Positions 1 through 64,000 of a stretch of 64,000 nt of DNA are shown here, one piece after another. The stretch is taken from the NCBI GenBank assembly GCA_946699065.1, contig CAMPDV010000152.1:248001-312000 (forward strand), written 5' to 3'. This DNA comes from Loxodes magnus (lineage: Eukaryota > Ciliophora > Karyorelictea > Loxodida > Loxodidae). Position 1 is the first letter of the stretch. Each line of letters starts with the position of its first letter. The translations under genes were made by a program, and so were the position numbers. Under the pieces are notes generated by a model. It saw only the letters and a list, made by a program, of their open reading frames with translations. It was not told the origin of the DNA and did no database searches.

Positions 1-215
1 TAATTTTTGAATTTAAATTTAAAAATTCTAAGAATAAAATATGTAACTATTATTTTATTTTTCTTTCATTTAATTCTTAATATTCTTTATTATCTCATTG
101 TTGATAGAAATCAAACTTTTATATTTTTAACTAATTAGAGAATAATTTATCTCCTTTGAACTCTAATTTTAGTTTTATATGTTTTATTTAATTAAAGTAA
201 ATGAATATATTATTA

Positions 216-2231
216 TCAATTAAATAAGCAGAAAAAGCTTAAAGATCTTTTTCTTTTTTTATTCCAAACTTCTTCTATCTTGCTTAGCTCCCTCTTTTGT
301 CGACTGAGATTTTTTCTTTCAGAATTTCTAGTAATACCCTAAGCACCTTAATCATTTTTTATACCTACTTTTTCAATATTTTTGCTATTTTAATCTTCTT
401 CTTTAATTACTTTTATTAAGGTTTGACAATAAACTATTTGCTTCTATATAAATTAATGTATCAACATCCTTAAACTAGTAGAACTTTAATACTCCAAGAT
501 ATTTTTCTAGATCTCTTTAACTAGATTCTCTGCTTTTTTCTTATATTTATTGTACATAACTTTTGCCCCTTTATAAGCTAAATCATTTCACTTAGATATA
601 CAATCAATCGGTTAATATTACTTGCTAGTTTTAGATTCACTAGTATGTTCTATTTATTACATTAAATAAATTAAGGGATTAAAATATAAGGATTTGAGGA
701 GAATATTTTAAAATAAATTAATTTTGCTGCTATATTTAATAGAAACATTCTGCTATTTTCTTCTTCTTAAGCATTTCTCTTTTGTTCCTTTTCATTTTAT
801 AAGTTGCTCTATTCAAATTTTTAAAACTCGATTTGCCTATTTATTTATAAGGGTTAAATTAATTAATTTTAACTATAAGGGTTAGGGTCATCTTTAATTA
901 GAGGAAATGTTTCCTCAAATTAAAGACAATAAAAGTTTCTATATTCAATACTCATCTGTACATGTCTTCATCTGAATCAATTTCAAACTGAGATAATTCT
1001 TCTTTCTCTTCAATAAGCTCATAGAATTGTTCTTCCATCTTCTTGTAATTTTTCTCCAGTTTCTTTAAACAAATTCTAAGGTCATTGTTGTCCTTTTAAA
1101 GCTATTAATTCTGTTACTATTAATTACCAAGATCCTGTTTGATTAGTGTCACACTTTAATCATCTAATATCAGCTTCTTTCTGTAAATACCTCCAAAGTA
1201 GTTACAATATAGCCTCCTCGATGTTCCAAATTATTTACGGTGCTGCTCAAGCACTCTTCTTCACTTCGAACATTACCTCAAAAATGTATAGCCTTTTGAC
1301 AACAATAGCAACGTTTTATTAAGGGCTTGAATTAAAATTTTTATTCTGTTTATATTTTTTCAATTTCCATCTTTTCTGATTGAAGTTAGTTTTTTTTAAT
1401 TGGTAATAGAATTTCTTCTTTAATTTTCTATTGATTTGCTTCTAGGTTTTTTTCTAATAAGTCAAATTAGGAAGTTAAGGTTTCAATTTAAAACTAAACT
1501 TTACTTACCAAGTCTTGATCTTCCTTTTTTCTATCTTAAAAAAGAAGCCGAAGATTCAAGCTTTCCGCCTTCAGGATCTATATTTCGGTATTCATTTTCT
1601 CAATTAATGAATAAAGCTAAATAATGCCTTGCTCGTGGGGTTTCTCAAGCTTTTTCAGTTTGCTAGGAAATTCCGTATTTCCCAATCCTTAACAGGAGTA
1701 GATTTAACTTTTTTGAATTCTTTGTTCTTGTTAGTTAACTGAGACTTAAGATTTATCTTTAAGGTTAGAATTCAAGGTTTAGATTCCCGGGTTTTTTTCC
1801 ATTTTTTTTATAAGGGTTAAATTTAGATCGTTTGGACAAGGAGGTTATTAATATAATTATGGAATAGCATTAGCTGTTTTGTTTAAGATTGTCAAAACTT
1901 CTATAAGAGTAGTAATTACTATCTAGAGAGATCTAAGATAGTTTTAGCTTTAGATAAATTTAGATCTATTGAGTAAAATAGATTAATCTTGAAACATCTA
2001 ATTAAATTGAAGATGCTTGCTTGTCTTTTTATTATGTTATACTTTCTAGAAGTTTGTGAAGATGTTTAAAATGAAACCAAGAATGGGGGATTTATAGTAT
2101 TTCTTTACTATTACATTTTTCTCTATGATTCTTCCTCTTTTAATTATTCTAATGCTTTACTTTGAATAAAGCTTGAAAAACCCACTTAAAGATTATCGAT
2201 CTTCTAATACTCGCAGGTCTTATTTTTGCAT
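216..2231 (-). pseudogene. Unrecognised gene interrupted by an ORF1-only retroelement
   Basis: Minus-strand frame from ATG (2231-2229) to TGA (218-216), split by the element at 861-1806 and its 17-bp target duplication. Leaving out the 963 inserted bases gives 351 codons in one frame, with only three internal TGA codons. The product is basic and has Lys/Glu-rich helices (for example KKKAENLVKEIQKNILEYQ). I recognise no domain. Whether it is a host gene or part of an older element is unclear. The same arrangement is in copy A'. Confidence 0.45.
861..1806 (-). mobile_element. ORF1-only non-LTR element 1 (HAL1-like)
   Basis: A 946-bp element flanked by perfect 17-bp direct repeats (tttataagggttaaatt at 844-860 and 1807-1823). 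On the minus strand it begins with an A-run and ATG within a few bases of its 5' edge (MEKNPG), then a coiled-coil region and a CCHC-type knuckle (CYCCQKAIH). The frame is broken once at the knuckle, after which the family's conserved C-terminal motif (GGIYRKK) appears in another frame. It has no endonuclease or RT. The long target duplications and lack of terminal repeats fit target-primed insertion by a LINE machinery acting in trans. Confidence 0.75.
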
Positions 2232-2269
2232 TAGATAATTAAAATTTTTTTCTAACCTGGGAAAAATAT

Positions 2270-3085
2270 AAATAAGTAAAGCGCAGGATCTAGACTTACG
2301 AAAAGTGAATAAATGAAAGCCAAGATATTTACTTATAAATTCGTAGTAGGAGAACCCCAATGAAAGTGAGGATTCTTCCTCATCATACGAAGGTAAACGT
2401 CTTGTAGGAGAAAAAGAAATAAACGAATCTCATTAAGTTAGAAATTTATTACTAAAAATAGCTAAGTAAGACAGACAATCTTTAATCTTTCAGAGCAAAT
2501 AAGGTCCATTGTAACTTGGTAGAAGTACTTATCGAAGAGCTCAATCAACTAAAAACTTTACTTATCATAAATAACACATCACAAGAGAATAAATATGATT
2601 ACAGTCTTAATAACCAATTAGTTATGTAGTATCAATACAGATAGAAAATAATGAATACTAGTAGCTACTTCCTCAAATCTAATAACTATATATTGCCTCA
2701 ACTTAAGAGACAAAAATAAAAGAATTTCTGAAAGATTAGAAAAAATAGAAAGAACTCTTATCAAGAGAAAAAGACAAGTAGCCAGAAAAGATGCTGATAT
2801 TGTAAATCAACATAGCACTTAATAAGAAGCTGCAAAGACTTTAAAAACTTTCAAGTAAGGGAAGAAAAAATATGTTAAGACAGATCTCAGGATTTTGAAA
2901 AGCAAGAGAAGGAATTTATAAGAGGAAAATATTTAAATATAAAGATTAAGAGAGAGAAAGTTGGTTAACCTTCCTAACAAAAAAGGTCGAGAAACCCTGC
3001 CACGTAAAACTTAAAGGGCCGCCCCAATCAGGTTGAAATCCCCGAAGAAAGTAAACACTTATATTGACAATTAGTATGTATTATT
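2270..3085 (+). mobile_element. ORF1-only non-LTR element 2 (left edge uncertain)
   Basis: Contains an ORF1-type reading frame and ends in a TTA repeat (about 3072-3085) like the other family members. I found no matching target duplication, so the left edge is approximate. It lies between two minus-strand ORFs in the 15-kb block. Confidence 0.6.
2360..3067 (+). CDS. ORF1 protein with CCHC zinc knuckle (element 2)
   Basis: A 236-codon frame from ATG to TGA, stopping just before the TTA tail. A helical segment (VEVLIEELNQLKTLL) corresponds to the coiled coil of related copies. A complete CX2CX4HX4C knuckle (CWYCKSTQHLIRSC) lies at about residues 145-158, where TGA supplies the Trp. A basic C-terminal part (RPNQVEIPEE) aligns with the homologous part of the 34560 copy. 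Such ORF1 proteins bind element RNA as nucleic-acid chaperones in known LINEs; here the role is inferred. The intact frame is notable for an element without its own polymerase. Confidence 0.6.
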
Positions 3086-3170
3086 ATTATTAGATATATT
3101 TTATTCGTTCTATTCTTGAAATTCTTTGATGAAATTTTCACTTTATGTATCTATTCCTTGTCATTAAACT

Positions 3171-5201
3171 TCAGCTTTCATGTCTGAGTTTAACTTTAAA
3201 CTTAAATTCCGCTTTGATTATTAGGATTAGCCTTATTTTCATTTTGTACTTAGTTTATTCAGCTGCACTGCTAGGACTTAACTATTTATTTTCTAGAGCT
3301 ATATTATATCTTTTTCTGTAATATCTATTCTTCTTTACTTTTAGCAGATATTAAAACGCACTATATTATCTCTTAATTATTAATATTTTTCTGAATCTCT
3401 TTGAAGAAAAATTTTATTAAATCGTAAAAGGGTTTTGAGGAATTAGAATCGAGAGGTACTTTCCTAAGTTGAGCATTTCTTTGATTATTTTCTGTGTTTT
3501 TAACTTGAGGTTTAATTTTGCTTCTATGCTTTATTCTCTCATTTTTGTTTTCTGATGAACAATAATAATTCTCAAACTGCAAAGTTAAATGCCCTTTTTA
3601 GCTTGAAAAAGTTTCAACTAATTGAACTCGATTTTTTTCTTATTTTTCCAAATGATTCTTATTAATTCTGCTTGCTCTATGGAATCTATTTTTTAAAACT
3701 TTGTCTTTATTTTCTCAAACTATCGTAAACTTTTTTCAAACAAAATTTTTAATTTATCCGAGTAGTCAGATTGCTTCTATGGTTTTTCTACTGCCATTTT
3801 TAAGTTTTCCCTATTGATTGAAAGTTTATCTGGCTATCTGCGAACTTCATACTATTTAGCTTATATTTTATTCTAATTGCTTAGACTATTTTAGCACAGT
3901 TAATACTGTTTATTTTTAAACCTTGGTCTTAGTATCTCTCCTCTTTATTTTTTAAAACTTAATATCTAGCATCATATTGTTGCTAAATACTGTCTAAGTG
4001 ATATACTTGCTTTTACTTAGGGTTATTGTTTTGAATTGGTACTTTGAAAACGCATAATATCTTTAAAACTACTAAGAACAATAGAATTATCTGATATATC
4101 TAAGGTTCGTTTTTCTAGAAGTTAGGAGCTTTGATCCTTAATCAACTATTTTAGTCTCAAATCTTTCCTTTTATTATTTAATCAAAATACAAGATTATAG
4201 ACTTTATTCAATGAGACTTTTAAAATGCTGACTATAAGCATAGTTCACGCTCTCATCCTATATCTATTAAGATAGTTTAATAATTCCAAGTTGTTTTAGC
4301 TTATCAGTTTTTATCTAATTAGGATTTTAAATGTTTTAGCCAATGAAGCTTTCGTATTTATAATTAAAGAGCTTTATAAGGAAGATGCATTTACTGAGTT
4401 TTGATATTGGAAGTATTTAATTGGTTAGTAGGCTTGTAATTATTTTTAGCTTGTATTTGACCTGCATTATCGTAACTTAATTTTGATAACGTATAATTGG
4501 TATGTCTTCATATGTTCTATTTACTGCTAATTAGATTGGATAGCAAAACTTCGCTTTTTGTAATTTCACTAGTTTTTCTATTTTTGATGCTTAACTTTTT
4601 TATGATTTCGTAGAAAATTAATTGATTTATTCAAGCTTTATCTTGTCTTTTAGTCTTGCTTTTAGATTTTTATGATATAATACTTTTGACAGGTGAGAAT
4701 GCTAATAATGAAGCTAATATTTTACTGACTCTTCTTTAAAGTACATTATTCGTAACTTTTGCTCAATTCAATCTATTTTCCAGACTTTTTAGATATATTT
4801 GCAACTAATTATTTATTAAATAACTTAAAGCTTTTAACTATTAAACAGTTAGAAATGCCCTCTAAATACTAATTCTAACCATCTTCTTGCTTGTGAAGCG
4901 AATTTAATTTCCACTCGGTGACAATAGATGGTTTTATACGCTGAGTCCTTAAAAAGTATAATTATCTAATAACAATATAAAGCACTAATATAAGAAAGCT
5001 AAAGGATTCTTTATGGAATCTCTTCTAGTTGTCTTTCTTTATATCTATTAAACTGTCTAAATTTAAATAAAGGAATTATCTAAAATTATATAACGAAATA
5101 TCAATTATCGTTATAATGCTTTTTCTATAAATTATAATTGCTTCTTTAATCTTGCTTTCTGGTAAAGAATCTAGTTGCTTATTATAAGAATTTATCCTCA
5201 T
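3171..5201 (-). CDS. Unrecognised 676-residue protein
   Basis: Frame of 677 codons from ATG to TGA with four internal TGA codons, read as Trp (NQWNYKK, RAWTML, VFWLNN, TIWCQI); chance would give roughly ten in sequence of this composition. The protein is basic and helical, with a Lys/Glu-rich C-terminal half (FEKIKTKFQKIDSIEQAELI). No domain, signal peptide or membrane span was recognised. The duplicate in copy A' keeps the frame with only substitutions. It could be a host gene or an accessory ORF of a mobile element, since it is surrounded by retroelements. Confidence 0.5.
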
Positions 5202-5296
5202 AGTTTTGAATTATTTTATCTCTCTATTTCATTTTTTATCATTAGTGATTCTCTTCTTTTCTTCCTTTTAATGCTACTAGTAAACATTTCCAAAAG

Positions 5297-5755
5297 ATGC
5301 GATAAAAAAAGTTTATTCAATCAATAATTCTAGTTTATCTTCTCTAAGATAAAACCAATATAGCAAGGTAAGAATAAGAAAAGAAATAAAAGCAGCTAAA
5401 ATAGTTATTAAAGCAAGTATACAAAGAAAATTATATTAATTTAGAAAATTAAACTAAATAACTATATAAATTTAACTGGAAAACCATACAAGTTAAGATA
5501 GTCTAATAGATATAGAGTTAAGCACAAAAAACTAAAAAATAGTAAAAATCACATAAAATATATTATCAATATGAATATAATTGGAACTTATTCCTCAGTT
5601 CCTAAATAAAATACCTATTTTCTATTTATTAAATACTTTAGGTGAAAAAGCTAAAGCTAAAATAATTTAGCAAATTACTAAATACATTAAATAATTGCAA
5701 GATGTTAGAATCCCTGATAATTTTAAAAGCATATATATACTTCTAAATTTAATGA
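5297..5755 (+). CDS. Possible small divergent ORF
   Basis: Frame of 153 codons including TGA, with no internal TGA, starting 95 bp from the start of the minus-strand 676-residue ORF (divergent pair). Its Q/K-rich product (QEQEKKQKQLKQLLKQ) has no recognised domain. The low number of TGA codons is weak support because the frame is short. The copy is at 49489-49947. Confidence 0.3.
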
Positions 5756-5859
5756 ACCTATAACTCTAAAATATCTACACTAATTGTATAAGCAGTTTCC
5801 AGTTTAAAATACTCTTAAGTTACTATGTAAATAAATTATTTTATAGTTTTAATTTATAA

Positions 5860-8800
5860 TCTTCTCATGTGAAGAATCTATTATAATAAGAAATTTTTTA
5901 AGCATTTTTACTTTTAATTTACTTTTACTGAGCCATAATTTTAATACTTCGCTAACACTTCTAAAATTATTTTTTATCCACATGATTCAATTTTATTAGG
6001 TATTAAACTTTAATATCACATAATAGCTTCCATTGTCATAAATTCGTTCGTTTAGTTTATTTATATAAAGAATTTTCTTAATCTAGATGTATCAATGTCT
6101 TCTATTTCCTATAGCTTTAATCCTATAAGAATGCTTAGCAAAATTATTGCTAAGAATCTAAACTATTGTATTTAGCTTTAAACTCTTAACTTTTAAATTA
6201 ATCTTCTTTATACTTAGTTTTAGAGTATTTTTAGTATCTTTAAAGAAGATTCTTACTATTTTAGAAAGGCGAAACTTTAATAATGAATAACCATAAGAGT
6301 TTTAATGTTTAGTAATATTGTGACATAATTGCATAATCACTTGGAGTAATCACAAAAATTACGTTAAAAATAAAAGTTATTGTTCATCAAATTCCTTAGT
6401 CTGAAGCTTCTTGCTAAAGTCTCCAATAAAAGACTTCTTCGTTGTATTATTCTTCATCTAAGGAATTTATTTACTTTGCTTTTTAAAATTCTAAAATCTC
6501 TAAACATCTCATAAGTAATTCCATGTGAAAGATTTCGATAAATTTTCCAATTATAGGAATGTAGCTTAGGCTAATGCAATTTTAGTAGTGCTAAATTAAT
6601 TTTTAGTAATTAGTTGCTGTAATAATTATACAAATCCTAAATTCCTATAGAATATCTATAGTAAAAGAAATATAATATATGTGATTATATTCATCAAAAT
6701 CTTATTTATTAGATATAAAAGTTTCAATTTTTCGAATATTGGAACTTTTTGCATAGTTGTGTTGATTGTAATATGCAAATGATGCTTAAATAAAGTTTTT
6801 ATTTTCTTTAAGTCTCAATCATGCTTCTTGTTTAACTTCATCTTGCAAAGTTATTTTAATATGCTCTTCTTAAATTTCTTCTTTCTATTTGAGAAACTAA
6901 TTAAACTTTCATTGTTCGACTTGATCATTTCTATCCTTCTCTTCAATATTTCCTTATGAAAGACTTTGACTAATTTATCAACTTTAGGAAGTTAATTTCT
7001 TGAGAAATTGTAATAGATATAAGTCTAATAGTATAAAATTAGTTTCTTCAAGGAATTATAAGAGTAAATTCTTGTTTTATAGATGGAAATAACCTCCTGA
7101 GTGAGGATTTTACTCAATTTGTGTATTTTACTTAAGAAAGCACACTTTAGTTATTTTATATTTGATCTTTCATTCTTTTTACAGTAGGATTAAGTGTGTT
7201 CTTTATAAGAAGTTCTTATAAGTACCTGCTTTTTATTCTATAATAAGATGTATATTAAACTCATGAAAAGTATGAGGTTTTTAAGCATAAAGTTGATATT
7301 TTAGACGCTTTTACTTAAATATCTTTGATATGGTAATTTTTATTAAGAACATTTTGACAATAAAAATGCAATATCTGAGTCTGGATTCTCTTAACTGATT
7401 TTGTTTAACTTAAAGTAAAAGCGCATAAACTTTATTACTGTCAAATGGACAACAGTAAGTAAGTTTAAACCAATAAAATAAGACTCATTAAAATAATTAA
7501 GAAGACTTAAAGGCCATTCTTGATATTAGACTTTAAGAAATAGTTATTTTATTATTATTTCTTTAAATCCTGATAAAGTAGCCTAAAATGCAATATTAAC
7601 ACCATACTCTGCTTTAGGTAAAATAAAAGTTGTACAGAGAGTTTTAGAATGATGTGAAGAAATAGCTTTATATTTAGATAATATTTTAATCTTTTTAGAG
7701 ATTGCTATTCTGAAATCAGAGATTATTGCTGCAAAGAAGAGTTTATTGTTTTCTCTTTCTCCTTTTTTTACCATAAGCAAGCAATTACTTCTTTTAGTTA
7801 ATTGGCTATCCACTAATGCTTAAGTTTATTTAATTTCTACTTTCCTTTTTAGGAAATCAATTCTTCACATTTTTAAACGTTTATGCTAAGCTTTACTCAA
7901 AAGAAAATTTAAATATGGCTTATAGTAATTTTGAGTATTTGCTTACGAACTTGAAAGTTCTAATAAGTCATCTGTAAATCCATGCATTACAAAGGTTTTT
8001 GAGCAGATACTAATCCATATTCTTTTATGTTCTTCTAGACATTTTATAACTATAATATAAAATAGCAAGCACAAAGCTATGACTACTTCCTTATAGAGAT
8101 CCGTTACTAATTGTAATTAATCTTATAAGACAACTATCTATAATAAACTTAGATTCAATAGTGTCATAAAATTATTCTAAAGTATAATTAAGTTTAAGGG
8201 CAATCTTAGTCTTCTTAAATTATCAAAAAGCAATTTCCTAGATATAGCATCAAACATTTTATCAACGTCAATTAGGGTAGCTATTATTTATTTTATATGT
8301 GACCACTAAGGTACAGATCAATTATCAATAGAATAATTCAAGTTGGTTAGGCTGTAGATTTTTTACGAATACATCCGAATTAAGCAGTATGCAAAATATT
8401 TCGATCATAAGTGTATTTATATAATTTTTAGTTTATTGCTTTGTCATATTTTTAATAAACTATTTAGTAAAGCAATAGGGTGTCAGATACGCAAAGCACT
8501 CTTACTTCTCTATTTAAAAATAGAAGGAATGTTTACTTCCTTTATATCGCTTAGTATAGTAAAAGTTCTTTACATTTTATTTATAAAACTTATAGTCATT
8601 TAATGCAAATCTCCACTCGCTTATTTGATAAGTTCTGCTTTGATACTATCATTACCTGAGTCTTTATTATTTGTTAGCTAATTGATTGTTTTTAATTTCT
8701 TAGTCTGTAAAACGAGGTATATTTTAAAAATGACTTAGTTTCCTTACCATAAAAGGTTAATTTTATATATTTAGTCAGTTTTTCTATTTAAAATTCAATT

Positions 8801-10860
8801 ATTCTTAACTTAAGTTTGAATGCTTATCAAAATATTGATTCTCTCTATTTTCTATAATAATTATAGCTAATAAGATTTAAATTCATTTTATTACAAATTC
8901 TTCCATTTATTAGGTTTTACGCTCTTTTAAGCATATCCTATGGCTTTTTACTTAGGTCATTATACTTTTAATTTGCTTTCTATTTTCTAGTTTCAAATTA
9001 TGTGAAGATAACGTTTAAATGATTTATTCTATTTCTATTATAATTTGATTATAACGTCAATGTAAAGCAAAAGCTCTCTAATATGTAATATTTTCCTACT
9101 TTGCTAAAGCAAATAATTTGGCCTTGTAGTTTGTAATAACGCTTTGATTAGTTTTATTGGTCAATGCAGTTTCCGAATTTCCCTTAATTAGATTTTAAAT
9201 AAATAGTTACTAAAGCTAAATTTTACTTAGCCAACTTATTAAAAATATATAAATAGTCTAAGAAAAAGATTCTAATAATAGCTTCTCCTGTAGTTTAGAC
9301 ATTTTTAAGAGTAAGTATCATTACTACTCTAAAATCTTGCTAAATCATGTTTCAAGGTAATACTTAATGGGAAATTATCACTATGTAGTCCAGAATCTAG
9401 TATAACTAGAAAATATGCAAAGTCATCAGTGAGTTGCTAATAAGTAGTCATTGCAATAACATTAGTTACTTGCTATATGAACGAAAGCACTAGATTGTTA
9501 GTGATTTAAATTGAATAATTAATTTGCTTTATTAAAATATAGAAGTCTTTAAGTGTTATTATTTGATTGAGATTAGTTATTACCATTATTAAGAAACAAA
9601 CTATTAAAGTAGCCACATAAAATAGAAGGAACTTTAGGTTAAAATTTATTATATTATTAAAAAACCGCCATAGTTGTTCGAAGGTGAACAACAAGGTCAT
9701 CTTCATCAGAGGTTGGGGAAGTTAAGTACCCATAATCGACTTATGTCTTCCTCTGCTTTGGTTTGGCCTCGAGACATAAGATCCTTAGACCTTCTTCACT
9801 GGTTTGACTTGGCTTCGTTTATTTTTAATACTGGAACGAAAAAGAAATAATATTGCGAGCTTCATCAGAGATGGGGAATTTAAATACCCATAATTGACAC
9901 ATGTCGTCCTCTGCTTTGGTGATGCAATGAGACATAATCCTGCCATGTCCTTGGACCTCCAGCAAGTATTAAAGATTACGAGTATTCTAAAATTATATCA
10001 GTATTGAACATTTTTATTAGTACTGAATAATTATACCAGTATTGAACAAGGTCTACCAGTATCTGATAATTTTATCAGTAACAAACATTCTTGTCAGTAT
10101 GAAACATTTTTTTTAAAGAGCTGCGCACCAACGAGAGTGCTACGCGCTCTATAATCAAATTTATTTATTTATTATTATAAGGTATTTGTGAGCTATATCT
10201 TTATCTATATTTGGCTTTTTGTTCGTTGGCATATAACATGTTGCGATAAGTAAGCTCACAATCTTGATATTCAAAAGATGTCCAAGAAGTATTGAGAAAG
10301 CAAGTTAGAATAAACAAGAATCAAGTTCTTTTTTAGCAAGTAAGTGGAAACAACTACCTCGATTATTTGCATTTTAGAAATAAGTGGGTTATTGTTCTAA
10401 AACTGTAGAAATATAATTTTTATTAAGTTAAGGTTTCTTTTATCTAAAGGTATAAAAAGTATTGTCTAATATAAATTGCTATAAAGATAATTATTTGCTA
10501 GATATAAAATTTAAATATATTATATTTATTTGTTTCGTAATTTAAGATCCTCCAAAAATCCTTAATATATGCATATATATCTGGTATAGTTTTAAAGTTG
10601 AGCTTCTTCTAAATTAAAATAAAGTATTAATTATTTACATTCTTAAGGAATTTTATATTTAGCTATTAATCGTTAGGCTGGAAGCAAGTTATTAATTTCT
10701 TCTTCGTGTTTTCTCTTGAGAAAGTTTGACTTCTCAGAAAATGATTTAGTCAATTTTTAAATTAAATAAAAAGTATTATAGCTTTGCTTATTTATTAGTA
10801 AAGGCTTTGTAGCTTGCCCAATAATTATTTATTAGTTATAGATTAATTAATTAGATTCTG
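5860..10860 (-). mobile_element. LINE 2: degenerate APE-type non-LTR retrotransposon
   Basis: Read on the minus strand, conserved parts occur in order. Endonuclease-like sequence (IEVVVSTYLL) lies near 10350; then comes an interruption by a SINE-like element at 9661-10180. HSDNFPLSI follows (the SDH motif of AP endonucleases, His changed to Asn), then the RT N-terminal part (NNKDSGNDSI), motif A LIDVDKMFDAI, motif C GFTDDLLEL, and a post-RT segment (ILPKAEYGVN, complement of 7583-7813). A long open frame continues to about 5860. Frame changes occur in the endonuclease and RT parts, so it is probably inactive. Edges are approximate; no target duplication was found. Confidence 0.6.
9661..10180 (+). 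mobile_element. SINE-like element with LINE-type 3' tail
   Basis: A GC-richer unit inside the endonuclease region of LINE 2. It opens with a hairpin (gttgttcgaaggtgaacaac), followed by two imperfect tandem halves (9692-9790 and 9858-9950) sharing cttcatcagag, tacccataat and tcctctgctttgg. Next are six degenerate 20-bp repeats of the form atcagtattgaacattttt (about 9998-10112). It ends with gagctgcgcaccaacgag, tgctacgcgctctataatc and an ATTT repeat. The same 3' end terminates LINE 1 at 39861-39923, so LINE 1-type machinery may move it. No RNA polymerase III promoter could be identified with confidence. Confidence 0.6.
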
Positions 10861-10880
10861 CTATAATATGCTATTATTTA

Positions 10881-11735
10881 TTAATTCATTTAATATTGTT
10901 TAGCAGTAGATTTCACATCTGCTGCTTAAAATAAGTTTATAAGTTTTATCTCTCCTCCATTTGGTTTATTCCTTGTCGTCTTCTTCCAATAGGTCTTGTT
11001 AAAATCAGTCTCAGTGTATCTTGATTCAATTTTCTCTTATAGATTCCTCCTTCCCAATTGCAAAACTGCATTTCTCTTTCCTTTTTTCCTTGATTCAGTA
11101 TTTTTTCTTGAATTGATAAAATTTCTTGCACTACTTGTATAAGTGACCTTGTTAGCAACACAAGTAGCATTTCTTTAGGTTCCTTTTCAATTTGTTCCAC
11201 TTGTTGTTGACTTGAAATTTTAAATTCCAATTGTGTATTTTAGCTCTGAATTTATTGAATTAAGATTTTGTCTAACTATTTTATTCTTGCTGGTACTTTC
11301 ATAAAGCATCAATCTCCCTTTCCTAATTGGCCATTCTAAGATCAAGTGTATCTTAAATTCCATGAGAGATCTGCTCTGTCAACTTCGTGTTCTCCTTACG
11401 AAGCTTTTTAACCTCGTCCTGGAGGTTTAATACCACTTTTATGAGCTATTCCATGCTCATCTGGCCAGAAGGGTTGAACTCCGATACCTCCTGGTGTAAA
11501 GCAGACTTCATCTGCTCCCTTGGTTTCTCATTTGAGGTTGTAGTTTCCATATGGATTGTCTTTAGGTCTTGCTTTCATTACTCTTGTTAATTTCCAGGTT
11601 ATTAAGTACGAAAAAGTTAGGGTTATGAAAAAGAAGACTGCTAAAAAATGGTTTCCTGCTTCCTCTCTTCTTTTTTACCCTAAAGAAGAGGTGGTATAGA
11701 AGCCCTTTTTGAAACCCTCTAGCATTTCTCTTTTT
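10881..11735 (-). mobile_element. ORF1-only non-LTR element 3
   Basis: An 855-bp element between perfect 19-bp direct repeats (tataatatgctattattta at 10862-10880 and 11736-11754). On the minus strand it starts with an A-run and ATG (MLEGFKKGFYTTSS), followed by the segment SGQMSMEQLIKVVLNLQDEV, a coiled coil and a perfect CX2CX4HX4C knuckle (CYLCCQQGHLYKQC). The conserved C-terminal motif (EGGIYKRK) lies in another frame. In this copy one extra base near the N-terminus also breaks the frame. It lacks endonuclease and RT and inserted into LINE 2-related sequence. Confidence 0.8.
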
Positions 11736-11794
11736 TATAATATGCTATTATTTATAATTAAAAAAGTTTAAATTGCTTATACTATACTATTTAT

Positions 11795-12120
11795 TTTAAA
11801 TAGGAAGGAATAATACTCTCACTGAATTCTCAAAATTTGAAATAAGGAAGGATCCTGGATGCGAAGAACTGCAAAAGAATCTTGGCAGAATCCAAGAAGG
11901 ACACAACTAAGGCATCAAGTAACGCTTTAGGTGAAAGATGCCAGACGATTAGGTCTCTTAGGTTATCACTCAAAATATAACCTATTAGAAGATAAAATTT
12001 TCAAGGGAGTGATAATTTTGGGTTAACCTTCATAGCGAAATTTTTTAGAATTTAAGAGTTTAATTTAAAGAGCTGCACGCCATTGAGGTGCTACGCTCTC
12101 TATAATCTGTTTTATTTATT
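11795..12120 (+). mobile_element. Second SINE-like unit with shared LINE 3' tail
   Basis: About 260 bp of unique, somewhat GC-richer sequence (gatgccagacgattaggtct and neighbours) followed by aaagagctgcacgccattga, ggtgctacgctctctataat and a TTTATT tail. That end matches the tails at 10114-10165 and 39861-39920. The 5' body differs from the 9661 unit, so the two share only the 3' end. The left edge is uncertain. The copy is at about 55985-56309. Confidence 0.5.
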
Positions 12121-12124
12121 AAGT

Positions 12125-12950
12125 TTTAACTAATTATAATTGCCTAAATTTGCTTATCAAATTTACTCATTTAACTAAAATTTTATTGTGTTTACTGAAG
12201 CTTCTAAATATTAAGTTCAAATTCCTTAATCTTTTTTGTAAAGAAACAGTTTAAATAGATTTAAGATAAAATAGAGCTATTTCATTAAAATTTTAAGTAG
12301 ATTCATCTTAAATAGTAATTTATCGCTTCTTGATCTGATATTCATAGAAGTTTACTATTTCTAAGATTTACCTTTATTTATAACTTAATGTGCTTTAATA
12401 CTCAATGCTTTCCAACTATTATTTCTCTTATATATAATTAAATTAAGCAGCCTTCTATTTAAATTTATGTTCTCATTCTAAGTTAAAAATTAGAAATTAT
12501 CTTTATATAATTTAGGATTAGCTATTCATTTTAAGATTTCAGTTATTTATATCCAAAATCAAGTTTAATTCAAGTTCTATGTTTAATTTCTATATAGATA
12601 CTTATAAGTATGGTTATCTAGTGTGCTCTTATCTATAAAATTATTATTAGTCTAATAAAAGCTAAAATTATAATTGTTCCTATTCTGCATGGAACTAATA
12701 ATCTTCAGTTTAAGTTTTATTTGTTATACTTATTTAGTTTATCTGAACTGCTAAATTTTGCTTAATTACTGATTTCTTTAATGTTGGTGTAGTTAATTTA
12801 TGCAGCTTACTCTTTATATGTAGCATGATTTATAAACTATTTTGATTATAATTTTAGATTATTCTAGTAATCTATTTTTTATTTACAGTTTCACATTTTC
12901 TTTATTGTCTTACAAACTTTATATAGATAAGCTTGGCTCTTTTCTATATC
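12125..12950. other. No convincing gene
   Basis: AT-rich stretch between a SINE-like unit and an ORF1-only element. A minus-strand frame can be read, but TGA codons occur about as often as chance predicts, so I do not call a gene. Confidence 0.4.
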
Positions 12951-12958
12951 TGTCTTAT

Positions 12959-13868
12959 AAGTAATAATAATAAACTAAAAGTTAAAAAGTCTTGCAATCC
13001 TGGGATCTAAACCAGTTTCTTGTTTCCATTTTTGAAAGTGGATGGATAGAACGATCGAGTTTTTTACATGAGAGGTAACCACTAAAGTATTCTGAGTTTC
13101 CTGAAAATATTTTTTTTGTAGATTACGGTTTCGGTAATTCATAGTCTATTAGGAGTCCTTCACGTTCTTTTATGTTCTTTTATTTAAATTTGTTTTCAGC
13201 CAACGCAGAGTCTTAGTATGTCAGCTTGACTTGCAAAACCAACATTGTTTGATTTATCTTTCCGAGGTTTTCTCTTAAATTTTTTTTTCAAACTAATTAA
13301 TTTTTTCATTAAATTTAGTTTATCTTTTAATCGTTCTGTTTTTCTTGGACATTTGCTTAAGTAAATTCTTTTTATTAATCATGAGTTAGTTTTGTTTAAG
13401 ATTCTTTTAAGACTGCTATTCTGTGACTAAATTATTCTAGATTAACTGTCGTCTAATTATCAGCAATTCACTATTTAAATCTTCTATGAAATTTATTAGT
13501 TTTCTTATTTTTCTCCTTGATTGTAAATTGTTTCTTGATGCTCTTAGATTTTATTTTTAATTTAATCGAATTATAAAAAGAATTCGTATTTCTTTTCAAT
13601 CTTACTTTTATTATTCTCAACTGTCCGATCATAATTTTACCTTCTGATGAGGAACTTGATTTCTTTTCCAGTTATTGTTATTTATACTATTGGTTTGTCG
13701 CTTTCCTTTTTGCGTTTATATTTCAGTTTTTGAGAAGGCGAATAGATTATTCCTTCTATTTTTGATCTTTTTTTAAATAATTTAGATAATTAGTTTCTTT
13801 ATTGTGATATTCGTTAGTTTGGATTATTTTATGCTATAAAAATAATGTTCATAGTAAGATTTTATCAT
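12959..13868 (-). mobile_element. ORF1-only non-LTR element 6, broken
   Basis: Minus-strand frame from a possible ATG at 13868, with a Q/K-rich N-terminus, a coiled-coil part (RKLINFIEDLNSELLIIRRQ) and a knuckle start (CWFCKSSWH), then a break in frame. The conserved C-terminal motif of the family (WITETVIYKK) follows in the new frame. It ends in a TTA-type repeat at 12959-12974. I could not find a target duplication. In copy A' a minisatellite has expanded inside it. Confidence 0.55.
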
Positions 13869-13869
13869 A

Positions 13870-14790
13870 TTGGAGTTTATTTTTCAATTTAATTAAATGT
13901 ATAAATTTAGAAATAAAGTCTCTTATATCTTATTTTATATTTCGTTTTTAATTTGGTAAGATTGCCTTATACTAACTCACTTTTTACTTAAAGATCTTCC
14001 TAGTATTTGCTTACTGATCTTCTTATTTTTGAGTATGAACTAACTAATAATGATCTAAGTTGCTAGCATTTGATTGCATTTTCTTTAAAAATTATGTTAT
14101 AAAAGAATTTTAAGTTTAATAAGCTATTTTAATTAAACTTACTCTTCAATTTTAGTTTTCATTTAATAATTTATCTTAAGTGCTTAAGAACTTTAAGTAT
14201 GCTAAGTATCTTAAATATCTTAATTATTGTCTAAAGAAATAACATTTTTTAAGATATTTTGAATAATGTTTATAATTCTTTGGAATTTGGTTCTTTAATC
14301 TATAAGTATATTGATAAGCTTTTAGTGTCCACATTTAAAGAATTGCCTATTTATTTTAAAGGAATTCGAAGATGCTGATTATTTGAAAGTTAACTACTAT
14401 TTTTAATAAACTCCTTAATAAATTTATATTCTAGCTTATTTAAGTTCTATTCAGTCCAAATCTATGCTTTACAAGCTAGTACTTACATATTTTCATTATA
14501 TAGGACAACAGCCTTTTATTCCTGAATAAAGAAGAGTCGCTAAGAGTATATTCTTGCAATAATTTTATTCGTCCACTTTTTAGTAGCCACATAATGTACT
14601 GATTAAATTGGAAAATAGTGTAACTAAGTTCATTTTAAAAAGTTTACGAGTATGTTCTTAGCTTATAAATCTTAAATAAGGTAGAACAGTAAATTAAGAG
14701 TAAATCTCTGACTTCTTAATTTAATTTAATTTAGAAGTTTAAAATTTGAATAAATAATTTAGTGAAAAATTTATTTGTTAGCTTAAAACT
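13870..14790. other. K1 downstream spacer; deletion site between copies
   Basis: AT-rich sequence 3' of K1 with no gene seen. Between imperfect 12-bp repeats at 14544-14555 and 14648-14659 it holds 104 bp that are missing from copy A', where only one repeat remains (near 58910). Confidence 0.6.
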
Positions 14791-14791
14791 A

Positions 14792-17700
14792 TCAACGAAA
14801 CTTCTATAACTAATTTACTCTTTCTTTTGCTTCTTCGTAAAATAATTGGAAAATATTTCCTCCTAACAATTTTTAAATTTCTTCCGTTTTAATTTCTTAA
14901 GTGCACGATCATTTTAAACACCTGACTTATTTTTCTTTTCCAAGCATAATAAAAAGACCGTCTGTTTTGCTTTTTAAATGATTATAAAGACATCTTTTAC
15001 AGTATTAATGTCCACATTATAAAGTTATTAAGAATTCATTTATAAACTTCTAATTGCATTCTCTACATTTATAGATCTCTAAGTTTTTTTTTCCAAGATT
15101 CAATTATTAGCTTTACCTAGACTAATTCTATTCCTGGTTCTTTAATTCTTATAAATATTTTTCATATCTTTCCATACATTATTATCGATAAGTCATATAT
15201 GATTATCCATCAAAAGCTTATTTTATGTCTAAGTGATTAATTCATGATCCACATTTTTTTATAAGACATAAAGATTTAAATCCATATTCAAATTCATGAC
15301 AAATCATCTTTCCATTCGTCTAATTATACAACCATGAGAAAAAGCAATCTTTACATAATATATGTTTACAATCACTTAGTTCAACCTTTTAATTAAAAGA
15401 GATTACTTTGTTACACTAATCAGCCATACACTAGAAACTATTTTATTTCATATTCTAGTTTTCTATTTATTTATCTACATTTAGTTATTTTATAATTTAG
15501 GCTATTCCTTCTTCCTAGTCAATAACTTCAGATTCTTCATCACTTTTACTATCTTCTTATCTAGTTTATTTTTATATTTAATTATAGTTTAATTGTTATT
15601 ATTCCATATTATTACTTTAATTTTCTAAATTCAAGGAATTTTATATTTAAATTGACACCTCAAATGGCCAATCATCTAATCTAAATTTTTCACCTTTAAA
15701 CTTTTCTTTTCCTATATATTTCTCTTCTATATATCCATCTGCTTTTGATATCTCTATTGGATATATTAAGTCGTAGTGACCTGGCTTATATAGCATAAAT
15801 AGGAGCGATTTTTTCCCACTGGTATTCATCTAATCTAATCCTAAAAGTTTTTCTTAGCTTCCATCTAGCATTATCGTTTCAATTTTCACTCCTAGAGCTA
15901 TTTATAAAGGACCAACTGCTAAATCTTCAGCTTCTTTTCCCATCATCATAATATTAAATATCTACTCTCCAAAATTAGTAGTAAAGTTCTCTTATCTATG
16001 ACATTCTAGATAGTTTGCTGTAAAGCTTCTCATTTCCCAGACTAAAGCCTCATCATATTAGTCCTAGTTGTCAGAAACTCAGTTTTCTAGTAATCGGCTA
16101 ACATTATTCTAGTAGTAATTTTTCTCTAGATTCATTAATAGTTCTATAAACTTTTATCTTGGGCTATTTAAGGTGAAGGATTTTCTAACAGTGAAATAGT
16201 TAGTTGCTTATTTAACTTGTTAGATAAACTAAGTTAATACTGATAAAGGAGTAGTTTATCTTACTAAATACTCTAGAAAAGCGAAGCCTACAGCTCTGAA
16301 ATAGCAATTTCCATCTCCTCTGATATTTCTAAAAGCGTTGAATTTAGTTTATAATAACTAAAACAGATTTTATAGGTTTTGATTATGGGAATATTCTTTA
16401 GATAGAGTTTATAAATTCTTCCTAGGTTATAATTATTTTTTACTGTTAGGGTCTTAAGCAAGCAATATTACACAAGAATTAAATACCTAATCTTTATTTA
16501 ACGGATTACCATAAATATCTACTATTTTAGAGACATTTGCTTACATTTTTTAATTTTATTAGTTTATTTGAAGTTATTTTATTTACGCATTATCCAAATT
16601 AACTAACTTTATATTTCTTTCTTCATGAGAATTATTCTCTATAGCGTTTTGCTAAAATATTTATTGGTTATTTATAATTCTTTTACCTTTATCTAGCTCT
16701 AATAACTTTTCTTAATAGCCTCTTATTTATTCTTGTTATTATTAAATTATTTCGTTTAGTTGGTAATTTTAATTCCCTAATTGTTTAACTTAGTTTTCAA
16801 ATATCTCTTTCTAATTTATTTCTCCCAGTAGCTATTGACTTACCTATTAAATAATATTTTTCAAATTTGTTATTTCTACATTCTTCTCCATTATTACATT
16901 TTGAAGCTTCATTTTGTTCTATAGGGAAAATTATTGCTCCTATTATAACTTTGTGCAACAATTCTCTAGATTCTATATTTGAGTAAGCAGCTGGAAATTA
17001 TTACCATTAAGCTATAAAATTCTATTAATGATTGAATTATCTAAAGCATTTATGATTTGCTCTGTGTTTGCTCTCTTTTCTATATCTATCTAGAAGCACA
17101 TGTCTAGTATAATATTCAAATCAGTATCTAAGTTTTAATTCCTTTGAGGTAAATAATTTTGAGTTATTCTTTCTATTAGTTTAAACTAAGAATTGCAATC
17201 TCAATAAGGTATTTAACCATTTAAAGCTTAATAGATTACTCCCCCTAATGATCAGATATCACTCTTTTCTGTTATTTATTTATCTTTGAAAATTTCTGGA
17301 GATAAGAAATTTATAGATCCTATTTACTAAGTCTAAGTATATTATACTTGATTCGTTTAATTGCTGTATCTCATTATACGAGATATTCCAAAGTCTGATA
17401 TTTTAGCTGTTCCATTCTCACTTATTAGTATATTTTAAGGCTTCAAATCTCTATGTAAAACCTAACAGGCATGAAGGAAATGAAGTCCCTCTGTTACTTA
17501 TTTCGAGTATTGTAAAACCTTTATCAAGTTTTCTAGTGAAAGAGGTCTAGGCATAGCATTAATAATCTTATTGAAATCTTCAGGACAATATTCTAGAATA
17601 AGAGCTACTTAATCTATTTCTAGGATAAATCCAAGCAGACTCACTATATTTTTGTGTCTTTTGCTTTAGCTCATTAAGTCTATTTCTTCAATTATGTTAC

Positions 17701-17962
17701 GAACAAATTCTTATGATTTCTAACCTTTATATGCATATATTCTTTTAATAGCTACTTAAATAGACTAATTATTTGTCCAGTCAGTTAGTTAACTTAGATA
17801 CACTTCTCCAAATGCTCCTCTACCTAAAAACTATTTATCTTAAATGTTGATTTCCTATAAAGAATACCTCTTAACACCTCTCTAAGTTATATTCTAAATT
17901 TTAAGGGAAATCTCTTAGGTTTATATTAGATTTCAGACTTCTTAGGTTTAAATGAAGTTCAT
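14792..17962 (-). CDS. K1: protein kinase - otubain deubiquitinase - double RING fusion protein
   Basis: A 1057-codon frame from ATG to TGA (TAA/TAG = Gln, internal TGA = Trp). Residues 45-330 are a Ser/Thr kinase with glycine loop GRGAFGEV (47-54), AIK Lys73, HRDLKPQN (170-177), DFG (190-192), SPE and a SDIWSLGG motif. A Q-rich coiled-coil stretch follows. Residues about 540-740 match otubains (peptidase C65): GDGNCYFRAVGF with Cys553, and KPGHYDLIYP with His729 and Asp731; the Cys-His spacing is close to that of human OTUB1. Two C3HC4-type fingers follow, from about Cys845 (CKHILCKDC core) and Cys966 (CGHQYCKRC core, ending C-x4-C), resembling the RING1 of RBR ligases. No IBR domain was seen. 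All visible catalytic residues are present, so this is the best candidate for an active member. Its last 203 bp lie in the 15-kb duplicated block. I know no family with this order of domains; the domain calls are from motifs only. Confidence 0.85.
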
Positions 17963-18171
17963 ATTTATAAGTATAATATTTGAATGGACTAACTATAAAG
18001 ATACTTATCTTTATCCACATATAATAAGCAAGTTTCTATTATATCAATAGATGTTTAAATCTAAAGTATTAAGGAATCTATTTTATTATGATTCACTTGC
18101 ATATTAAGTATGAGCTTATCTGTTTGTTTACCTTATTTATTCACTTTTAGCTTTCTATTTATTTATCTTTT

Positions 18172-20007
18172 ATGTTTATAAGTCTATTTGCTTCTTTAAG
18201 ATGTTTCTTTAATTCTTTCATTAGGTATTTATCATGTAGATACATTAGACTAGAAACATTAGGAAGGAAGTTGAAGAAAATAGAGCATTAATTAATAAAA
18301 GCTAATAAGAAATAACTAAAGTAGCTCTTAACTAAATTAACTAGCTAATACTCATAGTTTAGTTAAGATAAGTACCTTATGAACAACTCTTTATTGATGA
18401 TAGAAGTAAGGATTGAGAGTTATTAAGGATAAAAAGGATTATATATATTTAATTATATAAATAATTTATTCTCATACTAAGTTAATTAAAAGAGTAAGTC
18501 TGAAAATGTATTACTTGATTAGAATCTTATTATATCATTCATTTTAAAAAATATATAAAAACTTTTATTAGCTTAATGGTTATCTTTAGATCTATTGATA
18601 AGCTTCTAGAAATTCTATAAAGAACATAGTTAATTATATATCTTAACCAATTATTCACTTTAAAAGAAGAATAAAGATATTTTCTCTTTAATAATTTAAT
18701 GTCTATAAATATAATGTTGGTATATTTTTGGATATTTCTCTTATTGATTTATATTTAGATATATACCATAATAACTTGTTTTATTTATTATTAAAACTTA
18801 AATAATCTAATTATTGCTCTTTCTTTAGCTTTATTACTATTTGGATTTTACTAGAAATATAAATTCTAGAGATGTATAAATAACTACTAGTTGCATTATA
18901 ATAATGATTGGTGCTATGGTATTTATTGATAATCCTAATATTTTAATTAATTAGTTCTTACTTAAAATTATAGTTATATCTATATTATATTCTTATTAGT
19001 TTATATCTATATTCCTTATTTCCTTTATCCTATCTGCTATTTTATTACATACAAAATCACTTTTATTTCTTCATCAAATACCCACTCAATTTCTTAATTA
19101 ACGGGCAAAAGAACGCTTATTAAAGTTATATTTCTTCTTTCTAGCAATTCTTAACACATTGACTGATAAATCTAGAAGAGCATAAATACTTAGAGTAACT
19201 AACTTATTTGATGAAGAATTGCCTACAAAATAAAAAACTAAAGTAGTTATAAAGAACTAAATTAAACTATAGCCATAAAACTAACTATCCACTAATAAGT
19301 TAGATATATTAAAATATTATGTCTAAGCAAAGTTATTAATAAAGGTCCCTAAGTAAATAAGCTTATATCACTCCTCTAATATAAATAGACTATAAAGAAG
19401 AATTTAGTTTATAAGTATAAATTACTATAAGTTCACATTATCATTTTATAAGAAAAAGGATCGCTATGTAAATAAAGCTTCTACCCCATAGAATAATAAG
19501 GAACTAATTAGTTAACTAACTTAAGTTTAAAATAAATAAATTATTAATCTTAGTTTTATTAAAGCTAAGCATAACTAATAAAAACTATGCTATTTTTATA
19601 ATTTAGGTATTAATGATACTGGCATATAAGTACTTAGGAGTTTAAATTTAAGAAAGAGAAAAATTATTAATTTAATAGTTAAATAGATAATCTAAATAGA
19701 TACCTTTTATTACTTCTAGTAGTTAAAATAATTTTTCTTTTCTAAGCCATTTTTTAGGTTTAAAAGAGTAAATTCACTAAAAATTTAAGTAACTAAAAGC
19801 TGCTTTATCTTTAACAATCAATTTATAATAGATTTTATAATCAAGGTAATAAAGAAATTAATAGAATAATTGTCTTTTATTACTAGTTTCGATTTAGAGA
19901 CATTTACAAAATAAAAAAGTAGCAAAAGTGAAAAATTAAGTCCTAAGCTATTTATTAATAAAAGCAAAAAGAAAAATAAATTTTAAACCATAATTAAAAA
20001 TAATTGA
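18172..20007 (+). CDS. Probable multi-pass membrane protein, possibly sensor kinase-like
   Basis: Frame of 612 codons from ATG to TGA with one internal TGA (SYWFIF); about ten would be expected by chance, so coding is likely. The N-terminal half has several hydrophobic spans (for example LVLFIIKTQIIQLLLFLQLY and FLISFILSAILL), the rest is soluble and Lys-rich. The segment YNLGINDTGIQVLRSL resembles the G1 box of histidine-kinase ATPase domains (DTGxG), but the Gly is not followed as expected and no H-box or N-box was clear, so a sensor-kinase role is only a guess. The frame reads on some way past the TGA, so a longer product is possible. It lies divergently upstream of K1 (210 bp between starts). 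Confidence 0.55.
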
Positions 20008-21776
20008 AGGTAGAACTTATTCTTTCTTAGTAAATTCTATTTATTTAGATATAAATAAATTTAAATTTATTATTTAACTTTTAGAACATAAAATGATAAA
20101 ATAGATTTTATAATTAAGATAGAATTTTGCACTTCAAATTTAGTAAAAAAGAATAAATAAATAATGCAAAAGTTAATTTCATTTTGTCATCTTTCTATTT
20201 AATTTTCGAGTTTACATGTAGCAATGCTATTTAACACTATTTTGTATCTTTGTTTTTTAAAATTTGATAATAAAAATTATTTTTAATACAATTAAATAAA
20301 TAGTTTCTAATTCTTAAGTCTTAACAACTATGCTTACAATTACATCTTAATTTATTCTACTATGATATATATAAAGCTTATAATATTTGCTATCGATTAA
20401 TGTTTTATTATTTAAGCATTTCATAAAAAGGTTTTATTTACCTCATGTCTAATTTAATTACCAACAATCCTTTCTATAATAAAATTTGCTCTTATATCTA
20501 ATATCAGTAACTATATTATGATTATAAAGTATTCTTTATCCTAGTTAATTAATAAACTAAGTTATTAAAGGAATCTTTGCAATTTATTGATTTTTAAATG
20601 GAGAGTTTTCCATGCTTTAAGAAATTTAAAATGCTACTATATATTTGTAAACATTTAGTTATCTATAATTAATTTAGATTTTAATACTTTAAGTCTAACT
20701 TCATAATAGCTTTTAATTATTCTACAAAGAAACACTAAAAAAGGTAAATCAGGTTGAATACTTTATGCATAAATGATTTAAAGATATTTCTAAAATAAAT
20801 GTTTATCTAATAATTTTATTTAGATAGCTATGCTTTATACTTATATCTTTTAGTAGAAATATAGCATGTTTAGAAAGATAATTATAGTTATATAACCAGC
20901 TTTATATACTTTCTTATTTAATAACTTTCTACTAAAATTGTATTTTATTTATTTTTAATTATATCTAGAACCTTTAATTTGCTGCTAGTTATCAGGTAGG
21001 AAGTTAATATTTAGATTTACTAGAAACATTTGCTACATTAGTTATAACTTTCTAACTTTTTATTTATTTAGTAGTATCTCTTTTTAAAAGTATTTGCTTA
21101 ATGAGGTATTAAGTGTTTGGATTAATAAATATAAACTTCAGAAGCATTAAAAAAGTTTTTTAAAAGGAATAGCTTTATTAGTAAATATAAGGAATTAAAT
21201 ATCATATACAAATGTAGGAAATCATAAGTATCTTCTACATCTCTAAATGCAATAGATGTATGTATTTAGTATATGCATAACAATATTAGCATTAAAGAGA
21301 CTAAAGCATTCTTCTATGCCTTAAACTTTTATCATTTCCAAGGTAATTTGTTCAATTTAATCTTATTAAAATTAATTATATTAAAGTTGCTTGCTAAGAT
21401 TTTCGCATTATAAACAACTTTATTTTGCTAAGTTCTTTGAAAAGATATCCTTTTTATTTTAACTAATATACTTTTAACTATTTTTCCTATTTGAAAATAT
21501 TACAAAGTGAGATTATTTAGAACAATAAAAATAATAAGCATCGAAAATTTAGGTAGCAATCATAATAAAACTTGTCCATTAAAGGTTTGAGAAGTTTTGG
21601 AATAAAAGAAGTAAAAGAAAAATAGAATAAGCAGCATTTATACCATGGTAAAGTTTTATGATAGAAAGAAGATTTTGCATATTAAATAAATTAAAGCTAT
21701 GATAAAAGCTAAAATTTGATTTATATAATTATTCTAAAATAATTTAAGTTTATAGATAATAAATTTTTTCAATTTT
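20008..21776. other. AT-rich spacer between the membrane-protein ORF and K2 3' end
   Basis: Nothing firm seen. Open frames continue from the upstream ORF for a while. From 20979 on the sequence is part of the inverted duplication and is well conserved with 63219-64000, even outside the K2 coding end. Confidence 0.4.
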
Positions 21777-24700
21777 TCATTTTTTTGTTTCTTATTTATT
21801 TGTCTTTTCATAATTCTCCTAGCTATTTTCTTCCAGTATTTTTATTATATCCTATTAAATTAGCTCTTAGCACTTTTATTAAGGACATTTTACATCTTTC
21901 TCATGAGCAGCTTTTACAAAACTTTTTTGAGTATTATCTTTCATATACTTGAGTAAACATTCTCTGCAGTATTGATGTTTACATTTTAGAGTTATTATCT
22001 AAATTTTTGCTCCAGACTATCTACAATCTCGCATTTAGCATTTATTTTTTTCTACAGTTTAATTAAACTAATTATGCTTTGCATTCTATGAGTTTTCTTT
22101 CTATAAATATCTTTCTAATCTTCTTATCATTTGATGCTAATAATATGTATACTGTTCCTCATCCATTGCTTACTTTATATCCAGTTGATTCATTTGCACA
22201 TGACAATTTTAAAATAGGCATTCTGTATAAAATTCTTCTTCGTTTTAATGGCATATGAGTTTACCTTTTGTCTATCTTTGCAGATAAGACATAAAGCAAT
22301 CTTTGCAAAACGTATGATCGCAAGTATTCATTTAAACAATTTCATCTTAAGTAATTTGTTTCTGACATTTCTTGTGCATGCACATATAGAATTTTTAAAT
22401 TTCTAGTTATTGATAAGCTTATTAATTGTGAGGTAACTAGTTTTCGTCTAAATAAGGAGCATTACAACGTACTTTATCAATTTCTATTTTGAATGGTCAT
22501 TAATCTATTTTAAAGTCCTCTTTCATAAATTTTTCTTTTCCTATATTCTTTTCTATTAAATATCCATCTGATTTGGATATCTCATTTGGATATATCAAAT
22601 CAAATTTTCCTGCTCTAAGTAGTAAAAATAATATTGGAAGTTTTCCACTTACATTCATCTAATTAAGTTCAATTGGAATTTCCCTATTTTCTTCTAATAT
22701 TATTATTTCTATTTTCACTCTTAAAATTATCTATAAAGGACCCATTGCTAAGTTTTCAGCTTCTTTTCCCATTACTAATATACTTTCTATCTATTCTTGA
22801 AGATCTTCAGTAAAATTTTAAAAGTGAATCTTGTGAAATTCTAGATAGTTGGCTGTATATGTTCTCATTTCCCAGACTAAAGCTTCATCAAATCTGTTGA
22901 TGTTTCCAGAGATTCATTTTTCTAAAAGCTAATTAATATTGTTTTCTTATTTCTTTCTCTCCAGAGTCTTTAAGAGCTCTATAAATTTTGATCTTAGCTC
23001 AGAGTTAAAGCCATTTTAGGAATAAGACTTCCTTAAAGTGAAATATCCTTTTGCTTACTAAACCTTCTCTATAAACTGAATTATCTCTTACTTAGAAGTT
23101 GTTTATCGAATTAAATGTTCTAGAAAGGCAAATCCAACAGCTCTATAATAACAATTTCCATCGCTTTTAATAGTTCTGAAAGAATCAAAACTTAGAGCTA
23201 AAAATTCGAAATACTATAATAAATCTTTGTTTTAGTTTAAATTTCTAGATAGAATCTCCAAATTTCTTCTAGCTGATATTTATTTTAAGCCTGATTACCC
23301 TTAATTTTCGACTCTCATTTCGAATATATTTTTAAAATCACTCTTAGCATCCAATCCATTTAGATCTTCTTAATAATATTAAGATTAACTTAGTTAATCA
23401 GTATATTAACTAAAGGAGTCATTAAGAACTCAGATCTAGCCACTTTTTTAAAAAGGATTATTATTCTATAATTGTTGAGCATTAGCAGTAAAATTTCAAT
23501 TTTCTCTATTAACTGCACTATTTTATCTGAGTTGTTCTTACAGTTCCTATACTTGCTACTTGAGATCGTTTATTTCATTAGCTTGTATTTAGAGCTATTC
23601 TTCACAGTTTTATCTTAAGTTGGTTTCTCTTGTTAGCTGTTGAATATTTTAATCAATTATGTTTTGCTAGAATAGTAATTCTCTTTCTTTTTCAAGTAAT
23701 TAAACCTCCAACCTATTTTCAATCTATTAACGCTCATTTTTCTCCTATAAGTACAAATTTTAATAATGTTCTACCTAAAATTGCATTTATTATACCATTA
23801 TCTAATTTCCACCTTACTAGCTAACTCTACTCATTATAGCTTTATCTAATGCGTTTATTATTTATTCTGTAGTCGCTCTCTCAGTTATTTTCTTCTTATA
23901 GCACATGTCAATTATTTCATTTAGATCAATAGGTAAATTTACAAATTACTAAGGTAAGGCTCCTCTAGATATCTCCTCTTATACTTATACTAGAGTTTAT
24001 ATTTAGAAATATGGTATTTAACCATTCAAGGCTCAATAAATTACTCCTCCTAACGATCATATATCACTCTTCTCTGTTAGCAGTTAGCTTGTTAGCCCTT
24101 CTGGAGATAAGAAGCCCATATTTCCTATTTACTGAGTTTGCAACCATTGCATCTAGTTAGAGTAATCGCTAAATTTCATCTAGCGGGATATCCCAAAATC
24201 TGTTAGCTTAGCTGTTCCATTCTCACTTATAAGAATGTTTTGAGGCTTCATTTCTCTATGCAGAATCAAGCAAGCATGAAGAAAATGAAGTCCTTCTGCT
24301 ATCTATTTCAGGTACTACAGAACAACTATAATGTTTTCTTCTGTAAGAGGTCTTATTAAACCACTTACAGTCTTGTGAAAATCTCCTGGACAGTATTCTA
24401 GAATATGAGCTATTTATTCCTTTTCAAGGATAATCCCTAGAAGACTTACTATATTCTTATGATTTCTGACATTACTCAGCAATTCAATTTCATTTATCAA
24501 GTTCTTTATAAATTCATCTGGCTTCTACCCTTTATACGTAAAAAGTCTTTTAATTGCTATTAAAGAAGACTGGCCTGTTTATTTAACAGTTAAATTGCTC
24601 AGGAAGACATCTCCAAATCCTCCTCTTCCTAAAAACTGAATATCTTCGACGTTAATATCCTTCAAAGAGTAGTTTTTGATACCTTTATTGACTATAGAAT

Positions 24701-25750
24701 TGATCTTTGCAATATTTTCTTAGAGTTAGAGTAAAAATAAGACTTCTTAGTTTTAAGTATATTTCATTTATTTTTAAAATTTAAGGTTTATTTATCTCTA
24801 TCCAATTAAATTTTTTAAATAGTTTTAGATTTTAATCTAAAGGTAGATTTAAAATATTTTGATTATACTATTTCATTATAATTTTGATAGCATTAAAATT
24901 TTGAGAAGCTAAAAGATTTTATTAAGTTTGACTTAAAAGGGTAGAATAAAGTTTAATTAGGAAGAGCTCTATTTAGTTGTAAATATTAGAGTAAAGGAGA
25001 AAGTTAATGCTTTTGTATGAAAGGAGAGTTATAAGAAGTGAAATTCTTATATATTCATACTGTCATACTGATATATTAAAAAAACTGAATTCTGATGATT
25101 TATCATTATACGTTACTTACAAAAAGGATTTCTAAACTAAGGATTAAAAATAGAAATAAGTGCAAAGATATTTCGATAATTTATTTTAAAATAGCTCTTA
25201 ATCATTTTATTAAGCTATAATCAAGGTAGATTGCCTATAGTATATCACTCACAGTTATTCATTCTATATGATGATAAAATCATTTTGCTCAATTTTTTCT
25301 AAATGACCAGATGATCCATTTGATTGTGAAATTTTCTTTTATTTTTAATTTTAATGTTGACAATGAAATGACAATATTGGTGTCTTTTAAGCTATTTTAT
25401 TTTATATTGTTCTACTCTCATAAATAAACCTTTTATCTGTTACACTTAATAAACCTAAAAAATATAATAACTATCCAGTTTCATAATATAGTCAACACTA
25501 TTCTTTATATAGAATCACATTAAATATTCAGTGCTTAGCAAACATCTAAGAATGTGAAATAAAATCTAAATATGAAACTTTAATTTGCAACAATATCTAG
25601 AATAGTTAAGGCTGTAGTTAAACTTTTATAATAATAGCAAATCATTAATAATGCTTAATGGTAAGCTTTGATCATAAATAGGCGAAAGAAGAAGATAGTT
25701 TGATTATAAAACTTTAAAAGTTGTGATGAGGAAGAGCCAGTAAGATAGTA
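20979..25750. repeat. 4.8-kb inverted duplication, original arm (K2 locus)
   Basis: The reverse complement of this segment is found at 59249-64000. It carries the whole K2 gene, its upstream spacer and the last 270 bp of the membrane-protein gene that starts at 27763. The window ends inside the other arm, so the repeat may extend beyond base 64000. Confidence 0.95.
21777..24767 (-). CDS. K2: kinase-otubain-RING paralogue with altered catalytic residues
   Basis: A 997-codon frame from ATG to TGA, paralogous to K1 over its length and in the same orientation. The kinase has [11 protein letters not shown] and TDFG, but the catalytic loop reads HREMKPQN (170-177), so the catalytic Asp is Glu172. 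The otubain part keeps [12 protein letters not shown] (Cys539), but the site matching K1 His729 reads [10 protein letters not shown], with Lys721 for His. Two RING-like fingers (CDHTFCKDC and CKHQYCREC cores) end the protein. An intact frame with both enzyme sites changed suggests a pseudo-enzyme kept for binding or regulation; this is inference. The ATG is supported by alignment with K3 (MKYTQNQE versus MKYSQSQE). The start codon and two frame positions differ in the inverted copy K2'. Confidence 0.8.
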
Positions 25751-27763
25751 GATAAGAACTTATAAGGAAGATTTTTTTAGCTTATTATTATTCCTTAAAA
25801 CTTCAAAACTAGAAACCCCTCGAAAGGATCTAGAATGCATGAGAAACTATAATAAAACGTAGTATTTTACCAAAGTAATAATAAAATAGATATATTTAAG
25901 CAATAGCACTTTCTTATTTAGATAGCATAACCTAATAAACGTATTAACTAGATAGAAGAATTCGATAGTTTAAAAAATAATAATAAATAAAGAGAAAAAA
26001 TCTTTCTAGATTATCTTATCTAAACTAAATATAGTTAATAAATAAAAAATGATATACCATATAAGTATAGATATTACTATTATGGGTATTGTAATTAAAA
26101 TAATATTAGAAATATAAGGATAAATAATAATGGGTATAAATGAAGATAGTTAATACTTTATTTATGTAAACAAATAAAGAGATACATAATTAAATACTCT
26201 TTAGTATGGAGATTATAACTTTTTAATCTCTATTAACTTATTTAAAATTTGAATGTATTTAAAAAAGAAAGTTCGTCGTTTTTTCAAACTTGTATTAAAA
26301 AAATAAAACTGGCTCAAATGAGTAATATAGTAATTAATTGAAAATAAAGGAATTAAAATTATTTTGGTATAAATAGTAATTAAAAATAAAATGTTTAAGA
26401 AAGATTGAAAAACTAATACTAGATTTATAAAAAATACTTCTAAGGAGTGTAGTAGCATCTTCAGTTCAGATATATATGAGGCTTCAGTTAAATCCTCTAA
26501 TTTTAAAAGATTAAGAAAATATTTTGATAAAAGACTTAATATCTTTTATAGATTAAATTACTTACTTTCTTTATTTGTGCCAGTTAGCTCTGCAAGTTCA
26601 TTAATAGATAGAGAATATTAAATATTTGAATTAATTGAAGAATAGAATAAAATAAGTTCCAGACGCTGATTTACAAAAGTTTTGATCTGTTATTCGTCAT
26701 TGACAAGACATAGAATTATTTATTAAGAAATAGAGTAATCAATAAAACCACAAAGAAAGTAATATAAAAAAAATTTGGTAAATTCGTAATAAGTAAGAAA
26801 ATTCATTTACTCAAGACTCTACAAAATTTAATCTTAAACAGGAAGAGTTTATTAAATCAAATTGAAAGGTTTTCTAGGAAAAGAAAATATCTCTTTAAAA
26901 GTTCGCTCCTCTAGTAGTGATTAGGATTTCGGTTTCCCTAGTAAAAAGCGGTTCAGATCTAAGTTTATGTTACGCCTATTGATTAAGTTTCTTCTTCCAT
27001 AATTTTCCATTTCTTGTTGGGTAAAATGTAGTATGTTCTTTTTAAATTTGATTGCAGATAATCTTATTTTACTCATAGAGGTGTTATATGCAATTATATA
27101 TTAATATTTCTCTTTGAAAGTATTTACTCTTCTTACATTCTTTCTATTTCCATTGGGATTGTTTTTTAATTATTTAAGGTTGTTATTATTCCATTTTTGT
27201 AAGACTGTTTCTAATTTCTTTATTTTTGTTTCTAGTCTTGGTTCACCCCTTCTTTATTTATAAAGTCTTTTTCGCTTTGTTGTTGTATTACTCATAGATC
27301 TTAATTTAGTTCTTGCATCTTAAAATCACATTATTTCTTGAAATTTTGCAGAGTGTATATATATTTGCGTCTTAGTATGATTTTCTATGTCATGTTTATG
27401 TTATTCCATCTCCTTTTCCATTTCTATGACAGTTCTAATTAATCGAAAAACAATTTTTTATATCTTGCTTTTAACCCATTTTAAGAACTTACTCTTCGGT
27501 TAGATCACTACAGTCATCGTTACTTGCAAATTTACTTATATAATCCCTTCTGCAGCTATTTTTCCTTTTTCGGAGATTTTTCAGTTTAAATCGTCAAGAA
27601 TTGTTAATATTTTCATTTCTGTCTTTGAGGAATGGACGGAAGAGTTGCTTGATTAATTTCTTTTCTGTTCTTTTTCTCCTTTTTTAGTATTAATAAGAAG
27701 GTTAATCTTGACTAAACTAAGATTTGATCTAATGAAAATATGCTTTTGGTTTTCTATCCTCAT
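25481..27763 (-). CDS. Probable multi-pass membrane protein of unknown function
   Basis: Frame of 761 codons from ATG (27763) to TGA (25481-25483) with only two internal TGA codons (DLNWKISEK, EIMWFQD); random sequence would give about twelve. The first about 400 residues are soluble and basic, with a coiled-coil part (IEMEKEMEQHKHDIENHTK). From about residue 430 there are repeated hydrophobic spans (FFINLVLVFQSFLNILFLI, IILITIPIIVISILIWYIIF). I do not recognise a family. It is upstream of K2 on the same strand, 713 bp away. The inverted duplication breaks inside its last 90 codons, leaving a fragment at 59249-59515. Confidence 0.6.
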
Positions 27764-28208
27764 TATATGAGGAGGTGAAGGTGCTGAACTACATCTTCTT
27801 TTAATTCAGCCATTTCATACTATATAAGAAGAGATTATAAAATAAAATTTAAGACGTGAAAATGCATCTAAAAATGAGGTAATTCAAACATTATTAAAAT
27901 AAAGCAGCTGAGCATTTAAAGTTGAACTCATATATGCGATTACAAGTTTTTGAACTACTAGAAATAGTTTTCAAAGCATCATACTTAATGTTTAGGCTTA
28001 TAATTAAAATAAATCTTTTAGAATACAAAATTTATAAATATAACGAGATAACTTTGCTTCTAAAGCAGTAAATACAAAAAAGGAAGGAGTAGAAGATATT
28101 TATTGCATTAATTAATTTATACTTTCTTAGCTTATAAAATTAAGATAATTTGCCTTTACTTATTCGAGTAAGAGATTATAGTATTGTTTTTTATTAAGTA
28201 AGGTAGAT

Positions 28209-28820
28209 ATGAATGATTATTTCGGCCTAAAGCAAAGTATAAACTAAGTAAGTTTCCAATCCCTGTGTTTGGTTATTATCTTAGAATATAAAAGTATTAT
28301 ACTTAGTATAAAATATAAGGATATTATATATGGATAGGGAATATCAAAATTAGCTAAAATCTAATTAAATATATAAATAGTGCAAAAAGTGGAGATTTTT
28401 GACTAAATCAAAAGAAATAGGAATACTTTTAATATGCGAAAGCAAACCAACGTACAGAAAGATAGATAGGAAATCTTTTAATCACTCAAATCAATATTTA
28501 AAATACTGAAAGAATGATCGGAATATAAAGTTCCTATTTTGGAATATAGTAAAGTGAAAGAAGGAATTAAATCGAATAAATACAATGCTGGACTTAAATA
28601 GCACAAAAGATTCATTGTAAGATAACTTTAGACTATATATAAAGACGAAGGATCTAGTTATACAATCTTCACAAACTAATAGCTAAAAACCAATCAAATC
28701 AGTTAGAAAAAATTAACTCATTAAATCATATCTAGTTATATATAGCAATATTGCTAATAGTAAAGATATGGAGTTTATTTAATTTAGGAAGAAAGCATTA
28801 TGAAAAATTCCGAAGCTTGA
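28209..28820 (+). CDS. Possible 203-residue ORF
   Basis: ATG-to-TGA frame with one internal TGA (KEWSEYK), about a third of the number expected by chance. The sequence is Lys/Gln-rich, with no recognised domain (QTIYKDEGSSYTIFTNQQL near the middle). Neighbours are the start of the 27763 membrane-protein gene on the other strand and an ORF1-only element. It may be a short host gene or noise. Confidence 0.35.
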
Positions 28821-28829
28821 TAACTTAAA

Positions 28830-29880
28830 GAAATAAGGATATTAACTATTAATCCAAAAAAAATGAAAATAACATTGAACAATCTAATAATTATTTTAAC
28901 TATAATATGAAAAAAATTGGCTTGATTCAATTATTAAAAAGAGTTAATGAAATAAATGTTTTCATATAAATTGTCTGAAACAGTTTGTTATGGCAAATAT
29001 AGCCTTATATTTTAATTAAAAACACTCTATTGTTATCTCGATAGATTTTTAATTTTTCGCTTTAAAATTATTTCCTCACTTTGTTTAAAATTTTAACTTT
29101 AAAAGCATATTTATAAATGTGCTTATGATATCTTTTATATACTACACTCTTTTCTTATTCTTTCATTATCTTTAGTTTTTTGTCAAGATTCTTATATATA
29201 TTTTGTTTAGATTTTAATTAGAAGAAACTATTTAGCAAAATCTTTAGTTTTAACTGAATAAAATCTCTATTTAGAGTTCAGAATAGAGAAACAAGGAATA
29301 TTTAAGAAGTCTTATTTAATATAGCTGTTGAATGTTAATCATGCAATTTAGCTTTAAAAAGAAACAATTTTTATAAACTTACCTTCCTCTGTATTTTTGA
29401 AATTATGACTTATCTCATTATAGTTCTTTAAGTTAGTTATGAAATATTTTACATTTGTAGTTTATCTTGATTCAATATCTACTCTATAAATGCACCATAT
29501 TTATGATATTAATTTTAACAGTTATCTTCTAACTTAATTTTAATATCACTGTCAATTCTAATTAATAAACCTTTCTATTCTCTCGAAGTATGTTAATTAA
29601 TAATTTCCTACTAATATAAACTTTTTTCTTTCAGAGTGATTCCTAAAAGCTATATTCTGAATACTTAGCCAAATATTGATACTCACAAGCTCAAAATATT
29701 ATTTACCTTTAATTTAAACAAATTTGTCAACTTCTAGTCTGCTATTCATGATCTGAGATTAAGTATATCCTATCTTCTAACTAATTCGTTTCTCTTATTT
29801 AATAGTTCAGCTCTTCAATACTATAAGAGCATTTATATTAAATTTTCATTAGACTTTAAATAGCTATAATAAACAAAATA
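28830..29880. other. No convincing gene
   Basis: AT-rich. A minus-strand frame over 29036-29881 is readable, but TGA density is near random. Its right side is interrupted by ORF1-only element 4. Confidence 0.4.
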
Positions 29881-29896
29881 CATTATATAAATCCTT

Positions 29897-30779
29897 ATAA
29901 TTAAAAAAATGAAGCCCGGCTTTTTACCAAATAAAATTAGAAAGGTAAAAATTAATAAGAATCTGAAGAGAAAAAGTGGAAACAATCAAAACTGAGGAAG
30001 AGAATGTTCATATCTCCAAAGTAATAAGAAACTCCAGTTGACTAAGATCTTTCAGAAATTAATCTTAGTGAGGATCGAAATAGCATTGAATAACTAACAA
30101 AATTAGTAAAAATTTTGCTTAATAAGGTTAAAAAGCTTAAGGAAAAAAATTAAATATTGATAGAGAATCGTGAAAACGTAGAAGATAGATTAATTAAATA
30201 AGAAAGAGAAATGGATGCCTATTGAAATATTCAAACTGACTGCTCTTAGTAAATATAGTAAATGAAATTAGACTCATAATCATAATTAATTAAATAAACA
30301 AATCTTGCATAATAGCCAGAACTAATTGCGATATTGGGGCAAAATCAAATTTAAGAATAATTTTAAAACAATTAGCAAGGTTGTCAAATGGAAATTGAAA
30401 AAAGTCCAAAAATTTATCAGAATACAATGAAGAGTAGAAAGTGCTATTACTGCAAGAAAAAAGGACAGTAATACAAATAGTGTAGGAATTTCTATGTATT
30501 CAAGAATGAATTTAATTAGAGAGTTAAGAGACTGATAGAAAGAATTTATATTACTGAGAGAGGATCAATTTATCAAATTAAAGAGACAAGCGCCAAAAGA
30601 ATAGTAGCAAGATAGATGGATGAAAGATGAAGAGAGAAGAGAAATACAAGATTTAAGACAAGAAAAAATAGAAATGAAGCAATAAACTTTTCTTTTTATT
30701 CACCAGACTATTCTAGTTGGAAAGAGGGAAATTAGTGAAAATCCAAGAAGACCTCTAAGCAATTTTATCTATTATTATT
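29897..30779 (+). mobile_element. ORF1-only non-LTR element 4
   Basis: An 883-bp element between perfect 15-bp direct repeats (attatataaatcctt at 29882-29896 and 30780-30794). It begins with an A-run and ATG (MKPGFLP, 29909). The main frame from 30004 to TGA at 30736-30738 has the helix segment SIEQLTKLVKILLNKVKKLK, EREMDAYWN and a knuckle in which His is replaced by Gln (CYYCKKKGQQYKQC). The conserved ERGSIYQIK motif and a TTA tail end it. The ATG frame and the main frame differ by one shift. It lacks endonuclease and RT. Confidence 0.8.
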
Positions 30780-30832
30780 ATTATATAAATCCTTTAATTA
30801 TCTTAATTTTAAACAAAACTTGGTTAAAAAGC

Positions 30833-33060
30833 ATGCAATAAAAAGGCAAAAAAAGCTATATAAAATTAATAAAAAGTTAAGTCTCATTAGCTTATTAGCC
30901 ACATCATTGCTGAATAAAAAGATAAATTTCTCTAAATTTTTTTAAAAAGTCAGATTAAAATAAATTCTACCTAGTTCTGTGATAAAAAAAGGCAAAAGCA
31001 TTAAGTAGTGTTACTTTTAACAGATTAACATGGATTAAAAATTCTAAATGATGGTAATAATAGAACTAATGTCTTACAGCTATTTAAAGGAAATATTCTA
31101 AATAATAAATAGAATCAGATTGTAAGTATTAAATATCTATTGAAGCTAAAGATAAATATTAGCAAAAGTAGATTTAAAGTTAAAGTAATAATTTTCTGTA
31201 TAAAGCTCTGAATTTAGTAGAGAGATAAAGAAATTAGTTTTGCTTGATGTTTGAAGAGTATGAATCTGGATATTAATTAACTAATTTCCTAGTTTGATTA
31301 ATATATCCAAATAGTCAAAAGTAGATACCAAAATCAACTTTATTTATAGTAGCTTCTTGTTAGTTCTAAATTTTAATAAGGTCCAAAAAGAAATTTCTTA
31401 TCTCTGCATTTTCTTGTACATTGAAGCTATCATTTTACACTAAGTTCTACCTCATAGTCACTTAAAGTTATTCTCCAATTCTTGCTTAGATATTTACATA
31501 ATTTATTTAGCTAAATGAAGTAAAAGAAGATAATTAAAGGTTAGATGTCGTTAATTTTGCACAAGAATATGGAATGAACTTACCTTCTTTAGGGATAAAA
31601 AACTAGTAGAAGAGTAATAATCTGAGATTTAAAAGCGATAAAGCATGCTTAAGAAGCCAAATGGCATTATATAAGATAAAGGATATTTAAAAGTAAGAAA
31701 GAGTATCATAAATATATGATTGCTAGATCTGTTATGAAGTTTGTATATACTTATCTAAATAAAAATGAATCTACAGTAAAGACCTAAAAGAGTTAAAATA
31801 AAACGACAAAAATGCAAATTGATATATTTTATTATTTATTCAAAGAAGCAAATAATCATCTTCTCTAAATTATCATCATTAATACGCTTCTAGTATACTA
31901 AGAAATAAATTTAAGCATTAATGAAATATAAGAAGTTCTCTAAATAAATCTACAGGAGTTTTCATAAAGTGTTATATATATTAACTCTTATTTTATATTG
32001 TAATAAATTTATATTCAACACATTGAGAATAATTATAGAATAATTAGTCTAATCCCAATCAATAAAGGCACTTTTTAATGGTAAGAACAATCATTATGTT
32101 GATATATTAAGTGGAAAGAAAAGTTAAATTCATAAATACTAACTTAGTGGTATGAAGATAGGAGAGAATAACTCTATGATATTTACACAATTTAATTGAC
32201 ATTACAAGGTACATAAATTACATTCTCCAGATATTTCCTTATCTTATGCTTTTCATTTACTTTAGTTTAATTTAACTATAACTATAATCTCTAAGTACTT
32301 AGAGTTATTGTTACTGGCTTTTTTTAGTATTTCTAGATTAGAGTTCTTGAGTACATCACAAAAAATAGACTAATAGAAACTTTATAGAAGGAGAATGTCG
32401 ATAAATTTTTAAGGTAAAGATTTAATGAAATTAGATTATTAATACACTAAATAATAGGGATATTACTTTATAAGGATAGTTATCACAAAGCTAATAAATC
32501 TTTTTTATAATATCTTAAAGATAATTAATCTAGAGGCTCCCTAATCATAATTTAAGATACTTAGCTATTTAAATGAGATAAGGATACTTTTAAATACGAC
32601 AAAAATGCTTTATAAAATAAACTGCCTTTAATAAAAAGAACAAAGCTTTTATGAGAATTACAGTAGATAAGCTGAATGTTGGTTAGTTATACTTAAAAAG
32701 GAAAATTACTTAAAGGAGATTTTTATACTTATATAGTAATGGAAGAAAACGGTATAGGAAATAAAAAGTTAAGGTATTAAATCCTTTATATATGACTTAT
32801 AAAAACAAGTTGTAAGCATATACAAAATATTAGCTATATTTATTAGAAGTTTAATCATAGCTTAATCAACTCTAAATCTAGATTCGTATCCATAAGGAAT
32901 TAAGTAAAACTAATTAAAAAAATGAAGAAGGATTTTTGGGTTGATAAATATTCAAGAGAACACGGAGTAATTGAGTAACACCGTATAATTGAAAAGTATA
33001 GTCAAGGTTTTACTAGTTTTGTAAATTTAAAAGTAGAGAATTAATTTTAATTACATTAAT
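30833..33060 (+). other. Coding-like region, not resolved
   Basis: Plus-strand frames with protein-like stretches (for example NFAQEYGMNLPSLG near 31560 and GDFYTYIVMEENGIG near 32730) can be read, but TGA codons are about as frequent as chance predicts and at least two frames are involved. It may be a decayed gene or element. I assign no function. Confidence 0.3.
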
Positions 33061-34533
33061 AAGCATGAAGTTAAAAGGCTATAATCTCAAGAGGTATATT
33101 AAATTAAATACTGGTATCCCAGTTAACAAAAATTATAAAAGACTCAGATGACTCAAAAGACATAGACGTAACTCTACAAGCAAGAAGATAGTTAGAATTA
33201 GCGTTTAGATGACATTTAAAATTCTTTAATATTTAAAAGTTTCAAGACCTTTAATAAATAAAAAGTTGCAAATATAGCTAGAAAGTCTGAGAAATAGCGT
33301 AAATTCAACAAATGTACTTTTTAGAAGAGATAATTTTGCACTTACAGGCATTAATTTACGGAAAAATCAATAGAGAAACTCTGTCGCATTAATCAATTAA
33401 CTATTACATCATCTATACAAAGCAGAAAGAGTTATTAAATTATCTGTTCTGCATATAAAATACATATTATATATTAAAAAATGGATAGCTTCAAGAAGGG
33501 TTTTTATACCATCTCCTTAGATTAGAAGAGAAAATATAAGCATTTTCTTCTACCACATCTTCACTTTTATTATTCCAACCTTCTTTATTACGAATGGAAA
33601 CCAAATTCATATCACGAGCGCTCAGACTATACAGAACCGAATTCACTGATCGAACAAACATGAAATAATAATACGCTCAACGGGAAAATGATATCAATAT
33701 ATCTATGATTGAACAGATTTCATTAAAAGGAGGATATAAAATAAGAAAGGAATGAAGTAGTTAAAAAGTAACCAACCTAAGCAATAATTTTACACAAATA
33801 TTAACAACTTATTTCAGCAACGTCCCTGAAGACTAAATGGTAAAAGTCTTCTAAAATGCCTATTATCAGATATGGTGGACACAATTTATTTTAACCACTA
33901 TCTAGAAAGATCTGATTTAGTAGAAAAAAGACCATAGACTAAGAAGTGATACAAATATTTAGGAATCAAATACGGAGCGAAGACGGACAAGCAGTAGTCA
34001 AATTAATTGTTAAATAAAACGGAATAGAATATTTGGTCTTCAACAACGAAGAAAGATACTAGCAATTCACTTAAATCAGGAAATGAACATTCAGATACTT
34101 TAGAATTCCTATATAAGCAAGAAACTAATTTGAATGCTTTAACATTCATAACTACCCAATATATTTCATAAAAAACGAATATTCAAACATGAAGGAGATA
34201 ATAAAATAATGAGGTAATTTGGAAAACCTATAGGAGAGGTATAGTATGCATACTTAAACACTACAGTGCTAACAGATAGCAGTGTAATGTACCTATATTT
34301 AAAGAATTTAGACGAAGCAAAGAGGATTTCTGAAGTAATAGACCAGAACAAAAACAAAATGAGAATGAGAATGCAAGCCCAGTAAATTTTATCTGCTGTC
34401 TATCCAAATTAAAAGGGTACACAGACCAACAATGCATAAGGGTGGAAGCAGCAAAATGGAAAAACTAAATAAAAGAGAATTAGAGATGCTTGAAGGAAAA
34501 GTTAAATTAACAATAAATAAACCAGATTTAAAT

Positions 34534-35522
34534 CTTTATTATTAGAAACAGGTAAAAAAATGGTTGAAGGTTTCAAGTCAGGCTTCTATACCACCTCTTC
34601 CTAAGCCAAAAAGGAAGGGAGGCAGCAAGAAACCAATTTTTAAAAATCTTAACAATCTTCTCTATCACAACCTTAGCCAACACTGAACTAACAACTTGGA
34701 ATCTAACAAAACGAACGAAAGCCAACCTTGAAGAATATACACACGGAAACTCCAACCTCAAGCGAGAAGTCGAGGAAACAGATGAAGTTTGTTCTCCACC
34801 AGGAGGTATCAGAGTTCAACCCTTCTGACCAGATGAGCATGGAGTAGCTCATCAAAGTGGTACTGAACCTCCAGGAAGAGGTCAAGAGAATGAAGAAGGA
34901 CAACGATATGCTGATGGTAAAGCTAAACCTAGCAGAAGGAATTAAGTCAAGACTTATGACCTAGGAAAGAGATCTTAACGCCTTTTGGAATATCTCGCAA
35001 AATCAGACTAACGAATCCTAAAATTAGCTTTAGAAACAGACTGAACTGGATAACAGACTCGGAAAAGTAGAAGAGAAATTGTAAACTTTTAAGAAAGAGT
35101 AAAGCGAAATTGGAGCTATACAAATGGAAATTGAAGCCTAGAAAGACTAAACAAATCAAGGAAAATAATTCAAAATAAAAAAGAAATGTTTCTGCTGTGG
35201 AAGCGTATGACATTTTTATCGGAAGTGTTAGAAATTCTAATAGAAATAAAGAAACTATTGGATAAAAGAACAACAAAAGAACAAAAAAGAAGAAGCAAGA
35301 ATGAAAAGAATGTATTGCAACCCGGATGGTTCAATATACAAGATTAAGATGGAACCATAACAAGTAAAAGGAAGAAAACCTGGAGAAACCAGAGTTCCCA
35401 ATCTCGCTAAAATTGGACGTCCCAAACATTTATATTTAACAGCAGAGAGCATGAACTGCTGTCCTCCTGACGGGGTTGGAAATCTCTAAAACGGAAAACT
35501 TAAAATTAATATTATTATTATT
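34534..35522 (+). mobile_element. ORF1-only non-LTR element 5, nested in LINE 1
   Basis: A 989-bp element between direct repeats ataaaccagatttaaat (34517-34533 and 35523-35539, 17 bp; the first three bases could be shared with the tail). It opens with an A-run and ATG and ends in ATT repeats. The host LINE frame is continuous across the duplicated site. This is the most recent event seen in this stretch. Confidence 0.85.
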
Positions 35523-35525
35523 ATA
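34560..35525 (+). CDS. ORF1 protein with coiled coil and CCHC knuckle (element 5)
   Basis: Frame from ATG with a single TGA, used as Trp inside the knuckle. N-terminus MVEGFKSGFYTTSS, a Q/N-rich linker, then SDQMSMEQLIKVVLNLQEEV leading into a coiled coil (about residues 90-190), a perfect CX2CX4HX4C knuckle (CFCCGSVWHFYRKC, about 210-223) and the family motif CNPDGSIYKIK. No TGA stop occurs before the element's end, so the frame runs into the TTA tail and the downstream repeat. It is intact and would bind RNA like other LINE ORF1 proteins; that role is inferred. Confidence 0.7.
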
Positions 35526-36299
35526 AACCAGATTTAAATGCAAATCAAATAAATAAGAGGATAATCAAAGAAGGAGAATAATCGATTACAGAGGAAGTAA
35601 AGGAAGAAGAGAAGGAAATTAAAAGAGGAGAATAAAAAGAATAATTAAAAAAATTAAACAATCAAATAATAAAAAGTTTTTTATGCTAAAAGAATAAATA
35701 AGAATTATTTTTCAGCAAAATGGAAATAAATATATGTAAGGTAAATAAATAGAAAATTTTTCAAAGAACTAAATTAAATAGAAAACAATCAACTAAATAA
35801 TAAGATATATTATAAAAAAAATCAGAGAAAATGATTTGACAAGTTATGGTAAAAGCGCTAGTCGCTAACAGAAGAAATAAGAAACAGACAAAATAGCATA
35901 ATGGAGTTTGTAAGGAAAAGCGTAAATTTAGAAAAAAGTTAAAAAATAGAACAAACTCAAGAAGAAAAAGAATAAAATGCAAGATAAAAATGAGAAGTAA
36001 GAAGCAAACTGAAGCAAATTTTAATTAGAATTTACTATGCTAAGAAAACTAAAAGCAAAAATGAATAATTACCCAACAATAACTAATAGGAAGGGCGGGG
36101 GAAGAAGCATAGAATAGATAAAAAGAAGAAAAAGTGGAAAAAGATAAAAAATGAGAACGAACTGATAATGAAAAGAATATGGAAGCATAGAATGATAGAT
36201 AAGAAGAAGGGAAGGTTGAGAGGGAAGATGAATAAAATGAAGAAAGTGTTGAAGAGGAAGCAGAGAGGATGAGTAAAAAAGAAGAATAAGAATAAATCA

Positions 36300-38580
36300 T
36301 AAAAATAACAGCAAATGTTAGGAGATTTAGAAGGGCAAAAGAGGCACTTGTCAAATTAATGACTCTAAAAATTATCCACATTATGGCAATATAAGAGATT
36401 TAGATTGAAGACTAAAAAGATATGTGTGATATAGCAAGATATAAAAGCTTTATAAATGTGGGGTCAAAAAAGAGAAAGAAGTGCATTCTATACTAAAAAC
36501 GATATATGTATTGTGATCAGAGAAATATAGAATGAAGGGAACCAAATGGCGCTTTTTGGAGGAGCGAGGGTGATATATATTGAAATAATAGAAAACTGGG
36601 AATAATAGATATATACGCACCTGTTGCAAATGACTATGAATAACATAAGCCATTATATAATTTAGCAGATAAATTTAAACTATAAGTTATAGAAAAAGGA
36701 CTTAATGTAATGATGATAGGAGATTGAAATGAACACATAAAGAAATGATTACCAAAGAAAACAAACTCAGCTGGAAAGAGAATGTTGCAGTTCATGGAAC
36801 AGAATAATTTAATATGCTTAGACCCAATTGAAATAGGTATTTTTGCTCAATAAAACAATAAATATAAAATAGATTAATTTTTAATTAAAGAGATAACGAG
36901 AGAAAAGGTGATAAAAAGTGATTTTTATTACTCATACGTAATAGGGGACCATAGACCCGATATTATATAGGTAAAGATTGTTAAAGAAGTTAGAAAACCA
37001 TAAAAGATAGCAAAAACAAATTACCTAAAATTAAAGAAAAAAGAGATCTAAGAAATATTTGAAAGATTTATACAAGAAAATGTTTAGAAGAAGAAATTAA
37101 TAGCCTAAACGGTACATAGACTTATAAATGATGAAAGAAAAAGATATTAGAAGGAGTTTAAAAGGTATATGGAATAGTTAAAACATAAAATTTTAAAATA
37201 TATAAATATTCAGAAACTACAAAATAGTGAAATAAAATTTTCTGAAAATGCAGCGAACAATTAAAATTAAGGGTAAAGAACAACGAAGAAATAATTGAAA
37301 ACCAATAAAACGAGAAATATAGAGAATATCAAAGGGCAAGAAAGAATACATTTAATCAAGAAAAAAAGATAAAAGAAACTAACTTAACTTATTTTTGGAC
37401 AATGTAAATAAAAAAAATCTGACAGAAATGTGGAAAAAACTAAAAAACTTGCTTAATAGAAAAAATAATTAATGAGCTTTCTTATCAAAAGAAAATGTTA
37501 AAACTTTCAGGTATGAATGATAGTAGTTATATGAAGATGGTGATAATACGTTACTAACTAAATTCCTGAGCAAGAGACAAATAGTGGTAAACGAATATGA
37601 AATTTGAAAAAAAATTAAATAATTGGTGAACATGAAAAGCAGCAGGAACTGATGAATATAAGTAGGAACAATTTTAGCAGCCGGGAAAAAATTTATATAA
37701 GCAACTTGCAAAATGATAGCTAAGATGGATTAAGAGGGAGTAATATCTTAGCAGATGAAATAATAATACATAATATTAATATCAAAAAAGGAGAATAGAT
37801 GAACCTGATGAAGTATATAAAATCTCTTTTTTAATCATTCTTTAAAAATTGTAGACGCATAAATTTTCTAACCATTGTAAGGATATCTACGTAATGATGA
37901 AAGCGAATATTAAAACAGTTTCTAAAAAGGTAAATAATGCGTACTATAAATCTTCAATCTAAGAACAGTATAGGAATGATCAAGGCGGAAAATAAAAGAT
38001 ATTTTAGTGATATTTATTGATATTAAAAAAGTTTATAACTCGGTGCAAAGATAAGATATAGGATAAATCATAAAAGATATAAAGTACAAGAATAGATGAT
38101 TAAACTTCTACTGTGAAGGAGAAATTAAACTGAAAATCAATGATTAAATAGCTAAATCATTCGCGACAAATAAAGAGCTAAAATAGGGAAGCATAACGTC
38201 GCTGAGACTATTTAACTTAATAATAGCAAGATTTCTCCATAGCTTGGAAGATTAAAAGCTAAGAATTACGATAGACTATAAAAATAAAGAGTGATGAACA
38301 TAAGAAATATATGCAGGATGTTTTGCATACGCAAATGACCTAGCTTTAATAAGTGAATGGGAATAATTAGAGGAAATAATCGAAAATTTAAATTCATGAT
38401 CAAAAAAGTACGAATTGGAAATAGTAGATAAAGCAAAATGAATGATAAGAAAAGCAGCAGAAAATAGTAACTGAGAAAATATTGGAAATACCGTCTAAGT
38501 GAGAAATTTAAGGATAGAAAGAGCAACTAACTTTTAATAACTAGGTCATATAATAGGAGAGAACATCAGTTTTGAGAAAC
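36300..38580 (+). pseudogene. LINE 1 ORF2: AP endonuclease and reverse transcriptase
   Basis: Endonuclease motifs in order: NVRRFRRAKEALVKL, AIQEI, IDIYAPVAND, MIGDWNEH (the GDxN motif, Trp from TGA) and GDHRPD. The RT has AAGTDEYKQEQF (37639 on), motif A FIDIKKVYNSV (about 38010), motif B LKQGSITSLRLFNL (about 38180), motif C FAYANDLALIS (38322-38354), motif D LEIVDKAKWMI and FQQLGHIIGENI. Motif C has Asn where the catalytic YADD has its first Asp. Frame changes are seen near 37380, 37630, 37900 and after 38680. It would copy element RNA at a nicked target; this copy is very likely dead. Several Trp codons here are TGA, which supports the code. Confidence 0.8.
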
Positions 38581-39989
38581 ACATGGAGACTAGACTAGAA
38601 GCAGTATAAAAGATGTAAATATGAATACTGGGAAATATAGCAATTAATAAGGGATTAACACCATATAATGCAGGAATAAAGATAAAACTTTTGTAAGATC
38701 AGTTTTCAGTTATGGGACAGAAGTGATTCCATATTGAGAATAATTTGTAGGAAAATAAGTGATAGAGTAATAGAAATAATATAGAGATGATTTTTACGAA
38801 CAATCTTAGATGCCCCTTTTTAAGTGCGAAATGAGATGTTAGAACATGAACTGTAGTTTATGAAATTTAAACATTACCTATGAAAGAAAACGTTGAAATT
38901 AAGAAGCAAATTAATAGGTAACTAAAGAAAACAGTAGACTGATTAATATTCGACCTAAGTAAAGAAGATAATTTTATATTTGAATAATATTGCACGGCAA
39001 TAAAATTATAATTAAGAATTGAGGCAAAAATATATTTATAAATGATGATAATAACAATTAAAAAGGGAAGAAAGCGTGCAATATGAGAATATAGAGTATG
39101 CGTTGAAGATAGAGAAAGAATGAAGTAAATGATAACAACATTACACTATAAAAATCACGATTTGATGAATATATAGTAGGTCCATCTACCTGAGATACAA
39201 TAAAAATAGAAAAGAAGAAATATGCTAATATTTAGAATAAGAATGATATGTAATTGGAGCTAGGATTGCTTAAAAGAAGACATCTAGTTACGACAAATCA
39301 ATGATCTTTTTGTATTGATGTAAGAGAAAATGAAATGCATATCATAGAAAAATGTTCAAAATACAAAGAAGGAAGATAAATATGTATTTGAAATCTAAGA
39401 GCAATAGGAGTAGAGAGATAAGGAATGGAACTATTTGATATAATATGAGGTAGGCCAAATTTGAGAAATTCATTAGAACCTAAGAAGAGTAAAAAAGATC
39501 TAAAGTTGATTTGATAAAAAAGGATTATATAAAGATATACTATTAAAAGAGGAAAAAAAGGTACATAGAAAAGAAAATTGAATGAAAAAAAGAAATAGTA
39601 AAAAATTATAGAGCAGGAAAACATAATTTTTATGAGCTTATAAAAATTTGATTGATAAGAAAAGAATTAAAAACGAAAATTATCAAGATATGTAATAAAA
39701 AATAAAGAAAGCTTGCAATAAAGATCTAATAAAACGTAGATAGATAGGAGACAGAAGAATATGAGATAATGTAGAAGAAAATGATGAAGATATTTAACTA
39801 ATAAATGATTAATTTTTATTAGTGAAGGCTTATTGAAGAAACGTACATATTAAAATACGGAAAGAACTGCCCACCAACGAGGTGCAACGCATTCTATAAT
39901 CAAATTTATTTATTTATTTATACAAATTAAATCCTAATTGATTATTTTTCTACATATAGCATATTATTATATCATAAAAGAGAAATGAA

Positions 39990-40505
39990 ATTAAAGAAAC
40001 TTGAGAACTCTCTTACATAACTTCATTGCTGAAAATAAATCTGTGAGTTATTTATCTATTAATGCAAAAAGAATAGTTCAGATTTTTATAAAAGATTCAA
40101 ATGCTAGAATCAATCTCAAAGAAATTTAAATCTCCTAAAATGTTTTAAAAAGTCTTCCTTTCTCAATAATATCAAATATTTACTCTATATCAAAAAGATA
40201 GTCAAGTATCTTTTCTTATTCTTTCCTTTCAGTTAATAAATTCAAATTATTAGCCGTATACTAAGATTTAATCACCTTTAATCTCTTTTGTCTAAATTCC
40301 ATTTCTAATAAATGCATGAGATTAATCTTTTGCATAATTTTATAAATCTTATAAACTAAAGTCTTTTCAATCGTTTTCAGTACAGTATTAGCTAGTGAAA
40401 TTGGCTTTCAACTATTTATTATGTTTTAGTAATAATATGGATATCTTAGACTTATAGATAAAAGGTATATTTAAGGAGAGTAAAGAAAACGTAAATAACT
40501 CTACA
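39990..40505 (-). mobile_element. LINE 3: reverse-transcriptase fragment
   Basis: Minus-strand frame with the RT N-terminal signature SWKPISLANTVLKTIEKTL and motif A YLFDIEQIFDII, as in LINE polymerases (NYRPISLL and DxxKAFD). It stops close to the 3' tail of LINE 1. No motif B or C was found on either side, so it is a fragment. Confidence 0.6.
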
Positions 40506-40509
40506 TAAT

Positions 40510-41090
40510 ATTGATATTCCATCATCAATATTTAAGAAATTAAAAGTGATAAAAGAAAATATTTCACATGCAAATGATTATCTACTTACTTAGAAGAAAT
40601 TGAGGGAATATATAAATATCATAAAGACTAATAAATGAAATGATAGTAGGAAGTAACTTGATTTATTCTAATTAAAATAACTAAGAGTCATATTATATAA
40701 GTTATTGCTATATCTTTAATTAATTCTTCTACTTAGTATGTTTAATTTTAAATAATTGTCATGCATAATGTAATAAAATAAAAAACTGAGTTCAGTTTAA
40801 GTTTGCTAGCCAGAGTGAAATACTCTTCTTTCATTCCAAAAAAACTTGCTCCTTTCTATAACTCAACAATTGACAACTAAACTTAAACTCTTTCTCCTTT
40901 ATCTTTACTCTATCATTTCAAATCAAACATGATTCACACTCTTAACTTCATAAAATAAGCCTAAAATATAAAAAGTGTATAATTGAAATAATTGAAAGTT
41001 TTCCTTATAGCTATATTTAAAGTAATGATTTAAACAGTAATTTAATTATAATTATAATGATTAAAATCTAATAAATAAATCAGAATTAAA
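40510..41090. other. K3 upstream spacer
   Basis: AT-rich sequence without a clear gene. It would hold the K3 promoter; no motif could be singled out. Confidence 0.4.
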
Positions 41091-43886
41091 ATGAAATATT
41101 CCTAGAGCTAAGAAATCTTCTAGTTATTTTAAACCTAGGAAAATACCTAAAAAATCAAAATTATAATTGATAAAGGCATTAAAAGGTATTAATAGCAGGA
41201 AATCGATGTTTAAGATATTTAGTTTTTAGGAAAAGGCGGATTTGGAGATGTTTTCTTGAGCAATTTAACTGACAAGTAAACTTCTTAGTCTTCTTAAGTA
41301 GCAATTAAAAGGTTTTATACATATAAAGGAAATAAGCCAAATGAATTTATAAGGAACTTAATAAATGAAATAGATTTGCTTAGTAATGTCAGAAATCATA
41401 AGAATATAGTAAATCTTCTAGGGATTATCATTGAAATGGAATAAATAGCTCTTATTCTAGAATACTGTCCTGGGGATTTCTGCAAGACTATAAGTGCTAT
41501 ACCACGCCCTCTTACAGAAGAAAATATGATAATTGTTCTGAAGCACTTGAAATAGATAACAGAAGGACTTCATTTTCTTCATGCTTGTTTAATTCTGCAT
41601 AGAGATATGAAACCTCAAAATATTCTTATAGGTTAGAATGGAACAACTAAGCTAACAGATTTTGGAATATCCCGCCAGATGAGATACAGCATTTATTCTA
41701 ACTAACTGCAGTGAATGTAAACTGAGAAATTAGGAACAGTAAATTTCTTATCTCCTGAAGTATTAGCAAACATACCATTAACAGAGAAGAGTGATGTATG
41801 ATCGTTAGGAGGAGTAATTTACTGAGCTTTGACTGGTTAAGAGCCATATTATTAAATCTAAGCTCCAATTTAAGTATAAGAGGAGATATCAAAAGGAAAC
41901 TTACCTTAGAGATTTTAAAATTTACCTGGTGATTTAAATTAAATAATTGAAATGTGCTATCAAAGGAAACTATCTGAAAGAGCAACTACAGAATAAATAA
42001 TAAACGCACTAGACAAGGCTATAGAAAGTAGAATTAAATAATAAGGTGGAAAGCTAAAGTTATAATAAATGAAAGGTTCGATAGAATACTATTAAAATTT
42101 GTACTTATATGAGAGGAATGAACGCTAATAGAATGAAGATAGGTTAAAAGATTAATTGCTTGAAAAAGAAAGAGAATTACTAGTTTAGAATAACATAAAT
42201 GAGTAAAATAACAAACAGATAATAAGTGAAACTAGATTAAGATAAAGCTGTGAAGAATAGCTCTAAGCACAAGCTAGTGAAATAAATACTTTATAGCAAA
42301 AAATACAGAAACTACAAGAGCAGTTTAACCAGAATATTTCAGTTAATAGAGTAAGTTTGGAGTAATAAGTACAACCTAGTCAGCAAATATTGGGGTAGGA
42401 AGAAAATCAAGCTGTCTGAGCTTAGAACTATTAAATCTCAAAGACTCCAAATTAACCTTAGAACTAAAATTAAGATTACTCTGATTAAACACAATCCATT
42501 TAATCTCAGATATCTAATAGATTATAAGCTTAAGATAATGAGGAAATGAAGCAGAAATGAAAGGATTAGAGTCAATAGAATTAACTCCTTAGTGCAATAA
42601 GCAATCTAAATAATTAGCAATAATAAATATAAGAAAGAGATTAGAAAAATAACTAAGAGGAAATCAATCAAATCAATAATATTCAATAAAATATGCTTAA
42701 TAAATAAAACTAAAAGCAGGAAGAGGAAAATAACCTTTAAGAGTAAAATTATAAATAGATGTAATTTAAAAATAATTCAAAAGAAATTTATAATGTCCAA
42801 GTATATCCTAATAACGGAATCGGGTAGTAAGTTAACGCTTATTAATGAAATACTAACTAGAATTAAGATTAACTTAAACTAATAAATAATAACGAATAGT
42901 ATTAACATGAATAACCAAATAAATAAACTTAGATATTCTCATAAGAATAGAGTTATAATTATAAATTTCTGAATTGCAAGTAAAATCAGCAAAAGCACTT
43001 CAAAAATGACTAATTGGGTCCATAGAGATAATAAATAGGGCAAAGCAGCGAGATAAACTCTTGACTCTACTAAAAAATATCTGTTTATAGTGGAGAAAAC
43101 CAGTAAAATATAAATGAAGTTTAATCTCCTAAAATTATTAGATAAAACGAAAAAGACTAAGAGAATTAAGTAAAGGAAAGGTAAAGTATAATGTTCAAGT
43201 AGAATGCTTAAGCACTCTATTAAAATAAGGAGATAGAAATAGCAAGTTAATAAAATTCAAATTAAATACAATTTATCAAGGATTAAGTATAATAGCAAAT
43301 ATAAGGGATAAAAGATTCCATATGAAAAAGCAATTCTAGACATGAGATCATCAAGTAAATGATTAATCTATAATAGATTGACAAAGATTTCACATACTAC
43401 ATATAGTTTGCTCTAATGATAAAATTTTAATCTGCTGTTGTTTTGCAGAGATAAATATATCAAACAAATTTGCTAATAAGAGGATTAAAAAATAGCCTTA
43501 TAATAGAAAAAGAAACAAAAGAAGAGCTTTAAAGATGAATTTAAGGTGCTTTAAAGTACTTTATAGAAAATATTCAATTTGGAAGAAAATAACTTAAGGA
43601 AGTTAACTTTTTTAACATTCCCAAGTGAAAGAGCTATAACATATGAGAACTTGATTAAATTTTTCTAAAAGAATCAATTAATATACTTTTGCAAATAATG
43701 CATAAAATTTAAAGTTATGAAAAGTTAGGTAGCAAATAGAATGAATTGGGAAATCTTCATATTAGCATGAAAATAATTTTATAAGAAATATTTAATGAGT
43801 CCATTAAAGAGGAAACGAAGAAAGACCTGTAAAGAATAGCCAATATATTGATAGATAAAATAAGACGGAAAAGGTACATGAACTGA
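41091..43886 (+). CDS. K3: Ser/Thr protein kinase with Q/N-rich tail, no otubain domain seen
   Basis: Frame of 932 codons including TGA; a TGA at 43956 is an alternative end. Residues 45-310 form a kinase with GKGGFGDV, AIKR, HRDMKPQN (170-177), TDFGISR, SPE and SDVWSLGG, close to K2. A coiled coil ([10 protein letters not shown]) and a long Q/N-rich, low-complexity region of about 400 residues follow, then a basic C-terminal segment (about residues 750-930) that I do not recognise. No GDGNC or GHYD motif was found, so the otubain and RING parts of K1/K2 are absent or replaced. TGA is needed as Trp in the kinase core (DVWSLGG, YWAL). The kinase call is firm; the tail boundary is less so. Confidence 0.75.
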
Positions 43887-43959
43887 TATACTCTTACAAG
43901 TGATATTAATTTTTTATTTAGTATATAAACTAAATATATTTCATTAAAGCTAAAATGAA

Positions 43960-44192
43960 TAAAATGTAAAATTTCAATCTAAGTTATTTGGACGAAATTA
44001 TTAAAAGGATAATAATTTATCTTCTGAGAAAATTTCCTTTATTAGCATAAACTTTATAATATAAAATTTTACCCTTTTAGAAATTTTTTTTCTTAAAAAA
44101 AGTTTCAACACTTTGCTTTTTAAATATTTTAGCTTTTTCATTAAATTTTAAAGAGAAGACTTGTTGTGATTTAATCTAATGCTTATATATAG
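43960..44192. other. K3 3' flank up to the edge of copy A'
   Basis: AT-rich spacer. The 15-kb repeat begins at 44193, so this is the unique side of its left junction. No repeat or element marks the junction. Confidence 0.5.
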
Positions 44193-44407
44193 TAATTTTT
44201 GAATTTAAATTTAAAAATTCTAAGAATAAAATATGTAACTATTATTTTATTTTTCTTTCATTTAATTCTTAATATTCTTTATTATCTCATTGTTGATAGA
44301 AATCAAACTTTTATATTTTTAACTAATTAGAGAATAATTTATCTCCTTTGAACTCTAATTTTAGTTTTATATGTTTTATTTAATTAAAGTAAATGAATAT
44401 ATTATTA

Positions 44408-46423
44408 TCAATTAAATAAGCAGAAAAAGCTTAAAGATCTTTTTCTTTTTTTATTCCAAACTTCTTCTATCTTGCTTAGCTCCCTCTTTTGTCGACTGAG
44501 ATTTTTTCTTTCAGAATTTCTAGTAATACCCTAAGCACCTTAATCATTTTTTATACCTACTTTTTCAATATTTTTGCTATTTTAATCTTCTTCTTTAATT
44601 ACTTTTATTAAGGTTTGACAATAAACTATTTGCTTCTATATAAATTAATGTATCAACATCCTTAAACTAGTAGAACTTTAATACTCCAAGATATTTTTCT
44701 AGATCTCTTTAACTAGATTCTCTGCTTTTTTCTTATATTTATTGTACATAACTTTTGCCCCTTTATAAGCTAAATCATTTCACTTAGATATACAATCAAT
44801 CGGTTAATATTACTTGCTAGTTTTAGATTCACTAGTATGTTCTATTTATTACATTAAATAAATTAAGGGATTAAAATATAAGGATTTGAGGAGAATATTT
44901 TAAAATAAATTAATTTTGCTGCTATATTTAATAGAAACATTCTGCTATTTTCTTCTTCTTAAGCATTTCTCTTTTGTTCCTTTTCATTTTATAAGTTGCT
45001 CTATTCAAATTTTTAAAACTCGATTTGCCTATTTATTTATAAGGGTTAAATTAATTAATTTTAACTATAAGGGTTAGGGTCATCTTTAATTAGAGGAAAT
45101 GTTTCCTCAAATTAAAGACAATAAAAGTTTCTATATTCAATACTCATCTGTACATGTCTTCATCTGAATCAATTTCAAACTGAGATAATTCTTCTTTCTC
45201 TTCAATAAGCTCATAGAATTGTTCTTCCATCTTCTTGTAATTTTTCTCCAGTTTCTTTAAACAAATTCTAAGGTCATTGTTGTCCTTTTAAAGCTATTAA
45301 TTCTGTTACTATTAATTACCAAGATCCTGTTTGATTAGTGTCACACTTTAATCATCTAATATCAGCTTCTTTCTGTAAATACCTCCAAAGTAGTTACAAT
45401 ATAGCCTCCTCGATGTTCCAAATTATTTACGGTGCTGCTCAAGCACTCTTCTTCACTTCGAACATTACCTCAAAAATGTATAGCCTTTTGACAACAATAG
45501 CAACGTTTTATTAAGGGCTTGAATTAAAATTTTTATTCTGTTTATATTTTTTCAATTTCCATCTTTTCTGATTGAAGTTAGTTTTTTTTAATTGGTAATA
45601 GAATTTCTTCTTTAATTTTCTATTGATTTGCTTCTAGGTTTTTTTCTAATAAGTCAAATTAGGAAGTTAAGGTTTCAATTTAAAACTAAACTTTACTTAC
45701 CAAGTCTTGATCTTCCTTTTTTCTATCTTAAAAAAGAAGCCGAAGATTCAAGCTTTCCGCCTTCAGGATCTATATTTCGGTATTCATTTTCTCAATTAAT
45801 GAATAAAGCTAAATAATGCCTTGCTCGTGGGGTTTCTCAAGCTTTTTCAGTTTGCTAGGAAATTCCGTATTTCCCAATCCTTAATAGGAGTAGATTTAAC
45901 TTTTTTGAATTCTTTGTTCTTGTTAGTTAACTGAGACTTAAGATTTATCTTTAAGGTTAGAATTCAAGGTTTAGATTCCCGGGTTTTTTTCCATTTTTTT
46001 TATAAGGGTTAAATTTAGATCGTTTGGACAAGGAGGTTATTAATATAATTATGGAATAGCATTAGCTGTTTTGTTTAAGATTGTCAAAACTTCTATAAGA
46101 GTAGTAATTACTATCTAGAGAAATCTAAGATAGTTTTAGCTTTAGATAAATTTAGATCTATTGAGTAAAATAGATTAATCTTGAAACATCTAATTAAATT
46201 GAAGATGCTTGCTTGTCTTTTTATTATGTTATACTTTCTAGAAGTTTGTGAAGATGTTTAAAATGAAACCAAGAATGGGGGATTTATAGTATTTCTTTAC
46301 TATTACATTTTTCTCTATGATTCTTCCTCTTTTAATTATTCTAATGCTTTACTTTGAATAAAGCTTGAAAAACCCACTTAAAGATTATCGATCTTCTAAT
46401 ACTCGCAGGTCTTATTTTTGCAT
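44408..46423 (-). pseudogene. Copy A' of the interrupted unrecognised gene
   Basis: Counterpart of 216-2231 with the insertion at the same base, so the disruption is older than the 15-kb duplication. No additional feature distinguishes it. Confidence 0.45.
45053..45998 (-). mobile_element. ORF1-only element 1, copy A'
   Basis: Same element at the same position in the second 15-kb copy, with target duplications at 45036-45052 and 45999-46015. It differs from 861-1806 by very few bases, as expected if carried along by the segmental duplication rather than by a new insertion. Confidence 0.75.
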
Positions 46424-46551
46424 TAGATAATTAAAATTTTTTTCTAACCTGGGAAAAATATAAATAAGTAAAGCGCAGGATCTAGACTTACGAAAAGTGA
46501 ATAAATGAAAGCCAAGATATTTACTTATAAATTCGTAGTAGGAGAACCCCA

Positions 46552-47259
46552 ATGAAAGTGAGGATTCTTCCTCATCATACGAAGGTAAACGTCTTGTAGG
46601 AGAAAAAGAAATAAACGAATCTCATTAAGTTAGAAATTTATTACTAAAAATAGCTAAGTAAGACAGACAATCTTTAATCTTTCAGAGCAAATAAGGTCCA
46701 TTGTAACTTGGTAGAAGTACTTATCGAAGAGCTCAATCAACTAAAAACTTTACTTATCATAAATAACACATCACAAGAGAATAAATATGATTACAGTCTT
46801 AATAACCAATTAGTTATGTAGTATCAATACAGATAGAAAATAATGAATACTAGTAGCTACTTCCTCAAATCTAATAACTATATATTGCCTCAACTTAAGA
46901 GACAAAAATAAAAGAATTTCTGAAAGATTAGAAAAAATAGAAAGAACTCTTATCAAGAGAAAAAGACAAGTAGCCAGAAAAGATGCTGATATTGTAAATC
47001 AACATAGCACTTAATAAGAAGCTGCAAAGACTTTAAAAACTTTCAAGTAAGGGAAGAAAAAATATGTTAAGACAGATCTCAGGATTTTGAAAAGCAAGAG
47101 AAGGAATTTATAAGAGGAAAATATTTAAATATAAAGATTAAGAGAGAGAAAGTTGGTTAACCTTCCTAACAAAAAAGGTCGAGAAACCCTGCCACGTAAA
47201 ACTTAAAGGGCCGCCCCAATCAGGTTGAAATCCCCGAAGAAAGTAAACACTTATATTGA
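46552..47259 (+). CDS. ORF1 protein with CCHC knuckle, copy A'
   Basis: Duplicate of 2360-3067, with frame, knuckle and terminal TGA unchanged by eye. Confidence 0.6.
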
Positions 47260-47362
47260 CAATTAGTATGTATTATTATTATTAGATATATTTTATTCGT
47301 TCTATTCTTGAAATTCTTTGATGAAATTTTCACTTTATGTATCTATTCCTTGTCATTAAACT

Positions 47363-49393
47363 TCAGCTTTCATGTCTGAGTTTAACTTTAAACTTAAATT
47401 CCCCTTTGATTATTAGGATTAGCCTTATTTTCATTTTGTACTTAGTTTATTCAGCTGCACTGCTAGGACTTAACTATTTATTTTCTAGAGCTATATTATA
47501 TCTTTTTCTGTAATATCTATTCTTCTTTACTTTTAGCAGATATTAAAACGCACTATATTATCTCTTAATTATTAATATTTTTCTGAATCTCTTTGAAGAA
47601 AAATTTTATTAAATCGTAAAAGGGTTTTGAGGAATTAGAATCGAGAGGTACTTTCCTAAGTTGAGCATTTCTTTGATTATTTTCTGTGTTTTTAACTTGA
47701 GGTTTAATTTTGCTTCTATGCTTTATTCTCTCATTTTTGTTTTCTGATGAACAATAATAATTCTCAAACTGCAAAGTTAAATGCCCTTTTTAGCTTGAAA
47801 AAGTTTCAACTAATTGAACTCGATTTTTTTCTTATTTTTCCAAATGATTCTTATTAATTCTGCTTGCTCTATGGAATCTATTTTTTAAAACTTTGTCTTT
47901 ATTTTCTCAAACTATCGTAAACTTTTTTCAAACAAAATTTTTAATTTATCCGAGTAGTCAGATTGCTTTTATGGTTTTTCTACTGCCATTTTTAAGTTTT
48001 CCCTATTGATTGAAAGTTTATCTGGCTATCTGCGAACTTCATACTATTTAGCTTATATTTTATTCTAATTGCTTAGACTATTTTAGCACAGTTAATACTG
48101 TTTATTTTTAAACCTTGGTCTTAGTATCTCTCCTCTTTATTTTTTAAAACTTAATATCTAGCATCATATTGTTGCTAAATACTGTCTAAGTGATATACTT
48201 GCTTTTACTTAGGGTTATTGTTTTGAATTGGTACTTTGAAAACGCATAATATCTTTAAAACTACTAAGAACAATAGAATTATCTGATATATCTAAGGTTC
48301 GTTTTTCTAGAAGTTAGGAGCTTTGATCCTTAATCAACTATTTTAGTCTCAAATCTTTCCTTTTATTATTTAATCAAAATACAAGATTATAGACTTTATT
48401 CAATGAGATTTTTAAAATGCTGACTATAAGCATAGTTCACGCTCTCATCCTATATCTATTAAGATAGTTTAATAATTCCAAGTTGTTTTAGCTTATCAGT
48501 TTTTATCTAATTAGGATTTTAAATGTTTTAACCAATGAAGCTTTCGTATTTATAATTAAAGAGCTTTATAAGGAAGATGCATTTACTGAGTTTTGATATT
48601 GGAAGTATTTAATTGGTTAGTAGGCTTGTAATTATTTTTAGCTTGTATTTGACCTGCATTATCGTAACTTAATTTTGATAACGTATAATTGGTATGTCTT
48701 CATATGTTCTATTTACTGCTAATTAGATTGGATAGCAAAACTTCGCTTTTTGTAATTTCACTAGTTTTTCTATTTTTGATGCTTAACTTTTTTATGATTT
48801 CGTAGAAAATTAATTGATTTATTCAAGCTTTATCTTGTCTTTTAGTCTTGCTTTTAGATTTTTATGATATAATACTTTTGACAGGTGAGAATGCTAATAA
48901 TGAAGCTAATATTTTACTGACTCTTCTTTAAAGTACATTATTCGTAACTTTTGCTCAATTCAATCTATTTTCCAAACTTTTTAGATATATTTGCAACTAA
49001 TTATTTATTAAATAACTTAAAGCTTTTAACTATTAAACAGTTAGAAATGCCCTCTAAATACTAATTCTAACCATCTTCTTGCTTGTGAAGCGAATTTAAT
49101 TTCCACTCGGTGACAATAGATGGTTTTATACGCTGAGTCCTTAAAAAGTATAATTATCTAATAACAATATAAAGCACTAATATAAGAAAGCTAAAGGATT
49201 CTTTATGGAATCTCTTCTAGTTGTCTTTCTTTATATCTATTAAACTGTCTAAATTTAAATAAAGGAATTATCTAAAATTATATAACGAAATATCAATTAT
49301 CGTTATAATGCTTTTTCTATAAATTCTAATTGCTTCTTTAATCTTGCTTTCTGGTAAAGAATCTAGTTGCTTATTATAAGAATTTATCCTCAT
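47363..49393 (-). CDS. Unrecognised 676-residue protein, copy A'
   Basis: Duplicate of 3171-5201. Only a handful of substitutions and no indels were seen across 2 kb, while length changes occur elsewhere in the repeat; this is mild support for a coding sequence. Confidence 0.5.
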
Positions 49394-50051
49394 AGTTTTG
49401 AATTATTTTATCTCTCTATTTCATTTTTTATCATTAGTGATTCTCTTCTTTTCTTCCTTTTAATGCTACTAGTAAACATTTCCAAAAGATGCGATAAAAA
49501 AAGTTTATTCAATCAATAATTCTAGTTTATCTTCTCTAAGATAAAACCAATATAGCAAGGTAAGAATAAGAAAAGAAATAAAAGCAGCTAAAATAGTTAT
49601 TAAAGCAAGTATACAAAGAAAATTATATTAATTTAGAAAATTAAACTAAATAACTATATAAATTTAACTGGAAAACCATACAAGTTAAGATAGTCTAATA
49701 GATATAGAGTTAAGCACAAAAAACTAAAAAATAGTAAAAATCACATAAAATATATTATCAATATGAATATAATTGGAACTTATTCCTCAGTTCCTAAATA
49801 AAATACCTATTTTCTATTTATTAAATACTTTAGGTGAAAAAGCTAAAGCTAAAATAATTTAGCAAATTACTAAATACATTAAATAATTGCAAGATGTTAG
49901 AATCCCTGATAATTTTAAAAGCATATATATACTTCTAAATTTAATGAACCTATAACTCTAAAATATCTACACTAATTGTATAAGCAGTTTCCAGTTTAAA
50001 ATACTCTTAAGTTACTATGTAAATAAATTATTTTATAGTTTTAATTTATAA

Positions 50052-53000
50052 TCTTCTCATGTGAAGAATCTATTATAATAAGAAATTTTTTAAGCATTTT
50101 TACTTTTAATTTACTTTTACTGAGCCATAATTTTAATACTTCGCTAACACTTCTAAAATTATTTTTTATCCACATGATTCAATTTTATTAGGTATTAAAC
50201 TTTAATATCACATAATAGCTTCCATTGTCATAAATTCGTTCGTTTAGTTTATTTATATAAAGAATTTTCTTAATCTAGATGTATCAATGTCTTCTATTTC
50301 CTATAGCTTTAATCCTATAAGAATGCTTAGCAAAATTATTGCTAAGAATCTAAACTATTGTATTTAGCTTTAAACTCTTAACTTTTAAATTAATCTTCTT
50401 TATACTTAGTTTTAGAGTATTTTTAGTATCTTTAAAGAAGATTCTTACTATTTTAGAAAGGCGAAACTTTAATAATGAATAACCATAAGAGTTTTAATGT
50501 TTAGTAATATTGTGACATAATTGCATAATCACTTGGAGTAATCACAAAAATTACGTTAAAAATAAAAGTTATTGTTCATCAAATTCCTTAGTCTGAAGCT
50601 TCTTGCTAAAGTCTCCAATAAAAGACTTCTTCGTTGTATTATTCTTCATCTAAGGAATTTATTTACTTTGCTTTTTAAAATTCTAAAATCTCTAAACATC
50701 TCATAAGTAATTCCATGTGAAAGATTTCGATAAATTTTCCAATTATAGGAATGTAGCTTAGGCTAATGCAATTTTAGTAGTGCTAAATTAATTTTTAGTA
50801 ATTAGTTGCTGTAATAATTATACAAATCCTAAATTCCTATAGAATATCTATAGTAAAAGAAATATAATATATGTGATTATATTCATCAAAATCTTATTTA
50901 TTAGATATAAAAGTTTCAATTTTTCGAATATTGGAACTTTTTGCATAGTTGTGTTGATTGTAATATGCAAATTATGTTTAAATAAAGTTTTTATTTTCTT
51001 TAAGTCTCAATCATGCTTCTTGTTTAACTTCATCTTGCAAAGTTATTTTAATATGCTCTTCTTAAATTTCTTCTTTTCTATTTGAGAAACTAATTAAACT
51101 TTCATTGTTCGACTTGATCATTTCTATCCTTCTCTTCAATATTTCCTTATGAAAGACTTTGACTAATTTATCAACTTTAGGAAGTTAATTTCTTGAGAAA
51201 TTGTAATAGATATAAGTCTAATAGTATAAAATTAGTTTCTTCAAGGAATTATAAGAGTAAATTCTTGTTTTATAGATGGAAATAACCTCCTGAGTGAGGA
51301 TTTTACTCAATTTGTGTATTTTACTTAAGAAAGCACACTTTAGTTATTTTATATTTGATCTTTCATTCTTTTTACAGTAGGATTAAGTGTGTTCTTTATA
51401 AGAAGTTCTTATAAGTACCTGCTTTTTATTCTATAATTAGATGTATATTAAACTCATGAAAAGTATGAGGTTTTTAAGCATAAAGTTGATATTTTAGACG
51501 CTTTTACTTAAATATCTTTGATATGGTAATTTTTATTAAGAACATTTTGACAATAAAAATGCAATATCTGAGTCTGGATTCTCTTAACTGATTTTGTTTA
51601 ACTTAAAGTAAAAGCGCATAAACTTTATTGCTGTCAAATGGACAACAGTAAGTAAGTTTAAACCAATAAAATAAAACTCATTAAAATAATTAAGAAGACT
51701 TAAAGGCCATTCTTGATATTAGACTTTAAGAAATAGTTATTTTATTATTATTTCTTTAAATCCCGATAAAGTAGCCTAAAATGCAATATTAACACCATAC
51801 TCTGCTTTAGGTAAAATAAAAGTTGTACAGAGAGTTTTAGAATGATGTGAAGAAATAGCTTTATATTTAGATAATATTTTAATCTTTTTAGAGATTGCTA
51901 TTCTGAAATCAGAGATTATTGCTGCAAAGAAGAGTTTATTGTTTTCTCTTTCTCCTTTTTTTACCATAAGCAAGCAATTACTTCTTTTAGTTAATTGGCT
52001 ATCCACTAATGCTTAAGTTTATTTAATTTCTATTTTCCTTTTTAGGAAATCAATTCTTCACATTTTTAAACGTTTATGCTAAGCTTTACTCAAAAGAAAA
52101 TTTAAATATGGCTTATAGTAATTTTGAGTATTTGCTTACGAACTTGAAAGTTCTAATAAGTCATCTGTAAATCCATGCATTACAAAGGTTTTTGAGCAGA
52201 TACTAATCCATATTCTTTTATGTTCTTCTAGACATTTTATAACTATAATATAAAATAGCAAGCACAAAGCTATGACTACTTCCTTATAGAGATCCGTTAC
52301 TAATTGTAATTAATCTTATAAGACAACTATCTATAATAAACTTAGATTCAATAGTGTCATAAAATTATTCTAAAGTAGAATTAAGTTTAAGGGCAATCTT
52401 AGTCTTCTTAAATTATCAAAAAGCAATTTCCTAGATATAGCATCAAACATTTTATCAACGTCAATTAGGGTAGCTATTATTTATTTTATATGTGACCACT
52501 AAGGTACAGATCAATTATCAATAGAATAATTCAAGTTGGTTAGGCTGTAGATTTTTTACGAATACATCCGAATTAAGCAGTATGCAAAATATTTCGATCA
52601 TAAGTGTATTTATATAATTTTTAGTTTATTGCTTTGTCATATTTTTAATAAACTATTTAGTAAAGCAATAGGGTGTCAGATACGCAAAGCACTCTTACTT
52701 CTCTATTTAAAAATAGAAGGAATGTTTACTTCCTTTATATCGCTTAGTATAGTAAAAGTTCTTTACATTTTATTTATAAAACTTATAGTCATTTAATGCA
52801 AATCTCCACTCGCTTATTTGATAAGTTCTGCTTTGATACTATCATTACCTGAGTCTTTATTATTTGTTAGCTAATTGATTGTTTTTAATTTCTTAGTCTG
52901 TAAAAAGAGGCATATTTTAAAAATGACTTAGTTTCCTTACCATAAAAGGTTAATTTTATATATTTAGTCAGTTTTTCTATTTAAAATTCAATTATTCTTA

Positions 53001-55047
53001 ACTTAAGTTTGAATGCTTATCAAAATATTGATTCTCTCTATTTTCTATAATAATTATAGCTAATAAGATTTAAATTCATTTTATTACAAATTCTTCCATT
53101 TATTAGGTTTTACGCTCTTTTAAGCATATCCTATGGGTTTTTACTTAGGTCATTATACTTTTAATTTGCTTTCTATTTTCTAGTTTCAAATTATGTGAAG
53201 ATAACGTTTAAATGATTTATTCTATTTCTATTATAATTTGATTATAACGTCAATGTAAAGCAAAAGCTCTCTAATATGTAATATTTTCCTACTTTGCTAA
53301 AGCAAATAATTTGGCCTTGTAGTTTGTAATAACGCTTTGATTAGTTTTATTGGTCAATGCAGTTTCCGAATTTCCCTTAATTAGATTTTAAATAAATAGT
53401 TACTAAAGCTAAATTTTACTTAGCCAACTTATTAAAAATATATAAATAGTCTAAGAAAAAGATTCTAATAATAGCTTCTCCTGTAGTTTAGACATTTTTA
53501 AGAGTAAGCATCATTACTACTCTAAAACCTTGCTAAATCATGTTTCAAGGTAATACTTAATGGGAAATCATCACTATGTAGTCCAGAATCTAGTATAACT
53601 AGAAAATATGCAAAGTCATCAGTTAGTTGCTAATAAGTAGTCATTGCAATAACATTAGTTACTTGCTATATGAACGAAAGCACTAGATTATTAGTGATTT
53701 AAATTGAATAATTAATTTGCTTTATTAAAATATAGAAGTCTTTAAGTGTTATTATTTAATTGAGATTAGTTATTACCATTATTAAGAAACAAACTATTAA
53801 AGTAGCCACATAAAATAGAAGCAACTTTAGGTTAAAATATTATATTATTAAAAAACCGCCATAGTTGTTCGAAGGTGAACAACAAGGTCATCTTCATCAG
53901 AGGTTGGGGAAGTTAAGTACCCATAATCGACTTATGTCTTCCTCTGCTTTGGTTTGACCTCGAGACATAAGATCCTTAGACCTTCTTCACTGGTTTGACT
54001 TGGCTTCGTTTATTTTTAATACTGGAACGAAAAAGAAATAATATTGCGAGCTTCATCAGAGATGGGGAATTTAAATACCCATAATTGACACATGTCGTCC
54101 TCTGCTTTGGTGATGCAATGTGACATAATCCTGCCATGTCCTTGGACCTCCAGCAAGTATTAAAGATTACGAGTATTCTAAAATTATATCAGTATTGAAC
54201 ATTTTATTAGTACTGAATAATTATACCAGTATTGAACAAGGTCTACCAGTATCTGATAATTTTATCAGTAACAAACATTCTTGTCAGTATGAAACATTTT
54301 TTTTAAAGAGCTGCGCACCAACGAGAGTGCTACGCGCTCTATAATCAAATTTATTTATTTATTATTATAAGGTATTTGTGAGCTATATCTTTATCTATAT
54401 TTGGCTTTTCGTTCGTTGGCATATAACATGTTGCGATAAGTAAGTTCACAATCTTGATATTCAAAAGATGTCCAAGAAGTATTGAGAAAACAAGTTAGAA
54501 TAAACAAGAATCAAGTTCTTTTTTAGCAAGTAAGTAGAAACAACTACCTCGATTATTTGCATTTTAGAAATAAGTGGGTTATTGTTCTAAAACTGTAGAA
54601 ATATAATTTTTATTAAGTTAAGGTTTCTTTTATCTAAAGGTATAAAAAGTATTGTCTAATATAAATTGCTATAAAGATAATTATTTGCTAGATATAAAAT
54701 TTAAATATATTATATTTATTTGTTTCGTAATTTAAGATCCTCCAAAAATCCTTAATATATGCATATATATCTGGTATAGTTTTAAAGTTGAGCTTCTTCT
54801 AAATTAAAATAAAGTATTAATTATTTACATTCTTAAGGAATTTTATACTTAGCTATTAATCGTTAGGCTGGAAGCAAGTTATTAATTTCTTCGTGTTTTC
54901 TCTTGAAAAAGTTTGACTTCTCAGAAAATGATTTTGTCAATTTTTAAACTAAATAAAAAGTATTATAGCTTTGCTTATTTATTAGTAAAGGCTTTGTAGC
55001 TTGCCCAAAAATTATTTATTAGTTATAGATTAATTAATTAGATTCTA
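50052..55047 (-). mobile_element. LINE 2, copy A'
   Basis: Duplicate of the degenerate LINE at 5860-10860, interrupted by the same SINE-like unit (53852-54370). It differs by scattered substitutions and small indels. Confidence 0.6.
53852..54370 (+). mobile_element. SINE-like element, copy A'
   Basis: Duplicate of 9661-10180 at the same place in copy A', with a few substitutions and single-base indels. Confidence 0.6.
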
Positions 55048-55067
55048 CTATAATATGCTATTATTTA

Positions 55068-55923
55068 TTAATTCATTTAATATTGTTTAGTAGTAGATTT
55101 CACATCTGCTGCTTAAAATAAGTTTATAAGTTTAATCTCTCCTCCATTTGGTTTATTCCTTGTCGTCTTCTTCCAATAGGTCTTGTTAAAATCAGTCTCA
55201 GTGTATCTTGATTCAATTTTCATTTTATAGATTCCTCCTTCCCAATTGCAAAACTGCATTTCTCTTTCCTTTTTTCCTTGATTCAGTATTTTTTCTTGAA
55301 TTGATAAAATTTCTTGCACTACTTGTATAAGTGACCTTGTTAGCAACAAAAGTAGCATTTCTTTAGGTTCCTTTTCAATTTGTTCCACTTGTTGTTGACT
55401 TGAAATTTTAAATTCCAATTGTGTATTTTGGCTCTGAATTTATTGTATCTAAGATTTTGTCTAACTATTTTATTCTTGCTGGTACTTTCATAAAGCATCA
55501 ATCTCCCTTTCCTAATTGGCCATTCTAAGATCAAGTGTATCTTAAATTCCATGAGAGATCTGCTCTGTCAACTTCGTGTTCTCCTTACGAAGCTTTTTAA
55601 CCTCTTCCTGGAGGTTTAGTACCACTTTTATGAGCTATTCCATGCTCATCTGGCCAGAAGGATTGAACTCCGATACCTCCTGGTATAAAGCAGACTTCAT
55701 CTGCTTCCTTGGTTTCTCATTTGAGGTTGGAGTTTCCATATGGATTGTCTTTAGGTCTTGCTTTCATTATTCTTGCTAATTTCCAGGTTATTAAGTAAGA
55801 AAAAGTTAGGGTTATGAAAAAGAAGACTGCTAAGGAATGATTTCCTGCTTCCTCTCTTCTTTATTGGCTAAAGAAGAGGTGGCATAGAAGCCCTTTTTGA
55901 AGCCTTCTAGCATTTTTCTTTTT
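55068..55923 (-). mobile_element. ORF1-only element 3, copy A' (longer open frame)
   Basis: Counterpart of 10881-11735 with the same 19-bp repeats (55049-55067 and 55924-55942). Here the N-terminal frame is unbroken from ATG through the coiled coil to the knuckle, unlike copy A. A change of frame before the C-terminal motif is shared by both copies. Confidence 0.8.
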
Positions 55924-55984
55924 TATAATATGCTATTATTTATAATTAAAAAAGTTTAAATTGCTTATACTATACTATTTATTT

Positions 55985-56309
55985 TAAATAGGAAGGAATA
56001 ATACTCTCACTGAATTCTCAAAATTTGAAATAAGGAAGAATCCTGAATGCGAAGAACTGCAAAAGAATCTTGGCAGAATCCAAGAAGGACACAACTAAGG
56101 CATCAAGTAACGCTTTAGGTGAAAGATGCCAGACGATTAGGTCTCTTAGGTTATCACTCAAAATATAACCTATTAGAAGACAAAATTTTCAAGGGAGTGA
56201 TAATTTTGGGTTAACCTTCATAGCGAAATTTTGTAGAATTTAAGAGTTTAATTTAAAGAGCTGCACGCCATTGAGGTGCTACGCTCTCTATAATCTGTTT
56301 TATTTATTA
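55985..56309 (+). mobile_element. Second SINE-like unit, copy A'
   Basis: Duplicate of 11795-12120 with the same LINE-type 3' tail and only a few base differences. Confidence 0.5.
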
Positions 56310-57162
56310 AGTTTTAACTAATTATAATTGCCTAAATTTGCTTATCAAATTTACTCATTTAACTAAAATTTTATTGTGTTTACTGAAGCTTCTAAATATT
56401 AAGTTCAAATTCCTTAATCTTTTTGTAAAGAAACAGTTTAAATAGATTTAAGATAAAATAGAGCTATTTCATTAAAATTTTAAGTAGATTCATCTTAAAT
56501 AGTAATTTATCGCTTCTTGATCTGATATTCATAAAAGTTTACTATTTCTAAGATTTACCTTTATTTATAACTTAATGTGCTTTAATACTCAATGCTTTCC
56601 AACTATTATTTCTCTTATATATAATTAAATTAAGCAGCCTTCTATTTAAATTTATGTTCTCATTCTAAGTTAAAAATTAGAAATTATCTTTATATAATTT
56701 AGGATTAGCTATTCATTTTAAGATTTCAGTTATTTATATCCAAAATCAAGTTTAATTCAAGTTCTATGTTTACTTTCTATATAGATACTTATAAGTATGG
56801 TTATCTAGTGTGCTCTTATCTATAAAATTATTATTAGTCTAATAAAAGCTAAAATTATAATTGTTCCTTTTTGCATGGAACTAATAATCTTCAGTTTAAG
56901 TTTTATTTGCTATAATTATTTAGTTTATCTGAACTGCTTAATCCGCAAACTGCTAAATTTTGCTTAATTACTGATTTCTTTAATGTTGATGTAGTTAATT
57001 TATGCAGCTTACTCTTTATATGTAGCATGATTTATAAACTATTTTGATTATAATTTTAGATTATTCTAGTAATCTATTTTTTATTTACAGTTTCACATTT
57101 TCTTTATTGTCTTACAAACTTTATATAGATAAGCTTGGCTCTTTTCTATATCTGTCTTATAA

Positions 57163-58226
57163 GTAATAATAATAAACTAAAAGTTAAAAAGTCTTGCAAT
57201 CCTGGGATCTAAACCAGTTTCTTGTTTCCATTTTTGAAAGTGGATGGATAGAACGATCGAGTTTTTTACATGAGAGGTAATCACTAAAGTATTCTGAGTT
57301 TCCTGAAAATTTTTTTTTGTAGATTTCGGTAATTCATAGTCTATTAGGAGTCCTTCACGTTCTTTTATGTTCTTTTATGTTCTTTTATGTTCTTTTATGT
57401 TCTTTTATGTTCTTTTATGTTCTTTTATGTTCTTTTATGTTCTTTTATGTTCTTTTATGTTCTTTTATGTTCTTTTATGTTCTTTTATGTTCTTTTATGT
57501 TCTTTTATGTTCTTTTATGTTCTTTTATTTAAATTTGTTTTCAGCCAACGCAGAGTCTTAGTATGTCAGCTTGACTTGCAAAACCAACATCGTTTGATTT
57601 ATCTTTCCGAGGTTTTCTCTTTAATTTTTTTTCGAACTAATTAATTTTTTCATTAAATTTTGGTTTATCTTTTAATCGTTCTATTTTTCTTGGACATTTG
57701 CTTAAGTAAATTCTTTTTATTAATAATGTCTTAGTTTTGTTTAAGATTCTTTTAAGACTGCTATAAAAGCTGCTATTCTGTGACTAAGTTATTCTAGATT
57801 AACTGTCGTCTAATTATCAGCAATTAATTATTTTAATCTTCTATGAAATACATTAGTTTTCTTATTTTTCTCCTTGATTGTAAATTGTTTCTTGTTACTC
57901 TTAGATTTTATTTTTCATTTAATCGAATTATAAAAAGAATTTTTATTTCTTTTCAATCTTACTTTTATTATTCTCAACTGTACCGATCATAATTTTACCT
58001 TCTGATGAGGAACTTGATTTCTTTTCCAGTTATTGTTATTTATACTATTGGTTTGTCGCTTTCCTTCTTGCATTTATATTTCAGTTTTTGAGAAGGCGAA
58101 TAGATTATTCCTTCTATTTTTGATCTTTTTTTAAATAATTTAGATAATTAGTTTCTTTATTGTGATATTCGTTAGTTTGGATTATTTTATGCTATAAAAA
58201 TAATGTTCATAGTAAGATTCTATCAT
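57163..58226 (-). mobile_element. ORF1-only element 6, copy A', with minisatellite expansion
   Basis: Counterpart of 12959-13868. It is about 150 bp longer, mainly because a 10-bp unit downstream of the knuckle grew from 2 to 17 copies; a few small indels also differ. Confidence 0.55.
57358..57530. repeat. 10-bp minisatellite, 17 units
   Basis: Seventeen head-to-tail copies of tgttctttta, perfect except at the last unit. The matching place in copy A (13163-13183) has two. The added 150 bp equals 50 codons, so the array does not shift any frame running through it; in the minus-strand frame it encodes a 10-residue repeat (KEHKRTQKNI or a permutation). The expansion postdates the 15-kb duplication, or copy A contracted. 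Confidence 0.95.
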
Positions 58227-59045
58227 ATTGGAGTTTATTTTTCAATTTAATTAAATGTATAAATTTAGAAATAAAGTCTCTTATATCTTATTTTATATTT
58301 CGTTTTTAATTTGGTAAGATTGCCTTATACTAACTCACTTTTTACTTAAAGATCTTCCTAGTATTTGCTTACTGATCTTCTTATTTTTGAGTATGAACTA
58401 ACTAATAATGATCTAAGTTGCTAGCATTTGATTGCATTTTCTTTAAAAATTATGTTATAAAAGAATTTTAAGTTTAATAAGCTATTTTAATTAAACTTAC
58501 TCTTCAATTTTAGTTTTCATTTAATAATTTATCTTAAGTGCTTAAGAACTTTAAGTATGCTAAGTATCTTAAATATCTTAATTATTGTCTAAAGAAATAA
58601 CATTTTTTAAGATATTTTGAATAATGTTTATAATTCTTTGGAATTTGGTTCTTTAATCTATAAGTATATTGATAAGCTTTTAGTGTCCACATTTAAAGAA
58701 TTGCCTATTTATTTTAAAGGAATTCGAAGATGCTGATTATTTGAAAGTTAACTACTATTTTTAATAAAATCCTTAATAAATTTATATTCTAGCTTATTTA
58801 AGTTCTATTCAGTCCAAATCTATGCTTTACAAGCTAGTACTTACATATTTTCATTATATAAGACAACAGCCTTTTATTCCTGAATAAAGAAGAGTCGCTA
58901 AGAGTATATTCTTAGCTTATAAATTTTAAATAAGGTAGAACAGTAAATTAAGAGTAAATCTCTGACTTCTTAATTTAATTTAATTTAGAAGTTTAAAATT
59001 TGAATAAATAATTTAGTGAAAAATTTATTTGTTAGCTTAAAACTA

Positions 59046-59247
59046 TCAACGAAACTTCTATAACTAATTTACTCTTTCTTTTGCTTCTTCGTAAAATAAT
59101 TGGAAAATATTTCCTCCTAACAATTTTTAAATTTCTTCCGTTTTAATTTCTTAAGTGCACGATCATTTTAAACACCTGACTTATTTTTCTTTTCCAAGCA
59201 TAATAAAAAGACCGTCTGTTTTGCTTTTTAAATGATTATAAAGACAT
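59046..59247 (-). pseudogene. K1 C-terminal fragment created by the duplication breakpoint
   Basis: These 202 bp equal the last codons and TGA of K1 (14792-14994). They encode the end of the second RING finger (VRCLKWSC) and the tail. The homology to K1 stops abruptly at 59247, where an inverted copy of the K2 upstream region begins, so this is a truncated duplicate without a promoter or start. Confidence 0.85.
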
Positions 59248-59248
59248 A

Positions 59249-59515
59249 CTATCTTACTGGCTCTTCCTCATCACAACTTTTAAAGCTTTATAATCAAACT
59301 ATCTTCTTCTTTCGCCTATTTATGATAAAAGCTTATCACTAAGCATTATTAATGATTTGCTATTATTATAAAAGTTTAACTACAGCCTTAACTATTCTAG
59401 ATATTGTTGCAAATTAAAGTTTCATATTTAGATTTTATTTCACATTCTTAGATGTTTGCTAAGCACTGAATATTTAATGTGATTCTATATAAAGAATAGT
59501 GTTGACTATATTATG
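59249..59515 (+). pseudogene. C-terminal fragment of the 27763-25481 membrane-protein gene
   Basis: Inverted duplicate of the last about 270 bp of the membrane-protein gene, including its TGA (59513-59515). The upstream part is missing because the breakpoint lies in the coding sequence. It abuts the K1 fragment tail to tail, so the junction joins the ends of two genes. Confidence 0.65.
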
Positions 59516-60229
59516 AAACTGGATAGTTATTATATTTTTTAGGTTTATTAAGTGTAACAGATAAAAGGTTTATTTATGAGAGTAGAACAATTTAAAATAA
59601 AATAGCTTAAAAGACACCAATATTGTCATTTCATTGTCAACATTAAAATTAAAAATAAAAGAAAATTTCACAATCAAATGGATCATCTGGTCATTTAGAA
59701 AAAATTGAGCAAAATGATTTTATCATCATATAGAATGAATAACTGTGAGTGATATACTATAGGCAATCTACCTTGATTATAGCTTAATAAAATGATTAAG
59801 AGCTATTTTAAAATAAATTATCGAAATATCTTTGCACTTATTTCTATTTTTAATCCTTAGTTTAGAAATCCTTTTTGTAAGTAACGTATAATGATAAATC
59901 ATCAGAATTCAGTTTTTTTAATATATCAGTATGACAGTATGAATATATAAGAATTTCAATTCTTATAACTCTCCTTTCATACAAAAGCATTAACTTTCTC
60001 CTTTACTCTAATATTTATAACTAAATAGAGCTCTTCCTAATTAAACTTTATTCTACTCTTTTAAGTCAAACTTAATAAAATCTTTTAGCTTCTCAAAATT
60101 TTAATGCTATCAAAATTATAATGAAATAGTATAATCAAAATATTTTAAATCTACCTTTAGATTAAAATCTAAAACTATTTAAAAAATTTAATTGGATAGA
60201 GATAAATAAACATTAAATTTTAAAAATAA

Positions 60230-63218
60230 ATTAAATTTACTTAAAACTAAGAAGTCTTATTTTTACTCTAACTCTAAGAAAATATTGCAAAGATCAATTC
60301 TATAGTCAATAAAGGTATCAAAAAGCACTCTTTGTAGGATATTAGCGTCGAAGATATTTAATTTTTGGGAAGAGGAGGATTTGGAGATGTCTTCCTGAGC
60401 AATTTAACTGTTAAATAAACAGGCCAGTCTTCTTTAATAGCAATTAAAAGAATTTTTACGTATAAAGGGAAGAAGCCAGATTAATTAATAAAGAACTTGA
60501 TAAATGAAATTGAATTGCTGAGTAATGTCAGAAATCATAAGAATATAGTAAGTCTTCTAGGGATTATCCTTGAAAAGGAATAAATAGCTCTTATTCTAGA
60601 ATACTGTCCAAAAGAATTTCACAAGACTGTAAGTGCTTTAACAAGACCTCTTACAGAAGAAAATATTATAGTTGTTCTGTAGTACCTGAAATAGATAGCA
60701 GAAGGACTTCATTATCTTCATGCTTGCTTGATTCTATATAGAGATATGAAGCCTCAAAACATTCTTATAAGTGAGAATGGAACAGCTAAGATAATAGACT
60801 TTGGAATATCCCGCTAGATGAAATTTAGCGATTACTCTAACTAGATGCAATGGTTGCAAACTCAGTAAATAGGAACTATAAACTTCTTATCTCCAGAAGT
60901 GCTAATAAGCTAACTGCTAACAGAGAAGAGTGATGTATGATCGTTAGGAGGAGTAATTTATTGAGCCTTGAATGGTTAAATACCATATTTCTAAATCTAA
61001 ACTCCAGTATAAGTATAAGAGGAGATATCAAGAGGAGCCTTACCTCAGTAATTTATAAATTTACCTATTGATCTAAATGAAATAATTGACATGTGCTATA
61101 AGAAGAAAATAACTGAGAGAGCGTCTACAGAATAAATAATAAACGCATTAGATAAAGCTATAATGAGTAGAGTTAGCTATTAAGGTGGAAATTAGCTAAT
61201 GGTATAATAAATGCAAATTTAGGTAGAACATTATTAAATTTGTACTTATAGGAGAAAAATGAGCGTTAATAGATTGAAAATAGGTTGGAGGTTTAATTAC
61301 TTGAAAAAGAAAGAGAATTACTATTCTAGCAAACCATAATTGATTAAAATATTCAACAGCTAACAAGAGAAACCAACTTAAGATAAAACTGTGAAGAATA
61401 GCTCTAAAAACAAGCTAATGAATTAAACGATCTCAAGTAGCAAGTATAGGAACTGTAAGAACAACTCAGATAAAATAGTGCAGTTAATAGAGAAAATTGA
61501 AATTTTACTGCTAATGCTCAACAATTATAGAATAATAATCCTTTTTAAAAAAGTGGCTAGATCTGAATTCTTAATGACTCCTTTAGTTAATATACTGATT
61601 AACTAAGTTAATCTTAATATTATTAAGAAGATCTAAATGGATTGGATGCTAAGAGTGATTTTAAAAATATATTAGAAATGAGAGTCGAAAATTAAGGGTA
61701 ATCAGGCTTAAAATAAATATCAGCTAGAAGAAATTTGGAGATTCTATCTAGAAATTTAAACTAAAACAAAGATTTATTATAGTATTTCGAATTTTTAGCT
61801 CTAAGTTTTGATTCTTTCAGAACTATTAAAAGCGATGGAAATTGTTATTATAGAGCTGTTGGATTTGCCTTTCTAGAACATTTAATTCGATAAACAACTT
61901 CTAAGTAAGAGATAATTCAGTTTATAGAGAAGGTTTAGTAAGCAAAAGGATATTTCACTTTAAGGAAGTCTTATTCCTAAAATTGCTTTAACTCTGAGCT
62001 AAGATCAAAATTTATAGAGCTCTTAAAGACTCTGGAGAGAAAGAAATAAGAAAACAATATTAATTAGCTTTTAGAAAAATGAATCTCTGGAAACATCAAC
62101 AGATTTGATGAAGCTTTAGTCTGGGAAATGAGAACATATACAGCCAACTATCTAGAATTTCACAAGATTCACTTTTAAAATTTTACTGAAGATCTTCAAG
62201 AATAGATAGAAAGTATATTAGTAATGGGAAAAGAAGCTGAAAACTTAGCAATGGGTCCTTTATAGATAATTTTAAGAGTGAAAATAGAAATAATAATATT
62301 AGAAGAAAATAGGGAAATTCCAATTGAACTTAATTAGATGAATGTAAGCGGAAAGCTTCCAATATTATTTTTACTACTTAGAGCAGGAAAATTTGATTTG
62401 ATATATCCAAATGAGATATCCAAATCAGATGGATATTTAATAGAAAAGAATATAGGAAAAGAAAAATTTATGAAAGAGGACTTTAAAATAGATTAATGAC
62501 CATTCAAAATAGAAATTGATAAAGTACGTTGTAATGCTCCTTATTTAGACGAAAACTAGTTACCTCACAATTAATAAGCTTATCAATAACTAGAAATTTA
62601 AAAATTCTATATGTGCATGCACAAGAAATGTCAGAAACAAATTACTTAAGATGAAATTGTTTAAATGAATACTTGCGATCATACGTTTTGCAAAGATTGC
62701 TTTATGTCTTATCTGCAAAGATAGACAAAAGGTAAACTCATATGCCATTAAAACGAAGAAGAATTTTATACAGAATGCCTATTTTAAAATTGTCATGTGC
62801 AAATGAATCAACTGGATATAAAGTAAGCAATGGATGAGGAACAGTATACATATTATTAGCATCAAATGATAAGAAGATTAGAAAGATATTTATAGAAAGA
62901 AAACTCATAGAATGCAAAGCATAATTAGTTTAATTAAACTGTAGAAAAAAATAAATGCTAAATGCGAGATTGTAGATAGTCTGGAGCAAAAATTTAGATA
63001 ATAACTCTAAAATGTAAACATCAATACTGCAGAGAATGTTTACTCAAGTATATGAAAGATAATACTCAAAAAAGTTTTGTAAAAGCTGCTCATGAGAAAG
63101 ATGTAAAATGTCCTTAATAAAAGTGCTAAGAGCTAATTTAATAGGATAAATAAAAATACTGGAAGAAAATAGCTAGGAGAATTATGAAAAGACAAATAAA
63201 TAAGAAACAAAAAAATGA
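60230..63218 (+). pseudogene. K2': decayed inverted copy of the kinase-otubain-RING gene K2
   Basis: Aligned to K2 by reverse complement. The K2 start codon corresponds to ATT at 60230. One base is missing after the kinase domain (near 61240) and one near the C-terminus (near 63140), each moving the frame. The kinase retains GRGGFGDV and has YRDMKPQN and IDFG where K2 has HREMKPQN and TDFG, so it regained or kept the catalytic Asp but lost the preceding His. The otubain segment has SDGNCYY and the same [10 protein letters not shown] as K2. Loss of start plus two frame shifts makes a full product unlikely, unless an in-frame ATG further in is used for a partial protein. Confidence 0.8.
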
Positions 63219-64000
63219 AAAATTGAAAAAATTTATTATCTATAAACTTAAATTATTTTAGAATAATTATATAAATCAAATTTTAGCTTTTATCATAGCT
63301 TTAATTTATTTAATATGCAAAATCTTCTTTCTATCATAATACTTTACCATGGTATAAATGCTGCTTATTCTATTTTTCTTTTACTTCTTTTATTCCAAAA
63401 GTTCTCAAACCTTTAATGGACAAGTTTTATTATGATTGCTACCTAAATTTTCGATGCTTATTATTTTTATTGTTCTAAATAATCTCATTTTGTAATATTT
63501 TCAAATAGGAAAAATAGTTAAAATAAAAAGGATATCTTTTCAAAGAACTTAGCAAAATAAAGTTGTTTATAACGCGAAAATCTTAACAAGCAACTTTAAT
63601 ATAATTAATTTTAATAAGATTAAATTGAACAAATTACCTTGGAAATGATAAAAGTTTAAGGCATAGAAGAATGCTTTAGTTTCTTTAATGCTAATATTGT
63701 TATGCATATACTAAATACATACATCTATTGTATTTAGAGATGTAGAAGATACTTATGATTTCCTACATTTGTATATGATATTTAATTCCTTATATTTACT
63801 AATAAAGCTATTCCTTTTAAAAAACTTTTTTAATGCTTCTGAAGTTTATATTTATTAATCCAAACACTTAATACCTCATTAAGCAAATACTTTTAAAAAG
63901 AGATACTACTAAATAAATAAAAAGTTAGAAAGTTATAACTAATGTAGCAAATGTTTCTAGTAAATCTAAATATTAACTTCCTACCTGATAACTAGCAGCA

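Follow-up and report, generated by a model that had tools for sequence, protein, structure and literature searches.

K1, a 1056-residue frame on the reverse strand of a Loxodes magnus contig, joins a protein kinase domain, an otubain (Peptidase_C65) domain and two RING fingers in that order, with its checked motifs intact and every domain under purifying selection when compared with a diverged paralogue, K2, which keeps the same domain order in one frame and has lost catalytic residues of both enzymes. The domains themselves are known; it is their arrangement, present here in two diverged copies, that seems to be new. No account of a kinase-otubain-RING protein was found in the literature searched, which omits most subscription journals, and the statement of the initial annotation that it knew of no described protein with such a fusion holds to that extent. 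We give a probability of about 0.4 to the reading that K1 is a single-gene fusion in which the fingers dock an E2 beside the otubain and the kinase gates activity, that it erases or blocks ubiquitin more than it writes it, and that K2 serves as a pseudoenzyme partner.

Domain content of K1

The window (the whole stretch of DNA analysed, 64,000 nucleotides) contains K1 and its parts as follows.

14792-17962, reverse strand: K1 gene (kinase, helical linker, otubain, RING-a, RING-b), table 27, 1056 aa, stop TGA at 14792-14794
17048-17842, reverse strand: protein kinase domain, residues 41-305, from Pfam and motifs GRGAFGEV, VAIK, HRD and DFG
16430-17047, reverse strand: linker, residues 306-511, Q-rich, no in-frame TGA
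15758-16429, reverse strand: Peptidase_C65 (otubain) domain, residues 512-735, with D550, C553, H729 and D731
15251-15430, reverse strand: RING-a, residues 845-904, C3HC4 ending in a C-x4-C ligand pair; parkin RING1 is the closest PDB entry
15242-15244, reverse strand: in-frame TGA, codon 907, between RING-a and RING-b, taken as W in translation
14903-15067, reverse strand: RING-b, residues 966-1020, C3HC4 with C-x4-C; nearest RBR in PDB is RNF216 RING1 plus the following helix

Read with NCBI table 27, in which TAA and TAG mean Q and TGA means W or stop, the complement of 14792-17962 runs for 1056 residues from its initial M to the closing TGA, with glutamine encoded by TAA (77), TAG (36), CAA (19) and CAG (2). 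Six in-frame TGA codons precede the last one and were taken as W; that at codon 237 supplies the Trp of SDIWSLG, which we take to be a conserved kinase motif. The uninterrupted frame claimed at the outset is borne out by this translation; it is not in itself evidence, because any frame reads through under table 27. For L. magnus, use of the table 27 code is reported together with an intron mode of 17 bp, 93% of introns being 25 bp or less (PMC11441545).

Pfam profile searches, which had been proposed as a check, support the kinase, otubain and RING calls. Pkinase matches residues 41-305 at 180.8 bits (cut-off 31.7), and GRGAFGEV (47), VAIKR (70), HRDLKPQN (170), DFG (190) and SPE (221) are all intact, so that the Pkinase match, the G-loop, the VAIK Lys and the HRD and DFG Asp residues of a eukaryotic-type protein kinase are all in place; the earlier claim of a kinase with all key residues stands, and the domain is apparently an active Ser/Thr-type kinase. 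Peptidase_C65 matches residues 512-735 at 106 bits (cut-off 24.3), with the Asp, Cys and His of an otubain at D550, C553 (both in DGNC, 550) and H729 (GHYD, 728, which also includes Asp731), matching the Cys553/His729/Asp731 named previously. The best PDB match is OTUB1/OTUB2 (E 1.4e-16), in agreement with an otubain fold; the fold comparison bears on model residues 27-262, the only ones covered by at least a fifth of the rows, and barely tests the fingers. By these features the otubain-class cysteine deubiquitinase is apparently active as well. A full-length fold prediction from six sequences had a mean pLDDT of 48.5, with the kinase part absent, and was not used for domain calls; it places a long helix at residues 324-438 of the linker with low confidence (pLDDT about 50). 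Elsewhere, NCBIfam returned kinase-type models alone, each far below its cut-off, Rfam gave nothing at the gathering threshold, and the ten window ORFs (of 109) that were scanned had no Pfam match at E 0.01.

One gene or two

Comparison with related copies in the window bears on whether K1 is one gene.

21777-24767, reverse strand: K2, a 996-aa paralogue that keeps the domain order within one frame and has 47% identity with K1
60317-63156, forward strand: K2b, a near-copy of K2 that has ATA in place of a start ATG and, aligned with K2, two single-base gaps
41091-42650, forward strand: K3, related kinase plus helical linker, kinase 75% identical (aa) to that of K2
59046-59247, reverse strand: a further copy of K1 limited to its final 67 codons, 202/202 bases identical, ended by a rearrangement junction at 59247

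The gene frame of K1 has six TGA, where the two remaining sense frames hold 20 and 28. The contrast is smaller with the antisense frames, which hold only 11, 16 and 12, and in K2 one antisense frame has five against six in the gene frame. Codons 255-627 and 629-906 of K1 are free of TGA (P 0.003 and 0.014, respectively, at the window TGA rate), so no TGA parts kinase, otubain and RING-a. Between K1 and K2 (dS 1.26), dN/dS is 0.22 for the kinase, 0.29 for C65 and 0.30 and 0.35 for the fingers, and every K1 domain is thus under purifying selection; constraint on the linkers is weaker (0.61 and 0.68). The ATG codons of K1, K2 and K3 lie at one common place.

Because table 27 has no dedicated stop, in-phase neighbouring genes would look fused, and the kinase and the otubain-RING part could be two such neighbours with no fused protein. 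K2 lends this some weight: two TGA codons, 424 and 446, lie in frame in its kinase-otubain linker, and its segment 411-450 lacks coding signal in the gene frame (-0.10) in a codon-usage score trained on the domains, for which the 95% level of random windows is 0.09. G+C content also dips in the K1 linker (0.20-0.23 over 351-500, compared with mostly 0.20-0.25 in the flanks and 0.22-0.27 in the fingers). Against it, codons 255-627 of K1 contain no in-frame TGA and codon usage over 361-505 favours the gene frame. Three of the four segments of linker 306-511 do so, and 4/5 of all K1 linker segments, with three exceeding 0.09; five flanks of 100 codons score below zero in every frame. The exception is segment 311-360, where a different frame has the better score (0.19 vs 0.04). 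Order and frame are common to K1 and K2 despite their dS, the similarity of K2 to K3 extends into the linker (dN/dS 0.43), and Loxodes introns, described as mostly 25 bp or shorter (PMC11441545), are too short for removal of a domain. Two separate genes are on balance unlikely.

An intron removing a domain was considered separately; a scan of K1 for GTA..YAG candidates of 15-30 nt found 19, five of them a multiple of three in length and all far too short. The in-frame TGA at codon 907 makes an end of K1 after RING-a possible by sequence alone, with loss of RING-b, but this is less likely given the dN/dS of RING-b (0.35 vs K2) and the lack of a TGA there in K2. Judged from these sequence features, one gene is clearly more likely for K1, for which we expect a single transcript, and one gene is less sure for K2.

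RING fingers and otubain-RBR relatives

Both fingers have 8/8 C3HC4 ligands (RING-a: C845, C850, C865, H867, C870, C873, C899, C904; RING-b: C966, C969, C983, H985, C988, C991, C1015, C1020). Pfam zf-C3HC4 reaches 28.7 bits (cut-off 21) over two stretches of K1, the remaining RING models of Pfam being below their cut-offs. Their description as two 'RBR-RING1-like' fingers agrees with the similarity to RING1 of parkin and RNF216, a likeness that is weak by sequence; in a profile comparison RING-b comes closest to RNF4, a canonical RING ligase (E 0.0062). K1 shares RING1-like fingers and a following helix with RBR E3 ligases (parkin, RNF216, HHARI) and differs from them in that no IBR family was matched in K1 (Pfam, E up to 1) and no RING2 was found in the window.

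Relatives of the second half of K1 were sought among 5.8 billion proteins, where three of 4437 candidates matched at E 0.001, and with a profile, which gave 51 matches among 7992 candidates scored; the precomputed Pfam domains of these matches (3 and 51) include no kinase domain. In P0002 and P0003 an otubain is followed by RING and IBR matches that pass the Pfam cut-offs; in P0016 the RING and IBR matches beside the otubain stay below them, and P0004 has C65 alone. In alignment A2, 15 of the 16 zinc-ligand positions of K1 are kept in P0002, 15/16 in P0003 and 10/16 in P0016. P0002 and P0003 thus resemble K1 in having an otubain followed by RING fingers, and differ from it in an IBR above cut-off after a RING and no kinase, where K1 and K2 have a kinase and no RING2 was found; the likeness of P0016, also otubain then RING fingers, is weak. 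From their domain content all three probably combine a deubiquitinase and an RBR ligase in one protein, a writer-eraser combination of which the literature searched likewise yielded no description.

RBR regions of P0002, P0003 and P0016 were compared with the six frames of the window (BLAST, E up to 1). The longest alignments of P0002 were with K2b (E 1.6e-6), K2 (2.2e-6) and K1 (0.055), spanning RING-a into RING-b with RING-b opposite the IBR part of P0002; RING-b alone was closer to RING1 of P0003 (3.5e-5) and P0002 (2.2e-4) than to the IBR of P0002 (0.006). No RING2 with a catalytic Cys was matched in the window, the matches stopping by residue 848 of P0002 (RING2 from C847, by eye) and residue 775 of P0003 (RING2 from C806). 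The position after the last zinc ligand, which we take to be the linchpin Arg site of canonical RING E3s, is Gly905 and Thr1021 in K1 and His and Gln in K2, so that all four fingers combine a C-x4-C last ligand pair with no linchpin-type Arg.

This last feature weighs on the proposal that K1 is a full kinase, eraser and writer, its two RINGs jointly forming a canonical RING ligase under phospho-control. Presence of all 16 zinc ligands and the RNF4 match to RING-b fit such a ligase. The plant protein KEG has a kinase domain, and we know of no deubiquitinase domain in it or in MAP3K1. A kinase and a RING/PHD-type E3 are described on one chain for MAP3K1 (MEKK1; PMC13072407), also in keeping with a kinase-ligase, and KEG is described as a RING-type E3 (PMC5385374). 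In the account of HHARI in PMC5548887, on the other hand, RBR RING1 alone does not enhance discharge to lysine, direct discharge being poor for RBR RING1, and together with the form of the four fingers this makes a canonical ligase doubtful. Of the initial suggestion that the protein could 'write, read and erase' ubiquitin, the eraser is retained as probable and an E2 dock as possible. The writer is less well supported than was claimed: Pfam gave no IBR in K1, no RING2 match was found in the window, the linchpin Arg is missing, and RBR RING1 is poor at discharge.

In a C65 tree of 33 rows, K1 and K2 group together (100/99) and an adjoining fork (92/86) takes in P0002, P0003 and 18 others; P0016 lies elsewhere, and the otubain-RBR proteins do not form one group, K1 and K2 being outside them. 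Simple descent of K1 and K2 from these proteins is unsupported by this tree. An otubain-RBR ancestor that gained a kinase and lost the RBR end is a plausible source. A search with residues 1-480 of K1 gave 1734 matching proteins; in the 120 of these listed (24-38% identical), PF10275 is absent. Little can be read into the lack of further kinase-otubain fusions, as karyorelict proteins are probably poorly represented where genes are predicted with other codes.

Proposed working and surrounding copies

Kinases, deubiquitinases and E3 components are as a rule separate proteins that come together. Their union in a single chain, selected in two diverged copies, would mean a common substrate, and K1 would offer a direct route to the coupling of phosphorylation and ubiquitin editing. 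Most likely, the RBR-RING1-type fingers would dock an E2, free or ubiquitin-charged, beside the otubain. OTUB1 and OTUB2, which share with K1 the fold and the Asp-x-x-Cys and His sites, are unlike it in being small single-domain enzymes, and OTUB1 binds ubiquitin and E2 through its N-terminal helix. Uncharged E2 is reported to stimulate the deubiquitinase activity of OTUB1, and charged E2 to be trapped (PMC6254341); an E2 docked on K1 could similarly boost ubiquitin removal or be held as E2~Ub. With the RBR catalytic half apparently missing, K1 would erase or block more than write.

The attached kinase would act in cis or on a common target, gating otubain activity or target choice. A20 (TNFAIP3) also has an OTU deubiquitinase and zinc fingers on one chain, although it belongs to another OTU subfamily and its fingers are non-RING. 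Its kinase, IKKbeta, is a separate protein, unlike that of K1, and phosphorylation by it is described as enhancing the ubiquitin-modifying function of A20 (PMC9110840). K1 may by analogy be an A20-sort ubiquitin editor with a built-in kinase, combining ideas seen in OTUB1, A20 and MAP3K1.

K2 retains a C65 match (85.5 bits, Pfam) but has HRE in place of HRD and Lys in place of the otubain His. Having lost both the catalytic Asp of its kinase and the His of its otubain, it may be a pseudoenzyme partner of K1, perhaps pairing through the helical linker. A stronger version, with K1 a self-contained phospho-ubiquitin editor switched by autophosphorylation, paired with a double-pseudoenzyme K2 and derived from an otubain-RBR family that joins writer and eraser, seems to us improbable.

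The same losses in K2 could instead mark a kinase family that is duplicating and decaying within a rearranged stretch, its enzymes drifting and K1 being mainly a scaffold or decoy. K2b, with its ATG lost and two single-base gaps against K2, and the second K1 copy, severed by rearrangement, are consistent with such decay; K1 itself retains all checked motifs and its domains have dN/dS of 0.22-0.35, which makes a decoy unlikely. In K2b the kinase and C65 fall in different frames. No otubain match follows K3 within the window, and K3 leads instead into a Q/N-rich stretch; the kinase plus linker may be a unit reused with differing C-termini.

Between K2 and K2b there are 39 base differences in the kinase (281 codons), spread evenly over codon positions, and three in C65 (251 codons), whereas the 217 codons of the fingers are identical; the catalytic loop is HRE in K2 and YRD in K2b; gene conversion or relaxed constraint are possible explanations for the kinase patch. 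Window positions 1-14993 and 44193-59247 form a large near-identical repeat (97-99%), after which 20980-25750 and 59247-64000 form an inverted repeat (98%). The 14993/59247 junction interrupts the second K1 copy at about codon 990, inside RING-b, and could reflect an inversion, a haplotype variant, a segmental duplication or an assembly join. RING-b as a chance product of the junction at 14993 was rejected, since RING-b of K2 aligns across it with ligands on both sides. A dispersed repeat of about 320 bases is present at 11411-11727, 34556-34885 and 55597-55917, its copies being 77% identical.
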